64,000 bases of DNA, taken from Candidatus Tenderia electrophaga. GTDB lineage: Bacteria; Pseudomonadota; Gammaproteobacteria; Tenderiales; Tenderiaceae. The position numbers and the translations under genes were made by a program. The notes under the pieces are model-generated. The model searched no databases and was not told the DNA's origin. It saw only the letters and a program-made list of their open reading frames with translations. Shown one piece after another: positions 1 to 64,000 of the stretch (position 1 is its first letter; each line of letters starts with the position of its first letter). The stretch lies in the NCBI GenBank assembly GCA_001447805.1, contig CP013099.1, positions 1,922,001-1,986,000 on the forward strand, in the 5' to 3' direction.

Positions 1-181
1 CCGAGATGTCGCGGGAAGGGATGTTGACATTCTCACCGCGCTCCATGTCGGTGATGCTGCGTTTGGAGACGGCGTCTTCGACGGCCTTTTTCAGGTGCTT
101 TTTATAGCGCCCGATAAATTTTTGCCGATTTACCGCGCTTTTATTCTTTCCATTGACACGTCTGTCGATAATCTGGCTCAC
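1..181 (-). CDS. yeaH: YeaH-type DUF444 protein, N-terminal part (cut by window edge)
   Basis: The N-terminal ~60 residues are visible, beginning [20 protein letters not shown] and continuing with [20 protein letters not shown]. This closely resembles the start of E. coli YeaH (DUF444), a von Willebrand-type protein of unknown biochemical role that is co-expressed with the PrkA kinase. The start is GTG at 181-179, with a GAGGTG ribosome site about 8 bases upstream. The gene lies 74 bases downstream of prkA on the same strand, the usual yeaG-yeaH order. The C-terminal part, with the vWA-like domain, is outside the window, so completeness cannot be judged. Confidence 0.85.
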
Positions 182-255
182 AATACATCCACCTCAATTT
201 GTGCACGCTGTCTGCCTGGCGGGAGCCCCTTGATCGCGGAGGTCCTCGTCGGCAT

Positions 256-2178
256 TTATGACGACTTGCGCGTCCTCAGGTGCCATTCGCACAGTAGCCG
301 CACCTGCTTCGGTGTATAGCCTTTCGATACCATCCGGTCGACGAACTCCTGATGCTTTTTATGTTCCTCGGTAGACGACTTGGCGCTGAAGGAGATCACC
401 GGCAGAATATCTTCCGTGGTGGAAAACATTTTGGTCTCAATTACCGAGCGCATCTTTTCGTAGCTGGTCCAGGCCGGATTCTTACCGGCATTATTCGCCC
501 GGGCGCGCAGGGTGAAATTGACGATCTCGTTGCGAAAATCCTTAGGATTACTGATGCCGGCCGGTTTCTCGATCTTCTCCAACTCATCATTAAGGGCCGC
601 ACGGTCAAGCATTTCGCCGGTGTCCGGGTCGCGGTACTCGGAATCCTGGATCCAATAATCCGCATATGTGACGTAACGGTCGAAGATGTTCTGACCAAAC
701 TCGGCATACGATTCGAGATAGGCCGTCTGCAATTCCTTGGTCAGTGATTCGGCGTAATTAGGTGCCAGGTAGCCCTTCAGGTACGACAGATACCTGTCCT
801 TGACTTCAGGGGGGTACTGTTCCTGTTCCACCTGCTGCTCCAAAATATAGAGCAGATGCACCGGGTTGGCCGCCACCTCAGAGTGATCGTAGTTGAATAC
901 CTTGGACAGGATCTTAAAGGCGAAGCGGGTGGACAGACCCGTCATGCCTTCATCCGGGCCGGCTGCGTCTTTGTATTCCTGCAGCGACTTGGCCTTGGGG
1001 TCCACGTCCTTCAAATTCTCACCGTCGTAGATGCGCATCTTGGAATAGATACTGGAGTTCTCCGGCTCTTTTAGCCGGGTGAGTACGGCAAACTGGGCCA
1101 TCATTTCCAGAGTGTCGGGTGCGCAGGGGGACTCGCGCAGCGAGCTGCTCTTCAACAGTTTCTGGTATATCTTCACCTCTTCGGAGACACGCAGGCAATA
1201 CGGCACCTTGACTATATAGATGCGGTCGAGAAAGGCTTCGTTGTTTTTGTTGTTCTTGAACGACAGCCACTCGGATTCATTGGAGTGGGCCAGGATGACG
1301 CCGTTGAAGGGGATGGCGGGGAAACCCTCGGTGCCTTTGTAGTTGCCTTCCTGGGTAGCGGTGAGCAGCGGGTGCAGCACCTTGATGGGTGCCTTGAACA
1401 TTTCCACGAATTCCAGCAAGCCCTGATTGGCCAGGCACAGACCGCCGGAGTAGCTGTAGGCGTCCGGGTCGTCCTGCGAGAACTGCTCAAGCTTGCGGAT
1501 ATCCACTTTACCGACCAGTGATGAGATATCCTGATTGTTTTCGTCGCCGGGCTCAGTTTTGGCCACAGCGATTTGTTGCAGCACGGACGGCTTCATACGC
1601 ACTACCCTGAACTTGGACAGGTCGCCATTGAACTCATGCAGACGTTTGATCGCCCACGGTGACATGACGCCGGGCAGGTAGCGGCGATGAATACCGTAAT
1701 CCTCCTCCAGGATGCGGCCGTCTTCTTCCGGTGAAAACAGTCCCAGCGGTGATTCGTTCACCGGTGATCCCTTGATGGCATAGAAAGGGACCTTCTCCAT
1801 CAAGGATTTAAGTTTTTCCGCGAGCGAGGATTTGCCGCCGCCGACTGGGCCGAGCAGGTACAGAATCTGCTTTTTCTCTTCCAGGCCCTGGGCGGCATGC
1901 TTGTAGAACGAGACGATCTGTTCGATGGTCTCTTCCATGCCGTAAAATTCTTTGAAAGCGGGGTAGATCTTGATGACCTTGTTGGAGAACATCCGGCTCA
2001 GTCGGGTGTCTTTGCGCGTATCGACAAGTTCAGGTTCGCCAATTGCCATCAACATGCGTTCGGCTGCACTTGCGTAAACAGAGGGATCTGATTTGCACAG
2101 GTCCAGGTACTCCTGGAGGCTCATTTCTTCCTCTTTGGCGTCCTCGTACCGATCCCGGTATTGGTTTAGGATACTCAT
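256..2178 (-). CDS. prkA: PrkA family serine protein kinase (YeaG)
   Basis: The protein has 640 residues, close to the 644 of E. coli YeaG. The N-terminal half is an AAA-type PrkA domain with a clear Walker A loop, GPVGGGKSS, near residue 110. The C-terminal half is the PrkA kinase-like domain. In enterobacteria YeaG is a stationary-phase and nitrogen-starvation kinase; in Bacillus PrkA has been described as a kinase or AAA protease. The ATG has a GAGGTAA ribosome site 7 bases upstream. The downstream partner yeaH follows after a short gap. Orientation and order match the conserved prkA-yeaH-spoVR stress module. No damage is visible. Confidence 0.95.
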   Translation of the reverse strand: MSILNQYRDRYEDAKEEEMSLQEYLDLCKSDPSVYASAAERMLMAIGEPELVDTRKDTRLSRMFSNKVIKIYPAFKEFYGMEETIEQIVSFYKHAAQGLEEKKQILYLLGPVGGGKSSLAEKLKSLMEKVPFYAIKGSPVNESPLGLFSPEEDGRILEEDYGIHRRYLPGVMSPWAIKRLHEFNGDLSKFRVVRMKPSVLQQIAVAKTEPGDENNQDISSLVGKVDIRKLEQFSQDDPDAYSYSGGLCLANQGLLEFVEMFKAPIKVLHPLLTATQEGNYKGTEGFPAIPFNGVILAHSNESEWLSFKNNKNNEAFLDRIYIVKVPYCLRVSEEVKIYQKLLKSSSLRESPCAPDTLEMMAQFAVLTRLKEPENSSIYSKMRIYDGENLKDVDPKAKSLQEYKDAAGPDEGMTGLSTRFAFKILSKVFNYDHSEVAANPVHLLYILEQQVEQEQYPPEVKDRYLSYLKGYLAPNYAESLTKELQTAYLESYAEFGQNIFDRYVTYADYWIQDSEYRDPDTGEMLDRAALNDELEKIEKPAGISNPKDFRNEIVNFTLRARANNAGKNPAWTSYEKMRSVIETKMFSTTEDILPVISFSAKSSTEEHKKHQEFVDRMVSKGYTPKQVRLLCEWHLRTRKSS

Positions 2179-2682
2179 GCCGATTTACCTCGCTGCTTTA
2201 GTGATGTCCGTAATCAAATATATCCTTCATGGATCAGGTACAGCCCCCGCGGGACACAGCGGTCGTCGCTGAAAAACTATGTCCTCGGTATTTGGATATC
2301 CCTGCAGCCAATTGAGTCTAGATCAGTACAGGGAGTCTGTCGGGGTGGCTGCAGCTTTTAAAGATCCATTATATCTATCGGCACCGACAATGTAGTCGTT
2401 AGCCCTTCCATAACTAGAGTGTAAAACTCAGAATGAGTTCAATATCACATTAGCGATGTTGGAATATAAATTTCAAGTCCCGCCGCGAATTTTTTCCTGA
2501 AGAGATATTTACTGTTTTTCGAGATTACGCGGAAAAATGACAAATAACGCAGTTAAATTTTGGAAGATCAAATTAAGCTTTTGAATCTTAAATAGTATTA
2601 TAGCGAACGGTGTGGTGTTTGACGGCTGCCGTTGCCAGCGCCGGATCACAACCCTGCTTGCGTCATTTTTGACGACGGCCGC
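2179..2682. other. Non-coding region upstream of prkA
   Basis: These 504 bases hold no convincing gene. The stretch 2440-2620 is clearly AT-rich, as expected of a promoter region driving prkA on the minus strand. I looked for a sigma-54 type -24/-12 element and did not find one. No strong terminator hairpin was seen after the DUF4124 gene. Confidence 0.5.
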
Positions 2683-3135
2683 TCATTCGCCGCAATATTT
2701 CTCATGCCACACGCGACGTTCTTCAATCAGGGCCTGTTTTTCCTCATCGGTGAGGATTTTGCTGGTTTCACCGCTTTGCAAGCGAATGCGTGCAGTGTTC
2801 GTCAATTTTTCCATGTCCGCGGCGACCTGCCGGCATTTTTCCGCATCCGCTTGAGGCGCTGTGACGGCCACGGCCCCCGGCGCCCGCGGGTCACTGGGGG
2901 CCGCGTCGGCCGCAGTCGCTGGGTTGGAGGTGGCTGGCTGGGTTTGGCTGGATCTGGATTGGGGGCTGGTCTCCACAACGGAGAAGTGTTGCTCGGGTGG
3001 CGGGGTATGGGCGTAGTGGGTGACGCCCGCCGCATCGGTCCATTTGTATACCGCGGCCAAGGCCGCATGGGGGCCCAGCAAGCCAGCCAACAGCACCGGG
3101 AGCAGTAAGGGCAGACAGCGTCGGATATTCATCAT
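2683..3135 (-). CDS. DUF4124 domain secreted protein
   Basis: About 150 residues with a clear signal peptide (MMNIRRCLPLLLPVLLAGLL, then an ALA cleavage site). A DUF4124 motif follows directly: VYKWTDAAGVTHYAHTPPP, the small domain typical of gammaproteobacterial periplasmic proteins. The middle is Pro/Ala/Ser-rich. The C-terminal third is charged and helical, with two Cys (near KCRQV and at KYCGE). I start it at the ATG-ATG pair ending at 3135, because AGGA lies 6 bases upstream; an upstream in-frame start at 3162 has no such site. It lies 65 bases downstream of the hydrolase gene on the same strand. Function unknown. Confidence 0.8.
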   Translation of the reverse strand: MMNIRRCLPLLLPVLLAGLLGPHAALAAVYKWTDAAGVTHYAHTPPPEQHFSVVETSPQSRSSQTQPATSNPATAADAAPSDPRAPGAVAVTAPQADAEKCRQVAADMEKLTNTARIRLQSGETSKILTDEEKQALIEERRVWHEKYCGE

Positions 3136-3200
3136 GAGATTCCTCGTACGGGTTAATAGCACTCTGCCGCAACCGCAATCATGGAGTCAATCGACGCGGG

Positions 3201-4163
3201 TCACATTTTGGCCAATTGTCCGTTCAGGGCCAGATTGATCCATTCAGTTTCAAAGTTGCGCCACAGCTGTTCTTGTTTCAGATTACTATGACTGACCGGA
3301 AACTCGCGCACTACCTTGGCGCAGCGGAGCCGGTCACTGATAGCACGTACCGTGGCGGCGGGCACGACAATATCCCGCAAACCGACGCCGATTAGGCAGG
3401 GTGCCTGCACGCGGTCGGCGAAATTGGCGCAGTCGAAATAGGCCAGGCTGTTCATCACCGTTTCAATGAGCCGGGGATGACGCGCCAGATGGTCGTTGAC
3501 CTCCTTGCCCGAACCCGCCTTCACCAGTTGTCGCCGGCCCGCCATCCAGCCCAGAGAGGGCACGCCGGCCGCGACGCAATCGGCGTCCTGACGCAGTGCG
3601 GCGCCCATCAGCGCCAGGGCACCGCCGAAGCTGTAGCCGTAGAACAGGGTGCGCGGCGGCTGTGGCAATAGGCGCCGCGCCACATCCACGGCGCGATAGT
3701 AATCGCACATGGCGCCGCGTAGGATTGATGTTCGAGCTGACTCGATACCGGTCAGAATCCAACCCTCGGCATGAATTGAGCCCCCCACTTTGGAGCGGCC
3801 GAAGCCGCGAATGTCAAAGCCGAACACATCTAGGCCGCGCTCGGCCCACGGCCGTGCGATGTCGTATTGACCGTTGTAACCATGGGTATAGACCACCAGC
3901 GGCCTGGGTTTGGCGCTGTTTTGGTGCAACAAATAGCCGCGAATGGGGCATGCCGCCCAGGATTGGAAACACAGGCTGTCCAGTTGCAGCCCGTTGCCGA
4001 GGGATTGCGATCGTTCAACCTGGATTTCAAATGGGATGGTGGCCAGCGTATTGAGCGTGTCGAGCCAGAAGTCGTCAAAATCGGCGGGGCGTTGGAGGGT
4101 GTCCGCGGCCGGCGTGTCATCGTCGTAGGGGGTGTCCATCAAATCTTCCGCAACATCAGGCAT
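3201..4163 (-). CDS. Alpha/beta hydrolase, acetyl-xylan esterase-like
   Basis: About 320 residues. The N-terminal RPADFDDFWLDTL segment is typical of AXE1/cephalosporin-C deacetylase (CE7)-like hydrolases. HGYNGQ matches the oxyanion region, and GYSFGGAL carries the nucleophile Ser. A late Asp (GLRDIVVP) and His (SHSNL) would complete the triad. Family members hydrolyse ester bonds of sugars or small molecules; the substrate here cannot be read. No signal peptide is evident. Starts at 4163 (MPDVAED) or 4139 (MDTPYDD, with GGAAG 5-8 bases upstream) are both plausible. The divergent fusion gene starts very close by, so the two may share a promoter region. Confidence 0.8.
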   Translation of the reverse strand: MPDVAEDLMDTPYDDDTPAADTLQRPADFDDFWLDTLNTLATIPFEIQVERSQSLGNGLQLDSLCFQSWAACPIRGYLLHQNSAKPRPLVVYTHGYNGQYDIARPWAERGLDVFGFDIRGFGRSKVGGSIHAEGWILTGIESARTSILRGAMCDYYRAVDVARRLLPQPPRTLFYGYSFGGALALMGAALRQDADCVAAGVPSLGWMAGRRQLVKAGSGKEVNDHLARHPRLIETVMNSLAYFDCANFADRVQAPCLIGVGLRDIVVPAATVRAISDRLRCAKVVREFPVSHSNLKQEQLWRNFETEWINLALNGQLAKM

Positions 4164-4243
4164 AGGCCTTGCATAAGCGTTTAAGTGCTGCAATCCACTT
4201 TGTGTTACGACAATATCATGTAATCGAGGGACGGCGTTTTCCA

Positions 4244-6289
4244 GTGGCCCATTTAGATACACTCGCGAACCTTATCTGGTCGGCCGCGCCGCGCGCCTTT
4301 GTCGCCGACTGGCGTAAACGGGCGCAGCCAGTCACCCTAGCGGCGAACCAAATGATCACCCGGCAATATCATCCTGCCGCTGACTTCTATTTTTTGCTGG
4401 ACGGTGAAGTTGAGCATACCATCCAACTTCAAGGGCGCGATGAACACTTCAAGGTCGGTGATCTGTCGTTGCGATACTTTCCGCTCGGCTGGTCCGGTTT
4501 TTCTTTGCCGCAGCGCTATGCCACTTCCGCCCGAGCCATTACCGACTGTCAGTTGCTGCGCTGGTCCAGCGAGGATCTACAACACCTGTTTTCCCGCGCC
4601 CCGTGCCAAGCGCGCCAGTTGTATCACTATGTGCTGTCGAGTGTGCTCAACCTGCTCGCCGATGCCCGGCAACAGCTACGCCGAACACCGTCGGTGACCG
4701 ACTTGCTGCTCGAGGCCCTGAGCCAAAACCGCGCCGACAATGGCCCGGACGAAGGTCGCGAGGCCGCCGTGTCCGAGATATTGGGCCACTCGCTGTTTTT
4801 CGAGGTCTTTCCCGAAGCCTATCTCGACCGACTGGGTGACCTGGTCGAGCTGCGTCGTTTCCGCAAGGACGAATACATCTATCAACAGGGCGCGCCAGGG
4901 CACTATTTGATGATGCTGATGGACGGGTCGGTGGCATCCAGTTTTAGCGCCGCCGACGGGTCGGATGAAATCTATCTGCGCTCCTATACCACGCCGGGAC
5001 AAATTATCGCCCATCCCGACTTGTCGCTCTCCGGCCGCCATGAGGAGACAGCGCTCGCGCTCAGCGACGGCAGTCTTGCCTTGATCAACAGCGCTGCGCT
5101 GGAGGACTTGGCCGAGACGCAGCCCGAGTTCGGCGAGCTGTTGGCGCAGCGCTTGTTATGGCTAGTCAGCGCGCGCTTGCGTACCCTGCGTATTCAGCTC
5201 ATCGCCCAACGGTATCAACAGGAGGAAATCGCCGTGCAGAACCTGTTGGCCCAGGTCAGTCCGCAGCTGGGGATCGCGTCCAAGCTATACAAGTTGCCGC
5301 ACCTGCTGGCCAACCGCATCACCCATGCCGAGGCCTTCGATTGTCTGGAGTCCGTCAAACGCCACGGTTCACGCTTGGAACGCACGCTAGCCGGCGTCTG
5401 CGTCGATCTCCTCAGCGAGCTATGGCGCGAATTGCGTTTTTATCAGGGCCTGCAACAGGTCTATCAAGCAGTCACCCAGGCACCCTTGGACGAGGACACG
5501 CGCAGCGTCAGGCAGCGTTGCAGCCACAGCTTTCAGCAGGCCTTCAGCGCCGCCCGCTATGTCATTCGCGGAGCGGAACACCTGCCCGACGCGCCCGGCC
5601 ACATCTTCATACTCAATCATCTCATCAGCCACCCCTGTTACGCGCTGCCCAACGGCTTTGAGTTGGCGCTGGATACGCACTTCGTCAGCGCCATGATCCT
5701 CGATCCCAACTATGGCGACGGCGGCGTGCGTGTGGTCAGGCGTGGGCGTGGCGAAGAGCACGGACACCACGGCTATTACGATCGCCTTGGCCATATCTAT
5801 GTCCACACCGGCGAGTCGCACGTGGTGGCGGCATCCGATCAGACACTGGCCATGCAACGTGCGGCGTTTAACGAACTGGCCAGCAGCTATCTGCAGCGCG
5901 GTATCAACCTGATCATCTGTCCGGAAGGCACCAGTCATTGGTCGCAGGATTCGCCGGCCCCGTTTCGCAAGGGCGCCTTCCATTTGGCCGCAGCGCTGGA
6001 TCCCGAGCCTTTAATCGTTCCCATTGCCGTGGCCAATTTCGATAGACGGCTTAAGCACAGCGCCTTTGCCGCGGTGATCCATGAACCATTTCGTGTGTCG
6101 GAGCGCTGCATACCCCAGCACAAGCAGAGTCTGGCCAATTTCCTCGATGAGTTGCGCGACAGTTATCGCGCTTATGTGGCCAAGGCGGCGGCATTGGCTG
6201 AACAGGTCGCCGGCGATACGGTACACGACACCCGCCAGGACGGCGCACCACCTGCCGCCCAAACGGCGGTAAGAATACGTGGCTGTTGA
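4244..6289 (+). CDS. Double cNMP-binding domain / PlsC-like acyltransferase fusion
   Basis: About 680 residues in three parts. Two consecutive CRP-type cyclic-nucleotide-binding-like folds come first (one around FYFLLDGEVEHTIQ, one around LMMLMDGSVASSF). After a helical linker comes a glycerophosphate/lysophospholipid acyltransferase-like domain, with ILNHLISHP and, ~110 residues on, CPEGTSHWSQ. The second motif matches the EGTR/S phosphate-binding loop. The canonical NHxxxxD motif, however, reads NHLISHP, so the catalytic Asp position is Pro, with an extra His before it. No helix-turn-helix is visible, so this is not a transcription factor. I infer an acyltransferase-like enzyme controlled by small-ligand or membrane sensing. 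GTG 4244 is chosen with GAGGG upstream; TTG 4169 and GTG 4202 are alternatives. Confidence 0.75.
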   Translation: MAHLDTLANLIWSAAPRAFVADWRKRAQPVTLAANQMITRQYHPAADFYFLLDGEVEHTIQLQGRDEHFKVGDLSLRYFPLGWSGFSLPQRYATSARAITDCQLLRWSSEDLQHLFSRAPCQARQLYHYVLSSVLNLLADARQQLRRTPSVTDLLLEALSQNRADNGPDEGREAAVSEILGHSLFFEVFPEAYLDRLGDLVELRRFRKDEYIYQQGAPGHYLMMLMDGSVASSFSAADGSDEIYLRSYTTPGQIIAHPDLSLSGRHEETALALSDGSLALINSAALEDLAETQPEFGELLAQRLLWLVSARLRTLRIQLIAQRYQQEEIAVQNLLAQVSPQLGIASKLYKLPHLLANRITHAEAFDCLESVKRHGSRLERTLAGVCVDLLSELWRELRFYQGLQQVYQAVTQAPLDEDTRSVRQRCSHSFQQAFSAARYVIRGAEHLPDAPGHIFILNHLISHPCYALPNGFELALDTHFVSAMILDPNYGDGGVRVVRRGRGEEHGHHGYYDRLGHIYVHTGESHVVAASDQTLAMQRAAFNELASSYLQRGINLIICPEGTSHWSQDSPAPFRKGAFHLAAALDPEPLIVPIAVANFDRRLKHSAFAAVIHEPFRVSERCIPQHKQSLANFLDELRDSYRAYVAKAAALAEQVAGDTVHDTRQDGAPPAAQTAVRIRGC

Positions 6290-6347
6290 CGCCCCGATGA
6301 TGAAAACGTTCTAATGTTGAACAACTTATGACCGTGCGGAAATCTAG

Positions 6348-7799
6348 ATGGCCATCGACTTTAAGAACTACGATCCCGGCAAGGGATACGACGAACTGAT
6401 CTCAAGCAAAGGCCATCCGCGCCGTGCCGCCGGCTCTCTGTGCCGTTTCCTCGCCAATCTCGGCGATGAGGAGGTGACCGACCTGACCCAGGGCATCGAT
6501 CTCGCCATTCGCGCCCTGGGCATCTCGTTTACCGTCTACAGCGAAGGCAGCAATATCGACCGCATGTGGCCGCTGGACCTGGTGCCGAGAATCATCAGCG
6601 CCAAGGAGTGGGCCAAGACCGAGGCCGGGCTGCAACAACGCCTGAAGGCCCTCAACATGTTCATCACCGATCTCTACAACGAGCAACAAGTAGTGAAGGA
6701 TGGCGTGTTTCCACAAGAGGTATTGGACGGCGCCAAGAATTATCGCGCCCAGTGCGAGGGCATTACACCTCCCTACGGTGTCTGGGCCCATATTTGCGGC
6801 ACCGACCTGGTGCGCGACGCCGACGGTAAACAGTACGTGTTGGAAGATAACCTGCGGGTACCGTCGGGGGTGTCCTACATGCTGGAAAACCGCCATGTCA
6901 TGAAGCGGGTATTTCCAGAATTGTTCGAGGACTACGACATCCTGCCGGTGGACGATTACACCACGCAGCTGTATGACATGCTCGCTTCGCTCTCGCCGCG
7001 CAAGGAGGACACCCCGGAAGTGGTGGTGCTGACGCCCGGCATCTACAACTCCGCTTATTTCGAACACAGCTATCTGGCGCAGCAGATGGGCGCCGAGCTG
7101 GTGCAAGGCAGCGATCTGTTCGTGGACGAGCAGGACATGGTCTACATGCGCACCGTTTACGGCCCCAAGCGTATCGATGTTATCTATCGCCGTATCGACG
7201 ACGATTTTCTCGATCCGGAGGTGTTCCGCAAGGATTCGGCGCTGGGCTGCAAGGGCCTGATGCGCGCCTGGGCCAAGGGTCATGTGGCCTTGGCCAATGC
7301 GCCCGGCGCCGGGGTGGCCGACGATAAGGTGGTGTATGCCTTTGTGCCCGACCTCATCCGTTACTACCTCAACGAGTCGCCCATCATCCCCAATGTGCCC
7401 ACGTATCTTTGCATGTACGAGGATCAGCGCGAATATGTGCTCGAACACCTGGACGAACTGGTGGTCAAGCCGGCCAACGAATCCGGCGGCTACGGTCTGT
7501 TGGTCGGTCCCAAGGCCAGTAAGACCGAGTTGAAGAAGTTCGCCGGGCTGATCAAAAAAGACCCACGCAATTATATCGCCCAGCCTACCTTGAACATCTC
7601 CACAGTGCCCACCCTGTGCGACGGCGGGGTGGCGCCGCGCCATGTGGATCTGCGACCTTTCACGCTGCAGGGTGAAAAGAGCTATTCCACCACCGGCGGC
7701 TTGAGTCGGGTGGCCTTGCGTGAAGGATCGCTGGTGGTCAATTCCTCGCAGGGCGGTGGCAGCAAGGATACCTGGGTAGTGGATATGGGAGGCAAATAA
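6348..7799 (+). CDS. Circularly permuted ATP-grasp protein (DUF404/DUF407)
   Basis: 483 residues, opening MAIDFKNYDPGKGYDELI. It contains the conserved blocks of the circularly permuted ATP-grasp type 2 family: YVLEDNLRVPSGVSYMLENR, DVIYRRIDDDFLDP, and VVKPANESGGYGLLVGP as the ATP-binding loop. Family members are thought to ligate a carboxylate to an amine, possibly making or modifying a peptide; the substrate is unknown. The stop overlaps the start of the alpha-E gene by one base (TAATG), so the two are translationally coupled. This is the conserved partnership of the family. In many genomes a transglutaminase-like gene is also present, but none is seen here. Confidence 0.9.
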   Translation: MAIDFKNYDPGKGYDELISSKGHPRRAAGSLCRFLANLGDEEVTDLTQGIDLAIRALGISFTVYSEGSNIDRMWPLDLVPRIISAKEWAKTEAGLQQRLKALNMFITDLYNEQQVVKDGVFPQEVLDGAKNYRAQCEGITPPYGVWAHICGTDLVRDADGKQYVLEDNLRVPSGVSYMLENRHVMKRVFPELFEDYDILPVDDYTTQLYDMLASLSPRKEDTPEVVVLTPGIYNSAYFEHSYLAQQMGAELVQGSDLFVDEQDMVYMRTVYGPKRIDVIYRRIDDDFLDPEVFRKDSALGCKGLMRAWAKGHVALANAPGAGVADDKVVYAFVPDLIRYYLNESPIIPNVPTYLCMYEDQREYVLEHLDELVVKPANESGGYGLLVGPKASKTELKKFAGLIKKDPRNYIAQPTLNISTVPTLCDGGVAPRHVDLRPFTLQGEKSYSTTGGLSRVALREGSLVVNSSQGGGSKDTWVVDMGGK

Positions 7800-8731
7800 T
7801 GCTGTCGCGGGTGGCGGAAAATGTTTACTGGATGGCGCGCTATATCGAACGCGCCGAGGACACGGCGCGGCTGATCAACAGCATGACCAATCTGTTGCTG
7901 GACATGCCGCGCAATGCCGAAGTGGGCTGGTACGAACTCACCAAGGTCATTGGCGCGGAGGAGCAGTTCGACGAACTGCATCCCGACAAACAGGACGAGC
8001 GCACGGTGATGCACTTTCTCATCTGCGACACGCGCAATCTCAGCTCCATCGCCGCCTATATCAAAGCGGCGCGCGAGAACGGCCGGGTGACGCGCGACAT
8101 CATTCCCAATGAGGTGTGGGAACAACTCAACGAGCTTTATCACTATACCCAGGAACGCGCCAAGTCCTCCATCGGACGGCGCAAGCGTGACGATTTTATG
8201 CGCGGCCTGATCCGCCGTTGCCAGACCATGACCGGCATTTTGATGGGCGTGCTGACCCATGACGCCGGCTACTATTTTCTGCGTCTGGGCCGCAACCTGG
8301 AACGTGCCGACATGAGCAGCCGTATCATCGATGTGGCGGCGGCCAACCTGTTGGTGGATCAAGAGACTCAGATTCCGGCCTATGCCACGGTGCGTTGGAT
8401 CAATGTGCTGAAATCCCTGAATGCCTTTCAGGCCTATCGTCTGCAGGGGCATATCGGGGTGCGCGGACCCTATGTGCTTGACTATTTATTCCATGAGATC
8501 ACCTTTCCCCGCTCCATGGCCCATTGCCTGGATGCGGTGGCCGAGTGCCTGAAGCACCTGCCCAATCCGCGCGTACCACGGCGTTATCTCAACAAGGCGA
8601 AAAAACACCTGGAAGATGTCAAGACCCCAAGGCTTAGCCGCAAGGCGTTGCACCAGTTCATCGACGATTTTCAGGTTGAATTGGGCTCACTCCACACGGC
8701 CATCGCCGACAGCTATTTTCGCTCCGAATAA
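7799..8731 (+). CDS. Alpha-E domain protein (DUF403)
   Basis: 310 residues starting MLSRVAENVYWMARYIERAE, the signature opening of the DUF403 alpha-E family, an all-helical protein rich in conserved Glu. Further conserved blocks are FLRLGRNLERADMSSRIIDV and RGPYVLDYLF. It nearly always occurs beside a circularly permuted ATP-grasp protein and probably assists it. Its start overlaps the ATP-grasp stop by one base. The biochemical role is unknown. The next gene, modA, starts 41 bases downstream but is functionally unrelated. Confidence 0.9.
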   Translation: MLSRVAENVYWMARYIERAEDTARLINSMTNLLLDMPRNAEVGWYELTKVIGAEEQFDELHPDKQDERTVMHFLICDTRNLSSIAAYIKAARENGRVTRDIIPNEVWEQLNELYHYTQERAKSSIGRRKRDDFMRGLIRRCQTMTGILMGVLTHDAGYYFLRLGRNLERADMSSRIIDVAAANLLVDQETQIPAYATVRWINVLKSLNAFQAYRLQGHIGVRGPYVLDYLFHEITFPRSMAHCLDAVAECLKHLPNPRVPRRYLNKAKKHLEDVKTPRLSRKALHQFIDDFQVELGSLHTAIADSYFRSE

Positions 8732-8772
8732 TGATGCCGGGTCGACCCTGCGCCTGTACCCGTAAGCATTAG

Positions 8773-9516
8773 ATGAAGCGCTGTGCGGTGTATCTGGCGC
8801 TAAGCGCTGTGCTGTTCGCCGGCGGCGTACGGGCCGGTGAGGTGAGGGTGGCGGTGGCGGCCAACTTTCTCGCGACGCTGCAGGCCATCGAGCCTGTTTA
8901 TGCCGAGCAAAGCGGCGATCGATTGATCATCAGCAGCGCCTCCAGCGGCAAACATTATGCCCAGATTATCCACGGGGCGCCCTACGATGTGTTCTTGGCC
9001 GCCGACCAGCACCATCTGGACAGATTGGCGCAGACGGGCAAGGTGGTGCCCGACAGCCGTTTTGTCTATGCGCGCGGCCGGTTGGTGTTGTGGAGCGCCG
9101 CGGCCCGGCCTGTCAACCGGGGCAGCCTCAGCGATGCGGCAGTGCAGCGCATCGCCGTCGCCAATCCGCGCACCGCACCCTACGGTTCGGCGGCGCGGGA
9201 GGCCCTTCAGTCGCTCGGCTTGTGGGCTTCACTGCAACATAAATTGGTGCGCGGCGAGAGCGTCGGCCAGGCGTTTCAGTTTGTCGCCAGCGCTAACGCC
9301 GAGCTGGGATTCGTGGCTCTGTCTCAGGTGCTGAGTCCCGCCAACCGTTTTAATCGCGAATACTACTGGCCAGTGCCGCAGCAACACTACCGGCCGCTGC
9401 GTCAAGGTGCGGCGTTGTTGCAATCCGGCAGGGACAATCCAGCGGCGCGCCGTTTTCTAAGATTTTTGCAGGGCGACGAGGCGCGCCGGGTGATGAAACG
9501 ATATGGCTATTTATAA
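8773..9516 (+). CDS. modA: Molybdate ABC transporter substrate-binding protein ModA
   Basis: 247 residues with an N-terminal signal peptide (VYLALSAVLFAGGVRA) and then EVRVAVAANFLATLQAI, a typical start of mature ModA. Later blocks include SSASSGKHYAQIIHGAPYDV and ANPRTAPYGSAAREAL, which form the oxyanion-binding cleft in the family. It captures molybdate (or tungstate) in the periplasm for ModBC. Its stop and the modB start share one base (TAATG). I see no ModE-like operator, and the upstream gap to the alpha-E gene is only 41 bases. Confidence 0.93.
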   Translation: MKRCAVYLALSAVLFAGGVRAGEVRVAVAANFLATLQAIEPVYAEQSGDRLIISSASSGKHYAQIIHGAPYDVFLAADQHHLDRLAQTGKVVPDSRFVYARGRLVLWSAAARPVNRGSLSDAAVQRIAVANPRTAPYGSAAREALQSLGLWASLQHKLVRGESVGQAFQFVASANAELGFVALSQVLSPANRFNREYYWPVPQQHYRPLRQGAALLQSGRDNPAARRFLRFLQGDEARRVMKRYGYL

Positions 9517-10190
9517 TGGCCGGGCTTGATCTCGACCCGGTATGGCTAAGCCTGCAGCTGGCGGCAGTCACGACTGTTATCCTGTTGTTGCTGAGCACGC
9601 CGCTGGCCTGGTGGCTGACCCGTGCGCGCTCCAAATGGAGCGCGGCGGTTGAGGCGGTGGTGGCCTTACCCCTGGTGCTGCCGCCGACGGTGATCGGCTT
9701 CTATTTGCTATTGGTCCTCGGTGCGAATGGCGTCATCGGTGGCCCCTGGGCCGAACTCACCGGCTCGGCACTGACCTTTAGCTTCTCCGGTCTGGTGATC
9801 GCCTCGGTGATCTATTCATTGCCGTTTGTAGTGCAGCCGTTGCAAAACGCCTTTGCTGCCGTCGGCCGTCAACCCCTGGAAGTGGCCGGGTGTTTGGGTG
9901 CTTCACCACTGGATGCATTTGTCAGTGTCATGATACCGCTGGCCCTGCGTGGCTATGTCACCGCCGCGGTGCTTGGGTTTACCCATACCTTAGGGGAGTT
10001 CGGCGTGGTGCTCATGGTGGGCGGCAGTATCCCCGGCGAGACCCGTGTGTTGTCCATCGCCATCTACGAGCAGGTCGAGGTGCTGGACTATGCCAGTGCC
10101 CATACCTTGTCGGCCGGATTGCTGATCTTCACCTTCGTGGTGTTGTCCCTGGTGTATCTTATCAATCGCCGCTACCCCGGCCATGGCTAG
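9516..10190 (+). CDS. modB: Molybdate ABC transporter permease ModB
   Basis: 224 residues with about five hydrophobic membrane segments. It carries the permease coupling motif region, EVAGCLGASPLDAFVSVMIP, which contacts the ATPase. The segment HTLGEFGVVLMVGGSIPGET is highly characteristic of ModB. It forms the inner-membrane channel of the molybdate importer. It overlaps modA by one base and modC by eight bases, so the three genes form a compact operon. Confidence 0.94.
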   Translation: MAGLDLDPVWLSLQLAAVTTVILLLLSTPLAWWLTRARSKWSAAVEAVVALPLVLPPTVIGFYLLLVLGANGVIGGPWAELTGSALTFSFSGLVIASVIYSLPFVVQPLQNAFAAVGRQPLEVAGCLGASPLDAFVSVMIPLALRGYVTAAVLGFTHTLGEFGVVLMVGGSIPGETRVLSIAIYEQVEVLDYASAHTLSAGLLIFTFVVLSLVYLINRRYPGHG

Positions 10191-11286
10191 GGAACTGAAG
10201 GCCCGATTTGGGCTCAACTACCCCGGTTTTAAACTCACGGCCGAACTTGATGCGCCGCTCCCCGGCGTCACCACCTTGTTCGGGCCCTCCGGCGCGGGCA
10301 AGTCCAGCGTGCTGCGCTGCCTGGCGGGACTGGAGCGCAGTGCCACAGGGTATGTGCAGTTGGGTGATCAGGTTTGGCAGGATGAACGCCGCAATATCTT
10401 TTTGCCTGTTCATCAAAGACGTCTGGCTTACGTGTTCCAGGAGCCGCGCCTGTTCAATCATCTCGGTGTGCGCGCCAACCTGGAATATGGCTACCGGCGC
10501 AGGCCGCCGGCACAACGGCGACTGGATTGGGACACGATCATCGATCTGCTTGCCTTGGGGCCGTTGTTGGCGCGCAGACCACAGCACCTTTCGTTGGGGG
10601 AACAGCAGCGCGTCGCCATCGGCCGTGCCTTGTTGGCCAGCCCTCAACTGCTGCTGATGGATGAACCGCTGGCCTCGCTGGATATGGCGCGCAAGCGGGA
10701 AGTGCTACCCTTTATCAAGCGGCTGCACGATGAACTGCAGATGCCGGTGGTCTATGTCAGCCATTCACTGCACGAGGTATTACAAATCACCGATACCCTG
10801 GTGCTGATGCAAAACGGCCGCAGCATCGCCAGCGGTCCGCTGGCGCAGCTCTGTTCCGAACTTACTTTAAGTCAATACCTGGGCGACATGTCCGGTTCGG
10901 TGCTGGAAACCCGCGTGGACGGGCACGAAATTGAATTCGGTTTGACGCGTCTGTCGTTTGCGGGCGGTCATCTGTATGTGCCGTTGCAGCCGAACAGCCC
11001 GGGGGAATCACTCAGGGTCCATGTGCTGGCGCGCAATGTGGGCATCGCTTTGCAACAGCCTCAGGCGACCACCAGTTTTCTGAATATCCTTCCGGCCACC
11101 GTTACGCAGATTGACACACCCGACATTTCCGGTCATGAGGTTCATTTCAAACTTGATATCGGCGTCCCCCTGCTGGCCAATATCAGCCGTAAGTCCCAGC
11201 ACAGTCTCAGGCTGGAGCCGGGACAGCGCTGTTATGCCCTGATCAAGGCCGTCTCACTGGTCCAGAACGCGACCTTGACTAGCTGA
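10183..11286 (+). CDS. modC: Molybdate ABC transporter ATP-binding protein ModC
   Basis: 367 residues. The nucleotide-binding domain has Walker A GPSGAGKSS, signature LSLGEQQRVAIGRALL, Walker B LLLMDEPLASLD and the H-loop VSHSLHE. The last ~75 residues form a TOBE/MOP molybdate-binding domain (FLNILPATVTQID ... HSLRLEPGQRCYALIKAV). It energises molybdate import through ModB. It overlaps modB by eight bases. A diverged copy of its last ~35 residues lies at 12184-12301, beyond the cytochrome gene. Confidence 0.94.
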   Translation: MARELKARFGLNYPGFKLTAELDAPLPGVTTLFGPSGAGKSSVLRCLAGLERSATGYVQLGDQVWQDERRNIFLPVHQRRLAYVFQEPRLFNHLGVRANLEYGYRRRPPAQRRLDWDTIIDLLALGPLLARRPQHLSLGEQQRVAIGRALLASPQLLLMDEPLASLDMARKREVLPFIKRLHDELQMPVVYVSHSLHEVLQITDTLVLMQNGRSIASGPLAQLCSELTLSQYLGDMSGSVLETRVDGHEIEFGLTRLSFAGGHLYVPLQPNSPGESLRVHVLARNVGIALQQPQATTSFLNILPATVTQIDTPDISGHEVHFKLDIGVPLLANISRKSQHSLRLEPGQRCYALIKAVSLVQNATLTS

Positions 11287-11388
11287 ATGCAGCGCTATAC
11301 CGAGCCGTGTGGGTGAGATTTCAGTATTCACACGATTGCTCGATATGTATCATAAATACCGAATCAATCTAGCTGAAGGTCTACTGCA

Positions 11389-12156
11389 ATGAATAAACCG
11401 CATGTCGATGATCAACCCCGCGACGCCTATCCTGTCTGGGACCGGACGGTCAGAATATTCCACTGGTTAAACGTGATTTGTGTGCTGGGTTTAATCGCTG
11501 TCGGCGTGGTCATTCTCAACAGCAAAATCCTCGGCGTCAGTTCGGACGGCAAGGTTCTGTTAAAGACGGTCCACGCCTATATCGGATATGTATTTGTACT
11601 TAACCTGATATGGCGACTGATCTGGATGTTTGTCGGCAATCGCTATGCGCGCTGGCGCGCCATCCGGCCCTGGGGTCGGGCCTATCGGCGCATGCTGGCG
11701 GACTATGTCCATGGGGTTAAGCAGGGCGATCCACCCCAATATCTGGGCCACAATCCACTGGCGCGGTTGATGGTGACATTTCTCTTTGTCTTGCTGGGTG
11801 CTCAGGCGACCACGGGGCTGGTGCTGGCCGGCACCGACCTGTATCTGCCGCCGTTCGGTCACGAGATCGCGGAGTGGGTGACCGGGGCAGGTGAAGATCA
11901 CAGCAAGCTGGAAGGATTGGAACCGGGTTCGAAAGAAATGGTCGATGAGCAGGCGTATGAGGAAATGCGCGCCTTCCGTAAGCCGTTTATTACAGTCCAT
12001 GAATACACATTCTACATTCTGTTGGCCGCCATATTCCTGCACATTGCCGCCGTGGTGGTAATGGAGTTTAGGGAGAGATCGGCCTTGGTGTCGGCCATGT
12101 TTACGGGGACCAAACTGTTTGCGAAAAAACCGCTTGACCTGGAGCAAGATAAATAA
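11389..12156 (+). CDS. Cytochrome b561-like integral membrane protein
   Basis: 255 residues with four to five membrane segments. Histidines sit in positions typical of a di-haem b561/hydrogenase-type cytochrome b: RIFHWLN in helix 1, TVHAYIGY in helix 2, and VHEYTFY plus FLHIAAV in the last helix region. A polar stretch rich in acidic residues (about 165-200) lies between the last helices. It probably moves electrons between quinol and a c-type cytochrome or a partner oxidoreductase; no partner gene adjoins it. It lies 102 bases after modC and is followed directly by a fragment of another modC, which suggests an insertion or rearrangement. Confidence 0.85.
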   Translation: MNKPHVDDQPRDAYPVWDRTVRIFHWLNVICVLGLIAVGVVILNSKILGVSSDGKVLLKTVHAYIGYVFVLNLIWRLIWMFVGNRYARWRAIRPWGRAYRRMLADYVHGVKQGDPPQYLGHNPLARLMVTFLFVLLGAQATTGLVLAGTDLYLPPFGHEIAEWVTGAGEDHSKLEGLEPGSKEMVDEQAYEEMRAFRKPFITVHEYTFYILLAAIFLHIAAVVVMEFRERSALVSAMFTGTKLFAKKPLDLEQDK

Positions 12157-12183
12157 ACGCGGCTCCCCCTCCGCCTGTCTGCG

Positions 12184-12301
12184 CCCCCTGCTGGCCAATA
12201 TCAGTCGCAAGTCGCTGCACACGCTAAGCTTGGCGCCGGGGCAACACTGCCACGCCCTGATTACGGCCGTCGTACTGGCGCGCACCGGCGAGGCGTTCTA
12301 G
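12184..12301 (+). pseudogene. Remnant of a second modC (C-terminal MOP-domain tail)
   Basis: The translated sequence PLLANISRKSLHTLSLAPGQ followed by HCHALITAVVL is clearly homologous to the end of ModC (PLLANISRKSQHSLRLEPGQ, then RCYALIKAVSL), and it keeps the frame to its TAG stop. By eye about three quarters of the bases match over ~85 positions, so it is an old or horizontally derived copy, not a fresh duplication. No start, ATPase domain or upstream modC sequence accompanies it. The cytochrome b gene ends about 28 bases upstream. Confidence 0.75.
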
Positions 12302-12359
12302 AGTGGTATAAGAGCGTTTTTGTAACAGGTGCCGTTCGATGCTATCCAGGAGCTCGACG

Positions 12360-13313
12360 ATGAAAACCGCCTTTGTGGTCATAGCCGTGGTGTTGTTGTC
12401 CGCCTGCAGCAGCACAGCGTCCCAGGACAGAATTTTTTCCATCACAGCCGAAGAGTTGGCACGCCTGCGCCTGGCCTATTATTCCGATTATTTCTCTTTC
12501 GTCGGTTGGGATGAAAAGGGCGCAGTGGCCTTCGCCATCGACACCAATCGCGGTCAGGACGGCGACAGCTGGCAGGCGGAACACTTCGTCGTGCTCTACG
12601 ACCAGCAGTCCGGCTGGCGTAGCCTGCAGGGCAATGGTGCCTATGACAATGCCTCCCGTCGTCTGGAGCGTATTCCCGACTCGGCCTATTTTTCCTTCAG
12701 CGGTGACCAGGCCAGCGGCATGACTGTGAGCAGCGCTGCCAATCAACTGCAACTGAAGACCACGCCAATCAACACGGTGATCGCCACTGCGGCGGGATTG
12801 AGCCGTTATCGTCTGGGCGTGGCGGCCGCGACACTGGAATGGCAGGGCCGGCGCCTGGAGGGCCGGGTGATTCATGAATACCTGTATTTGCCGGCCTTCA
12901 ACCGCCTGACGCGTCGCTATGCCGACGTGTTCGACGACTTCCATGGCATATATGCCGTTATCGATAAGCGCGGGGACTTTTATTTTCATAGCCAGGACAG
13001 CGATTTTCTTGCCGAACTGACCGGTCACGAGGAGGGCTTTGTGGTATTCAACGGCGAGGTGACGCCCTTGCTTGGATTTAAAGGGGGCGTCACGCGGCGG
13101 CAACAGGCGCTAGGATTTTACCGCTGGCCTAGCGCGTGGGCCGGCGCTTTCCAGGCGGCGGGCACTGACTACAATTTTGTCTTGACACTGAGCCATAGAA
13201 ACAATATCGCCAATTGGGTGATCGGCGGCTTCGCCATGGGCATCGTCACGGGCGAACTGCAAGCAGGTAAGCGGCGCATCCCCTTATTCGGCTTGGGTGA
13301 GTTGATTATCTGA
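12360..13313 (+). CDS. Hypothetical lipoprotein
   Basis: 317 residues starting MKTAFVVIAVVLLSACSSTA. The hydrophobic segment ends in the lipobox LSAC, so it should be a lipid-anchored envelope protein. AGGAG lies 7 bases before the chosen ATG; an earlier in-frame start at 12339 lacks this. The body is rich in aromatic residues and beta-prone (YYSDYFSFVGWDEKGAVAFA; WRSLQGNGAYDN). It looks like a lipocalin/CrtC-type or beta-sandwich protein, but I do not recognise the family. It stands alone between the modC remnant and the CBS gene. Confidence 0.8.
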   Translation: MKTAFVVIAVVLLSACSSTASQDRIFSITAEELARLRLAYYSDYFSFVGWDEKGAVAFAIDTNRGQDGDSWQAEHFVVLYDQQSGWRSLQGNGAYDNASRRLERIPDSAYFSFSGDQASGMTVSSAANQLQLKTTPINTVIATAAGLSRYRLGVAAATLEWQGRRLEGRVIHEYLYLPAFNRLTRRYADVFDDFHGIYAVIDKRGDFYFHSQDSDFLAELTGHEEGFVVFNGEVTPLLGFKGGVTRRQQALGFYRWPSAWAGAFQAAGTDYNFVLTLSHRNNIANWVIGGFAMGIVTGELQAGKRRIPLFGLGELII

Positions 13314-13382
13314 TGCCGAAATCCATGATGTGGTTTATTTTGATAAATTGAACCATATGCCTGCGCGCGAAGGAAGCAATCA

Positions 13383-13811
13383 ATGAGTATCAGAAACATC
13401 ATGGCCACCGAGATAGTCACTGTGGAACTGGATGATACGCTGGCGGCAGTCAAGGAGATCTTTGACAATACCGGATTTCATCACCTGCTGGTGGCGGCCA
13501 ATGGGAAATTGGCTGGGGTGGTGTCCGACAGGGATCTGCTCAAAGCCCTGAGCCCCAATATCGGCACTCTGGTCGAGACCGCGAGGGATGTCGCCACACT
13601 CAATAAGCGGGTGCATCAAATCATGTCCAGAGAGCTGGTAACCTTGCCCCCGGACGCCAGTATCTATGACGCCGTCCATTTTTTTAACGTGCACACGGTG
13701 TCATGTAATCCCGTGGTCGACGAGGCAAGGCGTCCCGTTGGAATTGTGAGCTGGCGCGATATATTCAAGGCGATTGAACGGTTGCAGCTAAAATCGACAC
13801 CGCCAGCCTGA
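13383..13811 (+). CDS. CBS-domain pair protein
   Basis: 142 residues forming two tandem CBS motifs (Bateman module). The first opens VRN-like as SIRNIMATEIVTVELDDTLA and ends GVVSDRDLLKAL. The second runs VHQIMSRELVTLPPDASIYD to GIVSWRDIFKAI. Such stand-alone modules bind adenine nucleotides and act as energy or redox sensors. No fused catalytic domain is present. AAGGAAG lies upstream of the ATG. No operon partner is obvious. Confidence 0.88.
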   Translation: MSIRNIMATEIVTVELDDTLAAVKEIFDNTGFHHLLVAANGKLAGVVSDRDLLKALSPNIGTLVETARDVATLNKRVHQIMSRELVTLPPDASIYDAVHFFNVHTVSCNPVVDEARRPVGIVSWRDIFKAIERLQLKSTPPA

Positions 13812-13880
13812 GCCGATGCTTTTGTACATTATTTAGCCGGGCGGAGACAATGATATATTCACCACTGTCTGGAGGGTTGG

Positions 13881-13904
13881 TATTGCCTTAATAGTTTGGC
13901 AATA
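13881..13904. promoter_or_regulatory. Inverted repeat upstream of egtB, possible operator
   Basis: A perfect 7-base inverted repeat, TATTGCC ... GGCAATA, with a 10-base AT-rich spacer. It lies ~50 bases before the egtB start, in a plainly AT-rich promoter-like stretch. The geometry suits a dimeric regulator. There is no T-run, so it is not a good terminator. The binding protein is unknown. Confidence 0.35.
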
Positions 13905-13953
13905 ATATCTATTCAAACTGGAATATAAAATCAGACAGCGGAGGGATGCGCGC

Positions 13954-15209
<1,256 letters not shown>

Positions 15210-15210
<1 letters not shown>

Positions 15211-16166
15211 TGACGGAGCACGTCACGTTCCATGATCACTCGCCCAAGACCTTAAGCCTGTACGAGGCCGTAGTGCAGGGCCTGTCGCGGCCACACAAAA
15301 TGATTCCGCCGAAGTTTTTTTATGATGATCGCGGCTCTGAATTATTCGACGCCATTTGCGCACAACCCGAGTATTATCTGCCGGCCGCCGAGCATCGCTT
15401 GCTGACCCGCTGTGCGGATGAGCTTGCCGACTTGGTCGGCGGCGGTCGGGTGGTGATCGAACCGGGTGCGGGCAGCCTGAAGAAGATCCGCTGGCTGCTC
15501 GATGCCCTGCAGCCCAGTGCCTATGTGCCCATGGATATCTCCCATACCTATCTGCAGTCCGCGGCGCGGCAGCTGGCGGCCGCGTTTCCCTGGCTGCCCA
15601 TCCACGCCGCCTGTGTCGATTTCAGCCATTCCATGCCCTTGCCGCGGCAGGTGCCGGAGGGGCCTCGCTTGGTCTTCTTCCCCGGTTCCAGCCTGGGCAA
15701 TTTTCATCCCCCCGAGGCGCGCGATTTTCTGGCCTTGATCCGCGACACAGTGGGGCAGGACGGCATGTTGTTGATCGGCGTGGATACCAAGAAGCCGGCC
15801 GCGGTGTTGGACGCCGCCTACAACGACGCCGCCGGCCTGACGGCGCAATTCAACCTTAACCTGTTGCACCGTATTCAGCGCGAACTGAAGGCCGACTGCG
15901 ATCCCCAGGGGTTCAGACACCACGCCTTTTACAACAGCGCGGCGGGCCGGGTCGAGATGCATCTGGTGAGCGCGCAGTCGCAACGGCTGCGCATTAATGG
16001 TCATCGCTTTGATTTCGATGCCGGCGAATCGGTGCATACCGAGTGTTCGTACAAATACGCGCCCGCAGAATTTATCGGCCTGGCCGCCGACGCGGGATTC
16101 GTGCCGGTCAAGCATTGGCTGGCGCAAGATGACCTATTCGGCGTGTATTTATTGGCCTGCGGTTGA
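15210..16166 (+). CDS. egtD: L-histidine N-alpha-methyltransferase EgtD
   Basis: 318 residues. Conserved EgtD blocks are visible: MIPPKFFYDDRGSELFDAIC at the N-terminus, VIEPGAGSLKKIRWLLDAL as the SAM-binding motif, MDISHTYL, FFPGSSLGNFHPPEA, and LIGVDTKK. It makes hercynine by triple methylation of histidine, the first step of ergothioneine synthesis. It overlaps egtB by one base. Ergothioneine is an antioxidant thione, which fits the peroxidases and oxidases nearby, although those are separate genes. Confidence 0.92.
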
Positions 16167-16359
16167 AGGCGCCGGTGGTGCGCCAGGCGTGTATTAAAAT
16201 CCTCACAAGCGCCGTTGGATCCGCCCAGCATGGGCTATTCTTGAGCCTATGTCGCGGCGCTACTGGCAATTGGCGCCAAGCGGTCTATAACTAAAATGCT
16301 GTAGTCCACTGGCACAACAAAAACAGACAGGTTCCGAATTCAACCCCGGGTATCCCGTT

Positions 16360-18360
16360 ATGCCATTCAATATAGAGGAGGATGTGGCGCCGCTGGCGCG
16401 GCAATCGGCGCTCAGCGCGTTACGTATTCCGGTCGAAAACGCACTCAGGGTGGAAATTCGTTTTTCCCTGCTCGACGCGCGCGACCGTTTCTATCCTCGC
16501 GAGTGGTACAAGATTCCCCTGTTGCCGTCACGGGATTCCGCCTGTTGTCACGAAATCAACCTGGCCGATATGGGCTTGGCTGACGGCGTCTATGAGTACG
16601 AGTTTATTCTCGACGGTAATGACGAGCGGCCGGTGGCCGACCCGTACGCCGAAGAGATCACCCGCTTCGGCGGTTATCGCGGCGTATTCCGCATCAAGGA
16701 CGGACTGCGCTGGCAACCGCCTTTTTCCTGGCAGGATGAACTCAGCCCGGATTATCCCCTGCCGGCAAATAATCAACTGGTGATCTACGAAATGCCCTTG
16801 CGCTGGATGCACACCCCGCCGGGCGAGACGGGCAGTATGCGCCAGCTGGGACTGGGCACCTTCGACCGCGTGATCTTCGAGCATCTCGATAATCTGGCCG
16901 ATTTGGGCATCAACGCCATTGAGCTGCTGCCGGTGCAGGATTCCGCCGACACCCTCAACTGGGGCTACGGCACGCGCTTTTTCTTCTGCCCGGACATCGA
17001 CATGGGCACGCCGGTGGATATGAAATTTTTCATCAAGTGCTGTCACCAGCGAGGCATCCGGGTATTTCTGGATGTCGTCATGAACCATGCCCGTGAATGC
17101 CCTTTGGAACCCTTGGCCGAAAGTTGGTTTTTTCTCAACAGCCGTGACGAGGAGCCGGGCCGTGGCGAGGACTATGGCGCGCGGCTGTTCCGTTATCGCA
17201 GCCCGGGGGCGGACGGGCGTTACTGGGCGCGTGAATTTCATTTGCAAATGGCCGACTATTGGATCGGCCACTATCACATCGACGGCTTTCGCATCGACGA
17301 GTTTCGCGGCATTGATCACTGGGAGTTCATCCAGAGTTTTACCGAACATGCCTGGGCCAGCCACCACAATCTGTTCCCGCATCGGCCGTTCCTGGTGATC
17401 GCGGAAGACTCCTGGCGCCGCGCCGTGATCACCAAACCGACATCCACCAATCCCAACGGTCGCAAGGTGGTCGATGCGATGTGGAATTTCGCCTTCCGCG
17501 ACGAACTGCGGCGCTTAATGCGGGATGACATTCATACCGAGTGGGGACAGCCGGCCCGGCGCGCACGGATCCAGGCGCTGATCGGAGGTTGGCGCACCTG
17601 GAATGATCTGGAAAGCAGTTTCAAAGCGGGGTTCGATGATCTGGCCCAGGCGGTCAACTACATCACCTCCCATGATGTGGAGAACGAGGGCGAACAGCGT
17701 TATTTCAATGCGGTGTTCGCCCGCCTGTTGCGTGAGCGTGGGCTCTCCGACGGCAATGTGGAGGCGGTGCGCTGGTTCGTCAACAACCTGAGTCATCAGG
17801 ACGCGGCCATGCGCCAGGCCCATGAAGACGCCTTGCAGCAGATACGCAGCGCTTTCGTCCTGCTGTTAACGGCGGTGGGGATTCCCATGATCCTGGCCGG
17901 CGAGGAGTTCGGCGACTGCCACGACCTCGACCATAATGACTGGCGTCTGAAGATGTCGGACCCCATCGACTGGCACCGCGCCTATCAGCCGGGGCATCAG
18001 AGCCTGCGCGGCATGGTGCGGGCCTTGATAGAGCTGCGTCGCCGGCATCCGGCGCTGCAGCGTAACGAAGTGGATTTTTTCTATTTTCATCCCGGCATGG
18101 ATGAGCGTTTCGGCGAACGGGTATTCGCCTACTGCCGTAGCGCAGGCCGGCCGCTCGGCAATCCCGATCAGGTCATGGTGATCGCCAACTGCAGTGCCCG
18201 CAACTACCCGGAATTTTATCTGCCCTGGCACTGGCGCCATCTCGGCAGTGCCGCCGAGGTCGCCGCGCCGCTCAGCGGGGCGGCGCCGGAAATTTATCCC
18301 CACGAGCGCCGCGCGCGGTTTTCGCTGGCGCCGTTTCAGGTCAGGGTGCTCGTGTCCTGA
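16360..18360 (+). CDS. GH13 alpha-amylase family enzyme with N-terminal CBM48-like domain
   Basis: 666 residues. The first ~110 form an E-set/CBM48-like domain (ADGVYEYEFILDGNDERPVADP). The rest is a GH13 barrel: region I DVVMNHA, region II GFRIDEFRG with the nucleophile Asp, region III VIAEDSW with the acid/base Glu, and region IV TSHDVE with the stabilising Asp. The catalytic triad is therefore intact. The overall plan suits a branching/debranching or trehalohydrolase-like enzyme acting on alpha-1,4/1,6-glucans; no adjoining gene fixes the substrate. There is no signal peptide, so it should be cytoplasmic. Confidence 0.85.
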   Translation: MPFNIEEDVAPLARQSALSALRIPVENALRVEIRFSLLDARDRFYPREWYKIPLLPSRDSACCHEINLADMGLADGVYEYEFILDGNDERPVADPYAEEITRFGGYRGVFRIKDGLRWQPPFSWQDELSPDYPLPANNQLVIYEMPLRWMHTPPGETGSMRQLGLGTFDRVIFEHLDNLADLGINAIELLPVQDSADTLNWGYGTRFFFCPDIDMGTPVDMKFFIKCCHQRGIRVFLDVVMNHARECPLEPLAESWFFLNSRDEEPGRGEDYGARLFRYRSPGADGRYWAREFHLQMADYWIGHYHIDGFRIDEFRGIDHWEFIQSFTEHAWASHHNLFPHRPFLVIAEDSWRRAVITKPTSTNPNGRKVVDAMWNFAFRDELRRLMRDDIHTEWGQPARRARIQALIGGWRTWNDLESSFKAGFDDLAQAVNYITSHDVENEGEQRYFNAVFARLLRERGLSDGNVEAVRWFVNNLSHQDAAMRQAHEDALQQIRSAFVLLLTAVGIPMILAGEEFGDCHDLDHNDWRLKMSDPIDWHRAYQPGHQSLRGMVRALIELRRRHPALQRNEVDFFYFHPGMDERFGERVFAYCRSAGRPLGNPDQVMVIANCSARNYPEFYLPWHWRHLGSAAEVAAPLSGAAPEIYPHERRARFSLAPFQVRVLVS

Positions 18361-18411
18361 TCCGGGCGCCCCAAGTATTCAACCCTTGCACGACGAAACA
18401 GAGGAGGCGAT

Positions 18412-18609
18412 ATGGTCAGTCTTGCCCTTGAAAACAAAACCATCGATTGTCCCTATTGCGGCGAATCCAATGTGATCATGGTGGACACCACCGCCGGGAG
18501 TCAGGAATACGTCGAAGATTGCGAAGTGTGTTGTCAGCCCATACTGATAAATGTCAATGTCAATAATGATGAGATTGTTAACCTGGATGTTGTGCGCGAA
18601 AACGACTAG
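18412..18609 (+). CDS. CPXCG motif-containing cysteine-rich protein
   Basis: 65 residues with DCPYCGESN near the N-terminus and DCEVCCQPI in the middle, two CxxC pairs that should bind zinc. It matches the small CPXCG-motif family of proteobacteria, whose function is unknown. GAGG lies shortly before the ATG. It ends 13 bases before the wrbA start on the same strand, so the two are probably co-transcribed. Confidence 0.85.
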
Positions 18610-18622
18610 CCGGAGGAACACC

Positions 18623-19225
18623 ATGTCAAAAGTTCTAGTGCTTTATTACAGCATGTACGGCCACATCGAAACCATGGCCAAGGCCGTGGCCGAGGGGGCC
18701 GCTAAAGTGGGCGGTACCGAGGTGGACATCAAGCGCGTGCCCGAGTTGATTCCGGAAGACAAGGCGCGCCAGGCGGGCGTCAAGCTGGATCAGGACGCCC
18801 CCGTGGCCAGTGTCGACGACCTCACCGATTACGACGCCATTATCTTCGGCACGCCCACCCGCTTCGGCAACATGTGTGCCCAGATGCGTAATTTCCTCGA
18901 TCAGACCGGTAAGCACTGGATGAACGGCAGCCTGATCGGCAAGGTGGCCAGTGTCTTCACCTCCACGGCGACTCAGCACGGCGGCCAGGAGACCACCATC
19001 ACCTCGTTTCACACCACTTTGCTGCATCAAGGCATGATCATCGTCGGTGTGCCGTACTCCTGCCAGGAATTGATGAACATGAAGGAGATCAGCGGCGGTA
19101 CACCCTACGGCGCCTCGACCCTGGCAGACAGCGACGGCAGCCGTCAGCCGTCAGAGAACGAGCTCACCATCGCCCGTTTTCAGGGCGAGCATGTGGCCAA
19201 GGTGGCGCAGAAGCAGGCGGCCTAA
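18623..19225 (+). CDS. wrbA: NAD(P)H:quinone oxidoreductase WrbA
   Basis: 200 residues with a flavodoxin-like fold: [20 protein letters not shown] as the FMN phosphate loop, [20 protein letters not shown], and [11 protein letters not shown], all typical of WrbA. It performs two-electron reduction of quinones and thereby limits semiquinone and superoxide formation. The ATG has CGGAGG 6 bases upstream; a longer reading frame from 18551 overlaps the CPXCG gene and is not needed. Confidence 0.94.
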
Positions 19226-19289
19226 GGCAAGACACGGCAAAGGGGCGAATCCGACACCCGCTAATATGTCGAGCTGTGGTGCGTATGCG

Positions 19290-19592
19290 CTATAAAACCT
19301 TTGTGAATCCCTCGAATTGCGGCGCGCCCAGATAGATGTCCTTAGTCTGGCCGCCGGCGTTGGCATGCGCCTTTCTGAACTGCTCCGACTGGGTCCAGTT
19401 AATAAAATCCTGTTCCGATTCCCAGATGGAGTGCGAGGCGAACAGGGTGTATTCCTCTGTGCTCGATCCCTGCAATAGCTGAAAAGACTTAAAGCCGGGG
19501 ACGGTGTCGAGATAGGTCTCGCGGTTTTTCCAGACGTCGATAAAATTCTGTTCGCGCCCGGGCGCGATCTTGAAGCGATTCATGGCGATGTA
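19290..19592 (-). CDS. Antibiotic biosynthesis monooxygenase (ABM) family protein
   Basis: 100 residues starting MYIAMNRFKIAPGREQNFID. This is an ABM dimeric alpha-beta barrel with the characteristic YTLFASHSIWESEQDFINWT segment, similar to HmoA/IsdG-like haem-degrading monooxygenases. I cannot tell haem degradation from other monooxygenase or non-enzymatic roles. GGAGAGCG lies upstream of the chosen ATG; the longer open frame to 19721 has no such support. It is divergent from the Dyp peroxidase gene, with ~140 bases between the starts. A haem-related role would fit that neighbour. Confidence 0.8.
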   Translation of the reverse strand, partial: YIAMNRFKIAPGREQNFIDVWKNRETYLDTVPGFKSFQLLQGSSTEEYTLFASHSIWESEQDFINWTQSEQFRKAHANAGGQTKDIYLGAPQFEGFTKVL

Positions 19593-19731
19593 CATAGGCG
19601 CTCTCCGTGTGCATGTCGTTGGTATTATGGTGTTCCAGTCTACCATCGATGCCGTCTTGCCGGCGCTTGACTCACCTCCTTGAAACGGTAACCATTCTGC
19701 TGGAATCCATAACAACCACAAGGAGCAAGCG

Positions 19732-20613
19732 GTGAGCAGTCAAGCCGGTATTTTAGCCCCCGTACCCAGACACGCCCGTTATCTGATGTTCAGTTTCGAA
19801 TCCGACGCGAGCGCCGCCGCCGAGGCCTTGACGCCGCTGTTGGAGGTGGTGGACGGTGAAGACACTGTGGTTGGCTTGGGACCGTCCCTGGTGACGGCGC
19901 TGGATGCCGAGATCGCCGGCCTGCGACCGTTTCCCGCCATGGTCGGGTCGGGCTTTGATATCCCGTCCACGCAATACGCGTTATGGTTTTGGCTGCGCGG
20001 CAGTGATCGGGGCGAACTGTATCACCGCTCACGCGTCATCGAACACGCCCTGGCCATGGACTTTCAACTGCAAGAGGTGCTCGATACCTTCCTGCATCGC
20101 GATTGCCGTGATCTGACCGGCTATGTGGACGGCACTGAAAACCCCCAGGGCGAGGCGGCCGTCGCCGCCGCGATTGTACGCGATCAGGGCGCGGGCCTGG
20201 ACGGCGCCAGCTTCGTCGTGGTGCAGCAGTGGCTGCACAATCTGGAGATCTTCGAGGCCATGAGTCCGCTTGAACAGGATATGTCTGTCGGTCGGCGCAA
20301 ACGCGACAACGAAGAGTTGACCGAAGCCCCCGAGTCCTCCCACGTCAAACGTACCGCCCAGGAGAGTTTCGCTCCGGAGGCCTTCATGGTCAGGCGCTCC
20401 ATGCCCTGGACCGAGGGCAACGACGCCGGTCTCAACTTCGTCGCCTTCGGCCATTCCTTGGACGCCTTCGAGGTGATGCTGGCGCGTATGGCCGGCCACG
20501 AAGACGGTATTACCGATGCCTTGTTCAACTACACCCGGCCGGTTTCCGGCGGCTACTATTGGTGTCCGCCCATGGCGGCGGGCAGGCTCGACCTGCGCGC
20601 CTTGAACGCCTGA
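19732..20613 (+). CDS. Dyp-type peroxidase
   Basis: 293 residues. The GxxDG motif appears as TGYVDGTENPQG and holds the distal Asp. The region SHVKRT carries the likely proximal His, followed by VRRSMPW with the conserved Arg. It is a haem peroxidase of the YfeX/TyrA-like class; no Tat signal is present, so it should be cytoplasmic. The start is GTG, with AAGGAG upstream. I see no encapsulin gene or encapsulin-targeting tail. Confidence 0.92.
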   Translation: MSSQAGILAPVPRHARYLMFSFESDASAAAEALTPLLEVVDGEDTVVGLGPSLVTALDAEIAGLRPFPAMVGSGFDIPSTQYALWFWLRGSDRGELYHRSRVIEHALAMDFQLQEVLDTFLHRDCRDLTGYVDGTENPQGEAAVAAAIVRDQGAGLDGASFVVVQQWLHNLEIFEAMSPLEQDMSVGRRKRDNEELTEAPESSHVKRTAQESFAPEAFMVRRSMPWTEGNDAGLNFVAFGHSLDAFEVMLARMAGHEDGITDALFNYTRPVSGGYYWCPPMAAGRLDLRALNA

Positions 20614-20639
20614 GCGTCGGCCGCTGCCGTTACCCTGTC

Positions 20640-20834
20640 TTAAACTGATTCCACCCGGGCTAGCACGTCGATGCCAAACCCTGGCTTGAACCTGACCGAA
20701 AGATTGGGGTGGGTGTTGATGGCGCCGGGCATCGCCAGCGGCGTATTGGCCGCTCTCCAGATACGCAGGTCGTTCTGGTGACATTGATTCGCCGTGTCCA
20801 CACCTATCGTGTACAGCTTCGATGCACAGGCCAC
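20640..20834 (-). pseudogene. Possible gene remnant (3' end), unidentified
   Basis: A 64-codon open frame ending NLSVRFKPGFGIDVLARVES then V and stop reads like a genuine protein C-terminus. Upstream on the same strand (20835-20990) protein-like segments continue only in other frames. I do not recognise the family. It may be a decayed gene, or chance. The stretch 20614-21044 otherwise holds only the upstream region of the oxidase gene. Confidence 0.25.
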
Positions 20835-20949
20835 ATCCGTGGCCTAGTGCTACTTGGGTATGGGTCAGGCGGTATCGGCCTGATGCAGCGCATCGTTGCG
20901 CGCTTACTTCGAACCCATGGTGCCCCGAAATAGTCGCGATGATCAGCGA

Positions 20950-20963
20950 TTGCGAAATATCAA
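20950..20963. promoter_or_regulatory. FNR/Anr-like box upstream of the cbb3 oxidase fusion
   Basis: TTGCG-AAAT-ATCAA matches the FNR/Anr consensus TTGAT-N4-ATCAA at 8 of 10 positions with the correct 4-base spacing. It lies 82 bases before the GTG start. cbb3 oxidase genes are commonly activated by FNR/Anr at low oxygen, so the position fits. One half-site is weak, so this is tentative. Confidence 0.4.
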
Positions 20964-21044
20964 AGCCCCATCCCCGTGCCCCCTCCATAATCATGTGCTG
21001 TTGTTTGTTGAACGCTACATGTCAGGTTGGAAAGGAGGGGACTC

Positions 21045-23942
21045 GTGAGCGAACACAGTCAGGACGCAGCACCGCAGTTAGTCAATAAAAAACTTATCAG
21101 GCATTGGCTGTGGTGGGGCTTGGCCTGGCTGACCGTGTTTCCACTTCTCGGATTGCTGGTCTCCATCAAATTCCATAACCCCGGCTTTCTCGGCGAGACC
21201 GCCTGGCTGACCTTCGGCCGCATGCGCCCGGTACATGTCAACGGCGTGATCTTCGGCGCCTTTTCCACACCGGTGCTGGGCATGCTGTATTACCTGGTAC
21301 CGCGCCTGTGCGGCCGCCCCATGGCCAAAGAGGCCTGGGGCTGGTGGGCCCTGATCGGTTGGAACGTGTTTCTCATTACCGGCTCCATCTCGTTGTTGCT
21401 GGGTTACAACCTGGGCTTCGAGGCGGACGAGTTCGAGTGGCCCTTCAATATCCTGCGTTGGCTGGTATTGGCGCTGATCGGCGGCCAGGTGTTGGTGACC
21501 ATCTTCAAGCGCCGCGAGGGCGGTTTCTACGTTTCTCTCTGGTATACCATTGCTGCCCTGGTGTGGACCCTGATGAACCTGGTGCTGGGCAATGTGATTT
21601 TGCCCTATATGGAGATGTCGGGCATCAGCAATGCCGCCCTGCACGGGCTTTATATCCACTATGTGGTGGGTTTGTGGATCACCCCGGCGGGATTGGCGAT
21701 TATGTATTATTTCGTGCCGCTGGCGACCCATAATCCGTTGTTTAGCCACCGTCTGTCGTTGTTGGGCTTCTGGACGCTGGCCTTTTTCTATCCCTTCGTC
21801 GGTACCCATCACTACTTGTTCAGCCCCATCCCCTATCACAATCAGACCATTTCCATCGTCACCAGCATGTTGTTGATCATCCCCGTATGGGCGGTGGTCA
21901 CCAATCTGTTCGGCACGGCCCTGGGGCGCTGGGGCGCCATCGCCGGCGGCAAGGACGGTGACAGTTACGGTGCTAAGTTTCTGCTGTTGGGCGTTTTGTA
22001 CTACCTGCTCGGCTGTTTTCAGGGCTCGGTCGAGGCCCTGCGGCGCATGCAAGAGCTGACCCATTTTAACGATTTCGTCATCTCGCATTCCCATGCCACT
22101 GTGTTCGGCACGTTTATCGTCTCGGTGGTAGGGGCCATGTACTACCTCTGGCCGCGGCTCACCGGCCGCCAGTTATGGAGCGCACGCCTGGCCAGCTGGC
22201 ATTTTTGGCTCACCGTGGCCGGGTCGGCGGTAATGTTGTTGGGCCTGACGGCGCAGGGCTTTGTGCAGGGCAGTATGCTGGAGTATGGCGCTAATTTCGT
22301 CGATTCGGTGGTCACTATGAAGCCCTGGTGGCTGGGGCGCACCCTGGCGGGGGCCACCATGGATATCGGTTTTCTGCTGATGGTGATCAACTTCGTTCAG
22401 ACCGCCCGCCACGGCAAGCCGGTGCAGCCGGAAGACAAGGAACACGAGGCCCTGGAGGCGCGCCCGGCGCGCGAGAGCGTGAGCTGGTTTGGGCGGCCGT
22501 CCTCGGTGTTCATCGTCGCCGGCATCGGCTTCTTTTTCGCCGCCGTGGTGGTGCAGGGCATCATGCCCTCGTTGCTGCCCGAGACCGCCATTCCCGAAGT
22601 GGCCGAGGCGCGCACCGGCAAGACCATCCAAGTGACCGATTATACCGAGCAGGAACAGCGCGGCCGGGAGATCTATATTCGTGACGGCTGTTGGTATTGC
22701 CACTCCCAGTACATCCGGCCGGTGACCGGGGAGACGCAGCGCTGGGGACCGGTGTCCCAGGCCGGAGAATATGTCTTCGACCAGCCCCATCTGCTCAGTA
22801 CCCGCCGCATTGGTCCCGATCTGACCCGTGTGGGTCGCCGCTACGACGACACTTGGCACGCCGCCCATTACTGGGATCCGCGCGCGGTGGTGCCGGACTC
22901 CATCATGCCGCGTTTCCCGTGGTTGTATAAACAGGAGGGCGACGGCGCGCCGCAATTGAACGCCGATGGCAAGGCCTTGGTGGCCTATCTCCAGCGCCTG
23001 GGTACCAACATCGGGGATTGGCGCGAGACCTTTATGCCCACCCGCCTCAACGCCGGGGCCGCCGTGCGCCTGCAAGGTGAGGAGCAAGAGCAACTGGTGG
23101 GCCTGGGGCAAGAGGTCTATGCGCGGCGCTGCATCGGTTGCCATGGGGCCAAGGGCGACGGACAGGGCCCGGCGGCCCAATTTCTTGAGCCCAAGCCGCG
23201 TGACTTCACGGCCGGCAAGTTCAAGTTCCGCTCGACCCGTGGCGGCCCCAATTCCTTGCCCTCGGACGAGGACCTGTTCGTTACCATCAGCCACGGCCTG
23301 TGGGGCACGGCCATGCCGCCCTGGTACAAGATCTCGGTGGATGAGCGCCTGGCGGTCATTCAGTATCTCAAGACCTTTTCCGAACGCTGGCAACAGGAAA
23401 CAGTCAATCCGTCGGTCGACATTCCACCCGAACCGGACGTGACTGCGGAGTCCATCGCCCAGGGGCGACAGCAGTTCATGAATATCTGCTTTACCTGCCA
23501 TGGCAAGACCGGCGAGGGCGACGGCCCCCTGGCGACCAGCCTCACTGACGACTGGGGCAATCCCGTCACGCCCGCCAATTTCACCCTGCCGGCCGGTGTT
23601 GCGGGCGGGGTGAAATTGGGCCACGATGGTGAGCACCTGTTCGAGACCATCATGACCGGGGTCGGGGCCACGCCCATGCCGCCCTTTGCCGGCAGTTTCG
23701 ACGGCAAAGCGATCTGGAATATTGTCCATTTCGTGCAGTCGCTGCGCATCGATGCCCAGATGGAGACGCTCAGGGACAAGGGCCTGGCCGAGGCCCAAAG
23801 GGGCGATGCCCGTCGCCGTCTGTGGGCCTCCCTGTCACAGGCGGCGGGGCGCGGTGATATTGCCGAGGCGGTCTGGCAGAGTCGCGACAACAGTCAATTG
23901 GCCGGCCTGGGCCGGGGCGACAGTGAGAGGAAGGCACAATGA
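21045..23942 (+). CDS. Fused cbb3-type cytochrome c oxidase: CcoN-CcoO plus two cytochrome c domains
   Basis: 965 residues. The first ~460 form a multi-helix CcoN-like haem-copper subunit with histidines at RPVHVNG, LYIHYVVG, GTHHYLF (likely CuB pair) and ISHSHATVFG. One membrane helix (IVAGIGFFFAAVVVQGIM) then leads into a CcoO mono-haem domain with CWYCH at 549 and SQYIRPVTGE. Two further cytochrome c domains follow, CIGCH at 696 and CFTCH at 815, resembling the two haem domains of CcoP but without its membrane anchor. All oxidase haems and CuB would thus sit on one chain. GTG 21045 has AGGAGGGG upstream. It is a terminal oxidase pumping protons at low oxygen. Confidence 0.88.
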   Translation: MSEHSQDAAPQLVNKKLIRHWLWWGLAWLTVFPLLGLLVSIKFHNPGFLGETAWLTFGRMRPVHVNGVIFGAFSTPVLGMLYYLVPRLCGRPMAKEAWGWWALIGWNVFLITGSISLLLGYNLGFEADEFEWPFNILRWLVLALIGGQVLVTIFKRREGGFYVSLWYTIAALVWTLMNLVLGNVILPYMEMSGISNAALHGLYIHYVVGLWITPAGLAIMYYFVPLATHNPLFSHRLSLLGFWTLAFFYPFVGTHHYLFSPIPYHNQTISIVTSMLLIIPVWAVVTNLFGTALGRWGAIAGGKDGDSYGAKFLLLGVLYYLLGCFQGSVEALRRMQELTHFNDFVISHSHATVFGTFIVSVVGAMYYLWPRLTGRQLWSARLASWHFWLTVAGSAVMLLGLTAQGFVQGSMLEYGANFVDSVVTMKPWWLGRTLAGATMDIGFLLMVINFVQTARHGKPVQPEDKEHEALEARPARESVSWFGRPSSVFIVAGIGFFFAAVVVQGIMPSLLPETAIPEVAEARTGKTIQVTDYTEQEQRGREIYIRDGCWYCHSQYIRPVTGETQRWGPVSQAGEYVFDQPHLLSTRRIGPDLTRVGRRYDDTWHAAHYWDPRAVVPDSIMPRFPWLYKQEGDGAPQLNADGKALVAYLQRLGTNIGDWRETFMPTRLNAGAAVRLQGEEQEQLVGLGQEVYARRCIGCHGAKGDGQGPAAQFLEPKPRDFTAGKFKFRSTRGGPNSLPSDEDLFVTISHGLWGTAMPPWYKISVDERLAVIQYLKTFSERWQQETVNPSVDIPPEPDVTAESIAQGRQQFMNICFTCHGKTGEGDGPLATSLTDDWGNPVTPANFTLPAGVAGGVKLGHDGEHLFETIMTGVGATPMPPFAGSFDGKAIWNIVHFVQSLRIDAQMETLRDKGLAEAQRGDARRRLWASLSQAAGRGDIAEAVWQSRDNSQLAGLGRGDSERKAQ

Positions 23943-24157
23943 CGCAACAAGGCAAGGCGCGTGAAGATCAATCGGTCGATCGGCGTTTTCAGGACGCGGA
24001 GAAACGAACTGAGGCCAAGCAGGCCTATATCTATAAGGACTCTGGTCTGGTGGAAAACCATGGTTATGTCCCGCGCTGGCTGATACTGGTGGCGGTAGGA
24101 CTGTTGATCTGGGGCGCCTACTATTTGTATGCCTATTGGCAGTCACCCGGGGGCTGA
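23939..24157 (+). CDS. Small membrane subunit of the cbb3 oxidase (CcoQ/CcoP-anchor-like)
   Basis: 72 residues. It overlaps the oxidase fusion by four bases (ATGA), so it is translationally coupled. It has a charged N-terminal half and one membrane helix (WLILVAVGLLIWGAYYLYAYW). The segment GLVENHGYVPRWL before the helix is reminiscent of the N-terminal anchor of CcoP (GI.E.DNPLPRWW). I infer that it supplies the membrane anchor or assembly subunit that the fused cytochrome domains lack. The match is short, so the homology is not certain. Confidence 0.7.
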   Translation: MTQQGKAREDQSVDRRFQDAEKRTEAKQAYIYKDSGLVENHGYVPRWLILVAVGLLIWGAYYLYAYWQSPGG

Positions 24158-24162
24158 GCCCC

Positions 24163-25140
24163 TCATTGAGCGTGGGCGCTGTGGGCCGTGGCCGCCGCTG
24201 ATGGCTGGGCATCCTGGGCGCAGCGAAAGCCTACATCGTCCAGCCGGCTGTTCGGTCTAAGGTTGAAACGATACGCCGCACGCAGAAACAGATGCAGGGC
24301 ATAGTGGCCTTCGCGGCCCCAGGCGCCGCCACGGATGACGCGGAACTGCTTACCGAAAGCGGCGCTGACCTCATGCGACCCGGGGTAGGCCTGGTACCAG
24401 TCGGCCACCCATTCAGCGACATTGCCGCCCATGTCCATGACGCCGTAGGGTGAGCGATCGTCCGGATAGGTGCCCACCGGCGCGACGCCGTCTTCCCAGT
24501 ACTCGTCGCCGCTGTTGCTGTAGCCAGCGTGCCATTGGTCGCCCCAGGGGAATTCATTGGCATGGCTACCACGAGCCGCCTTTTCCCACTCCGCTTCGGT
24601 GGGCAGGCGCTTGCCGGCCCAGTCGCAATAGTCGTGGGCGTCGTGCCAGCTCACTTCAATGACGGGCAGGGTGTCCAGATAGCCAAGGCGATTGTCGATG
24701 GCCTTGAGCAGACCGGCGTGGTCCAGCGTGCGGCTGTCTACATCGATCCTGAAGATATCCGCCACCAAGGCGCGCAGGCGGCCGTCGTCGAGTTTGCCGA
24801 TGTCGCCTTTGCGCAGACTCAACACGTAACCGTTGCTGAGCCAGTAAGGCGGCGGCGGGTGGCCGGTGGCGGCGATGAATGCGCGATAGTCGGCATTCGT
24901 CACTTCATAACGGTCGATGCGAAAGGCGGGGAGATCGACCGGATGCTGCGGGTGTTCATCCAGGTACAGCGGCTTGATGTTGCCGTATTCCGGGCCGTTC
25001 TTCTCCGTGTCGAGCTTGTCGCTGCCCATTATAAAAGTGCCGGCCGGCACAAGTACGGTATCGTCCTTGGCTGTCGCAGTCGCCGCTGTAAGCAGTGCAA
25101 CAAGCGCTATTGAACCAAGCTGTAGTCCGGTATTATTCAT
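24163..25140 (-). CDS. Secreted FGE/SUMF1-domain protein
   Basis: 325 residues with a signal peptide (GSIALVALLTAATATA). The FGE-sulfatase domain shows VPAGTFIMGSDKLDTEKNGP, YCDWAGKRLPTEAEWEKAAR, GNVAEWVADWYQAYPG and FRVIRGGAWGREGHYA. The catalytic Cys pair of true formylglycine-generating enzymes is absent; only one Cys occurs late, in GFRCAQ. It is therefore more likely a non-FGE relative, such as a structural or NirV-like periplasmic protein. GGAGGG precedes the ATG at 25140. The stop lies 5 bases from that of the convergent oxidase subunit. Confidence 0.8.
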   Translation of the reverse strand: MNNTGLQLGSIALVALLTAATATAKDDTVLVPAGTFIMGSDKLDTEKNGPEYGNIKPLYLDEHPQHPVDLPAFRIDRYEVTNADYRAFIAATGHPPPPYWLSNGYVLSLRKGDIGKLDDGRLRALVADIFRIDVDSRTLDHAGLLKAIDNRLGYLDTLPVIEVSWHDAHDYCDWAGKRLPTEAEWEKAARGSHANEFPWGDQWHAGYSNSGDEYWEDGVAPVGTYPDDRSPYGVMDMGGNVAEWVADWYQAYPGSHEVSAAFGKQFRVIRGGAWGREGHYALHLFLRAAYRFNLRPNSRLDDVGFRCAQDAQPSAAATAHSAHAQ

Positions 25141-25322
25141 GACAGCCCTCCCCCCAAGAGATGTTTTTTGAAATAGTGTCGTCACCCATAACCTATCGCG
25201 TCGCTCGGGAAATTTCCAGGGCATGGTTTATCTGGGTCATGGGGAACTATTGCGCCGCCGGGCCGCCTAATCGACAACGCCGTGATAATGGGCACTATGT
25301 TAGTATTTCATTTGTCTAATCA

Positions 25323-25410
25323 TTTCCCGGGCGCGTGCGCGACGCTGTTTAAAAAGACACACCAAAAGAGGGGGTTTTCTCTTTTCCCGGGCGCGTGCGC
25401 GGCGCTGTTT
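25323..25410. repeat. Two-copy 28-base direct repeat upstream of the desaturase gene
   Basis: TTTCCCGGGCGCGTGCGC followed by GACGCTGTTT at 25323-25350 recurs at 25383-25410 with a single A-to-G difference, exactly 60 bases later. The unit contains CCCGGG and GCGCGTGCGC. The second copy ends 94 bases before the desaturase start. The helical phase fits side-by-side binding of a regulator, but a short tandem duplication is equally possible. Confidence 0.6.
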
Positions 25411-25504
25411 TTGACGATAATGGCCTTGGCTTGATCCATGCCGCTGAAATGCATCGCGATCTGAACTATCCTGCAAGCAATACGATAAACTATCCGAGGT
25501 TTTA

Positions 25505-26692
25505 ATGATTAACGGTCTTCTCGATTTGTCCATCTGGGAAATGGTCGGCGCCACGCTGATCCTCACCCATCTGACAATCATCAGCGTCACGGTATTCCTG
25601 CATCGTCACCAGGCGCACCGCGCGCTGGAACTGCATCCGCTCCCAAGCCACCTGTTTCGCTTTTGGCTGTGGCTGAGCACCGGCATGCGGACCAAAGAAT
25701 GGGTGGCGATCCACCGCAAGCACCACGTCAAATGCGAAACCGAGGAGGATCCCCACAGTCCCCAGGTGCTGGGAATTAAAAAGGTTTTATGGCAGGGGGC
25801 CGAGCTGTATCGCGAAGCAGCCGAGGTGACTGAGACCCTGGATAAATACGGCAAAGGTACACCTGATGACTGGCTGGAACGAAATGTCTATCGCCACAGC
25901 TTTGCCGGCATCGGCCTGATGCTGCTGGCCGATGTACTTATGTTCGGTGTGGCCGGGGTCACCGTCTGGGCCGTGCAGATGCTCTGGATTCCCTTCTGGG
26001 CCGCCGGGGTGATCAACGGGATCGGCCATTACTGGGGCTATCGCAATTACGAATGTCCCGATGCCGCCACCAATATCGTGCCCTGGGGCATACTCATCGG
26101 CGGCGAAGAGCTGCACAATAATCATCACACCTATCCCAACTCGGCGCGGCTGTCCTCCAAGCGCTGGGAATTCGATATCGGTTGGCTCTACATCCGCGTG
26201 TTGGAAATGCTGGGCCTGGCACGGGTGAAAAAGGTGGCGCGCCTGCCCCAGCTGGGTCAGCCCAAGTCTGCCTTGGATATGGATTCGGTACGTGCCGTGT
26301 TGTCCAATCGCTTTCAGGTAATGGCGCGCTATTCCCGCGATGTGATCGTGCCGGTCTGCCGTATGGAGGCACAGCGTTCATGCGCCAACTCCCGCGCTTG
26401 CGCGTGGCTGAAACGCGCGCGCAAAGCCCTGGTGCGCAATGAAGCGCTACTGGATTCGCGCGACCGGCAGGCCTTGTCCCAGGCGCTTGAGAACAGCGAA
26501 CAGCTGCAAGTGGTGTACAGCTTCAAACAGCGTCTTCAGAAGATCTGGGAACGCTCCGGCACGCACTCGGCGACCCCTTTGGCGGATTTGCAGGAGTGGT
26601 GCCGGCAGGCAGAGGCCACCGGTGTCGCCATGCTGGGAGAGTTCGCCGGTCGGCTGCACCGCTACACCCTGGAGAACGCCGCTGCACGCTAG
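25505..26692 (+). CDS. Acyl-CoA/acyl-lipid fatty acid desaturase
   Basis: 395 residues with two pairs of hydrophobic segments. It has the three histidine boxes of a membrane di-iron desaturase: HRHQAHRAL, HRKHH, and HNNHH (ELHNNHHTYPNSARLSSK). These match the delta-9 type acyl-CoA desaturase group. It should introduce a cis double bond into membrane fatty acids. The C-terminal ~120 residues extend beyond the usual domain and look helical and basic. The gene is monocistronic; a 60-base-period direct repeat lies in its upstream region. Confidence 0.9.
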   Translation: MINGLLDLSIWEMVGATLILTHLTIISVTVFLHRHQAHRALELHPLPSHLFRFWLWLSTGMRTKEWVAIHRKHHVKCETEEDPHSPQVLGIKKVLWQGAELYREAAEVTETLDKYGKGTPDDWLERNVYRHSFAGIGLMLLADVLMFGVAGVTVWAVQMLWIPFWAAGVINGIGHYWGYRNYECPDAATNIVPWGILIGGEELHNNHHTYPNSARLSSKRWEFDIGWLYIRVLEMLGLARVKKVARLPQLGQPKSALDMDSVRAVLSNRFQVMARYSRDVIVPVCRMEAQRSCANSRACAWLKRARKALVRNEALLDSRDRQALSQALENSEQLQVVYSFKQRLQKIWERSGTHSATPLADLQEWCRQAEATGVAMLGEFAGRLHRYTLENAAAR

Positions 26693-26937
26693 ATATTTTG
26701 CCTGCACACAGCGGCTGTTGGCCGGGATGATTTAAGTGTCAAATCATGTCGAACAGGTCTTGTTTTTTGCCCGTCGAGAACTAGATTTAAGTAGGTAGGC
26801 CTGATTAATTCAGGGGGCGGGGGAATCGAGCGTTAGTCAGAGGTTTTCCTACCGGGTAGGTTGCACATACCGTCCTTATTTTTCCCCGCAGAGCGCGCCT
26901 AGCGCTGCCCCCTATCATTTGATGGCAGGTGAACGAT

Positions 26938-27213
26938 ATGGAATCGAGATTGCATCCGCGTGAGCATGTTGATCTCAATGTCAGTCTGATCCGACAGGGA
27001 AGTGTAATGGCCTTGGCCAAAGCGGTCGATCTTAGCCAGGGCGGGGTGGCCATCGAGCAGCCCAAGGTGCCGCTCAACAAGGGCCAAATACTCGATGTTA
27101 ACTTGTCCAGATCCGGCCATCCGCGCGGCACCAGCCTGAATGTGCGCGCCATGGTGATTCATTGCAACCATGACCGGGTGGGACTGATGTTTGCTGATCA
27201 AGTCCGCTTGTGA
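26938..27213 (+). CDS. PilZ domain protein
   Basis: 91 residues starting MESRLHPREHVDLNVSL. Downstream is AVDLSQGGVAIEQPKVPLNK, the D/NxSxxG motif of PilZ domains. The N-terminal RxxxR c-di-GMP motif is imperfect: R at position 4 and R at 8 (RLHPRE) are spaced close to the consensus RxxxR. It probably binds cyclic di-GMP as a single-domain adaptor. CAGGTG precedes the ATG; a GTG three codons earlier (26929) is possible. The 245 bases upstream hold no other gene. A hairpin follows the stop. Confidence 0.85.
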   Translation: MESRLHPREHVDLNVSLIRQGSVMALAKAVDLSQGGVAIEQPKVPLNKGQILDVNLSRSGHPRGTSLNVRAMVIHCNHDRVGLMFADQVRL

Positions 27214-27222
27214 CACTAAATG

Positions 27223-27247
27223 CGCTGAGCGGCACTGCCGCTCAGCG
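27223..27247 (+). terminator. Perfect hairpin after the PilZ gene
   Basis: CGCTGAGCGG-cactg-CCGCTCAGCG forms a 10-base-pair stem ten bases after the PilZ stop. It lacks a following T-run, so it may act as a weak terminator or mRNA-stabilising stem. It also sits just beyond the 3' end of the opposing gene remnant. Confidence 0.5.
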
Positions 27248-27274
27248 TGAGCGCCCACTGGTCTGGATGAGTCG

Positions 27275-27560
27275 TTATTGAAACGGATCAATAAACGGGC
27301 AGATGGCCACGTGATCGCTATTCATTGGGCGGGCGATGGCCATCTTGAGGGCGTCGGCCCCCTGCTGGGCGAAGATGTCATCCACCGTCTCCAGCAGGCG
27401 GGCCTGGTCCGGTGACTTCCAGCTGATCATATGAATGCGCCACAAGGGACTGTAATTGGCATCCCTCGGGCCGAGGCCGCAATACCGGGCTGAAAACCCA
27501 TGGGACCGGTGCCCTGGTGCCGTTTTTGAACTGATACAAATTCACGGCACCGCGCTGTAG
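27275..27560 (-). pseudogene. Frameshifted remnant of a DUF7482-like secreted protein
   Basis: Read on the minus strand, one frame gives DANYSPLWRIHMISWKSPDQ and continues to a stop at 27275. Just upstream, another frame gives GPMGFQPGIAASA, and a third gives VNLYQFKNGTRAP. In order these resemble one continuous protein of the type NLYQF.NG..G.GPMGFQPGIA.S.PGDANYSPLW, as I remember from DUF7482-like proteins. At least one frameshift separates the segments and no proper start was found, so it is a decayed gene. Confidence 0.65.
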
Positions 27561-27633
27561 CGTTCACTCTAGACCGGCGTGCTGGTAAACACCTCATGCA
27601 GACCTTACATGCGTGCGAAATGAATATACGGGC

Positions 27634-29133
27634 TTAGTCCACCTCGAGTTTGTTGACTACGCGCACCGCGCCGCCCTCTAAGGCATTTTCTGTGGCGGCA
27701 TCGAATTCGCGCCAGCTCTCCACTTGGCCTTTCAGGGTTACGATTCCCGCATCCACTTGCACCTTGACATCGTCGGCGTCGACGAAGGGGCTCCAGAACA
27801 GCTCGTCATTGATATCCGCTCTGATCTCATGGTCGCGTTTACGTGGCGTGATTCTATCCACCGCGTACCAGGGAGAATTATAGATCTCCCAATCATCGAC
27901 GTAGGGGTTGTAGACCATGGGTTGCGGCGTACCGATCTCGATATCGTTCTGCACATGGATTACACCGGCGACGCGCGCGGCCACGTCTTCGGCGCTGGCC
28001 TTCTTGAACACGGTGTCCACCCGGCCGTCGAGATGCGCAGTACCGTCGATCACCCGCACCTCGATCTGGTCGGTTTCAATATGTGCCTGGCCCGCCAGAG
28101 CAGCGCGGATTTCGGCGGCGATCAGCGCATCGCTGCGTGGCTGCTCGGTGCGTACCTTGATCAGATTGCTCACCCCAATGACACCGACGGTGTTGCGGGC
28201 ATCGCGTTCGGCCACCTGTTTCGCCTTAAGGTTGGAGACCTTGCCCTGCAGGGTGACGAAGCCGTCGCGCACGTTGACGTTAATATCATCCACCGCCACC
28301 CGCGGGTCATAGCGCAGTGCATCGCGGACGGCCGCTTTCACCTCGACGTCGGGCTTGTCGCTGTACTTGTCCTTGCGCAAATTCGGGTCGCGCGCCCATT
28401 CGGCAACCTTGATGGCCTCGCTGTCGACGCTGCGCACGCCACTGACCCAGGCATCTAGACTGGCCTGGCGCTTTTCCGCCGCGCTGCCCACCGTGCCACT
28501 CAGCTTGACCTTGGCATCCTCGACCTCGACATTGATCATGGCACTGTCGACCAGCACATTCCAACGCAGCGCCGCCTCAATGTCTTGCTCTATTTCGCGG
28601 TCGGCACGCTGTTCCATCTTGGCTACCTTGATGTTGTTCTGCAGTTCCTTGACGCCGGCCACGCCCTTGGCCACCTTGGCTGCCAGCGCGCGTTCCTGCC
28701 AGGATTCCGTCTGGCCTTCCAGCACCACCTTGCCCTCGCTGGGCACGCGGGCGGTCACTTCGAAGGATTCGGTGGCGGCATCGGCAAATAAGGCCGCTTG
28801 CACGGACTGGCGCAGTTGCCACGGCATGTGGTCCATCACGGGCACCACATCGATTCGGTTATTGACAGCGCGTACGCCCTTGACAGTTTCGGCGATGCGC
28901 GCGGCGCGCTCTTTGGAAAGCAGGTCGTTCACCGTACCGGTCAGGGTGACGATACCGTTTTTGCTGTCGATATCGATATTCTGTTCCGGTACCGCCTGAT
29001 CGAAACGCAGCTCCCGTTCGATACTCATTATCATCTCAGTGGCCGGGATCTCCTGCGCCAGCAGCGCGCTCGACGACAGGGCGGTAAGTGCAATGAAGAC
29101 ACTCGCCGTTAACATTCCAGATGTCCTAAACAT
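27634..29133 (-). CDS. Periplasmic protein with six BON domains
   Basis: 499 residues with a signal peptide (ending LSSSALLAQ). About six consecutive BON domains follow, each ~65-70 residues and each with a motif such as GIVTLTGTVNDLLSKERAA, VVLEGQTESWQERALA, FVTLQGKVSNLKAKQVAE or IVTLKGQVESWREFDAA. BON domains bind phospholipid surfaces; OsmY, with two, is a stress-induced periplasmic chaperone-like protein. Six in one chain is long for the family. AAGGAG precedes the ATG. It is divergent from the Mqo-like gene with 227 bases between them. Confidence 0.88.
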   Translation of the reverse strand: MFRTSGMLTASVFIALTALSSSALLAQEIPATEMIMSIERELRFDQAVPEQNIDIDSKNGIVTLTGTVNDLLSKERAARIAETVKGVRAVNNRIDVVPVMDHMPWQLRQSVQAALFADAATESFEVTARVPSEGKVVLEGQTESWQERALAAKVAKGVAGVKELQNNIKVAKMEQRADREIEQDIEAALRWNVLVDSAMINVEVEDAKVKLSGTVGSAAEKRQASLDAWVSGVRSVDSEAIKVAEWARDPNLRKDKYSDKPDVEVKAAVRDALRYDPRVAVDDINVNVRDGFVTLQGKVSNLKAKQVAERDARNTVGVIGVSNLIKVRTEQPRSDALIAAEIRAALAGQAHIETDQIEVRVIDGTAHLDGRVDTVFKKASAEDVAARVAGVIHVQNDIEIGTPQPMVYNPYVDDWEIYNSPWYAVDRITPRKRDHEIRADINDELFWSPFVDADDVKVQVDAGIVTLKGQVESWREFDAATENALEGGAVRVVNKLEVD

Positions 29134-29360
29134 GGTGACTCCTTACTTGGTATCGTTGGCTGACTTTGCTCGTCCCGATAGTCACAATGCCAATGCTCGC
29201 GGCATGGGGCATTGAAATTGGTCAATTCAGCTCATCGGAGGTGTGTCCCCGCCTCAGCCGTGATAAAAGTAGGGCAATAAACAACAAAAAAGATTGTTGA
29301 AGTTTCAAATGCTTTGCCGAAATATGTAAGATTGTTGGTGAATTTTTAGAAGGACCTGAT

Positions 29361-30707
29361 ATGCCATCCCGGCACTATGACTTGATCATTATCGGCGGCG
29401 GTGTCACCGGCACCGCCCTGTTGCATACCGTGAGCCGTTACACGGACATTGGTAAGATCGCGCTGCTGGAGAAATATGACCGGCCGGCGCGCGTCAATTC
29501 CTACGGCAGGAATAACAGTCAGACTCTGCATTGCGGCGATATCGAAACCAATTACTCCTTGGACAAGGCACAGACGGTCAATCGCGCGGCGCGTATGATC
29601 GTCAATTATGTCGAAGCCCTGCCTGGCACGGAGGCGAGCAAGATTCTTTATCGTATGCCCAAGATGGCCCTCGGCATCGGCGAGCAGGAGATTGCTGAGC
29701 TCGAGCAACGCGCCGAAGAATTCAGTTCGAGTTTTCCGTATATGTCTATGATGGATAAGCATAAGATCGCCGACGTGGAGCCGCGGGTGGCACGCATCGA
29801 CGGCGGTTTTCGCGCCGAGCCCATTGGGGCCTTCGGCTGCGCGGACGAATACAGCGCCGCCGATTTCGCCGCCCTGTCCCGATCCTTTCTCGAGCGCCTA
29901 CCCAAACATGCCGGGCGGCAGGTGGATGTGCATTTCAATACCCGGGTGGAGTCCATTCGCAGGCAGGGCGACGGTTTTCATATCAAGACCGGCGCCGAGA
30001 CCTGGCAGGCCGGCGCCGTGGTGGTAGCCGCCTGCGGCCACAGCCTGTTGTTGGCACAACAGATGGGCTACGGTCTGGAATATTCCTGCCTGCCGGTGGC
30101 CGGCAGTTTTTACTTGGCGCCGCAGGTCGTCAATGGCAAGGTCTATACCATTCAGAATAAAAAACTGCCCTTTGCCGCCATTCACGCCGATTATGACTTT
30201 CTGGTGGAGGGGCAGACCCGTTTCGGGCCCACGGCCCTGCTGTTGCCCCTGCTGGAACGCTATAATTTGTCCTCCCTGCCCGAGTTCTTGCGCGTGTTGC
30301 GTCTCGACACCCGCGTGATCCAGGTGTTCTGGGATCTATTGAAGGACCGCGACATCCGCAATTATATTTTCAAGAACTTTCTCTACGAGGTGCCCTTGCT
30401 GCGTAAGCGCCTGTTCCTGCGGGAGGCGCGGCGCATCGTGCCCTCGCTCAAACTCAGCGAGCTGACATATGCCCGCCATTTCGGCGGCGTGCGGCCTCAG
30501 CTCATTGATAAGCAGCAACGCAAATTGATGTTGGGTGAAGCCAAGATCGAGCCGGGCAACGGCATTATTTTTAATATGACCCCGTCGCCGGGCGCCAGCA
30601 GTTGTCTTGGCAATGCGGAGCAGGATATGCGTGCCGTCGCGGCCTACCTCGGCGCGACGATCAATGAAGATGCCCTGCACACCGAGCTGCACCGTGAAGG
30701 TGGTTAA
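29361..30707 (+). CDS. Malate:quinone oxidoreductase-like FAD flavoprotein
   Basis: 448 residues. The N-terminus YDLIIIGGGVTGTALLHTVS is a Rossmann FAD-binding motif. NNSQTLHCGDIETNYSLDKA resembles the region of Mqo that reads N.GTGH....E.NYTP. The C-terminal GNGIIFNMTPSPGASSCLGN fits the FAD-contacting end of the family. Mqo transfers electrons from malate to quinone; this version is shorter than the usual ~490-530 residues, so the substrate may be a different 2-hydroxy acid. AAGGACC precedes the ATG. A small secreted protein gene follows after 26 bases. Confidence 0.78.
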   Translation: MPSRHYDLIIIGGGVTGTALLHTVSRYTDIGKIALLEKYDRPARVNSYGRNNSQTLHCGDIETNYSLDKAQTVNRAARMIVNYVEALPGTEASKILYRMPKMALGIGEQEIAELEQRAEEFSSSFPYMSMMDKHKIADVEPRVARIDGGFRAEPIGAFGCADEYSAADFAALSRSFLERLPKHAGRQVDVHFNTRVESIRRQGDGFHIKTGAETWQAGAVVVAACGHSLLLAQQMGYGLEYSCLPVAGSFYLAPQVVNGKVYTIQNKKLPFAAIHADYDFLVEGQTRFGPTALLLPLLERYNLSSLPEFLRVLRLDTRVIQVFWDLLKDRDIRNYIFKNFLYEVPLLRKRLFLREARRIVPSLKLSELTYARHFGGVRPQLIDKQQRKLMLGEAKIEPGNGIIFNMTPSPGASSCLGNAEQDMRAVAAYLGATINEDALHTELHREGG

Positions 30708-30733
30708 ATGTCGGGCCTGGTGAGGTGATTTGA

Positions 30734-31243
30734 ATGAAATATGTACTGGGTTTATTGTGTTCGCTTGCGACCCTTCCCGGCCAGGCCGCCGATTTTCGCT
30801 TTCTCGATTTCGGCGATCACTGTCAGGACATCGTGATGCAGGAAAGGGGCATGGGCGCCACATTGGAGTCCAGCGGGCATGGCCGCTACACATTTAGGGG
30901 GACGCACTTGCAACACCCGGTGACCATTGCCTACGAATGCCGCAATGAACGCTTTAGCCGCGGTATCTTCGTCTTTGAATTCCATGACTTCGACGCCGCG
31001 AAGCGCTTTTTTAACCGGCAAAAGGGCGAATTCATCGCCTTTTACGGCGTGCCCGACCTGGACCAGGGCGCCGCCGGCTATGCTGATTACATGGCGTCCA
31101 TCGGCTTCGAGATCGAGGATGCGCACCAATATATGTTGGGCTGGGAGTTGCCGGACAAAAACGTCCTGTTCGGTGCCAGTCCTGCGGCGGGTGAAGCGGG
31201 ACGGGCATTGGTCACCGTCGATATCGCGCCCAGCCAAAAATAG
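30734..31243 (+). CDS. Hypothetical secreted protein
   Basis: 169 residues with a signal peptide (MKYVLGLLCSLATLPGQAA). Two Cys in the mature part (GDHCQDIV and YECRNERF) could form a disulfide. The rest is rich in aromatic and acidic residues. I do not recognise the family. GAGGTG precedes the ATG by 6 bases. It lies 26 bases after the Mqo-like gene on the same strand and may be co-transcribed with it. Confidence 0.75.
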   Translation: MKYVLGLLCSLATLPGQAADFRFLDFGDHCQDIVMQERGMGATLESSGHGRYTFRGTHLQHPVTIAYECRNERFSRGIFVFEFHDFDAAKRFFNRQKGEFIAFYGVPDLDQGAAGYADYMASIGFEIEDAHQYMLGWELPDKNVLFGASPAAGEAGRALVTVDIAPSQK

Positions 31244-31310
31244 GCGCATAGATTGCCGCCAATCCTCGCCTGAGGGTCTAAAATACAGCCACAACGAGGA
31301 GGGTACGCCC

Positions 31311-31814
31311 ATGCATCTGCAAGGTTCGTGTCACTGCGGCAGCGTCCGTTTCGAGTTGGATTCCGCCCACCCATATCCCTACAACCTCTGTTATTGCTCT
31401 ATTTGTCGCAAGACCGCCGGCGGCGGAGGTTACGCCATCAACCTGGGCGGCGCCTTTGACAGCATGAAGGTCACGGGCAGCGAGCACGTCAGTGTCTATC
31501 AGGCCCACCTCCAGGAGGCCCACACCGGGGTGGCGAAACAAAGCCCCGGCCAGCGCCATTTCTGCAGCAACTGCGGCAGTGCCTTATGGGTGTGGGATCC
31601 GCGCTGGCCCGAGTTGGTCCATCCATTCGCCTCCGCCATCGATACCGAGCTACCGCGGCCGCCGCAGCGCAGCCACATGATGCTGGCCTCGAAGGCGCCC
31701 TGGGTGCAGGTCCGGGCCGAGCCGCAGGATCGGCGCTACGACGGCTACCCGGAAGAATCCCTGGCCCAATGGCACCGGCGTCTGGGGTTGGAAGATAGCG
31801 TCCCGGGAGATTGA
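31311..31814 (+). CDS. GFA family (CENP-V/GFA domain) zinc protein
   Basis: 168 residues starting MHLQGSCHCGSVRFELD, with YCSICRKTAGGG and FCSNCGSALWVW. These are the three Cys motifs of the GFA fold, which binds zinc. Relatives include proposed glutathione-formaldehyde adduct enzymes, but most members have no proven activity. GAGGAGGG precedes the ATG; a longer open frame from 30927 overlaps the previous gene in another frame and is rejected. It is a single gene with no formaldehyde-detoxification partners nearby. Confidence 0.88.
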   Translation: MHLQGSCHCGSVRFELDSAHPYPYNLCYCSICRKTAGGGGYAINLGGAFDSMKVTGSEHVSVYQAHLQEAHTGVAKQSPGQRHFCSNCGSALWVWDPRWPELVHPFASAIDTELPRPPQRSHMMLASKAPWVQVRAEPQDRRYDGYPEESLAQWHRRLGLEDSVPGD

Positions 31815-31884
31815 CTACGGCGGCGATATTGCCTTTAATTCAAGCAGAGACATTCACGCAATAGATGATAGGGAGATCATTTTC

Positions 31885-32223
31885 ATGAAAATACGTTATC
31901 TAGCCTTGGCCGCAGCTTTATCGTTGGGTGCCGCTTCCAGCGCATGGGCACAGAGCACTTGGACCAGCACCAACACCAATAACACCACCAACACCAACAA
32001 CAATGTCACCAATGCCCAGAGCTTCGGGACAAATTCGTTTTCATTCTCGTCAGGGAATATGAATATTTCTCAGAGCGGTGCCACCGGCGCCGATTCCAGT
32101 GGCTTTTGTCAGTTCTTCAGTTTTTCCTTTGGCATGATGCAGATCGTCCAAATCATCCAGGGCAATTCCTTTAGCCAGGTATTTGGGTCCGCCTCTGACC
32201 CGGTGGAAGACCCCTGCCTGTAG
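31885..32223 (+). CDS. Small secreted Asn/Thr/Ser-rich protein
   Basis: 112 residues with a clear signal peptide (ALAAALSLGAASSAWA). The mature protein opens with a low-complexity stretch of Thr, Asn and Ser (TNTNNTTNTNNNVTN). Phe/Ser-rich segments follow (SFSFSSGN; FSFSFGMMQIVQIIQ) and then two Cys near the ends. The Asn/Gln/Ser-rich, repeat-like composition recalls secreted surface or curlin-like proteins, but there is no convincing curlin repeat. GGGAG precedes the ATG. A strong terminator follows. Confidence 0.75.
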   Translation: MKIRYLALAAALSLGAASSAWAQSTWTSTNTNNTTNTNNNVTNAQSFGTNSFSFSSGNMNISQSGATGADSSGFCQFFSFSFGMMQIVQIIQGNSFSQVFGSASDPVEDPCL

Positions 32224-32239
32224 TATCCCGCCGCAGTAC

Positions 32240-32285
32240 ACCCTGTCGGACGCACGCGATCAGCGTGTCACCCGTCCGACAGGGT
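32240..32285. terminator. Bidirectional terminator hairpin
   Basis: ACCCTGTCGGACG (32240-32252) pairs perfectly with CGTCCGACAGGGT (32273-32285), with an inner CACGC/GCGTG stem, and is followed by TTTCTTGTT on the plus strand. It lies between two convergent genes and overlaps the last codons of the DUF1499 gene. It should end transcription from the small secreted protein gene and perhaps from the opposite side. Confidence 0.8.
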
Positions 32286-33041
32286 TTCTTGTTGCCCCAA
32301 TTTGGCGCTCAAGCTGTCCAGATAGGTAACAATACGCCGGGCATTCGTACCCACGTCGCTTAGGCCGACACGCGACAGGGAGCGTACATCCACCCGGGAA
32401 CCGCCTTCGTGCGCCCTAATGCGAACCACCACATCATCCTTGAAACCGAACCAAAACGTGGTATCCGTCGCCTCGATGCGCGTGCTGTCGGCGTCGGCCG
32501 CCACGATGTGCCAGCCCATCTCCTGGGCCGTCGCCAATGCGGCTGGAAACACATCTCGGGGCGGTGCCGCGAACACGAGCGGCTGGACCTCGGGATAGGC
32601 CTGACGTTGTTGGCGCGCAATCTCCGCGCCGCCGTATGCGCTGGCATTCGGCGCGTCGCGACGTAAGGGCAGCACGGCGTCGAACCGCGGTGGATTAACG
32701 GTATCGGTGGTGATGTCGTGAATGCGGGGCACGGCTGCGGCGCGCTGCATCCACAGCAGAGGCGGCGTCAAGGTGGTCGCAGCGATGATGATGCCCAGAA
32801 ACGCCGGCAGTGTACCGCGCCGGGTCTGGCGCAGCTGCGTGACGTAGAGGGCAATGAGCGCCACTGCCAGTGCGACTGCCGCGATTATCGCCGCCCATTT
32901 CAGCAGCGTAAAACCGACGCTGAAATGCCACATGTCCATACGTGTGCCGAGGCCGGACAGGGCGGCCATCAACATGCCGGCGACGGCCAGTACCACGCCG
33001 CTCACGGCAAGTTTCGACAAGGGGCGTTGCGGGCTATGCAT
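32268..33041 (-). CDS. DUF1499 membrane protein
   Basis: 257 residues. Three hydrophobic helices (VSGVVLAVAGMLMAALSG; LLKWAAIIAAVALAVALIAL; LPAFLGIIIAATTLTPPLLW) precede a soluble DUF1499 domain: HDITTDTVNPPRFDAVLPLR, then RIEATDTTFWFGFKDDVVVR and SRVDVRSLSRVGLSDVGTNA. Function is unknown; family members are envelope proteins. Its last codons lie in the terminator stem. It is divergent from the haem dioxygenase gene, with a 276-base gap holding a possible operator. Confidence 0.85.
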   Translation of the reverse strand: MHSPQRPLSKLAVSGVVLAVAGMLMAALSGLGTRMDMWHFSVGFTLLKWAAIIAAVALAVALIALYVTQLRQTRRGTLPAFLGIIIAATTLTPPLLWMQRAAAVPRIHDITTDTVNPPRFDAVLPLRRDAPNASAYGGAEIARQQRQAYPEVQPLVFAAPPRDVFPAALATAQEMGWHIVAADADSTRIEATDTTFWFGFKDDVVVRIRAHEGGSRVDVRSLSRVGLSDVGTNARRIVTYLDSLSAKLGQQETLSDG

Positions 33042-33188
33042 GGAGTCTCTCCTGCTGCAATGGGCTCATGAAGTTTCGGCGCTTGATTGCCTGTGATGCA
33101 CCACTCTACAAAGGGAGGGCCCTTTCGGCAACACATCTACGCCGGCTGAGATGTTTTTTATTATCCGATTTCGCTATATATGTATAAA

Positions 33189-33228
33189 ACAATCGCGTAG
33201 TTCGTGTGATTGACGAAATTGCGATTGT
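33189..33228. promoter_or_regulatory. Spaced inverted repeat upstream of the dioxygenase operon
   Basis: ACAATCGC (33189-33196) and GCGATTGT (33221-33228) form perfect 8-base inverted arms 24 bases apart, about 90 bases before the dioxygenase start. It lies in an AT-rich stretch and has no T-run. It could be a regulator site for the seven-gene operon or for the divergent DUF1499 gene. Confidence 0.35.
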
Positions 33229-33317
33229 TGCCTTTACTTAAGTCCGAACCAATACCAATAACAGACGTAGTGAACACGTCAGGGCGGACGCCAAGTCCGA
33301 GGACAGGGAGAGTTCAC

Positions 33318-36194
33318 ATGATAATCAGAAGCGTTAGCCGTCTGCTACTGGGCCTGCTCGTTGTCTTGAGCGGCTGTTCCACCAGCCCCAAAGAAGAACT
33401 CCTCGCCTGTGTCAGTGTGGCGCGCGACGGTTTTCGTCCGGTCGCCGAAACACGTGACCTTCGCTTCGAAGGTAAGGTGCAAGAAGACACCGCCCGTTGT
33501 CGCGGCGGTGAAAAGGCAGTGGCTTATCGCGATACCCCGTGGGTGGATTGGCAACATTACTGGGCGGCGGGGGATGCCTCCACACTGTCGCAAATCACTC
33601 ACGGCGGTCGTCACTTGGGACCCAACGGGCGCGGGATCGACGGCGCCTTGCTGGACCTGGAATACCAGCGCGTCGAACTCATTAAGTTCAATCTGTTCGA
33701 CAACAGCGGCACCTACGCCGACTATGTGCGCGGCCGCGACGGGGTGCACGGCGCTGCCTTGAAGGTCTGGCCGCAAATGCGACTGGCCGTGGATGATCCT
33801 TATTACGCCGCGGTGGGCGGCGAAGGCACGCAGCTATGTGAAGGCGAGTTGATCCGTTTCCGCACCCTCACCGGTATTTGCAACGATATTAAAAATCCCC
33901 TGATGGGATCATCCGGCACCCTGTTCGCGCGCAATGTCGAGTTCGAAACTGCATTTCCGGATCTGGGTAAAACCGAACTGGTGCGCAACCGCCACGGCGA
34001 TCGCCTCGGCCTGTTCAAGCCCGACCCACAGGTCATCAGCCGTAAACTATTCACGCGCGCGCAAAGCAAGCCGGATAAATGCCATGACGGCATGGGACTG
34101 GCGGACCACGATCCCACGGCCCACTGCGATTATCAGAAGGCGCCTTTCTTCAACGTATTGGCGGCCTTTTGGATACAGTTCATGACCCATGACTGGTTTT
34201 CCCATCTGCATGAAGGGCGCAACGCGGACGCCATGATGGCGGTCGGCTGCACCACGCAGCGTGTCGCTAACGAGGAGCGGGCGCTCACGCCACAGCAGAT
34301 CGCCGAACTCGGCTGTCGCCCCGGCGACCGCATGGATAAAGGCATGATCGCCCAAACTGACGAACCGCCGACATTCACTGCCCACGGCAAGACCTACCTC
34401 GGTCGCGCCCACCAGACCACGGCCAACAATGTGACCGCCTGGTGGGACGCCTCCCAGCTGTATGGCTACAACGAGATTTCTCGCCAACGCGTCAAACGCG
34501 ACCCGAGCGATCCCGCCAAATTACGGGTCCGTTCGGTCGGCGCGCGCGCCGGCGCCGGTGAACAACAGGGTTACCTGCCACTGTTTGCCGCCGCCGACCC
34601 CATCCATCCCCAGTGGACAGGGCAGGAGGCCACCGCCTTCCCCGACAACTGGAGCATCGGACTGAGCTTTTATCACAACCTGTTTGCCCGCGAGCACAAT
34701 TTGTTCGTCGATGCCTTCCGGCGGCAGGCGGCGCAAACGCCCCAGGCCGATTCCGGCCTGCGCAACCCGGCGCGCCCCGATGCAGTCATTGCTTATCAGG
34801 ACGTGAGCGACGATGAATTATTCGAAGTGGCGCGTCTGGTGGTGGCTGCCGAGATCGCCAAGATCCACACCATCGAATGGACCCCCCAACTGCTCTACGA
34901 CGAACCCTTGTACAAGGGCATGAATGCCAACTGGAACGGTCTGTTTGAGAACAGCAAGCTGGTTGGGGCGGCGCTGGAAAAGGTGGTGGTGAACAGCTTC
35001 GGCAAGGCCGACGACGCCAAAAAGGCCAATCAATGGTATTCCGTGTTCGCCTCCGGCCCGGGCATAATCGGCTTGGGCAGTCACGTATATCAAGACGACG
35101 CCATCTTGTCTGGTTATGATCCGGACAAGACCGACCTGTGGCGTCTGGACAATCCCGACCATGTCAACGGCGGGGTCAACCACTTTGGTTCACCGTTCAA
35201 TTTTCCCGAGGAGTTCGTCACCGTCTATCGCCTCCACCCGCTGGTGCCGGACCTGCTTGAATACCGCGAGTGGAACCGTGACCCGAACAGGATTCAGGCC
35301 AAGGTGCCGGTGGTGGAAACGGTGCGTGGCCAGGCTACCCAGGTCATGGCCGACGGCGGGCTGGCCAACTGGGCGCTGAGTATGGGGCGCCAGCGTCTGG
35401 GGCTGCTCACCCTGAAAAACCATCCGCACTTTTTGCAGAATCTGCACCTGCCGCGCTTGGATTCGGACACCGGCCAAATCGACGTGGCGGCATTGGATAT
35501 TATCCGCGACCGCGAACGCGGCGTGCCACGCTTTAATGAGTTCCGTCGGCAATACGGCCTGCGCCAGCTGACCAGTTTCGATGATTTTATCGATCCGCGC
35601 CTGCCCATGAATTCGCCCCAGCGTGTCGAGCAGCAACGCCTGGCCACCTTGCTGCGGGACGTCTACGGCCAGCATCGCTGCGACGCCGCCAAGGTAATCA
35701 CCCGCGCCCAGCGCAATCCCGACGGCTCCTTGATTACGGATTGCCTCGGCCATCCGGACGGCAGCGTGGTGGACAATATCGAGGATGTGGATACGGTAGT
35801 GGGCTGGTTGGCCGAGTTTCCCCGGCCGCACGGCTTCGCCATCTCCGAGACCCAATTCCAGGTGTTTATCCTCAACGCCTCGCGGCGCCTGTTCAGCGAT
35901 CGTTTCTTTACCTCCAGTTTCCGACCCGAGTTCTACAGTTATCTCGGTATCGACTGGGTCAATAATAACGGGCCGGACGGCAAGGTGATGGAGCGGGGCA
36001 GACCCAACGGTCACGAGACGGAGGTCTCGCCCCTCAAGCGCGTACTGTTACGCACTACACCCGAGCTGGCGCCGGAGCTGGAATACGTGGTGAATGCCTT
36101 CGACCCATGGGCCCGAGATCGGGGTGCCTATTATTCATTGGCCTGGACACCCAGGCCGGGAGCAGAAAACGATGCCGCCTTCAGTCAGCCTTAA
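33318..36194 (+). CDS. Exported haem peroxidase/dioxygenase, alpha-dioxygenase (alpha-DOX)-like lipoprotein
   Basis: 958 residues. A signal segment ends in the lipobox LSGC, so it should be a lipoprotein. The distal-haem region NVLAAFWIQFMTHDWFSHL (His291) closely resembles fatty acid alpha-dioxygenases. AWWDASQLYGYNE follows. EEFVTVYRLHPLVPDLLEY carries the equivalents of the cyclooxygenase/alpha-DOX catalytic Tyr (Tyr637) and proximal His (His640). Retention of the radical Tyr argues for oxygenation of a fatty acyl substrate rather than simple peroxidase work; that is inference. GGGAGAG precedes the ATG at 33318. It overlaps the P450 gene by 23 bases and leads a seven-gene operon. Cytoplasmic homologues are the rule, so export is notable. 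Confidence 0.85.
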   Translation: MIIRSVSRLLLGLLVVLSGCSTSPKEELLACVSVARDGFRPVAETRDLRFEGKVQEDTARCRGGEKAVAYRDTPWVDWQHYWAAGDASTLSQITHGGRHLGPNGRGIDGALLDLEYQRVELIKFNLFDNSGTYADYVRGRDGVHGAALKVWPQMRLAVDDPYYAAVGGEGTQLCEGELIRFRTLTGICNDIKNPLMGSSGTLFARNVEFETAFPDLGKTELVRNRHGDRLGLFKPDPQVISRKLFTRAQSKPDKCHDGMGLADHDPTAHCDYQKAPFFNVLAAFWIQFMTHDWFSHLHEGRNADAMMAVGCTTQRVANEERALTPQQIAELGCRPGDRMDKGMIAQTDEPPTFTAHGKTYLGRAHQTTANNVTAWWDASQLYGYNEISRQRVKRDPSDPAKLRVRSVGARAGAGEQQGYLPLFAAADPIHPQWTGQEATAFPDNWSIGLSFYHNLFAREHNLFVDAFRRQAAQTPQADSGLRNPARPDAVIAYQDVSDDELFEVARLVVAAEIAKIHTIEWTPQLLYDEPLYKGMNANWNGLFENSKLVGAALEKVVVNSFGKADDAKKANQWYSVFASGPGIIGLGSHVYQDDAILSGYDPDKTDLWRLDNPDHVNGGVNHFGSPFNFPEEFVTVYRLHPLVPDLLEYREWNRDPNRIQAKVPVVETVRGQATQVMADGGLANWALSMGRQRLGLLTLKNHPHFLQNLHLPRLDSDTGQIDVAALDIIRDRERGVPRFNEFRRQYGLRQLTSFDDFIDPRLPMNSPQRVEQQRLATLLRDVYGQHRCDAAKVITRAQRNPDGSLITDCLGHPDGSVVDNIEDVDTVVGWLAEFPRPHGFAISETQFQVFILNASRRLFSDRFFTSSFRPEFYSYLGIDWVNNNGPDGKVMERGRPNGHETEVSPLKRVLLRTTPELAPELEYVVNAFDPWARDRGAYYSLAWTPRPGAENDAAFSQP

Positions 36195-37521
36195 ACACTC
36201 CATGGCCGCCACGGCGGTCATACCGACCGTGTCCCTGTGGCACAGCGTGGTCTATAACGTGATGCATGTGTTGCCCGCGTATAGCCGGGGTTTGTTCACG
36301 CCCAACAAATTCTGGACCGGGTTATGGGATCGCCTGCAACCTGATCCTGCGGCGGTGAAGTTTGTCAGCCGCCTGCGCAAGAAGTATCACAGCGATTATC
36401 TTTATATACATGTGTTGACCAAAAAGTCCTTGCTGGTGCTGGACCCGGACGGTATCAGGCACGTGCTGGACCATTCTCCCGATATCTACGCCGATGCCAA
36501 GTTGAAACGCAAGGGGATGTCGCATTTTCAGCCTGACGCCGTGACTATCTCGCGCGGCGAGGCCTGGCGCGATCGGCGGCGCTTCAACGAAAGCGTGCTG
36601 GATTCCGGCCAGGCCCTGCATCGCCATGCCGATCAATTTCTCGACATCATCAACGGCGAAACCCGGCATGTGTTGCAATCAAAGCAACTGAAATGGTCGG
36701 ATTGGGCCGACCTGTTTGACCAGATCACCCTACAGGTGATCTTCGGTAAGGGCATTCGCGACAATACATCCTTGCAGGCCCTGCGTCAGCTGATGCGCCA
36801 GAGCAATCGTGGCTTTGGATTGGATAAATCCAGTCAGTTCGACGCCTTTTATGACAATATCCAGCGCCGCCGTGAAAGCGCGCCCGATACCTCCTTGGCA
36901 GGCCTGTGCAAGCACGCCCCGGTGACTGAGGTCACTAAACCGGATAATCAGATCCCACACTGGATGTTCGCCATGGCCGATACCCTGGCGATCAATACCG
37001 CCCGTGCCCTGGCCTTGATTACGAGCCATAGCGAAGCCGAGCAGGCGGTGCGGGAGGAAATGGCCGCTACGCGGCTAAACACCGCGGCGGCTGTCCGCAG
37101 TCTGACCTATCTGCGGGGCTGTGTGCAGGAGGCCATGCGTTTGTGGCCCACCACGCCCACCTTGGTGCGCGAAACCTTACAAGACGACCGACTCGGCGGT
37201 GCGCCGGTGGCCAAAGGCACACAGGTGCTCATACTCAACAGCTTCAATCACCGCGACCGGGAACAACTGGATTTCGCCGACCGCTTTGAACCGCAACGCT
37301 GGCAGCAGGGCGACAGTATAAATTATCGTTTCAATCATCTCAGTAACGGAGCTCAGGTATGTGCCGGCAAGGAATTGGCCCTGTTTATGGCCACCGCCGT
37401 GTTGGCCAAGTTGCTGGCCACGCATCGTTTTGCGCTGCAACGGCCGATGCTGGATCGGCGTAAACCGCTGCCTTACCTGTATAACCATTTCAAGCTGAGT
37501 TTTTCTATCAGGCCTATATAG
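36172..37521 (+). CDS. Cytochrome P450 with atypical haem-binding loop
   Basis: 449 residues. The K-helix ExxR is present (QEAMRLWPTTPTLVRET), with a PERF-like DRFEPQRW. The haem ligand is Cys397 in LSNGAQVCAGKELAL; compared with FxxGxRxCxG, the Phe is Leu and the Arg is Gln. The I-helix reads FAMADTLAINTARA, keeping an acid-Thr pair but not the usual Gly. P450s beside COX/alpha-DOX-type enzymes in fungi and plants rearrange hydroperoxides without external reductant, and the altered loop fits such a role; this is inference. No ferredoxin partner is adjacent. Its start lies inside the dioxygenase gene; ATG 36202 is an alternative. Confidence 0.87.
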   Translation: MPPSVSLKHSMAATAVIPTVSLWHSVVYNVMHVLPAYSRGLFTPNKFWTGLWDRLQPDPAAVKFVSRLRKKYHSDYLYIHVLTKKSLLVLDPDGIRHVLDHSPDIYADAKLKRKGMSHFQPDAVTISRGEAWRDRRRFNESVLDSGQALHRHADQFLDIINGETRHVLQSKQLKWSDWADLFDQITLQVIFGKGIRDNTSLQALRQLMRQSNRGFGLDKSSQFDAFYDNIQRRRESAPDTSLAGLCKHAPVTEVTKPDNQIPHWMFAMADTLAINTARALALITSHSEAEQAVREEMAATRLNTAAAVRSLTYLRGCVQEAMRLWPTTPTLVRETLQDDRLGGAPVAKGTQVLILNSFNHRDREQLDFADRFEPQRWQQGDSINYRFNHLSNGAQVCAGKELALFMATAVLAKLLATHRFALQRPMLDRRKPLPYLYNHFKLSFSIRPI

Positions 37522-37565
37522 CCGTGAAAACAAACGCGTGGCGAATTAAACCGGGAGGTAACAGG

Positions 37566-38021
37566 GTGCATCCAAGCGTGGCCAAATTCCTGGAGATGTC
37601 GCAGGCGGAACTGGACGAGATTTACAAGGGCGCCATTGCCGGTGTGGTGCCCGACGGTAATACCCGCGGCACCGCCATTGTCGGCGGCAGCTTGCTCGCT
37701 AAACTCTACGCCCGTGTTGCCAACCTGTTTTTTTGGCAAGGCAAGGTGTTCGATATTTTCTGTCCGCCGGATCAGGGTATCCTAATTAATAAGGTCACGC
37801 CCTTCAGTCTTACGTTCGTCATTGCCAAGGTATATAAGCAGGCCAGTTGGCTGGATGGCGCCGAGACCATTGTCATCGATTATTCCACCACCTCGTTCTT
37901 CGCCAAAAAGGTGCGCGACGAAATCCGCCAGGTTGAGCCCGGCGTCTATTTGGGCAAGGTGTGGTGGGGTAAAAAGCGCATCCTGGATTTCGCCCTGGAA
38001 GTGATCGCAGAACGGCCGTGA
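37566..38021 (+). CDS. Conserved accessory protein of the haem-dioxygenase operon
   Basis: 151 residues from GTG 37566, chosen for GGGAGGT 6 bases upstream; GTG 37524 is an alternative. Recognisable blocks are GVVPDGNTRGTAIVGGSLLA, FFWQGKVFD, ASWLDGAETIVIDYSTTS and RDEIRQVEPGVYLGKVWWG. I recall this GTA / WxGKxF / DGxxxIVIDYS / RDEIRxVxPGxYLG pattern from small proteins found beside or fused to oxidative enzymes. I know of no assigned function. There is no signal peptide. It may be a lipocalin-like ligand carrier, but that is a guess. It overlaps the next gene by four bases. Confidence 0.8.
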   Translation: MHPSVAKFLEMSQAELDEIYKGAIAGVVPDGNTRGTAIVGGSLLAKLYARVANLFFWQGKVFDIFCPPDQGILINKVTPFSLTFVIAKVYKQASWLDGAETIVIDYSTTSFFAKKVRDEIRQVEPGVYLGKVWWGKKRILDFALEVIAERP

Positions 38022-39514
38022 CGATGAAGCCGGCCAGACTGGATAAGGCGCGACGCTGGTTATATCTCCTGTTGGTGCTGCCTACACTGTTGATGTTGGT
38101 GTTCGCACTCTATCTCTGGGGCCGATTTGGCGGCGACCGGCCGGTGGAGTACGCCGATCCGGCGGAGCACTTCAAATACGGCTCCACCGGCGGCGAGCGT
38201 GAATCGGGCTTTCCGTATTGGGTCTTTCAGGCCTTGCCCCATGTCTGTGCCCAGCACCTGCCCGGCGCCGGTTATGCATCCTTGGGCATGATCTTCGAAG
38301 CGGGCAAGCGTCTGCCGGTAGGTATGTCCATGCGCCATCACCTGGGCTTGGAACGGGTGTTCCTGAACTGCGCCGTCTGCCACACCAGCACAGTGCGCGA
38401 CACGCCGGCCTCAGAAGCCAGGCTCTATCTGGCCATGCCCGCCAATCGTTTCAATGTCATGGCCTTCGAAGACTTCTTTTTTAACTGTGCCAAGGATGAA
38501 AAATTCAGCAAGGCGCATATTATTCCCCAGGTGCGGCATTTGCTGCAGCAGCAGGGTGAAGACCTCGATTTGCTGGAACGCTATGTGGTGTATCCCTTGG
38601 CGGTCTGGATTATGCGCGAACGCCTGCTGATGCTGGCCGGCCGGTTTGAATGGGCACAGCACCAGCATGACTGGGGACCGGGGCGGGTCGACACCTTCAA
38701 TGTGGCCAAGGTGCTGTTTAACTTTCCCATGGAGCAACTGGCCGAGCACGAGCAGAACGCCCCGGCGGATTTTCCCTCGATATGGAATCAGGCGCCGCGC
38801 CAGGGTATGCAACTGCATTGGGACGGTAACAACACGCTGCTGGCGGAGCGCGACAAGAGCGCCGCCTTCGGCACCGGTACCACGCCGCCCACCCTGGATG
38901 TGGACGCCGTCGGGCGGGTGGAGCAATGGCTGATGCAAAAACAGGCGCCGCCCTATCCGTACGCCATCGATCAGGCCGCGGCCGAACACGGCGCCGCGAT
39001 CTATCAAGAATATTGTGCTGATTGCCACGGCGCCGGCCCCCGTGATTTCAGCGGTGCGTATGTGGGCAAGGTCACGCCTATCGAGGCAATCGGCACCGAC
39101 CGTCACCGACTCGACAGCTACAGCTATGCGCTGGCCGTCAATCAGGCCACCCTGTACGCCGGCTATCCCTGGCGCTTCAGCCATTTCCGCAAGACCTTCG
39201 GTTACGCCAACATGCCGCTGGACGGCATCTGGCTGCGCGCGCCGTATTTGCACAACGGTTCGGTGCCGAGCTTGCGTGATCTATTGGAACCGGCGGCGCA
39301 GCGCCCGGCGGTATTTTATCGCGGTTACGACGTCTACGATCAGACGCGGGTGGGGTTTGTGAACGATGTGGCCAGTGAAAACGGCATGTCGTACTTTCGC
39401 TATGACACCGCCGTACCCGGCAACTCCAATCACGGTCACGAAGGCCCGGCCTATGGCACCAATCTGGCGGCGCAAGACAAACAGGCCTTGGTGGAATATC
39501 TCAAGACGTTTTAG
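38018..39514 (+). CDS. Membrane-anchored di-haem c-type cytochrome 1
   Basis: 498 residues. One N-terminal membrane helix (YLLLVLPTLLMLVFALYLWG) leads to a periplasmic region with two haem-binding sites, CAVCH at 118 and CADCH at 333. The segment APYLHNGSVPSLRDLLEP near the C-terminus recalls the cytochrome c peroxidase/RoxA (rubber dioxygenase) superfamily, which also carries two c-haems. It may be an electron-transfer partner or itself an oxygenase. The GTG start overlaps the previous stop (GTGA); ATG 38024 is also possible. It is clearly a paralogue of the next gene. Confidence 0.85.
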   Translation: MTMKPARLDKARRWLYLLLVLPTLLMLVFALYLWGRFGGDRPVEYADPAEHFKYGSTGGERESGFPYWVFQALPHVCAQHLPGAGYASLGMIFEAGKRLPVGMSMRHHLGLERVFLNCAVCHTSTVRDTPASEARLYLAMPANRFNVMAFEDFFFNCAKDEKFSKAHIIPQVRHLLQQQGEDLDLLERYVVYPLAVWIMRERLLMLAGRFEWAQHQHDWGPGRVDTFNVAKVLFNFPMEQLAEHEQNAPADFPSIWNQAPRQGMQLHWDGNNTLLAERDKSAAFGTGTTPPTLDVDAVGRVEQWLMQKQAPPYPYAIDQAAAEHGAAIYQEYCADCHGAGPRDFSGAYVGKVTPIEAIGTDRHRLDSYSYALAVNQATLYAGYPWRFSHFRKTFGYANMPLDGIWLRAPYLHNGSVPSLRDLLEPAAQRPAVFYRGYDVYDQTRVGFVNDVASENGMSYFRYDTAVPGNSNHGHEGPAYGTNLAAQDKQALVEYLKTF

Positions 39515-39536
39515 TCCAGCCTGAGGGAGAGCGCGG

Positions 39537-41006
39537 ATGGCACGTCCCAAACAGCCGACACAGCATCACAGCAAATTGCTCATCTGGCTCATGGTCTTGG
39601 CCGCCCTGGCGGTGGTCGGCGGGTTGTTTACCTGGTACAAATTCTTCCGCGAACTGCCGCAACCCGAGTGGGTCATGTCCAGTCCGGACATGCGGTTTAA
39701 ATACGGCTCCATCGGCGCCGAACATGATGCCGGCATTCCGTATTGGATCTTCTATGTCATGCCGCGCGTATTCGCCGACAAACTGCCCGGCCCCGGCGGC
39801 TGGGCGTCACTGGGCGTGGCCTGGGAACAGGGCCAGGAGTTGCCGGTGGGTTTTACCAAGAAGGTCATCGGATTTCCCCGCGTCGCCAACAATTGTGCCG
39901 TGTGTCATACGGTGAGTTATCGTACCCGGCTCAATGAAAACCCCCGTTTTGTGACCGCCGGCCCGGCCCATACCGATGTGCAGGGCTATTTCCGCTTTCT
40001 TATCGACGCGGCGCGCGATCCGCGTTTCGAGCCCGATACGCTTATGCACGAGATCGAGTTGGTCACCGATCTAAGCTTTGTCGACAGTATGATTTACCGC
40101 TTTCTGCTCATTCCCATTACCAAGAAACGCCTGCTGGAGCGGGAACACCAGTTCCAGTGGATTTATCGCCCGGACTTTCCCGATTGGGGGCGCGGCCGTG
40201 ATGATGCCATGAACCTGACCAAGTATTTCATGATCGAGTTTCCCATGGACGATACCTTCGGCCCCACCGACATGCCGGCGATCTGGAATCTGAACAAATA
40301 TGACCCGGACAAGGGCCATACCCTGAATTGGGCCGGCGACAGCCACGATGCCCATTCAGTGGTCATCGATTCCGCCCTGGGCGTGCTCGGCGCCGAACCC
40401 CATGATCATGACGACTTTCAGCGCCAAGTCGAGTGGCTGCTGGAGTATCTGGGTAATAAAGCGCCGCCCGAGTTTCCCTTTCCCATCGATAGGCAACTGG
40501 CGGCTCAGGGCGGGGCAGTGTTTGAGCGCAGCTGTGCGCGCTGCCATGACAGCGCCAAGACCGGCACGCGCCTGCCCTTAGAAACGGTTGATACTGATCC
40601 GGGGCGTCTGCAGAGTTGGAGCAAGGAGGCCGCCATCGCTGCGAATAAAGTGGTGCGCGACATGGGCATCAAGCGGCGTGGACTGGTCGAACAGACCCTG
40701 GATGGGTATAACGCAGTGTTTCTCGACGGCATCTGGTTGCGTGCCCCCTATCTGCACAATGGCTCGGTACCGAGCCTGCGCGACCTGCTCAAGCCGGCCG
40801 CCCAGCGTCCCACAGTATTCTGGCGCGGTTACGATCTCTACGATCCGGTCGCTATGGGCTTTGTCAGCCAGGGGGCTGACGCACAGCGTATTGGCACGCG
40901 CTTAGATGTGAACAGCAAGAGTGGCAGCAATCAAGGACATGAATTTGGCACCGATCTGCCTGGCGCGGACAAACAGGCCCTACTAGAGTATTTGAAGACT
41001 TTGTGA
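39537..41006 (+). CDS. Membrane-anchored di-haem c-type cytochrome 2
   Basis: 489 residues with the same plan as its upstream neighbour: one N-terminal helix (LIWLMVLAALAVVGGLFTWY), CAVCH at 120, CARCH at 333, then APYLHNGSVPSLRDLLKPAA and GTDLPGADKQALLEYLKTL. The haem spacing is nearly identical in the two (about 215 residues). Tandem duplication followed by divergence is the simplest origin. Keeping both suggests an obligate pair or relay. 22 bases separate the two genes, with GGGAGAG before this ATG. Confidence 0.85.
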   Translation: MARPKQPTQHHSKLLIWLMVLAALAVVGGLFTWYKFFRELPQPEWVMSSPDMRFKYGSIGAEHDAGIPYWIFYVMPRVFADKLPGPGGWASLGVAWEQGQELPVGFTKKVIGFPRVANNCAVCHTVSYRTRLNENPRFVTAGPAHTDVQGYFRFLIDAARDPRFEPDTLMHEIELVTDLSFVDSMIYRFLLIPITKKRLLEREHQFQWIYRPDFPDWGRGRDDAMNLTKYFMIEFPMDDTFGPTDMPAIWNLNKYDPDKGHTLNWAGDSHDAHSVVIDSALGVLGAEPHDHDDFQRQVEWLLEYLGNKAPPEFPFPIDRQLAAQGGAVFERSCARCHDSAKTGTRLPLETVDTDPGRLQSWSKEAAIAANKVVRDMGIKRRGLVEQTLDGYNAVFLDGIWLRAPYLHNGSVPSLRDLLKPAAQRPTVFWRGYDLYDPVAMGFVSQGADAQRIGTRLDVNSKSGSNQGHEFGTDLPGADKQALLEYLKTL

Positions 41007-41040
41007 AGGAAAATGTCATATGTCTGGATTGGAGTGAGGG

Positions 41041-41535
41041 GTGAGCGATGTCGGCGTAATCAAAACCTTCGCCCAGGTGGCGGGACTGGGGGGACTCGCC
41101 CTGGTGCTGGTATTGTTCGTGTTTCGCGATGTGATTCGCAAAGACATCTTCGCCCGACTCACCAAGCGGCAGTCTTATCAGCTGTTTCGGCTGATCATCA
41201 TCGTCACGTCGCTGTTATCGGTAACGGGCATGGGCGCGTGGGTGTATGTATCGCAGGACCCCCCCAAACCCACCAGTAGCCGGGTGGTTATCAGCGGCAG
41301 CGTCAGCGGACCCAACGGCGAGCCGCTGCGCGGCGTGATTATTACTGCAGATCATTATCCCTTTCGCGCTGTCAGCAACACCGACGGCAGTTTTGCCGAA
41401 AGCCTACTGCTGCCGCAACGCAACGAACCGGTGACCTTGAGGGCCTATCATGAGGGGTATCTAACCAGTGAGACCTCAATCACCGTCGCGCAGGAGAACC
41501 CACAGGTGGATATTGTCATGAAGGAACGCCCATGA
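41041..41535 (+). CDS. Membrane protein with carboxypeptidase-regulatory-like domain
   Basis: 164 residues. Two membrane helices (GLGGLALVLVLFVFRDVI; LFRLIIIVTSLLSVTGMGAW) are followed by a periplasmic beta-sandwich typical of carboxypeptidase-regulatory-like domains: VVISGSVSGPNGEPLRGVII and FRAVSNTDGSFAESLLLP. Such domains mediate binding or stabilise envelope complexes. The start is GTG, with GGAGTGAG upstream, 34 bases after the second cytochrome. It overlaps the barrel gene by four bases (ATGA), so inner- and outer-membrane parts are made together. Confidence 0.78.
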   Translation: MSDVGVIKTFAQVAGLGGLALVLVLFVFRDVIRKDIFARLTKRQSYQLFRLIIIVTSLLSVTGMGAWVYVSQDPPKPTSSRVVISGSVSGPNGEPLRGVIITADHYPFRAVSNTDGSFAESLLLPQRNEPVTLRAYHEGYLTSETSITVAQENPQVDIVMKERP

Positions 41536-42992
41536 AACTCACGCGCTGCCGCATGGAATGCCTGGCCTTATGGCTGTTGCTTGCCCTGATGGTATGCAGC
41601 CACGCATCGGCCCGTGAAATCAGACTGCAAGGCACGGTCACCTGCAAGGAACAAGGCGATGTAGGCGCACGCCCGGCGCAGGCGGTATTGGTGGTGCCGC
41701 GCCAGTTCGTGAGCCAGGCTCGCTTGTCGGATGACCAAGGTCTGTATGTGTTCGATCTGCCCGCGGCCAGGATAATCGACCAAGCCACCACGCTCCACTT
41801 TCGCAATGCAGGGCAGGAGATCGGCCAGCGCACGGAGCAGATTTGGGAGTCCGAGTTGCGGCGCTTTCAAGATCGTTATGTCTATTTCCCCGACACGGCC
41901 GAAGTCGAGGTGCCATGCAAGGTGGCCGAGGATACGCCGCAAGTTATGCAGCAACAATTGGCGCTGTTTTCCCAGCAAACGGAACAGGCGCGTGTGCTGC
42001 TCGATTCCAGTGCCGCGGCCGGCGGCGCCACCGTACTAGCTTCACTGCCCAGCGTCGCCGGGGCCGCGGCGGGTGGCCCGGCCCTGCCGGGCGGTGTGTT
42101 CAGCGTGGTCGGGCTGTCGCCGTCCGACGCGGTGGCGGGGCGACTGTCCAGTATCGCCCTGAGCGCCAAAACGACCGCCCCCGGATTCGCCTTTGCGCCG
42201 ACGCGCAACATCACCGATGCGAGCTTTTGGAATGCCGCCGCCCTGGCGCTGTCCTTGCGTCGCGGCGTGAATGTGGCCAGTGATTTCGATGAATTTTCCC
42301 GTCTCAGCCTGGCGGCCGGCGTGGGGGATCGCTACGGCCTTGGTATCGGTGTGATCAAGCTCAAGCAGGAAGATCGGCGCACCGCCACCCTGGATATAGG
42401 CACCCCCCATACCCGCTCATTTAGGTTTAGTGAAACGGGCGTGTATTTGTCGGGCGCCGCACGGCTCAACCGCGATGCCGATCGGCCCTTGGCCATCGGG
42501 ATAACACTCAAGCATATGAGCCAGGAGCTGGATTTGGCCCGGCTCGGTGACCAAGTCACCAATCTGGGGCCGGACGACCCCACATGGGACTACAACAGTG
42601 TCTACGTATCAAAGAACGATATGGATGTTTCGCTCAATTACCGCGTCAATCAACACGCCAACATCGGCCTGGCGCTGATGAGTCTGTTGAACCGGAAACT
42701 AACAGACGGGGACGGCAACGAGCGCGACCAACGCGCTGTCGGACTCGGAATCAGCATTATGCAGGGGCGTACTCACTACGGCGTCGACCTCATTCATCGC
42801 GAGGTGGAGGGTAGCGATATCGCCCTCGGTGTCAATACCGTCCCCTTTGCCCATGGCCACATCAGCGCGGGTTACGACAGCACCTACAATAACTATAGTG
42901 TCGGTTTCGGTTATTACTGGTTTCGGTATAGCTATAGCGATGATGATCTGTTTAACAGCACCCATATGGTTGGCGTGGAGTACATATTCTGA
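41532..42992 (+). CDS. Outer-membrane beta-barrel protein with N-terminal regulatory-like domain
   Basis: 486 residues with a signal peptide (WLLLALMVCSHASA). Residues ~30-130 resemble another carboxypeptidase-regulatory-like sandwich with one disulfide-capable Cys pair. The last ~270 residues alternate polar and hydrophobic residues in amphipathic strands and end in Phe (MVGVEYIF), the outer-membrane insertion signal. It resembles conjugal-transfer TraF-like/FadL-like barrels only in general form. As the last gene of the operon it could import the lipid substrate or export the product; this is inference from position. Confidence 0.75.
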   Translation: MKLTRCRMECLALWLLLALMVCSHASAREIRLQGTVTCKEQGDVGARPAQAVLVVPRQFVSQARLSDDQGLYVFDLPAARIIDQATTLHFRNAGQEIGQRTEQIWESELRRFQDRYVYFPDTAEVEVPCKVAEDTPQVMQQQLALFSQQTEQARVLLDSSAAAGGATVLASLPSVAGAAAGGPALPGGVFSVVGLSPSDAVAGRLSSIALSAKTTAPGFAFAPTRNITDASFWNAAALALSLRRGVNVASDFDEFSRLSLAAGVGDRYGLGIGVIKLKQEDRRTATLDIGTPHTRSFRFSETGVYLSGAARLNRDADRPLAIGITLKHMSQELDLARLGDQVTNLGPDDPTWDYNSVYVSKNDMDVSLNYRVNQHANIGLALMSLLNRKLTDGDGNERDQRAVGLGISIMQGRTHYGVDLIHREVEGSDIALGVNTVPFAHGHISAGYDSTYNNYSVGFGYYWFRYSYSDDDLFNSTHMVGVEYIF

Positions 42993-43282
42993 TGCAAGAG
43001 GCGCGCAAAGAGTCGTGATTTAGCGACATTGTTTTTTTACATGCCGCCCTTGAATTGTGATTGAGCCTGGCTATAGTTAGCCCATTGGGCGGTAGACCTG
43101 TCGATTTGCACGTGGCTTTGCCAAGGGATGCATCGAGTCACTTAATTGGGTTCATATCGATACCGCCATTTGCCCTGATTATTCTAATAAGCCGGTCGCG
43201 ATACCGGCTGGTCCGGCGATCCGGCCACATGAACCGTCCGCTATGTTTGCCCACGCGTTTTCTCCAGGGAAAGGAGCACGAA

Positions 43283-46200
43283 ATGAGTGAAGCATTCAGA
43301 ACATCACCACGCGCTTTTCACATCATTCAATACGCCCTTGTCGCCATAGCGGCGGCAGGGTTGCTGGCCGGTTGTTTCCACGGCGGCGATGCGCCCGCTG
43401 TGGCGCAGAGCGATCAGGACCAGATCCAACCCACGGCGCAGACGGGCGTCGTCAGGAGTGTGATTCTGATCGATGCCGTGGCCCTGGCGCAGATCGGGGA
43501 GGATCTGGGTGCAGTGCGCGTGGATGTCACCAGAGGGGCGTCTCTGGTGGACAGCAAAACCATTGCGCTGGAATCCAGCGCCGAGGGCGGTGTGCGCGGC
43601 GACGCCTTTTTTGCCCTCAATCCCGGCGATTACAACGTATTGGCGACCTTGTTGAGTACCGAGGGGGGCGCCTTGCAGGGCTGTAGTCCGGGCAACGGAT
43701 TCGCATCGGTGCAAGCGAATCAAACCACCGAAATCAATGTCAATATTTTCTGCAACGGCGGTGAGACCGGCGGCTTGGATGTCATCGTCGGTGTGTCGCA
43801 GCGCCCCGTGATTGACGACTTGTTGATACGTCCCAGCAAATTCGCCCTGACCTGTAATCGCATCGGGCTACAGGTGGTCGTTGCCGGCGACGGCAGTGAT
43901 TTGACATACGACTGGTCGATTCAAAATGGCGACAGCGCGAATTTCTTCATCAACGCCACCGGCGCACGCGCCTATTTCGCCGCCGAGGCGGCCATGAGCT
44001 ATAGCGCCATGTTGAGTATCAGTGACAGCACCGGCGAGTCGACGTCTTTGTCGTTTCCCTTGCATATCAGCGCCGGGGACATTAGCGCGTGTTTGCAGCA
44101 GGACAGCGATGACGACACCATTCCCAACGTGGTCGACAATTGTCCGTCCACACCCAATCCCGGACAAGAGGACGCCGACAACGACGGCATCGGCGACGCC
44201 TGCGCCAATGCCGCCGACCTGGTCATCACGCGTGGCGGTATGACACCGCATCCCGGTGTTGCGGGTGAATCCCTGAGCCTGCACGCCGTGGTCATGAATC
44301 GCGGCGGCGCGGCATCGCCGCCCACCACGCTGCGCGGTTGTGCGCGCCGCGACAATACCTTTTGCAGTGCCGACAGCGCCGTGCCGGGACTGGCACCGGG
44401 CGAACAGACGACGGTGAATGCCACCGTGGCCGGCGACGCCACGTTAACGCGCGACAGCGATCAGCCCTACTATTTCGTCGCCACCGTGGACCCGGGCGGC
44501 AATGTACCCGAATCCATGGAAGACAATAACGACGCCGTGCTCAACCCGCTGTTCGTGGTCGTGCCTTTTATACCTGACCCGTTGGTGGCGGAGGATCATG
44601 ACGACATATTCGTCTTCCAAGACGCCAGGATCATCGCCACCGAGCGTGTCAGCTACCCCAACGGGGCCCCCGGCGACCGATCGGCGCCTGATCCCGAGGA
44701 GAAGGCAGGCGTGGAGGAAGACCCGCCCAGCGGCGCGCTGGCAGCCAAGGTCGATCCCTTGTTACGTGAGGAGATGGCCAACCTATCGGGCAGCGACATG
44801 ATACAGGCGGTATTGCTGTTGGAAGATCGTTTTCCCATGCGGCCCTTGCCTGAGTTGATCCGCGGCCTGTCGCGTTATTCCGAACGTAACCTGCCCTTGT
44901 TCGCGCGGCGCCAGGCGGCCTTCGAAGGACTCAGGCGGGCGCGCTTAAACGCCCAGGTGGAACTGCTCACCAATCTGGTCGGGCGTACCCAGCCGCAGCC
45001 GGGCGGTTCGAATGTTCCCCTCGGCGGCATCCGCTTGCAGGAATTTTTAAATCTGTCGGGCGCGCTGGTGGTCGAGCTGTCGGTGGACATGGTCAATGTC
45101 CTGGCCGATTTTGATGAGGTGCTGCATATCAACTCGGTCAATCAAAGCGGCGAATATTTGGACGACGGCATTACCACCAACGATATTATCGATGCGCGTC
45201 AACAGCTGCGTACCGATCCTTACTTCAATGCCGGGGCCGAGGGCGGCGGCTTTTATTTCGGTGTCATCGATAGCGGCGCGCGCATCAGCCACACCAATTT
45301 CAACAGTCCCGATCAGATTGACTTCTGGCGCGATTGCTTTCACACCACCAGCGTCACCTGCCAGGATACCGGCGATCCCGGCTGGGCGCCGGGTGACGGC
45401 GTCAATCACGGCACCAAGGTAATGGGCATCATTAACAGCAACAGCAATCTGGGCGGCAACTGGCGCGGCGTGGCCGACACCACTGCCGACTCGTGGGACG
45501 TTACCGACGACGGCGGTGCCGCCCCCAGTTGTCTGGCGGTACAGCGCGCACTCAATGCGGCGGCCCTGGTATCGGACAAGGTGGTGACCGCCTCGCTTTC
45601 CTGTGGCTCCGATTTCACCGATGCCACCGCGCAGGCCGCCGACGCCGCCTATGATGCAGGTATGTTGGTGTTTTTCGCCAACGGCAATGGCGGACCGGGC
45701 AGCGGCACAGTGAGTGCCCCGGGCGGCGCGCACAAGGTCATCGGCGTCGGCGCCTTCGATGTCTCCAGCGGCAATCAATATGCGGGTCAGTCGCGCGGCC
45801 CCACCAGCGACGGGCGCATCAAGCCTGATTTGCAGATGCCCACCAACACCGAGTCCACCTCCAATGCCGGCAATACGTCCCAGGGCACGATCTGTTGTAC
45901 CAGCGGCGCCACGCCCTATGCCTCGTCAACGGCCTTGCTGCTGACCGATTGGTTCGGCAATTTTCTCACCGCGCCGGGCAAGATCTACGCCATGCTGTTG
46001 AACTATGGCGAGAACCGTTTTGGCCAGATCGACAACACCGAAGGGGTGGGACCGGTGGAATTGGGCACCGGTGGGGTGCATTGGTCCGGTGCCCGTACCC
46101 TGAACGCATCGGGCCAGAACAGCTATGTCAACTTCACCGTGCCCGCCGGCACCGAGGATCTGCGCGCCGCCATCTGGTGGCCGGAGGGCGCGGCCGAGGC

Positions 46201-46393
46201 GCACGACGATATCGACCTGCGAGTGGAGCATCCACCCGGCACGCCGGTGCAGTCGAGCATTTCCATCAATTCGGTGTTTGAGCATGTGATCGTGTCAAAC
46301 CCGGCGGCGGGAGATTGGCGTATCCGCATTCGCGGCTTCGATGTGGACAGCGGGCCGCAGACAGTGTACTACGCCATTCGGCGCGGACCCTGA
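43283..46393 (+). CDS. S8 (subtilisin-like) serine protease lipoprotein with CARDB and type-3 repeats
   Basis: 1036 residues. The lipobox LLAGC implies a lipid anchor. Residues ~270-310 hold calcium-binding thrombospondin type-3 repeats (DSDDDTIPNVVDNCPSTPNP; EDADNDGIGDACA). A CARDB-like domain follows (ADLVITRGGMTPHPGVAGES), then the S8 catalytic domain with Asp663 (GVIDSGAR), His709 (NHGTKVMGI) and Ser874 (CTSGATPYASS). The C-terminal ~120 residues form a proprotein-convertase-like P-domain (LRAAIWWPEGAAEAHDDIDL). The triad is intact. AAGGAG precedes ATG 43283. The 290 bases upstream contain only a small GCCGGT/ACCGGC stem. Confidence 0.88.
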   Translation: MSEAFRTSPRAFHIIQYALVAIAAAGLLAGCFHGGDAPAVAQSDQDQIQPTAQTGVVRSVILIDAVALAQIGEDLGAVRVDVTRGASLVDSKTIALESSAEGGVRGDAFFALNPGDYNVLATLLSTEGGALQGCSPGNGFASVQANQTTEINVNIFCNGGETGGLDVIVGVSQRPVIDDLLIRPSKFALTCNRIGLQVVVAGDGSDLTYDWSIQNGDSANFFINATGARAYFAAEAAMSYSAMLSISDSTGESTSLSFPLHISAGDISACLQQDSDDDTIPNVVDNCPSTPNPGQEDADNDGIGDACANAADLVITRGGMTPHPGVAGESLSLHAVVMNRGGAASPPTTLRGCARRDNTFCSADSAVPGLAPGEQTTVNATVAGDATLTRDSDQPYYFVATVDPGGNVPESMEDNNDAVLNPLFVVVPFIPDPLVAEDHDDIFVFQDARIIATERVSYPNGAPGDRSAPDPEEKAGVEEDPPSGALAAKVDPLLREEMANLSGSDMIQAVLLLEDRFPMRPLPELIRGLSRYSERNLPLFARRQAAFEGLRRARLNAQVELLTNLVGRTQPQPGGSNVPLGGIRLQEFLNLSGALVVELSVDMVNVLADFDEVLHINSVNQSGEYLDDGITTNDIIDARQQLRTDPYFNAGAEGGGFYFGVIDSGARISHTNFNSPDQIDFWRDCFHTTSVTCQDTGDPGWAPGDGVNHGTKVMGIINSNSNLGGNWRGVADTTADSWDVTDDGGAAPSCLAVQRALNAAALVSDKVVTASLSCGSDFTDATAQAADAAYDAGMLVFFANGNGGPGSGTVSAPGGAHKVIGVGAFDVSSGNQYAGQSRGPTSDGRIKPDLQMPTNTESTSNAGNTSQGTICCTSGATPYASSTALLLTDWFGNFLTAPGKIYAMLLNYGENRFGQIDNTEGVGPVELGTGGVHWSGARTLNASGQNSYVNFTVPAGTEDLRAAIWWPEGAAEAHDDIDLRVEHPPGTPVQSSISINSVFEHVIVSNPAAGDWRIRIRGFDVDSGPQTVYYAIRRGP

Positions 46394-46643
46394 CATGTAC
46401 AGAGTGGATGAGTTGCGGCCACGCTTGCCGCTGCTCATCCCTTTGCTCATCTCCCTGAACGGGCTTAAAAACCTCACGCCTGCCCCCCCATTTCCGGGGG
46501 CGAAACGGCGTCTTCTCACGTGTGGATCGACAGACATAGTGGCTGGAGTGCTGCGCGTCCGCTGTCTATGCTGATAAGTGTAAGGCGGTCTGGAGGCGGC
46601 AGCATTCACGCCCCCTAGAGTTGAGAGGAAAGAGGAGTCTCCT

Positions 46644-47000
46644 TTGCAAGAGCTGTGGTTCGATCTGTATCAACGCATAGGCTGGTATCCCAAGGCGGAT
46701 GTATATCGCTGCGCCGACGGTTGGCTGGTGAAGTTGGAACTGGCCGGTGTGACGCCGCAGGATATACGCATCAGTCTGGAACAGGATCACCTGGTGGTGG
46801 AAGGGCGGCGCCGCGACTGGTGCGTCGCCGAGACGCAGACCTGCCTGTCCATGGAGATCAGCTATGACTGGTTCCGCCGCGCCATCCCGTTGCCGGGGCA
46901 GACGGACAGCGCCAATCTGCGCACCGAATTTCGCCAGGGGATGTTGTTGATTCATTTGCACGACCGAAGCAAGCAGTCACACGTTCAGGAGCGCATATGA
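46644..47000 (+). CDS. Hsp20/alpha-crystallin small heat shock protein 1
   Basis: 118 residues. The alpha-crystallin core runs from YPKADVYRCADGWLVKLELA to FRQGMLLIHLHDR, with the family-typical ELAGVTPQDIRISLEQDHLV. The N-terminal arm is very short and the C-terminal IxI anchor is not obvious. The start is TTG with GAGGAG upstream; no ATG is available. It overlaps the lon remnant by four bases (ATGA), so it was once the lead gene of an hsp20-lon pair. The 250 bases upstream hold no other gene that I can see. Confidence 0.85.
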   Translation: MQELWFDLYQRIGWYPKADVYRCADGWLVKLELAGVTPQDIRISLEQDHLVVEGRRRDWCVAETQTCLSMEISYDWFRRAIPLPGQTDSANLRTEFRQGMLLIHLHDRSKQSHVQERI

Positions 47001-47236
47001 CCCAAGCACCCACCCCCGTATTACCTCTAAAAAACAGCGTGGCCTTTTCCAATCGCGCCGGCTTCAAACGGGTGGTGTTGCCCAAGGACAATGAGGCGGA
47101 CTTGGAGGAGCTGCCCGAACAGGTGCGCCAGGCCTTGGAACTCGTGCTGGCCGAACGCATCGAGGATGTATTCGCCGCCGCCATCCCCGGTTTCAGCGTG
47201 GTGCGGCCGGAGCGCCGTCCGGCCACCGTGGAGTAG
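46997..47236 (+). pseudogene. Internally deleted lon protease: N-terminal tag joined to C-terminal tail
   Basis: 79 residues. TPVLPLKNSVAF matches the very start of Lon proteases (PVLPLRNTVLFPG type). NRAGFKRVVLPKDNEADLEE and LPEQVRQALELVLAERIEDV match the extreme C-terminus of Lon (E. coli: HRGGIKTVLIPFENKRDLEE, IPDNVIADL ... VKRIEEVLTLAL). The whole ATPase domain and the Ser-Lys protease core, about 700 residues, are missing, yet the frame is kept. It cannot be a protease. It is either a relic or a retained microprotein. Its start overlaps the hsp20 stop by four bases. Confidence 0.8.
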
Positions 47237-47272
47237 GGACTATCCAAATTTAAAGGAGTACGGAGGGCGTCT

Positions 47273-47770
47273 ATGGACATTAAGGAGTGGGCCTTTATCG
47301 CCGGACTGGTTCTGGGCAGTCTGGCCATCGTCTCGGTATGCTGGGTCTGGATTCAGAAACAGGTCCTCGGTGCCGGCGGCGGGGTACTGAGTTTTTTCGG
47401 TGTGCTGTTGGTGGGCTTGTCCTTATGGACCAGCGCCAGCGTAGAGGTCACGCCCGAGGGCTTTCGCGCCGAGTTCGAACGCCTGGAACGAGAGGTACAG
47501 CAGGTGGCGCAGAAAAGCCAGCAGATCGGTCAAGAGGTGGAGAGCGTGGCCCAGGCCAACAATGCCTTAAGCCGCGAGGTCAAGGTGGTAGCCGAGAACC
47601 TCAAGGTGAACAAGTCGCAGTTTCTGGAATTGACCCAGACACTGCAACAGCGCCAGCTGCTTGATCAGCAACAGCTCGAACAGCTCAACGCCCCGCTGCA
47701 GCGCCTGCCCGAGGTGGATCAGCGTATCCTCGATAGCAGCCAACTGAAGCTGCGCGACCCGTCGCAGTAG
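47273..47770 (+). CDS. Inner-membrane protein with long coiled coil
   Basis: 165 residues. Two hydrophobic helices (WAFIAGLVLGSLAIVSVCWV; GVLSFFGVLLVGLSLW) are followed by ~90 residues of heptad-like sequence rich in Gln, Glu and Val (EFERLEREVQQVAQKSQQIG; EVESVAQANNALSREVKVVA), clearly a coiled coil. It should be an inner-membrane protein with an extended soluble rod. I know no named family. AAGGAG precedes the ATG, 36 bases after the lon remnant, so it may belong to the same heat-shock transcript. Confidence 0.78.
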   Translation: MDIKEWAFIAGLVLGSLAIVSVCWVWIQKQVLGAGGGVLSFFGVLLVGLSLWTSASVEVTPEGFRAEFERLEREVQQVAQKSQQIGQEVESVAQANNALSREVKVVAENLKVNKSQFLELTQTLQQRQLLDQQQLEQLNAPLQRLPEVDQRILDSSQLKLRDPSQ

Positions 47771-47789
47771 CCTGGGGCGGCCGGCGCGC

Positions 47790-48788
47790 TTACCTAAAGC
47801 CCTTCGAGATGCCCACCATGAGGCGGTAATCCGGCTCCGACTGGGTGCCGTTCAGATCCTCTAACACGGGCAGACTCAAGCTGCCGAAGAGACTGAATTG
47901 ATGGGGCAGGGCGGCGCGCACGCCAGGTGAGACATAGATCAGATTGCCGCCGCTGTGTGGCGCCGCCAGCCCCGCGCTCTCGTCCTTGTCACGCCATTCG
48001 CCGTTCAGTTCCAGGACGATACTCCAATCGGTATGGGGCGCGGCCTGGCCCGGGTGGCCGTCCTCATGGCCGAGCAGGAGTGACCAGGCCAGGTTGTAAT
48101 TCAACATGTCGCCCGGTTGGAAACTTTGACTGCCCTCGCGGCCGATCCGATACAGCAGATTGGCATCCAGCGCGCCCTGTGTCAGGGGGCGACTGACGGC
48201 CACGCCCAACAGCGGCTGCCAGGTCCCGATACCGGGCTGCAACTCGGCCTCCAGCAGTGCGCCGTTGTCCCTCACATCATCCTCGCCGGTGGCCAGCTGA
48301 ACACCAGCCAACAAGGCGACATCCATCGCCATGCTGCGGTGCAGCAGATAGTGCCCCAGCAAGGTCATATCACCCAGACCCTCGGCATCATTGTGGCGGT
48401 GCACCTCGGGCGTGGCGCCGTGCAGGTGCCCTTCCCTGAGCCCGCTGCGGCGGGTGTAGGGCAGGGTGATGCCGAGGGTGAAGCGATCACTCAGGCCGTA
48501 GCCCAGGCCGATGAAGGTGGTGGTCAGGCTGTCGACGCTATGGATATCCGCGTCGTCCAGCGCTGCCTGTTCCAGGGTCGCGGCCGAAAGGGGGTTCTGC
48601 TCCACGTGCTCCAAGCGCAGGCCGAGGCTCCATTGGCCCGCCGCCAAGGGGGGGGCGGCAATGGTGATCAAGGGGCCGGCGTTGATATTGCCGAAGGTGG
48701 TGGAGGGGTGGTCGCCCCAGGCGTTGGCGCAGTATAGCCCCGCTAGGCTGCAGGAGAGGGCAAATGGGATGAGCACAGAATTGTTCAT
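47790..48788 (-). CDS. Outer-membrane transporter-like barrel protein
   Basis: 332 residues with a signal peptide (PFALSCSLAGLYCANA). Repeated amphipathic strands such as WSLGLRLEHVEQNP, LSDRFTLGITLPYTRRSG and VSPGVRAALPHQFSLFGSL follow, ending YRLMVGISKGFR. This resembles the MetA-pathway phenol-degradation/transporter-like outer-membrane family (DUF3187-like). His-rich loops (HLHGATPEVHRHNDAEG) suggest possible metal contact. GGAGTG precedes ATG 48788. It is convergent with the coiled-coil gene and has no substrate-defining neighbour. Confidence 0.75.
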   Translation of the reverse strand: MNNSVLIPFALSCSLAGLYCANAWGDHPSTTFGNINAGPLITIAAPPLAAGQWSLGLRLEHVEQNPLSAATLEQAALDDADIHSVDSLTTTFIGLGYGLSDRFTLGITLPYTRRSGLREGHLHGATPEVHRHNDAEGLGDMTLLGHYLLHRSMAMDVALLAGVQLATGEDDVRDNGALLEAELQPGIGTWQPLLGVAVSRPLTQGALDANLLYRIGREGSQSFQPGDMLNYNLAWSLLLGHEDGHPGQAAPHTDWSIVLELNGEWRDKDESAGLAAPHSGGNLIYVSPGVRAALPHQFSLFGSLSLPVLEDLNGTQSEPDYRLMVGISKGFR

Positions 48789-48991
48789 GACACACTCCTG
48801 GGTGGCTGCACGGTTATATATTTGATTGAGCATAGCAGCCGCCGCTGCCGCAGCGGGATGCGACAAATTGTCACAGACTGAAATTAAGGATATGTGCGGT
48901 GGGTGCTGCCGTTAAAGGCCGGAGGGTGCCCCCTGTCATGCGTGCATCGGGCTGGGCGGCAACGCTGCTTTGAAATTAGTGTTAACAGGCC

Positions 48992-50167
48992 CTAGCCACG
49001 GATGTCGGTTTCGGTCGATGGAATCGCTTCAAACGCGCGTTCACCCTCCAGGCCGGGGTCGAGTTCCAGCCGTAGTCGCTCACCGACGGGCAGGTTGAGA
49101 CGCCGCAGTTGTTCGTCTAGCACATGTTTGGTCTGCTCTTCGATGAGACGCGTCATCTCGGTTGTGGTTACACAGCTGACGTCGTGCTGCAGGGCCTTCA
49201 CCCGCACCTGCGCTTCCTCCTCGCTGAGGGTGGAGGTAATAAAGTCGATCCAGTTGTTGAACAGGCTGCGCACCTGGGCGTCGATGGCGCTGGCCGAGAG
49301 CTGTTGCGGTGCTGCAGTGCCGCCGCCAAAGCCGTTGATGAAGACCCCCAGACGGAAAAACACATCGGCTGGCGTCGGCAGTGTGTCCGCAATGCGATCC
49401 ACCAGATTACCGCCGCTGGTATTCGTACCACCGCCGGTGGCGGTCTGGGCAAACTGGATGGTCTGGCGCACGATGGCCTGCAGGCGGCGAAAGATTTCCT
49501 TGGCCTTGTCGCCGGCACCGTTGAACTTTACCGTCACCGTGATCTCATCGCTGACGTCGATGCGATCCTTCGGCGAGCTGACATAGGCGCGCTGAGTCGT
49601 ATTGAGGACGGCGGAGCCAGGCATCAGGTCGGCCTTGTCGAAGCTGATGTCGGCACCCAAGGTGCGATTCTCGACGGTGCTGCGGACCACGATGGTCCAG
49701 GTCACCAGATCCGTGCTGCTGGCGGCGGCGTCGACGCTGCGGTCGAATACGTAAGACGCATTGCCGGCCGGCTTGTCCTTGGCATAGGACCAGTCGACGA
49801 GTTGGCGCCAGACGATCTCGGCGTCGCTGAGCAGGTCCTGCACCTGCTGCACGAAATCGGTGATCGCCTGTTCGATATTGGCGGCGGAGCCGATGCTGAT
49901 TTTGTCCAACAGGTTCTTGACCAGGTCAATGACTTCCTGGACCAGATCACGTTTGCCGTCGACGATAAAGGTGGAGAAGCGATGGACCTTGCTGATAGCC
50001 GGGCCCGCCGTGGGGTCGTCGTCGGGACGATAGCCGGCGTTGGTGGGTAGGGAGCGGGAGGCGTCGTTGGGGGCCTTGATCTGCGGCGCGGAGACGTTGA
50101 CGAAACGGTCGCCGAACAGGCGGAGCAGGCACCCGGCATCGGCTGTGGGCGCGCTTAAATCGAGCAT
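48992..50167 (-). CDS. Hypothetical protein, ~391 residues
   Basis: No family recognised. There is no signal peptide or membrane segment. Visible features are an amphipathic, Asp/Gln-rich helical region (FVQQVQDLLSDAEIVWRQLV), a beta-rich middle with TWTIVVRSTVENRTLGADI, a Gly/Thr-rich linker (ATGGGTNTSGGN), and a C-terminal helix set (TRLIEEQTKHVLDEQLRRLN). It could be a structural or cargo-type cytoplasmic protein. ATG 50167 is preceded by a G-rich ribosome site; GTG 50176 is an alternative. It sits alone between the barrel gene and a decayed gene. Confidence 0.7.
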   Translation of the reverse strand: MLDLSAPTADAGCLLRLFGDRFVNVSAPQIKAPNDASRSLPTNAGYRPDDDPTAGPAISKVHRFSTFIVDGKRDLVQEVIDLVKNLLDKISIGSAANIEQAITDFVQQVQDLLSDAEIVWRQLVDWSYAKDKPAGNASYVFDRSVDAAASSTDLVTWTIVVRSTVENRTLGADISFDKADLMPGSAVLNTTQRAYVSSPKDRIDVSDEITVTVKFNGAGDKAKEIFRRLQAIVRQTIQFAQTATGGGTNTSGGNLVDRIADTLPTPADVFFRLGVFINGFGGGTAAPQQLSASAIDAQVRSLFNNWIDFITSTLSEEEAQVRVKALQHDVSCVTTTEMTRLIEEQTKHVLDEQLRRLNLPVGERLRLELDPGLEGERAFEAIPSTETDIRG

Positions 50168-50313
50168 GCTTACCACCCCCCTAGGAGGTTATAGCGTCTA
50201 GATTGATAGACCCGATATGGTGTCCTGTCAATAATAAAGGCCTTGTGTCTTTAACGCTGGCCAGTGTCGTTGTAAAGCTGAGGCCTCGGTTAGGGGTTAT
50301 CCTGCAGCGCCAC

Positions 50314-50631
50314 TCAAAAGGGAAAACTGGCCACCTCGAAGGTCTTGGCGATCGGCCAAGATTGATTGTCGATGACCGTGACCTGGTTGTCGGCGGTGAC
50401 GGCCATACAGGTCCAGCGATTTTCGCGGCTCTCATCCTTGGATGAGGTCCAGATTGTGGGGTATCTCGATGTCGGGGGTGGGGATAACGCGCCACCTGAT
50501 CCGATGCCTTCAAGGTGACAAAGGCGGGCGCTGGAAAGTACTCTTCGGCATATATGTGAGCGGTTGTGAAGACCGTGGCCAACAGTGCGGCGGGTGCTGC
50601 GTTTCAGTGCGCCGGATAGGGGGCTCGCCAT
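50314..50631 (-). pseudogene. Frameshifted remnant of a secreted beta-propeller (YncE-like) protein
   Basis: On the minus strand, protein-like sequence is spread over three frames in collinear order. It begins MASPLSGALKR, then PAALLATVFTTAHIYAEEYF (signal peptide and mature start), then PDIEIPHNLDLIQG, then MAVTADNQVTVIDNQSWPIA and KTFEVASFPF before a stop at 50314. The DNQVTVID...WPIAKTFEV pattern and PHNL recall YncE/cytochrome d1-type propeller blades. At least two frameshifts and loss of most blades make it non-functional. Confidence 0.55.
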
Positions 50632-50776
50632 AACAAACACACCTTGTTGCCCTTGTGTGCCAGTCAACAAACATAGTTGTTGCTGCCAGGCAGTACCAAG
50701 CTCGGGCGGATGCTGTTCAGGGCGCGACTCGATCTGTATCTTACCAGGCTAAGTGCGGCAAATTGGATGACAGGGC

Positions 50777-51901
50777 ATGCCCTTGAACAAATGGGTCACG
50801 ACAGGGTGTTTTGGCGCAGCGAGTGGTGCGGCGATCGTGGCCTTGTGCATGTGTCTCGCTGTGCTCACCGCCTGCAGCACGTCTCAGACAACTGCGCAGA
50901 CGGGTAGCGCGGCCGACCGGCCCGCTCACCATACCGAGACAGGTTTTCGCAATCCCTATCTGGCGCCCGCAGAGCGCAGTTTCTTTTCTTATCTACGCAT
51001 GCGCTGGTTTGGTGACGCGCAGTGGGCCGACTACCAGGCCACGGCTGATCGGGTGCCGACGCGGCCGGCGTCCCTGGATCGGATCATGAACCCGCCCCCG
51101 CATGTGCCTCAGATCACTTGGATCGGGCACGCCACGGTGCTGGTGCAATATGCCGGGCTCAATATCCTCACTGATCCCGTATTTTCGCAGCGCGCCTCGC
51201 CATTCTCCTTTGTTGGCCCCAAGCGCGTCACGGCACCGGCCCTGACCATTGAACAGCTGCCAAAAATCGACATCGTACTGATCTCGCACAACCATTATGA
51301 CCATCTGGACGAATGCACAGTGGAGGCGATCGGCGATCAAGCCACCTGGTTGGTGCCGCTGGAATATCAGGCCTGGTTCGCCGAGCGCGGCGTCACCAAT
51401 GTAATCGAATTCGATTGGTGGGATAGGCGCCAGGTCGCAGGTGCCCAGGTTATCGCCACGCCCTCCCAGCACTGGACCGGGCGCGGTCTGTTCGATCGCT
51501 ATGAACAGTTGTGGGCGGCCTGGGCGGTGCAGGTCGACGACTTTCGTTTCTGGTTCGGTGGCGACACCGGTTATAACGCCAAGATCTTTACCGAGATCGG
51601 GCGCCGCCTGGGCCCCTTCGATCTGGGGTTGATACCGGTGGGGGGTTATGCGCCGCGTTGGTTCATGCAGGACATGCACGTCAATCCGGAGGAGGCGGTG
51701 CAGCTGCACCGTGACATCGGCGCCCGCTTCTCCCTGGGGATCCATTGGGGGGCCTTTCCCTTGACCGCCGAACCCATCGATGAGCCGCCGGCGCGTCTGC
51801 GCCAGGCCGCACGATCCCTGACGGACTCGCGCTTCGTCACCTTCCCGGTGGGCAAGACGGTCCGGCTCGAGGGCTTCACACCCACCTCAACCTCACCTTG
51901 A
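50777..51901 (+). CDS. NAPE-PLD-like metallo-beta-lactamase fold lipoprotein
   Basis: 374 residues with a hydrophobic leader ending in the lipobox LTAC. The MBL motif HNHYDHLD (HxHxDH) and later metal ligands (PSQHWTGRG, GGDTGYN, GIHWGAF) are intact. The arrangement TWIGHATVLVQYAGLNILTD matches N-acyl-phosphatidylethanolamine phospholipase D-like enzymes. It probably cleaves a phosphodiester lipid in the envelope; a lactonase-type role (UlaG-like) is the alternative. The stop codon overlaps the -35 element of the putative heat-shock promoter for the next hsp20 gene. Confidence 0.85.
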   Translation: MPLNKWVTTGCFGAASGAAIVALCMCLAVLTACSTSQTTAQTGSAADRPAHHTETGFRNPYLAPAERSFFSYLRMRWFGDAQWADYQATADRVPTRPASLDRIMNPPPHVPQITWIGHATVLVQYAGLNILTDPVFSQRASPFSFVGPKRVTAPALTIEQLPKIDIVLISHNHYDHLDECTVEAIGDQATWLVPLEYQAWFAERGVTNVIEFDWWDRRQVAGAQVIATPSQHWTGRGLFDRYEQLWAAWAVQVDDFRFWFGGDTGYNAKIFTEIGRRLGPFDLGLIPVGGYAPRWFMQDMHVNPEEAVQLHRDIGARFSLGIHWGAFPLTAEPIDEPPARLRQAARSLTDSRFVTFPVGKTVRLEGFTPTSTSP

Positions 51902-51924
51902 AAACCCAGCGCCCACCCCTATGT
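51897..51924 (+). promoter_or_regulatory. Putative sigma-32 heat-shock promoter
   Basis: CTTGAAA at 51897-51903, a 12-base spacer and CCCCTATGT at 51916-51924 match the sigma-32 consensus (CTTGAAA, 11-16 bases, CCCCATnT) well. It lies 51 bases before the start of the second hsp20 gene and overlaps the end of the upstream hydrolase gene. Confidence 0.65.
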
Positions 51925-51974
51925 TTGAAGAGTAAGCATCGACACAATCAGGCAACTCAAAAGGAGGTGTGGAC

Positions 51975-52418
51975 ATGTTCACCAATATTGCCAATCGAGG
52001 CGGCGGTCTCTTCGATGACTTCCGCCGTCTGCAACGGGAAATGGACCAGCTGTTTTCGGCCTCGCCCATGCCCAGTGGTATCCGCGCCCTGGGGCGGGAG
52101 GCCTATCCGCCCATCAATATCGGCAGCACCGAGGAGCAGGTGGATGTCTATTTGTTTGCCGCCGGCGTAGATCCCCGGAGTCTGGATATTTCCATTCAGC
52201 AAAACTTATTGACCCTGGCCGGTGAGCGTAAGCTGGACACCGAGACGGGCGTCAATTATTACCGCAAGGAGCGCTTCAACGGTGCCTTTCGTCGGGTGGT
52301 GACCCTGCCCGAGGATGTGGACCCGGATAAGGTCCAAGCCAAGTATCAGGATGGGGTGCTACACGTCACCCTTCAACGGCGTGAGTCATCCCGGCCACGT
52401 AAGATCGAAGTCCAGTAA
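51975..52418 (+). CDS. Hsp20/alpha-crystallin small heat shock protein 2
   Basis: 147 residues. Its N-terminal arm (LFDDFRRLQREMDQLFSA) is the common bacterial Hsp20 arm. The alpha-crystallin domain runs from PPINIGSTEEQVDVYLFAAG to YQDGVLHVTLQRR, with the usual AGVDPRSLDISIQQNLLTLA. It ends PRKIEVQ, an IxV anchor. It holds unfolding proteins for refolding by DnaK/ClpB. AGGAGGTG precedes the ATG. It probably shares a transcript with the next hsp20 gene, 20 bases downstream, from a sigma-32-type promoter. Confidence 0.93.
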   Translation: MFTNIANRGGGLFDDFRRLQREMDQLFSASPMPSGIRALGREAYPPINIGSTEEQVDVYLFAAGVDPRSLDISIQQNLLTLAGERKLDTETGVNYYRKERFNGAFRRVVTLPEDVDPDKVQAKYQDGVLHVTLQRRESSRPRKIEVQ

Positions 52419-52438
52419 CGCAGCAGGAGGGAAATATC

Positions 52439-52834
52439 ATGAGCGAAACACAAGACGTGACTAGCCAGGCAGGCAAGGCCGTGCAGGCGGGCCAGGAGAT
52501 GGAATACGCCCTGCGCCCGCCGGTGGATATCTTTGAAGACGAGCGCGGCATCACCTTGCTGGCCGACATGCCCGGTGTGTCCAAGGATCGGCTCGACGTG
52601 GACGTGGACAGAGACAGCCTGTCCATCCAGGGCAGTTCCGCCCTCGAGGTGCCCCAGGGCATGGAGGCGCTGCATGCCGATGTGCGTTCCACCCGCTATC
52701 AGCGCAGTTTCTCCCTCAGTCGCGAGCTGGACGGGGAGAACATCACGGCCAATCTGAAAGACGGCGTGCTGACGCTGCGCATTCCCAAGCGCGAGGAGCA
52801 CCAACCGCGCAAGATCGAGGTGCAGACGGGCTGA
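52439..52834 (+). CDS. Hsp20/alpha-crystallin small heat shock protein 3
   Basis: 131 residues. The domain opens RPPVDIFEDERGITLLADMP and closes LKDGVLTLRIPKREEHQPRK, with the IEVQTG tail. The N-terminal arm is shorter and more polar than in its neighbour. Tandem pairs of dissimilar Hsp20 proteins often form mixed oligomers, which is plausible here. AGCAGGAGGG precedes the ATG, 20 bases after the previous gene. Confidence 0.92.
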   Translation: MSETQDVTSQAGKAVQAGQEMEYALRPPVDIFEDERGITLLADMPGVSKDRLDVDVDRDSLSIQGSSALEVPQGMEALHADVRSTRYQRSFSLSRELDGENITANLKDGVLTLRIPKREEHQPRKIEVQTG

Positions 52835-52998
52835 TCCACGCTCCGCAACATCACCCCCGCTTCGTTCGGAGCGGGTTCGGAGCGGGGTGAGACCCGATGC
52901 GGTCGCGCGGTGCTGGCAACCGTCTTGTCGGCGTCTACACTGGATAGGTGGATTTCCAAATCGAATTCGGTCGACGACAAGGACAAGGTGAACCCCCA

Positions 52999-53259
52999 GT
53001 GGCGGTGACAGAGATCCATGTGGAGTGCTATGCCGGTTACCGCGCCGATCAGCGACCGCAGCGCTTCACCCTGGGTCAACGCCTGATCCAGGTGCAGGAG
53101 GTGATCGACCAGTGGTATGGGCCGGACCACCGCTATTTTAAGCTCAGGGGGGATGACGGGGGGATCTACATCCTGCGCCAGGATGAGTCGACCCAGCACT
53201 GGGAACTGAGCCTCTTCGACGCCGACAGGCGGGAGGAAACCCGCCTGTCCTCGACCTGA
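52999..53259 (+). CDS. Small conserved hypothetical protein (DUF6504-like)
   Basis: 86 residues from GTG 52999, chosen for AAGGTGAA upstream; the frame is open from GTG 52948. The sequence VECYAGYRADQRPQRFTLGQ, then VIDQWYGPDHRYFKLRGDDG and YILRQDESTQHWEL is a compact beta-rich domain that I associate with DUF6504-type proteins. Function is unknown. It lies between the hsp20 pair and the PEBP gene on the same strand. Confidence 0.7.
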   Translation: MAVTEIHVECYAGYRADQRPQRFTLGQRLIQVQEVIDQWYGPDHRYFKLRGDDGGIYILRQDESTQHWELSLFDADRREETRLSST

Positions 53260-53293
53260 CGCCAACGGAAACACTGTTCTGAAGGAGGTCACC

Positions 53294-53764
53294 ATGGCCT
53301 TAGCGCTTTCTTCCCCGGCCTTTGATGCCAATGCCGAGATACCGCGCCCATTCACCTGCGATGGTGCGGACCTGTCACCGCCGCTGAGTTGGGGCGGGGT
53401 GCCGGCGCAGGCCAAGAGCCTGGTCTTGATCGTGGACGACCCCGACGCCCCGGACCCGGCGGCGCCGCAAATGACCTGGGTGCATTGGGTGGTGTACAAC
53501 CTGCCCCCGTCCGCCACGGGCCTGGCTCAGGGCCAGCGCAGTGCCGAGCTGCCCCCGGGCGCGCTGGAAGGGTTGAATGACTGGAAACAGAGGGGTTATC
53601 GCGGGCCTTGTCCGCCGCGGGGACGGCATCGCTATTTTCATAAGCTGTACGCCCTGGACAAGACCCTGCCCGATCTCAGCTCGCCCACCAAGCCCCAGGT
53701 GGAGGCAGCCATGGCGGGGCATATCGTCGACAGTGTCGAGCTGGTCGGCACTTATCAACACTAG
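53294..53764 (+). CDS. YbhB/YbcL family Raf kinase inhibitor-like (PEBP) protein
   Basis: 156 residues. PEBP signatures are present: FTCDGADLSPPLSW, LIVDDPDAPDPAAPQMTWVH and GPCPPRGRHRYFHKLYALD, which form the anion/phospholipid headgroup pocket. Bacterial members lack a proven partner; they are small cytoplasmic or periplasmic binding proteins. No signal peptide is present. GAAGGAGG precedes the ATG. It lies 34 bases after the DUF6504-like gene and 11 bases before the next small gene, suggesting a transcript. Confidence 0.93.
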   Translation: MALALSSPAFDANAEIPRPFTCDGADLSPPLSWGGVPAQAKSLVLIVDDPDAPDPAAPQMTWVHWVVYNLPPSATGLAQGQRSAELPPGALEGLNDWKQRGYRGPCPPRGRHRYFHKLYALDKTLPDLSSPTKPQVEAAMAGHIVDSVELVGTYQH

Positions 53765-53775
53765 GTCGGGCCAGC

Positions 53776-53961
53776 ATGCAGGCGGATGACAAAACAACAG
53801 CGCATGACTTGCCCCGGCAAGAGCCCAAATTCTGTCGTTGTCGTGTCTGTCATGAACACTTCTACGCCAACACCATCGCCCAGGCGCGCCAGGACTGCCG
53901 AGCGCACGCCAAGCAACAACACCCGGATTGGGGCGCAACGGTGTGTTTTTGTCCCGACTAG
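53776..53961 (+). CDS. Small Cys/His-rich zinc-finger-like protein
   Basis: 61 residues. FCRCRVCHEHFYANTIAQAR then DCRAHAKQQHPDW presents CxxC plus downstream HxxxxH-type ligands, like a C2H2 zinc finger, and the chain ends CFCPD. It begins 11 bases after the PEBP stop with the same orientation. No family assigned. It could bind nucleic acid or protein. Confidence 0.6.
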   Translation: MQADDKTTAHDLPRQEPKFCRCRVCHEHFYANTIAQARQDCRAHAKQQHPDWGATVCFCPD

Positions 53962-53985
53962 ACCGGCCATGAGAAGGGACCGCGT

Positions 53986-55208
53986 TTGGACCGACGCCGT
54001 TTTCTGCGCCTGCTGGGTCTGTTAGCCGTGGCCGGGGGTGCGCGACCGTTACGGGGTCAGGGGCAGGACCGCGATCCCGCTGGGACTCGCGCCGGCGTCA
54101 CCCTGTTCCTGTGCGGCGACGTGATGACCGGCCGCGGTATTGATCAGATCCTGCCCCATCCCGTTCAGCCCCGTCTGTACGAGTCCTATGTCAAGGATGC
54201 CCGCGATTATGTCGCCTTGGCAGAACGGGCCCATGGCCCGGTGCCACGTGCAGTGGACCCGACCTATGTCTGGGGCGAGGCGCTGGAGGTGTTGGCTCAG
54301 GTGGCGCCGCAGGCGCGCATTATCAACCTCGAGACCGCCGTCACCCGCCACAATGAGCCTTGGCCCAAGGGCATCAACTATCGCATGCATCCTGACAATA
54401 TTGACTGCCTGACGGCGGCCAAGATCGATTGTTGTGTCCTGGCCAACAATCATGTGCTGGACTGGGGGTATGCCGGGTTGGAACAGACCCTGGCCACGCT
54501 CGCCGAGGCCGGCATCCCCAGCACCGGCGCCGGGGCCACGGCGAGTGCGGCCGCCGCCCCCGCCATCTTGGATGTCGGGGCGGGGGTGCGCGTGCGGGTA
54601 TTCTCCTATGGGCTGGCGTCCAGCGGTATTTCCCCCGCTTGGCGCGCCACCGCAGAACGTCCGGGCGTCAACCTATGCCCGACCTGAGTGATGCCACTGT
54701 GCACCGTATCACCGCCCAAGTGAATCCACTCAAACAATCGGGCGACATCGTCATCGCCTCCATCCATTGGGGCGGCAACTGGGGCTATGCCATCCCGGAG
54801 GAACAACGCCGCTTTGCCCATGCCCTGATCGACACGGCCGGCGTTGATCTCATTCATGGCCATTCCTCCCATCACGTCAAGGGCATGGAGGTGTATCGGG
54901 GGCGGCCCATTCTGTATGGCTGCGGCGATTTTCTTAACGACTATGAAGGCATCGGCGGTCATGCGCAGTACCGTGGCGATCTGGGTCTGATGTACTTCCC
55001 CCGCCTAAACCCGGCCAGCGGTCGTCTGGTTGATTTTCAGCTGCACGCCACGCGTATCAAGAACCTGCGGGTCATGCGCGCCTCGGCCGAAGAGACGCAG
55101 TGGCTGCTGCAGGTCTTGAACCGAGAAGGTGAGGCCTTGGGGACCCGGGTGACCTCGCTCGGGGACGGACGGTTGCGCCTGCATTGGCGGGCGGAAAGGC
55201 AGGATTAG
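53986..55208 (+). pseudogene. CapA-family metallophosphatase-like protein, broken by one frameshift
   Basis: The first frame (53986-54687) encodes a Tat-type leader (DRRRFLRLLG) and the CapA domain start: TLFLCGDVMTGRGIDQILPH, then ARIINLETAVT and CCVLANNHVLDWGY. It stops just after GVNL. The second frame continues seamlessly with PDLSDATVHRITAQV, SIHWGGNWGYAI and GHSSHHVKGMEVYRGRPILY to 55208. A single missing base near 54676 (CTA-TG-CCC where CTA-TTG-CCC would restore GVNLLPDLSD) explains it. CapA proteins act in poly-gamma-glutamate or envelope polymer metabolism. The start is TTG with GAAGGGA upstream. Either a recent mutation or a sequencing error. Confidence 0.85.
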
Positions 55209-55798
55209 TTAAAGCCGCGGTCGCCGGTTTCTATATTCGTCAACATCCCGTTACGAAAGGTAAGCACGCGCATGAAACGGGTGGGGCCGAGATTGTAGGT
55301 CCATTCATCCACGCTCACGGAGACCTGCTGCCGCCCGCCTTCGATGGGGCGCGAGAGGGTTTCAAAGCGCTGTTCCTGCTGGTCCGGCGCGCCGCACAAG
55401 GCGCGGATTTCCGCCGAGGTGTCGCCCAGCGACAAACTGCTGAAATCACAGCGCTGCATGCCGGGCACCACGGTGAAGCCGCGGCTGCCGGTGTCGATGT
55501 GGGTGACCTTGCCGTCGCGGAAACTGATGATGCGCAGAAAGCGGGTGGGGCCGAAATTGTATATCCAGCGTTCGTTGATACGGCTGATGCTGCGCTCAAA
55601 ATCGGTGTCCGGCAGCGCCACGATCTGTTCGCCCCAACGGTCGACCCAGGTGGGTTCGCCGCACTTTTTCTCCACCGTCAGCTTTGCATCCCCCACCGTG
55701 ATCAGTCCACCGTTGCAGCGCAAGGCATAGGCCTCCTGGCTGACGCCGATGACCATACAAAAAAGGTATAGAGAAAATAAGCGGCGATAGCGGAACAT
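55205..55798 (-). CDS. Secreted DUF2845 protein with duplicated domain
   Basis: 197 residues with a signal peptide (FSLYLFCMVIGVSQEAYA). Two copies of the DUF2845 module are present. The first starts LRCNGGLITVGDAKLTVEKK and ends FLRIISFRDGKVTHIDTGSR. The second starts QRCDFSSLSLGDTSAEIRAL and ends FMRVLTFRNGMLTNIETGDR. Each has a Cys pair (RC...KCG; RC...LCG), likely disulfides. Function is unknown. The stop overlaps the stop of the convergent capA gene by four bases. Confidence 0.85.
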   Translation of the reverse strand: MFRYRRLFSLYLFCMVIGVSQEAYALRCNGGLITVGDAKLTVEKKCGEPTWVDRWGEQIVALPDTDFERSISRINERWIYNFGPTRFLRIISFRDGKVTHIDTGSRGFTVVPGMQRCDFSSLSLGDTSAEIRALCGAPDQQEQRFETLSRPIEGGRQQVSVSVDEWTYNLGPTRFMRVLTFRNGMLTNIETGDRGFN

Positions 55799-55941
55799 CG
55801 TTGTGGTTATCTGTTTGATCTGGTGTCGGTCTATTGTAGTCACAGTCTCCCAGTCGAGTCGACCGTGCAATTAAGATTTGTCAATGAAGGCCGGCCTGCG
55901 CTGCGCTAAGCTTTAGAAAATTCGCTTAGGAGGAATTCGTC

Positions 55942-56247
55942 ATGGCACATAGTATCGATCCCGTCGTCGACAACTGGTATCAACACTTGGACAAGGGACA
56001 ACGCTTCCGCGTTGTCGCGGTCGACCAGGACGGGCGCACGGTGGAACTTCAGCACTTCGACGGCGATGTGGAGGAGGTCGATTTTGACGATTGGTACCAG
56101 ATGGCCATCGCGCTGGCCGAGCCCCCGGAAAGCTGGGCCGGTGCCACCGACATCGGCAATGCCGATGACTTCGGCACCGAGGTCACCGACACCAAGGCCG
56201 GCGATTGGAATGAGCCGTTGAAGGAGTTCAAGACACCGCGAAAATAA
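55942..56247 (+). CDS. DUF6763 family protein
   Basis: 101 residues. VVDNWYQHLDKGQRFRVVAV and LQHFDGDVEEVDFDDWYQMA match the small acidic DUF6763 family of gammaproteobacteria. Very acidic overall with a basic tail. Function is unknown. The ribosome site TTAGGAGG is strong, about 8 bases before the ATG. Monocistronic. Confidence 0.85.
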   Translation: MAHSIDPVVDNWYQHLDKGQRFRVVAVDQDGRTVELQHFDGDVEEVDFDDWYQMAIALAEPPESWAGATDIGNADDFGTEVTDTKAGDWNEPLKEFKTPRK

Positions 56248-56354
56248 TCGCGGGTCCGACCTGATCATGTGAGGTCCTATTGCGCTTGAGCCCGCGCCAT
56301 GGCATATACTTTGCCCTTGCGCCAGGGTGCGGCCGCGTCAAGCAAAGGATCTGC

Positions 56355-57359
56355 ATGAAACAGCAATTACACGCACAGCCAGAGGAACGGGTTTATCATA
56401 CCAATCCCCCGCAAAAGCATACACAGCTGGCGGACCTGGCCAGCATTGAAGACCGGCGTCCCGCCACGGAGGTGCAGCGCCGACTTATGGACGGGCTCAA
56501 CCAGCGTAGCGCGCCGCTGCGGTTCACGCGGCACCCAAGCAGCGGCACTGTTATCCAGCGGCAGCTCAAAGCACAGGAATATGAGCAGATCCGTGACTTC
56601 AGCGCCCAATTGATGAAGCTTTATCCGCCCGATCGCTATTACTATATCGGCCTGGGTAAGAGCCCCACCCCCATCATCGCCTTCATGCAGGCGACGGGCG
56701 TGCCGGCCAGCAACATGCCCTTGAGCAAATTCAGCCATCGCACCAAGGGCCGCCGGGACGGCGGCCAGCTGGGTCTATCCGAACCGCTGACCGGCACGCA
56801 GCTGGCCGAACTGGAGCGCCACTTCGACAACTTCATTCCGAGCAAGGAAGTGCTGCGCGGCCGTGACCTGCTACTGATCGATTTCGTGCAAAGCGGCCGT
56901 TCCCTGATCGCCTCCGCCGATCACCTGCAGGATTACATCACCAAGAAATACTCGCGCACCGTGGGCTTTTTGTGTTGCAAGTCAACAATCCTGGACGACT
57001 CTGCCCCAGAGGTTGAACCCCTGGCCCTGACCCTGGAGGAGATGGAGGCCATGTCGGGCCAGTTTCTCGGTAGGCGCGGCATCGCCAATATGAATCTGCC
57101 CGGCGGTACGGAGGAGGCGGGCTCGCTCGGGGCGCAAATGGGCGCGGAAAAATACAAACCCATGGCCGAATACCCGGGCGATTTCAAGATCAAGGAAGGC
57201 CATCGCAGTCGCGACATCGCGCGCAGCGAAGAGGCCTATGACGCACTGGTGCGCGAGATCGAGACCTTCGCCAGTAAAGACGAAGACCTGGCCGAACTGC
57301 TGGGCATCGATCTTAAAAAGTTAAAAACCGAGGCGAGCAGCGAATTAAGCGATCTTTAG
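56355..57359 (+). CDS. Hypothetical protein with phosphoribosyltransferase-like motif
   Basis: 334 residues from ATG 56355, chosen for AAGGA upstream. The segment VLRGRDLLLIDFVQSGRSLI is shaped like the PRPP-binding loop of type I phosphoribosyltransferases (hydrophobic strand, Asp, then SG(R/K)(S/T)). YYYIGLGKSPTPIIAFMQAT resembles the preceding strand-loop. No recognised catalytic Asp pair (DD) is seen, so activity is uncertain. The C-terminal part is charged and helical. It converges on the flavoprotein gene with a 15-base overlap. Confidence 0.6.
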   Translation: MKQQLHAQPEERVYHTNPPQKHTQLADLASIEDRRPATEVQRRLMDGLNQRSAPLRFTRHPSSGTVIQRQLKAQEYEQIRDFSAQLMKLYPPDRYYYIGLGKSPTPIIAFMQATGVPASNMPLSKFSHRTKGRRDGGQLGLSEPLTGTQLAELERHFDNFIPSKEVLRGRDLLLIDFVQSGRSLIASADHLQDYITKKYSRTVGFLCCKSTILDDSAPEVEPLALTLEEMEAMSGQFLGRRGIANMNLPGGTEEAGSLGAQMGAEKYKPMAEYPGDFKIKEGHRSRDIARSEEAYDALVREIETFASKDEDLAELLGIDLKKLKTEASSELSDL

Positions 57360-58484
57360 CTGCGCCGGCAGCGCCGCTTGATGGGTATGGAGAAACCACC
57401 GCTCGATCAGCACGTGGCGGCTGAACCAGGCCGAGCCCAGCAGTTTGCGCGCAGCCAGATGACGCAATCCGTCGGGCAGCCAGCCCAGGGTGTCGCCACC
57501 GGCCTGGCGCTGGCCGAAGCGGGCGACGATCTTGTCTTCGTACTCCTTGAGCCGTTCGCGGCGATAGTCGCCGTCGGCGCCGACAATAATATCCGCCGCC
57601 AGCAGCGCCGATTCGATCGCCGGTCGGATGCCTTCACCGCTTTGCGCATAGGCCAGGCCGCAGGCATCGCCGATGAGCAGGGCGTGGTGGGTCGCCAAGG
57701 GGCGCGGCTGTTTCTGGCGGGAGAGTAAATAGGCGTGGCCGTGGAACTTCTCCGGTGTGTCGCTGGGAATGCGGCCGCTATCGATTAGAAACTGACGAAA
57801 CGCCGCCACGTGCTGGCCGAGGCGATGATTGTCCTCGCGTCCCAGGCCCACATTGAGTACATTTTGTTTGCGCACCGCCCAGCCATAGCCTTTCAGGTCA
57901 TTGCAAAAAAACAGCTCGGGGCGATGGGCATCGACAGCGCATCGCTCGGCCTGGGCCGGTGTCATTTCGAACTCCACCTCCTGGGCCGAAATGACGTGCT
58001 CGTCGCTGCCCAGGCGGGTGCCTAATGCCCGCGCCACCGGGCAAAAATGACCGCCGGCACCGATCAACAAGGGCGCGCTGAAGCGCGCATTGATTTGCCA
58101 GCGGCCGTTTGCACACTCGATCTGTTTGATGGGCTGGCCCAGTTCCAGCCGGGCGCCGCAGCGTTCCAATAGGTAATGGTCGAACTCGCAGCGGCGGATG
58201 CCGTAGCTCACCACTTGGTCGTAGTCGGTGGTCACCTGCGCACCGCCAATGGTGCCGGTACGGAAACCGTAGAACGGCTGCAATACGCGGCCCCGGCGAT
58301 AATCCTCGCAGTCGAAGCCCAGCGCGTCGATCACCGCCGGGGTGACCCAACCGGCGCACACCTTGTCGCGCGGGAAGTGTTTTTTGTCCAGCACCAGCAC
58401 GTCCAGGCCCGCCGCCTGCAGGCGTTTGGCGCAGGTGGAGCCGGCCGGTCCGCCGCCTACAATCAGCACATCATAATGCTCCAT
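57345..58484 (-). CDS. Geranylgeranyl reductase family FAD-dependent oxidoreductase
   Basis: 379 residues. YDVLIVGGGPAGSTCAKRLQ is the FAD-binding dinucleotide fold. DKVCAGWVTPAVIDAL and ALLIGDACGLAYAQSGEGIR match the geranylgeranyl-reductase/flavin halogenase-like group. Family members saturate isoprenoid double bonds or oxidise lipids. It lies 11 bases downstream of a CFA synthase and probably shares its transcript; similar pairs suggest modification of fatty acyl or cyclopropane chains. There is no signal peptide. Confidence 0.85.
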   Translation of the reverse strand: MEHYDVLIVGGGPAGSTCAKRLQAAGLDVLVLDKKHFPRDKVCAGWVTPAVIDALGFDCEDYRRGRVLQPFYGFRTGTIGGAQVTTDYDQVVSYGIRRCEFDHYLLERCGARLELGQPIKQIECANGRWQINARFSAPLLIGAGGHFCPVARALGTRLGSDEHVISAQEVEFEMTPAQAERCAVDAHRPELFFCNDLKGYGWAVRKQNVLNVGLGREDNHRLGQHVAAFRQFLIDSGRIPSDTPEKFHGHAYLLSRQKQPRPLATHHALLIGDACGLAYAQSGEGIRPAIESALLAADIIVGADGDYRRERLKEYEDKIVARFGQRQAGGDTLGWLPDGLRHLAARKLLGSAWFSRHVLIERWFLHTHQAALPAQLKIA

Positions 58485-58495
58485 GCTTGCGCTCC

Positions 58496-59797
58496 TCAGG
58501 TCTTGTCCGCGTATAGATGGGCCCGGCTCCAGGGTAAGTCGTTATTGCCCGGCCGGGTAAACATGACCTGGAACAACTGCAGCGCGCCGGTATTGAAGGC
58601 GGCGATGGAGGAGACCAGGTACAGCCGCCAGGCGCGCACGAACTCGTCGTCGAACATCTCCCTGACCTGCGCCTCATGCTGTTCATAACGCGCCAGCCAG
58701 TGCTCCAGGGTTTTGGAATAGTGTAGGCGCAGGTTCTCCACGTCCTGCACCGCAAACGCCCACGGCTCCAAGATCCCCAGCATCTCCCGCAGGGTGGGGG
58801 GATAGGCGCCGGGAAAGATGCGCTTTTCGATCCAGGGATTGAGCGGTGCGGACTGAGTTTGGCCGATGCTGTGGATCAGGCCGCGGCCGTCGGGGCGCAG
58901 CGCCCGGTTGATGACGTCTCCCAGCTCGCGGTAGTGCTCCACACCCACGTGTTCCAGCATGCCGATGGAGACGAAGGCGTCGAACTCGCCCTGGATATTG
59001 CGGTAGTCGTCTTCGACGAACTCCACCTGATTCGCCAGCCCCGCCTCGCGGGCGCGCTGGCGCGCCAGCTCTACCTGTTCGTGGGAGATGTTGTAGGCCC
59101 TGACATTCACTCCGTAGTGCTTCGCCATATGCAGGGCGGTGCCGCCCCAGCCGCAACCGGCCTCGACCACCGTTTCGCCGGGCTGCAGCCGCAGCTTGCG
59201 GCAGACATGATCCACCTTGGCGGCCTGGGCCGCCTCCAGGGACATGTCGGGGGCGGGAAAATAGGCACAGGTGTACTGCATTTCCGTATCCAGCCACAGA
59301 CGATAGAAATCGTTGCCGATGTCGTAGTGATGGTGGATGTTTTCGCGCGAGCCGCTCAGGCTGTTGGCGTTGGAGCGGCCCCACAGATCGGCCAGGCGGC
59401 GTTTGTATATCCCTGTGTCGGCGGTGGCGGTCAGCCGGCACTGATGAAAGATTTCCAGGAAGGTCAGCAGCTCGCCTTCCACATCGATGTCGCCGCTGCA
59501 GTACGACTCGCAGAAATTGAGACTGGGTTTGCTCAGCAGACGGCGCAGGGCACTGCGGTCATGGATGATGACCCCGGTCTTGGGCTCCGGGGTGGTGCGG
59601 AACAACTCCTTGCCGTCCCACAATACGATGCGCAGCGGCGGATCGCCGATCTCGCGGATGACCTTGCGCAACAGCCAGCGCTCCAGCGCGGAGACGGGGG
59701 GCGTGTGCTTGTCGTCCTGGGCCTGAATCTCGACCCGGTTGAGGCCTGATGTATAACTGGAATTAGGGGTAAATTGGTCGTGTTGTTCCGGTTTCAT
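58496..59797 (-). CDS. cfa: Cyclopropane-fatty-acyl-phospholipid synthase family methyltransferase
   Basis: 433 residues. The C-terminal two-thirds hold the CFA/Mycolic-acid synthase methyltransferase: QYTCAYFPAPDMSLEAAQAA, VVEAGCGWGGTALHMAKHYG as the SAM motif, and IGMLEHVGVEHYRELG. The N-terminal ~130 residues form the CFA lipid-binding domain. It transfers methylene from SAM to unsaturated phospholipid acyl chains. The ATG has AAGGA in the upstream region. A FAD oxidoreductase follows after 11 bases. CFA synthases are often stationary-phase induced, but no promoter could be assigned. Confidence 0.88.
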   Translation of the reverse strand: MKPEQHDQFTPNSSYTSGLNRVEIQAQDDKHTPPVSALERWLLRKVIREIGDPPLRIVLWDGKELFRTTPEPKTGVIIHDRSALRRLLSKPSLNFCESYCSGDIDVEGELLTFLEIFHQCRLTATADTGIYKRRLADLWGRSNANSLSGSRENIHHHYDIGNDFYRLWLDTEMQYTCAYFPAPDMSLEAAQAAKVDHVCRKLRLQPGETVVEAGCGWGGTALHMAKHYGVNVRAYNISHEQVELARQRAREAGLANQVEFVEDDYRNIQGEFDAFVSIGMLEHVGVEHYRELGDVINRALRPDGRGLIHSIGQTQSAPLNPWIEKRIFPGAYPPTLREMLGILEPWAFAVQDVENLRLHYSKTLEHWLARYEQHEAQVREMFDDEFVRAWRLYLVSSIAAFNTGALQLFQVMFTRPGNNDLPWSRAHLYADKT

Positions 59798-60126
59798 GGT
59801 AGCGTCCTTCCACCTGGTTTTGATTGCTTATTCTGAATCTCACTGACATGCCCAGCGTCGGCACATCAAACAGATGCTTATTCACAACTATAGAAAACCA
59901 ATTTAAAAATGGGAGTGTTGCGGGCGCATTGATAAAGCGCAAATAAGTTTGATTTGTCTTTAATCAAGAGTGTGGGGGCGCTGCTTCGGCGTGTGATTTC
60001 AGCTTAAGTTTTATATGCAAGGCTATGAACTTTTTATATTTTTCCATGGATGGTCGGCAATGTCGGGGGCGCCGGCTTGGACAATGCGTGATTCCGTAAC
60101 CCCCTTTGGAACGGGCCCTGACATCC
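59798..60126. other. Non-coding region upstream of cfa
   Basis: 329 bases without a convincing gene, AT-rich between 59820 and 60020, as expected of the promoter of cfa on the minus strand and the 3' flank of the patatin gene. TTGATT/AATCAA arms at 59949-59967 are 7 bases apart and do not fit an FNR site. Nothing else is recognisable. Confidence 0.5.
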
Positions 60127-62163
60127 TCACTCCACCTGCCCCGGCTTTAACCGATGCGCGCGCCGAAACGCCGCCGCCAGCGGCTCGTCATCGTCCTCGT
60201 TACACAGCCGATGGCCGATCTGAAAGCCGAGCTCGCGATAGGCCTCGAACTGGGCCTCGTCGAAGAACTGATCACCGGTGCTTTCGTCCGGGTACGAGGG
60301 ATGGGCGCGGCGGTAGCCGTAGATGTCCTCGGGCAGGCCGTCGATGAGGGTGGTGGTGACGAACAACAGCTCCGCCTCACTGCCGTCCACATAGGTGATG
60401 CGGCCGTGGATGAAGGCTTGCTCAGAGCGGCCGCTGACCGGGTCGGGCTGCAGCGGGGCGGTGTCCAGCTCCACCCGGGCGCCGAAGTCCACCCGCACCC
60501 GTTGAATCACCTGGGACAGGTCGCGGAAGGTCCAGTCCGGATCGGCGGCGGCATCGGCGACGATGATGTAGCGACAGCGGCGCCGGATCAGCTCATACAG
60601 GCCCAGGTTTTCGAAGTGGCCGCCGTCGGACAAATGGATGTGCATGCGCTTCTCGTTGAGAAAACGACCCGTGAGCTCGCGGAACATATAGATGTACCAC
60701 CACGGCCGCGACCACTTGCCCATTTTGGTGGCCGGGCGACGCGGATTGCGAATCCAATAGCCTAGGCGCACGTTGAGCAGGGTCATGAGAAAGATCAACG
60801 GCCGCGAGCGGGTGGCATAGGTGTTGGGGGCCACCGCGGCACCGGAGATGGCGAAGGCAGTGGCTAGGTTTAAGCTGCCGCCGACGTATTCCGACGAAGG
60901 GACATAGCCGGTGCTCGGGGCGCCGCAATACAGCGGCGAGAGGATAAAGCCGTCGCCGCCGCGCTCTTTGTACTCCGGCGTGTCGGAGCCCACCAGCTGG
61001 ATGTTGGTGTTGATCAGGTGATAGGGCGCTGCGGTCTGAGGGATCTCGTGCAACAGGCAGGCGTCGGCTTGCTCCTGCGGCACGCCCGCCACGGTGCAGG
61101 GCAGGTAGGCCTCCATCAATCGATTGCGATAGAAACGGTGCATGGAGACATGGTTGATATTGGCGTTCAAGGCCAGGATGAGTGACAGCAGCAGCGCGGC
61201 GCCCAGCCAGCCGATATTGTCCATGTGCCAGGTGAGGTGGTAGAACCAGAGAAACACCCCATATACCAGCAGACTCAACCCCAGGCTCAGCAACACCGAG
61301 CGTCCGCCCTTGGCCTCGTTGCCGTTCTTGCTTCCCTTAAAGCCGGCGAACAGGGAGACCACACCTGAGAGCGACACCGATGACATGATGGCGTCGAGCC
61401 ATTGCGCTGCGTGCTGGGCGAGATATTGATAGACCAACGGCAGCGTCCCCAACACCAGTGCCAGGCCGGCCAGCATCAGCGCCAGCCCGGCGCGCTCGCG
61501 CACCTTGCGCTGAAACATGCAGCGCCGTGCCGCCGGCCAGCGGGTACTCACCGCGAACACCAGCGAATAGACCAGGTAGCCGGCCAGCACCAGCACGCCC
61601 AAGGTGAACAACCAGGCAAACAGGTTGTTGTCCGCAACATGGCGCCCATCGACGGTTGGAAAGAAGGGCGCGGTGCCGAGGTCGATATTGATCAGCAGTA
61701 CAAACAGCAACAGAAATACCGGCACCAGTACCAGCAGGCTCACCAAGGTGCCGGTGAGGATGGCGCCGATCAGCGCCCATACGGTCAAGCCATCGCCGGG
61801 CGTCAGATACTTGCCGCGCGCACGCAACCAATACAGGATGTCCGAGCCGCGGTCCTGGCGTGAAGTGCCGAAGGGGAAGTCCCGTCCCAGATAAGACATG
61901 AACCAGGTCAGGGAGGCGCCGATAAAGCCGCCGCCCGAGACGGTGGAGAGATAATCCACCCGCTTGAGCAGCCCGCAGCGGTGCAGCGCCTGCAACAGCC
62001 CCAGATTAAAGGTGGCCGAGCGCACCCCGCCGCCCGACAGGGCCAGGCCCACCGCATCCACAGCCGGATCGCCCTCGTCCTGGCCGGCGAGGCGGCGGCG
62101 TTCCTTGATGCGTTCCAGCTCATCCTGATGGATCTGATCAAAGTCCTTGGCGTGCTCGTCCAT
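60127..62163 (-). CDS. Patatin-like phospholipase, integral membrane form
   Basis: 678 residues. A split patatin domain is visible: GLALSGGGVRSATFNLGLLQ (oxyanion loop), YLSTVSGGGFIG with the nucleophile Ser (first Gly of GxSxG is Thr, as in several large patatin-like proteins), and much later LSDGGHFENLGLYELI with the catalytic Asp. Between them are at least five or six membrane helices (LLVLVPVFLLLFVLLINIDL; LFTLGVLVLAGYLVYSLVF). It probably releases fatty acids from membrane lipids at the inner membrane. ATG 62163 has AAGGAAGGG upstream. No signal peptide. Confidence 0.88.
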   Translation of the reverse strand: MDEHAKDFDQIHQDELERIKERRRLAGQDEGDPAVDAVGLALSGGGVRSATFNLGLLQALHRCGLLKRVDYLSTVSGGGFIGASLTWFMSYLGRDFPFGTSRQDRGSDILYWLRARGKYLTPGDGLTVWALIGAILTGTLVSLLVLVPVFLLLFVLLINIDLGTAPFFPTVDGRHVADNNLFAWLFTLGVLVLAGYLVYSLVFAVSTRWPAARRCMFQRKVRERAGLALMLAGLALVLGTLPLVYQYLAQHAAQWLDAIMSSVSLSGVVSLFAGFKGSKNGNEAKGGRSVLLSLGLSLLVYGVFLWFYHLTWHMDNIGWLGAALLLSLILALNANINHVSMHRFYRNRLMEAYLPCTVAGVPQEQADACLLHEIPQTAAPYHLINTNIQLVGSDTPEYKERGGDGFILSPLYCGAPSTGYVPSSEYVGGSLNLATAFAISGAAVAPNTYATRSRPLIFLMTLLNVRLGYWIRNPRRPATKMGKWSRPWWYIYMFRELTGRFLNEKRMHIHLSDGGHFENLGLYELIRRRCRYIIVADAAADPDWTFRDLSQVIQRVRVDFGARVELDTAPLQPDPVSGRSEQAFIHGRITYVDGSEAELLFVTTTLIDGLPEDIYGYRRAHPSYPDESTGDQFFDEAQFEAYRELGFQIGHRLCNEDDDEPLAAAFRRAHRLKPGQVE

Positions 62164-62302
62164 GCTGCCCTTCCTTGCATTGTTATTGTTGTGCAATCGC
62201 GGTGACTGCGTGGCGCTATTTTTTCACTAAGCGGTTGATCGCGCCAGTCTTGCCATAGGCACCGGTTCCCCCTTCGCACCCCGTCCCCAAGTCCTTGACT
62301 CC

Positions 62303-62360
62303 AACAGTCCCCCCTTTGAAAAAGGGCACCCACAGGGCATAAAGGGTTAGGGGGGATTTA
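62303..62360. repeat. Interspersed palindromic repeat (CCCCCTTTGAAAAAGGG type), copy 1
   Basis: AACAGTCCCCCCTTTGAAAA then AGGG, followed after a short interruption by TTAGGGGGGATTTA. It resembles the copy at 63156-63216 and a widespread proteobacterial repeat. A GTGCCC-gtt-GGGCAC hairpin lies nearby at 62372-62386. An open frame across this region on the minus strand is not a gene. Confidence 0.75.
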
Positions 62361-62421
62361 TGCAAAACCAGCCGTGCCCGTTGGGCACTCATTGAAACAA
62401 CGTTGTGTTGCTTCGCCCATG

Positions 62422-62460
62422 CTCGGTGGGTTACGCAAAAATCGCTCACCCACCCTACAT
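62422..62460. repeat. REP-like GTGGGTTA/TCACCCACC element
   Basis: GGTGGGT (62425-62431) and ACCCACC (62448-62454) are perfect inverted arms around TACGCAAAAATCGCTC, with CTACAT following. It resembles the dispersed GTAGGGTGGGTTA-type repeat of many proteobacteria. Confidence 0.6.
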
Positions 62461-62481
62461 TGAGTCTTAAGTCAGTGCCAT

Positions 62482-62520
62482 AAGGTTAGGGGGGATTGAT
62501 ATAACTCCAGTATAGCCACC
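62482..62520. repeat. Half-copy of the palindromic repeat
   Basis: AAGGTTAGGGGGGATT followed by CCAGTATAGCCACC shares both its ends with the copy at 63156-63216 (TAGGGGGGATTTT ... CTGTATAGCCACC). It therefore looks like the right half of the same element. It lies ~240 bases before the SWIM gene. Confidence 0.6.
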
Positions 62521-62761
62521 CGGGAACCGCCCAACATGACTGGGGGCCTCTATACCCACGCCGCCGAATATCATTCGCTGGCGTATCCGGTAATATTTGC
62601 CAACAACCATATAGCTAAAAACGACATTAGAATAATTCAATTACTCATTGAATTATATAAGCATAATGGTTACATTCATAAGCCTGGAGTGGCCGGCTCG
62701 GGTACCCGTCGAGCGACACCGACTTGCGCCCTGCAGCAATCAGCGTCTTGGGAAACCAACC

Positions 62762-63527
62762 GTGCAGACACCGAAATTTACCCTCGATGACGTCAAATAC
62801 GCAGACAGTGCCGCGACCTACCGCCGCGCCCGGGACCTATACCGAACAGGAAAGGTAAAAGAGCTCAGCGCAACACCGCGGGGCTATCGCGCCGTCGTGC
62901 AAGGCACCCATCCCTATCAGGTCATTCTGTCTCAGCGCAGCATCGACCAGTGCGATTGCGCCTGTTACCTGGGGGAGCACGGCAGGCTGTGCAAACACGT
63001 GCTGGCCCTGGCATTGGCCGTGTTGCATGCCTGCGGAAAAACGACTGAGCCCCAAGCGCAACAACCGCCCGCCAGCCTGGCAGAGGCCAAGCCCATCGTC
63101 ACCGCCGCCATGCGCAAACTGCGCCGCTATACCGAGCCCCCAAGCCCGTGACCACAACAGTCCCCCCCTTTGAAAAAGGGGGGGTAGGGGGGATTTTCTA
63201 ATGCCTGTATAGCCACCAAACCAGACAAGCCACGGACGGTGATCACTGGCCACCGGCGCGGGCATGATCGCAGAAGCCGCCAGCAGACTACCGCCGACAA
63301 AAGAGCATGCCCGCTATCTCTGGCAGCTCGTCACCCGCATCGATAAAAAGCTGGCGAACGGGGTGGATGATTCGGATGGCGTCGTCGGCGAATGCGTTAT
63401 GGGCATCATCGAGCAACTGATCGGGTATTCAAAACAGAACCCCGAGCTGGCGCCGGCCATCCGAAAGTTTTGCGAGACCGACACCCACTTTGGATTTGAG
63501 CGGGAGTTGCGTGCAGGATTGGAGTAG
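62762..63527 (+). pseudogene. SWIM zinc finger protein, split by a palindromic repeat
   Basis: The first half (62762-63151, start GTG) carries a SWIM zinc motif, CDCACYLGEHGRLCKHVLAL (CxCx(n)CxH), and ends AAMRKLRRYTEPPSP. The second half (63264-63527, preceded in frame by SLATGAG) reads MIAEAASRLPPTKEHARYLW then KKLANGVDDSDGVVGECV. In homologues I remember, these halves are one chain joined by a segment like PSRTWFxYQRSLATGAG. Here ~110 bases containing the palindromic repeat lie between them, in a different frame and with stops. The gene is therefore probably inactive. SWIM domains bind DNA or proteins. Confidence 0.65.
63156..63216. repeat. Palindromic repeat (CCCCCCCTTTGAAAAAGGGGGGG type), copy 2
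   Basis: CAGTCCCCCCCTTTGAAAAA then GGGGGGGTAGGGGGGATTTT, ending CTGTATAGCCACC. The core CCCCCCCTTT/AAAGGGGGGG is a near-perfect hairpin. It sits precisely between the two halves of the SWIM gene, which suggests insertion into a coding sequence. Its ends are shared with the half-copy at 62482-62520. Confidence 0.75.
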
Positions 63528-63704
63528 AAGAGAGATAGTGAAGCGCGAGCGGTGGCTTGATTTAAGCGATCCATACATCGGCGTCCGCTCGCCACCAGTA
63601 TATTCCTAACGTATCATAAATCTCCTACAGTTCTACCTATTGGTCGCACGCTTGGATGAATAGGCCATATGCGATATTTTATCGCCTAGAGAAGGGGGGG
63701 ATGT

Positions 63705-64000
63705 GTGCCAGAAAGTAACTTTTCAGATTACATCGTTTATGTGGATGAGAGTGGCGATCATAGTCTCACCAGTATTGATCCGGAATATCCAGTGTTTGTG
63801 CTGGCCTTTTGTATTTTTCATAAGCGACATTACGCTGAAGCGATTGTGCCGGCACTCAGCCGGTTTAAATTCAAGCACTTTGGCCACGATATGCAGGTGC
63901 TGCATGAGCATGATATTCGCAGACAAAAAAACCAACTCAGTGGGGTGCAATTGGCTGACTTGGTAGCGCGGCCGATTGGTTTGAAAATCATCCGGCCAGG
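63705..64000 (+). pseudogene. DUF3800 protein, apparently internally deleted (runs off the edge)
   Basis: The frame from GTG 63705 (AGGGGGGG just upstream) is open to the window end. It reads SDYIVYVDESGDHSLTSIDP and EYPVFVLAFCIFHKRHYAEA, the DUF3800 opening with the metal-binding VDESGD motif, then VLHEHDIRRQKN. Directly afterwards comes LSGVQLADLVARPIGLKIIR, which matches the C-terminal motif of the family. Roughly 100-150 middle residues seem to be missing while the frame is kept. DUF3800 proteins are RNase H-like and often occur in mobile or defence regions. Confidence 0.65.

Follow-up and report, generated by a model that had tools for sequence, protein, structure and literature searches.

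A P450-containing operon of Candidatus Tenderia electrophaga is a rare form of a widespread bacterial gene cluster around a putative fatty-acid alpha-dioxygenase

Results

Organization of the locus

The block contains seven genes, all on the plus strand at positions 33318-42992 of the window (i.e., the entire 64,000-nt stretch of contig CP013099.1 analysed here), which encode a dioxygenase homologue (DOX), a cytochrome P450 (P450), a small accessory protein (ACC), two di-haem cytochromes (CYT1 and CYT2), a transthyretin-like protein (TTR) and an outer-membrane barrel (OMP; Table 1). Coordinates in the ORF list of the window agree with the initial annotation, which had described seven plus-strand genes with junctions of -23, +44, -4, +22, +34 and -4 bases. 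The first value depends on where the P450 begins: position 36172, with a good Shine-Dalgarno sequence (GGAG) ~9 bases upstream, gives -23, and position 36202, the aligned start shared with its only close homologue, gives +7. The start of ACC is likewise preceded by a Shine-Dalgarno sequence (GGGAGG). Consistent with the proposed transcript-like unit, promoter- and terminator-like sites within the block showed no excess over shuffled sequences (terminators, 16 versus 13.8 expected). The single well-placed terminator-like hairpin of the block scan lies past the last gene, and a promoter-like site follows at 43050, ahead of a downstream subtilase gene. Family searches were in keeping with the gene labels first assigned (An_peroxidase, P450, di-haem NF040606, carboxypeptidase-regulatory and PorP/SprF-like), and ACC had no match by sequence in Pfam, NCBIfam, PHROGs or the PDB.

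Table 1. Features of the seven-gene block and its 3′ flank (positions in the window).
Feature	Position	Strand	Description
DOX	33318..36194	+	958 aa fatty-acid alpha-dioxygenase homologue, lipoprotein-type signal LVVLSGC
P450	36172..37521 (ORF from 36094; start 36172 or 36202)	+	Pfam p450 8e-33
ACC	37566..38021	+	151 aa accessory protein, predicted calycin-like beta-barrel, GTG start
CYT1	38018..39514	+	Membrane-anchored di-haem cytochrome; NF040606, RoxA-like cyt c
CYT2	39537..41006	+	Di-haem cytochrome, CYT1 paralogue
TTR	41041..41535	+	Inner-membrane, carboxypeptidase-regulatory (transthyretin-like) domain; PF13620 1e-8
OMP	41532..42992	+	PorP/SprF-like outer-membrane barrel; PF11751 27.9 bits, cut-off 22.3
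Terminator-like hairpin + T-run, weak	43012..43037	+	Just 3′ of OMP, last gene

DOX resembles plant alpha-dioxygenases

DOX belongs to the An_peroxidase family of Pfam (E 1e-68). When compared with PDB sequences, its top matches were the alpha-dioxygenases (alpha-DOX) of rice and Arabidopsis (4kvj/4hhr; E 6e-56 to 3e-51), with other peroxidases far behind (best E 4e-6). A structure model built from 38 relatives was of moderate confidence (pLDDT 68, pTM 0.76), and the four plant alpha-DOX entries were the top 4 of its 50 fold matches, with Z scores of 20.6-21.2 over 542-559 residues. The residues implicated in the reaction of the rice enzyme are H157, H311, W315, T316, F375, Y379, H382, F549, F552, A556 and R559, among which H157 is distal and H382 proximal to the haem, Y379 is catalytic, F375 and F552 stack, and H311, T316 and R559 form the carboxylate site (PMC8720084). 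All of those mapped are present in DOX, with conservation in 52-53 of the 53 family members. Equivalents of the distal and proximal His occur in every one of the 53, and the catalytic Tyr, found in the motif YRLH in DOX, is retained with its flanking Phe residues in 52-53. As had been suggested, then, sequence, predicted fold and active-site residues all identify gene 1 as a homologue of fatty-acid dioxygenases, specifically of the alpha-DOX type. It also appears to be exported: its N-terminus, MIIRSVSRLLLGLLVVLSGC, has the form of a lipoprotein signal, and the N-terminal region is hydrophobic in 37 of 53 relatives.

A DOX with another regiospecificity, forming a 10S- or 8-hydroperoxide of the Nostoc or fungal type instead of oxidizing C2, was also considered. 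The known bacterial DOX with a catalase-related partner is the 10S-DOX of Nostoc (PMC13049297), and the protein described here is ~340 aa longer than plant alpha-DOX. Set against this are the best sequence and fold matches, all to alpha-DOX, and the carboxylate-site His311, Thr316 and Arg559 equivalents, each conserved in 53 of 53 members. Furthermore, the position two residues beyond the catalytic Tyr is Met in alpha-DOX and Trp or Phe in COX and fungal DOX, and the distal His is replaced in 10S-DOX (PMC13049297); in the window this position is Leu and the distal His is kept, so that neither the fungal/COX YxW signature nor the 10S-DOX replacement is found. We therefore consider a different regiospecificity improbable. 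DOX could, nevertheless, act on some other lipid instead of a free fatty acid.

DOX and ACC mark a widespread cluster

ACC, with no family match, was used as a marker in one scan of 84,980 species genomes, which yielded 266 relatives; neighbourhoods were taken from the best 80. In 50 of these best 80 of 266, a long DOX and a catalase-related protein of ~345 aa (CAT1) lay at most 2.5 kb upstream of ACC and in the same orientation, with CAT1 directly between DOX and ACC; a DOX was present within 10 kb of ACC in 62 of the 80. Among genomes sampled from the class, only ~2 of 369 carry a long DOX, and ACC was present in 3 of 299 from the phylum, yet the two are found together in most of these loci, and the gene order is thus far beyond chance. 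Downstream, genes for a membrane protein of 434 aa, a DyP-like peroxidase and another catalase-like protein (CAT2) are present in most of the best 80 of 266. The co-occurrence of DOX, a haem enzyme and ACC is consequently conserved outside the window, and the di-haem pair is found in other genera as well (see below). The gene-neighbourhood check suggested in the initial annotation thus had a positive outcome.

Individual relatives carry further genes of lipid metabolism. In Nitrosomonas europaea, DOX adjoins a gene for a lipoxygenase (PF00305, 9e-58) and is separated from ACC by a GMC oxidoreductase and a large di-haem protein. Downstream of ACC in Roseobacter cerasinus lie a molybdenum aldehyde oxidase and a DOX, an arrangement in which the aldehyde oxidase would suit the Cn-1 aldehyde arising from alpha-oxidation. 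A Tle1-type phospholipase is also among the neighbours in relatives. DOX and ACC were absent from genomes of the same genus and family, hence there is no close synteny for the window, and the Nocardia farcinica ACC homologue had neither a DOX nor a P450 among the ORFs listed within ~4 kb.

The P450 occupies the position of CAT1

Among the best 80 of 266 loci, a P450 fills the CAT1 position in only two, the window and a 12.5-kb contig of a Desulfuromonadales MAG (L034) with the order DOX (69% identity)-P450 (about 55-56%)-ACC (68%)-434-aa protein-DyP-CAT2. The P450 clade was found in 1 of 369 genomes of the class and in 1 of 147 relatives of the L034 genome; each was the locus already known, and no additional P450-type loci were found in either set. 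The operon in the window is a rare form of a widespread cluster, with a P450 where CAT1 normally sits. Accordingly, the pairing of DOX with a haem enzyme and ACC, a combination noted in the initial annotation, is conserved, but its P450 version is rare (two loci) and CAT1 is widespread instead. A search for CAT1 in the genome that carries the window came back empty, an answer of limited weight.

In the DOX tree, the window grouped with Desulfurivibrio (L077), a CAT1 carrier (support 96/96), and an AU test rejected sisterhood of the window and L034 DOX (p 0.004), and with it a single DOX-P450 unit inherited by both. In the ACC tree, on the other hand, the window and L034 were grouped (support 93). 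Since the two DOX are not sisters while the ACCs group, these phylogenies suggest that the P450, probably together with ACC, became linked to more than one DOX lineage, taking the place of CAT1 in each. This exchange of position is the main argument, though not proof, that P450 and CAT1 have related jobs and may be functionally equivalent.

The best PDB match of the CAT1 profile was coral allene oxide synthase (1u5u, E 4e-8), followed by catalases. The proximal RxxxY and the distal Asn were present in 45 of 45 CAT1 sequences. At the position of the catalase distal His, all 45 have Gln, which rules out an ordinary catalase; by this Gln, CAT1 also departs from the distal Thr-His of catalase-related allene oxide synthases (AOS) and hydroperoxide lyases (HPL).

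The P450 has an ExxR motif (EAMR, 346) and a Cys ligand (C423) in the loop LSNGAQVCAG. Relative to FxxGx[R/H]xCxG, a consensus that is variable within the superfamily, F is replaced by L and R/H by Q, with G, Cys and CxG kept; in distant relatives, too, the usual Arg or His is missing from position C-2. The I-helix reads A-M-A-D-T, and its acid-alcohol pair is kept in L034 but varies or is lost among distant relatives. A CYP74-like loss of this pair is contradicted by A-D-T in the window and L034. Judging from these motifs, the C-2 Gln points away from a standard monooxygenase and the I-helix points towards one. More distant P450s were found near an alpha-DOX in Streptomyces (26% identity) and adjoining catalases in two further cases (~30%).

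It is conceivable, then, that the P450 is a conventional monooxygenase, such as a fatty-acid hydroxylase, that belongs to the pathway without acting on a hydroperoxide and draws on redox partners encoded elsewhere. The A-D-T pair, kept in both close members, would fit an ordinary monooxygenase that relies on housekeeping redox partners, and the protein is weakly similar to CYP102. It is, moreover, cytosolic by sequence and lacks a signal peptide, unlike the exported DOX, and the DOX product would therefore need to reach the cytoplasm; the location of the partner varies within the family, however, as ~40% of loci have a CAT1 without a hydrophobic N-terminus. Against a conventional monooxygenase, no ferredoxin or reductase gene was found within the seven-gene operon, the C-2 Arg/His is absent and the I-helix Gly is replaced, and the P450 occupies the slot of a catalase-related protein, whose family chemistry needs a (hydro)peroxide. 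Weighing these points, we regard a conventional monooxygenase as unlikely, although it deserves to be kept in mind. As for the envelope pathway proposed at the outset, export of DOX is in accord with it, but the P450 without a signal peptide means that the pathway is not wholly in the envelope.

ACC is predicted to be a lipid-binding-type barrel

An AF2 model of ACC (pLDDT 82, pTM 0.79) consisted of an eight-strand beta-barrel with N-terminal helices. Its only strong fold match was the structural-genomics protein Tcur_1030 (4mve; Z 13.5 versus 8.7 for the next, 131 residues, Foldseek 1e-4), which is alike in fold with 20% identity. To our knowledge, no function has been assigned to Tcur_1030. 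The remaining matches were weak and comprised bile-acid-, fatty-acid- (FABP/BABP) and lipocalin-type binders. Based on the modelled barrel, ACC would most likely carry or shield a lipid.

This predicted fold also bears on whether the cluster might serve as a defence against peroxides or organic hydroperoxides, with DOX as a peroxidase, the CAT, DyP-like and di-haem proteins as scavengers, and no dedicated lipid product. Catalase-like, DyP-like and CcP-like proteins do occur together in one cluster. A lipid-binding-type ACC, the lack of the catalase distal His in CAT1, a fatty-acid carboxylate site in DOX that a scavenger would not need, and neighbours such as a lipoxygenase, a phospholipase and an aldehyde oxidase all argue against such a role, to which we assign a low probability.

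Di-haem cytochromes and the envelope pair

CYT1 and CYT2 are 37% identical, and each contains two CXXCH motifs, a MauG-type PYLHNGSVP and an N-terminal anchor. Both exceed the curated cut-off of 150 bits for di-haem cytochrome c peroxidase (NF040606), with 195.0 bits for CYT1 and 159.4 bits for CYT2. The pair was found at the same place in six loci, all Alteromonadaceae (best 80 of 266), and alpha-DOX homologues adjoin RoxA-like di-haem cytochromes in Rhizobium and Qingshengfaniella too, indicating that the link between DOX and these cytochromes recurs.

Both proteins match RoxA-type cytochromes c, and CYT1 matches RoxA itself (4b2n), which raises the question of whether the pair cleaves a polyisoprenoid or another hydrophobic substrate in the manner of RoxA, with DOX and the P450 as ancillary proteins. 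The scores of 51-85 bits are far under the curated cut-offs of 900-1000 for RoxA, RoxB and RoxC, and identity as rubber oxygenases of these types was rejected. Most relatives, in addition, keep DOX-CAT1-ACC without the pair (best 80 of 266), making RoxA-like cleavage as the purpose of the operon very improbable.

TTR, OMP and the downstream subtilase were each found in 0 of the 80 loci (best 80 of 266 ACC relatives), and OMP, sought separately in 55 relatives, was found in none. Although they lie in the transcript-like block, TTR and OMP are not core to the system, and the view that this envelope pair (41041-42992) forms part of it was not upheld.

Discussion

The operon probably, in a judgment of modest confidence, encodes an oxylipin-type pathway of fatty-acid alpha-oxidation in which DOX makes a 2-hydroperoxide that the P450, or CAT1 in relatives, processes. 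We infer the chemical steps as follows. In DOX, an exported lipoprotein, a free fatty acid would be anchored through its carboxylate, and a tyrosyl radical generated by the haem would allow O2 to be introduced at C2, the product being a 2-hydroperoxy fatty acid. The P450 would then convert the hydroperoxide by isomerisation, cleavage or reduction, with no need of an NAD(P)H redox chain, a step that would fall in most relatives to the catalase-related haem protein CAT1 in the same slot. ACC, as a small lipid-binding-type barrel, would most likely hold the fatty acid or its hydroperoxide. CYT1 and CYT2, as periplasm-facing RoxA/MauG-type di-haem enzymes, may take either peroxide or the lipid product as their substrate, and their place would be taken in other relatives by the 434-aa protein, the DyP-like peroxidase and the second catalase-like protein. 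The products would be oxylipins.

Parts of this scheme have precedents. In Nostoc punctiforme, a 10S-DOX and a catalase-related hydroperoxide lyase are encoded by separate genes (PMC13049297), similar to DOX and CAT1 in our relatives in that a haem dioxygenase of the COX superfamily has a catalase-related partner. They differ from the window, where the DOX (~960 aa) is of the alpha-DOX type, a P450 replaces the catalase-related protein, and ACC and di-haem cytochromes are added. The pairing of a haem dioxygenase with a P450 is known from the fungal DOX-CYP fusions, the Ppo enzymes and linoleate diol synthases (PMC13049297), whereas the genes described here are bacterial and separate, with a DOX of the alpha-DOX type and a P450 of another, unnamed group. 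Alpha-DOX enzymes are known from plants (rice and Arabidopsis) and cyanobacteria (CalDOX and LepDOX), and bacterial ones have been found and assayed (PMC8720084). DOX shares their fold, catalytic Tyr, both His and the carboxylate-binding His/Thr/Arg, but is exported, ~340 residues longer and as a rule part of a multi-haem gene cluster; the paper on those enzymes does not use the term gene cluster. Coral catalase-related AOS/HPL (1u5u; PMC5617202) resembles CAT1, as its best PDB match, in the proximal Tyr and distal Asn, whereas CAT1 has Gln for the distal His and is partnered with DOX rather than a lipoxygenase. Lastly, P. aeruginosa PA2077 and PA2078 are a tandem RoxA-like oleate 10S-DOX and diol synthase (PMC4496055). 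By motif, CYT1 and CYT2 are comparable to these and to RoxA (tandem genes, two CXXCH, and PYxHNGSVP, the FadCcp subfamily motif), but they are shorter (~490 versus 624-634 aa), carry a membrane anchor and occur together with a haem DOX.

A DOX with a catalase-related partner, fungal DOX-P450 fusions, tandem RoxA-like oxylipin enzymes and bacterial alpha-DOX were thus known already. The combination, the long exported type of DOX, ACC and the exchange of P450 and CAT1 appear to be new, and the conserved cluster is probably undescribed, as a search of the open-access literature found no description of it. Tentatively, and with less assurance than for the operon itself, we propose a widespread and undescribed bacterial oxylipin system. 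In it, an exported alpha-DOX would feed 2-hydroperoxy fatty acids to an interchangeable CAT1 or redox-partner-free P450, ACC would channel or rearrange them, and di-haem or DyP-like enzymes would finish a product that is perhaps a signal or a surface lipid. Such a system would extend over nitrifiers, methanotrophs, Alteromonadaceae, halomonads and sulfate reducers.

Few cases of oxylipin biosynthesis are known in bacteria, namely the P. aeruginosa diol synthase, the Nostoc 10S-DOX and lyase, and some lipoxygenases. The replacement of a catalase-related protein by a P450 would mean that haem proteins of two unrelated kinds serve in a single position beside the same dioxygenase, and would parallel the convergence of CYP74 and catalase-related AOS in plants and corals. 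A conserved cluster across many genera, comprising a dioxygenase, exchangeable haem partners and the new ACC family, would open the role of alpha-oxidation in free-living bacteria to direct testing.

Genes flanking the operon and gene content of related loci

Upstream of the operon, a fatty-acid desaturase domain (residues 11-212) and an ISL3 transposase-like domain (residues 276-388) were found within one ORF, 6.6 kb from the gene for the long alpha-dioxygenase homologue (DOX). Farther upstream, a single frame carried the CcoN, CcoO, and cytochrome c parts of a cbb3 oxidase. The 112-aa exported protein at 31885-32223, in which Asn, Thr, Ser, and Phe are abundant, was without a family assignment.

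Features flanking the operon and in related loci
Feature	Position	Strand	Basis or context
cbb3 oxidase-type ORF, 971 aa	window 21027-23942	+	COX1, FixO, cytochrome c domains
Desaturase/transposase-like ORF, 395 aa	window 25505-26692	+	domain matches
BON-domain protein, 499 aa, six BON domains	window 27634-29133	-	domain matches
Exported low-complexity protein, 112 aa	window 31885-32223	+	sequence composition
Large subtilase, CARDB and thrombospondin-3 repeats	window 43286-46393	+	domain matches; directly downstream of operon
Lipoxygenase gene	L069 197-1894, Nitrosomonas europaea		adjoins long alpha-DOX homologue
434-aa membrane protein, DyP-like protein, second catalase-like protein	L024 4521-8689 and relatives		3' of ACC

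At L035, subtilase/trypsin genes likewise follow DOX and the accessory protein gene (ACC). The unnamed membrane protein and the DyP-like and second catalase-like proteins were kept downstream of ACC in most loci. The nitrifier N. europaea has two fatty-acid dioxygenase types side by side. Four loci (L066, L077, L079, L108) place the O2-dependent DOX cluster in Desulfobacterota, in sulfate- or sulfur-metabolising groups, and these carriers include at least one named strain, Desulfopila sp. IMCC35006.
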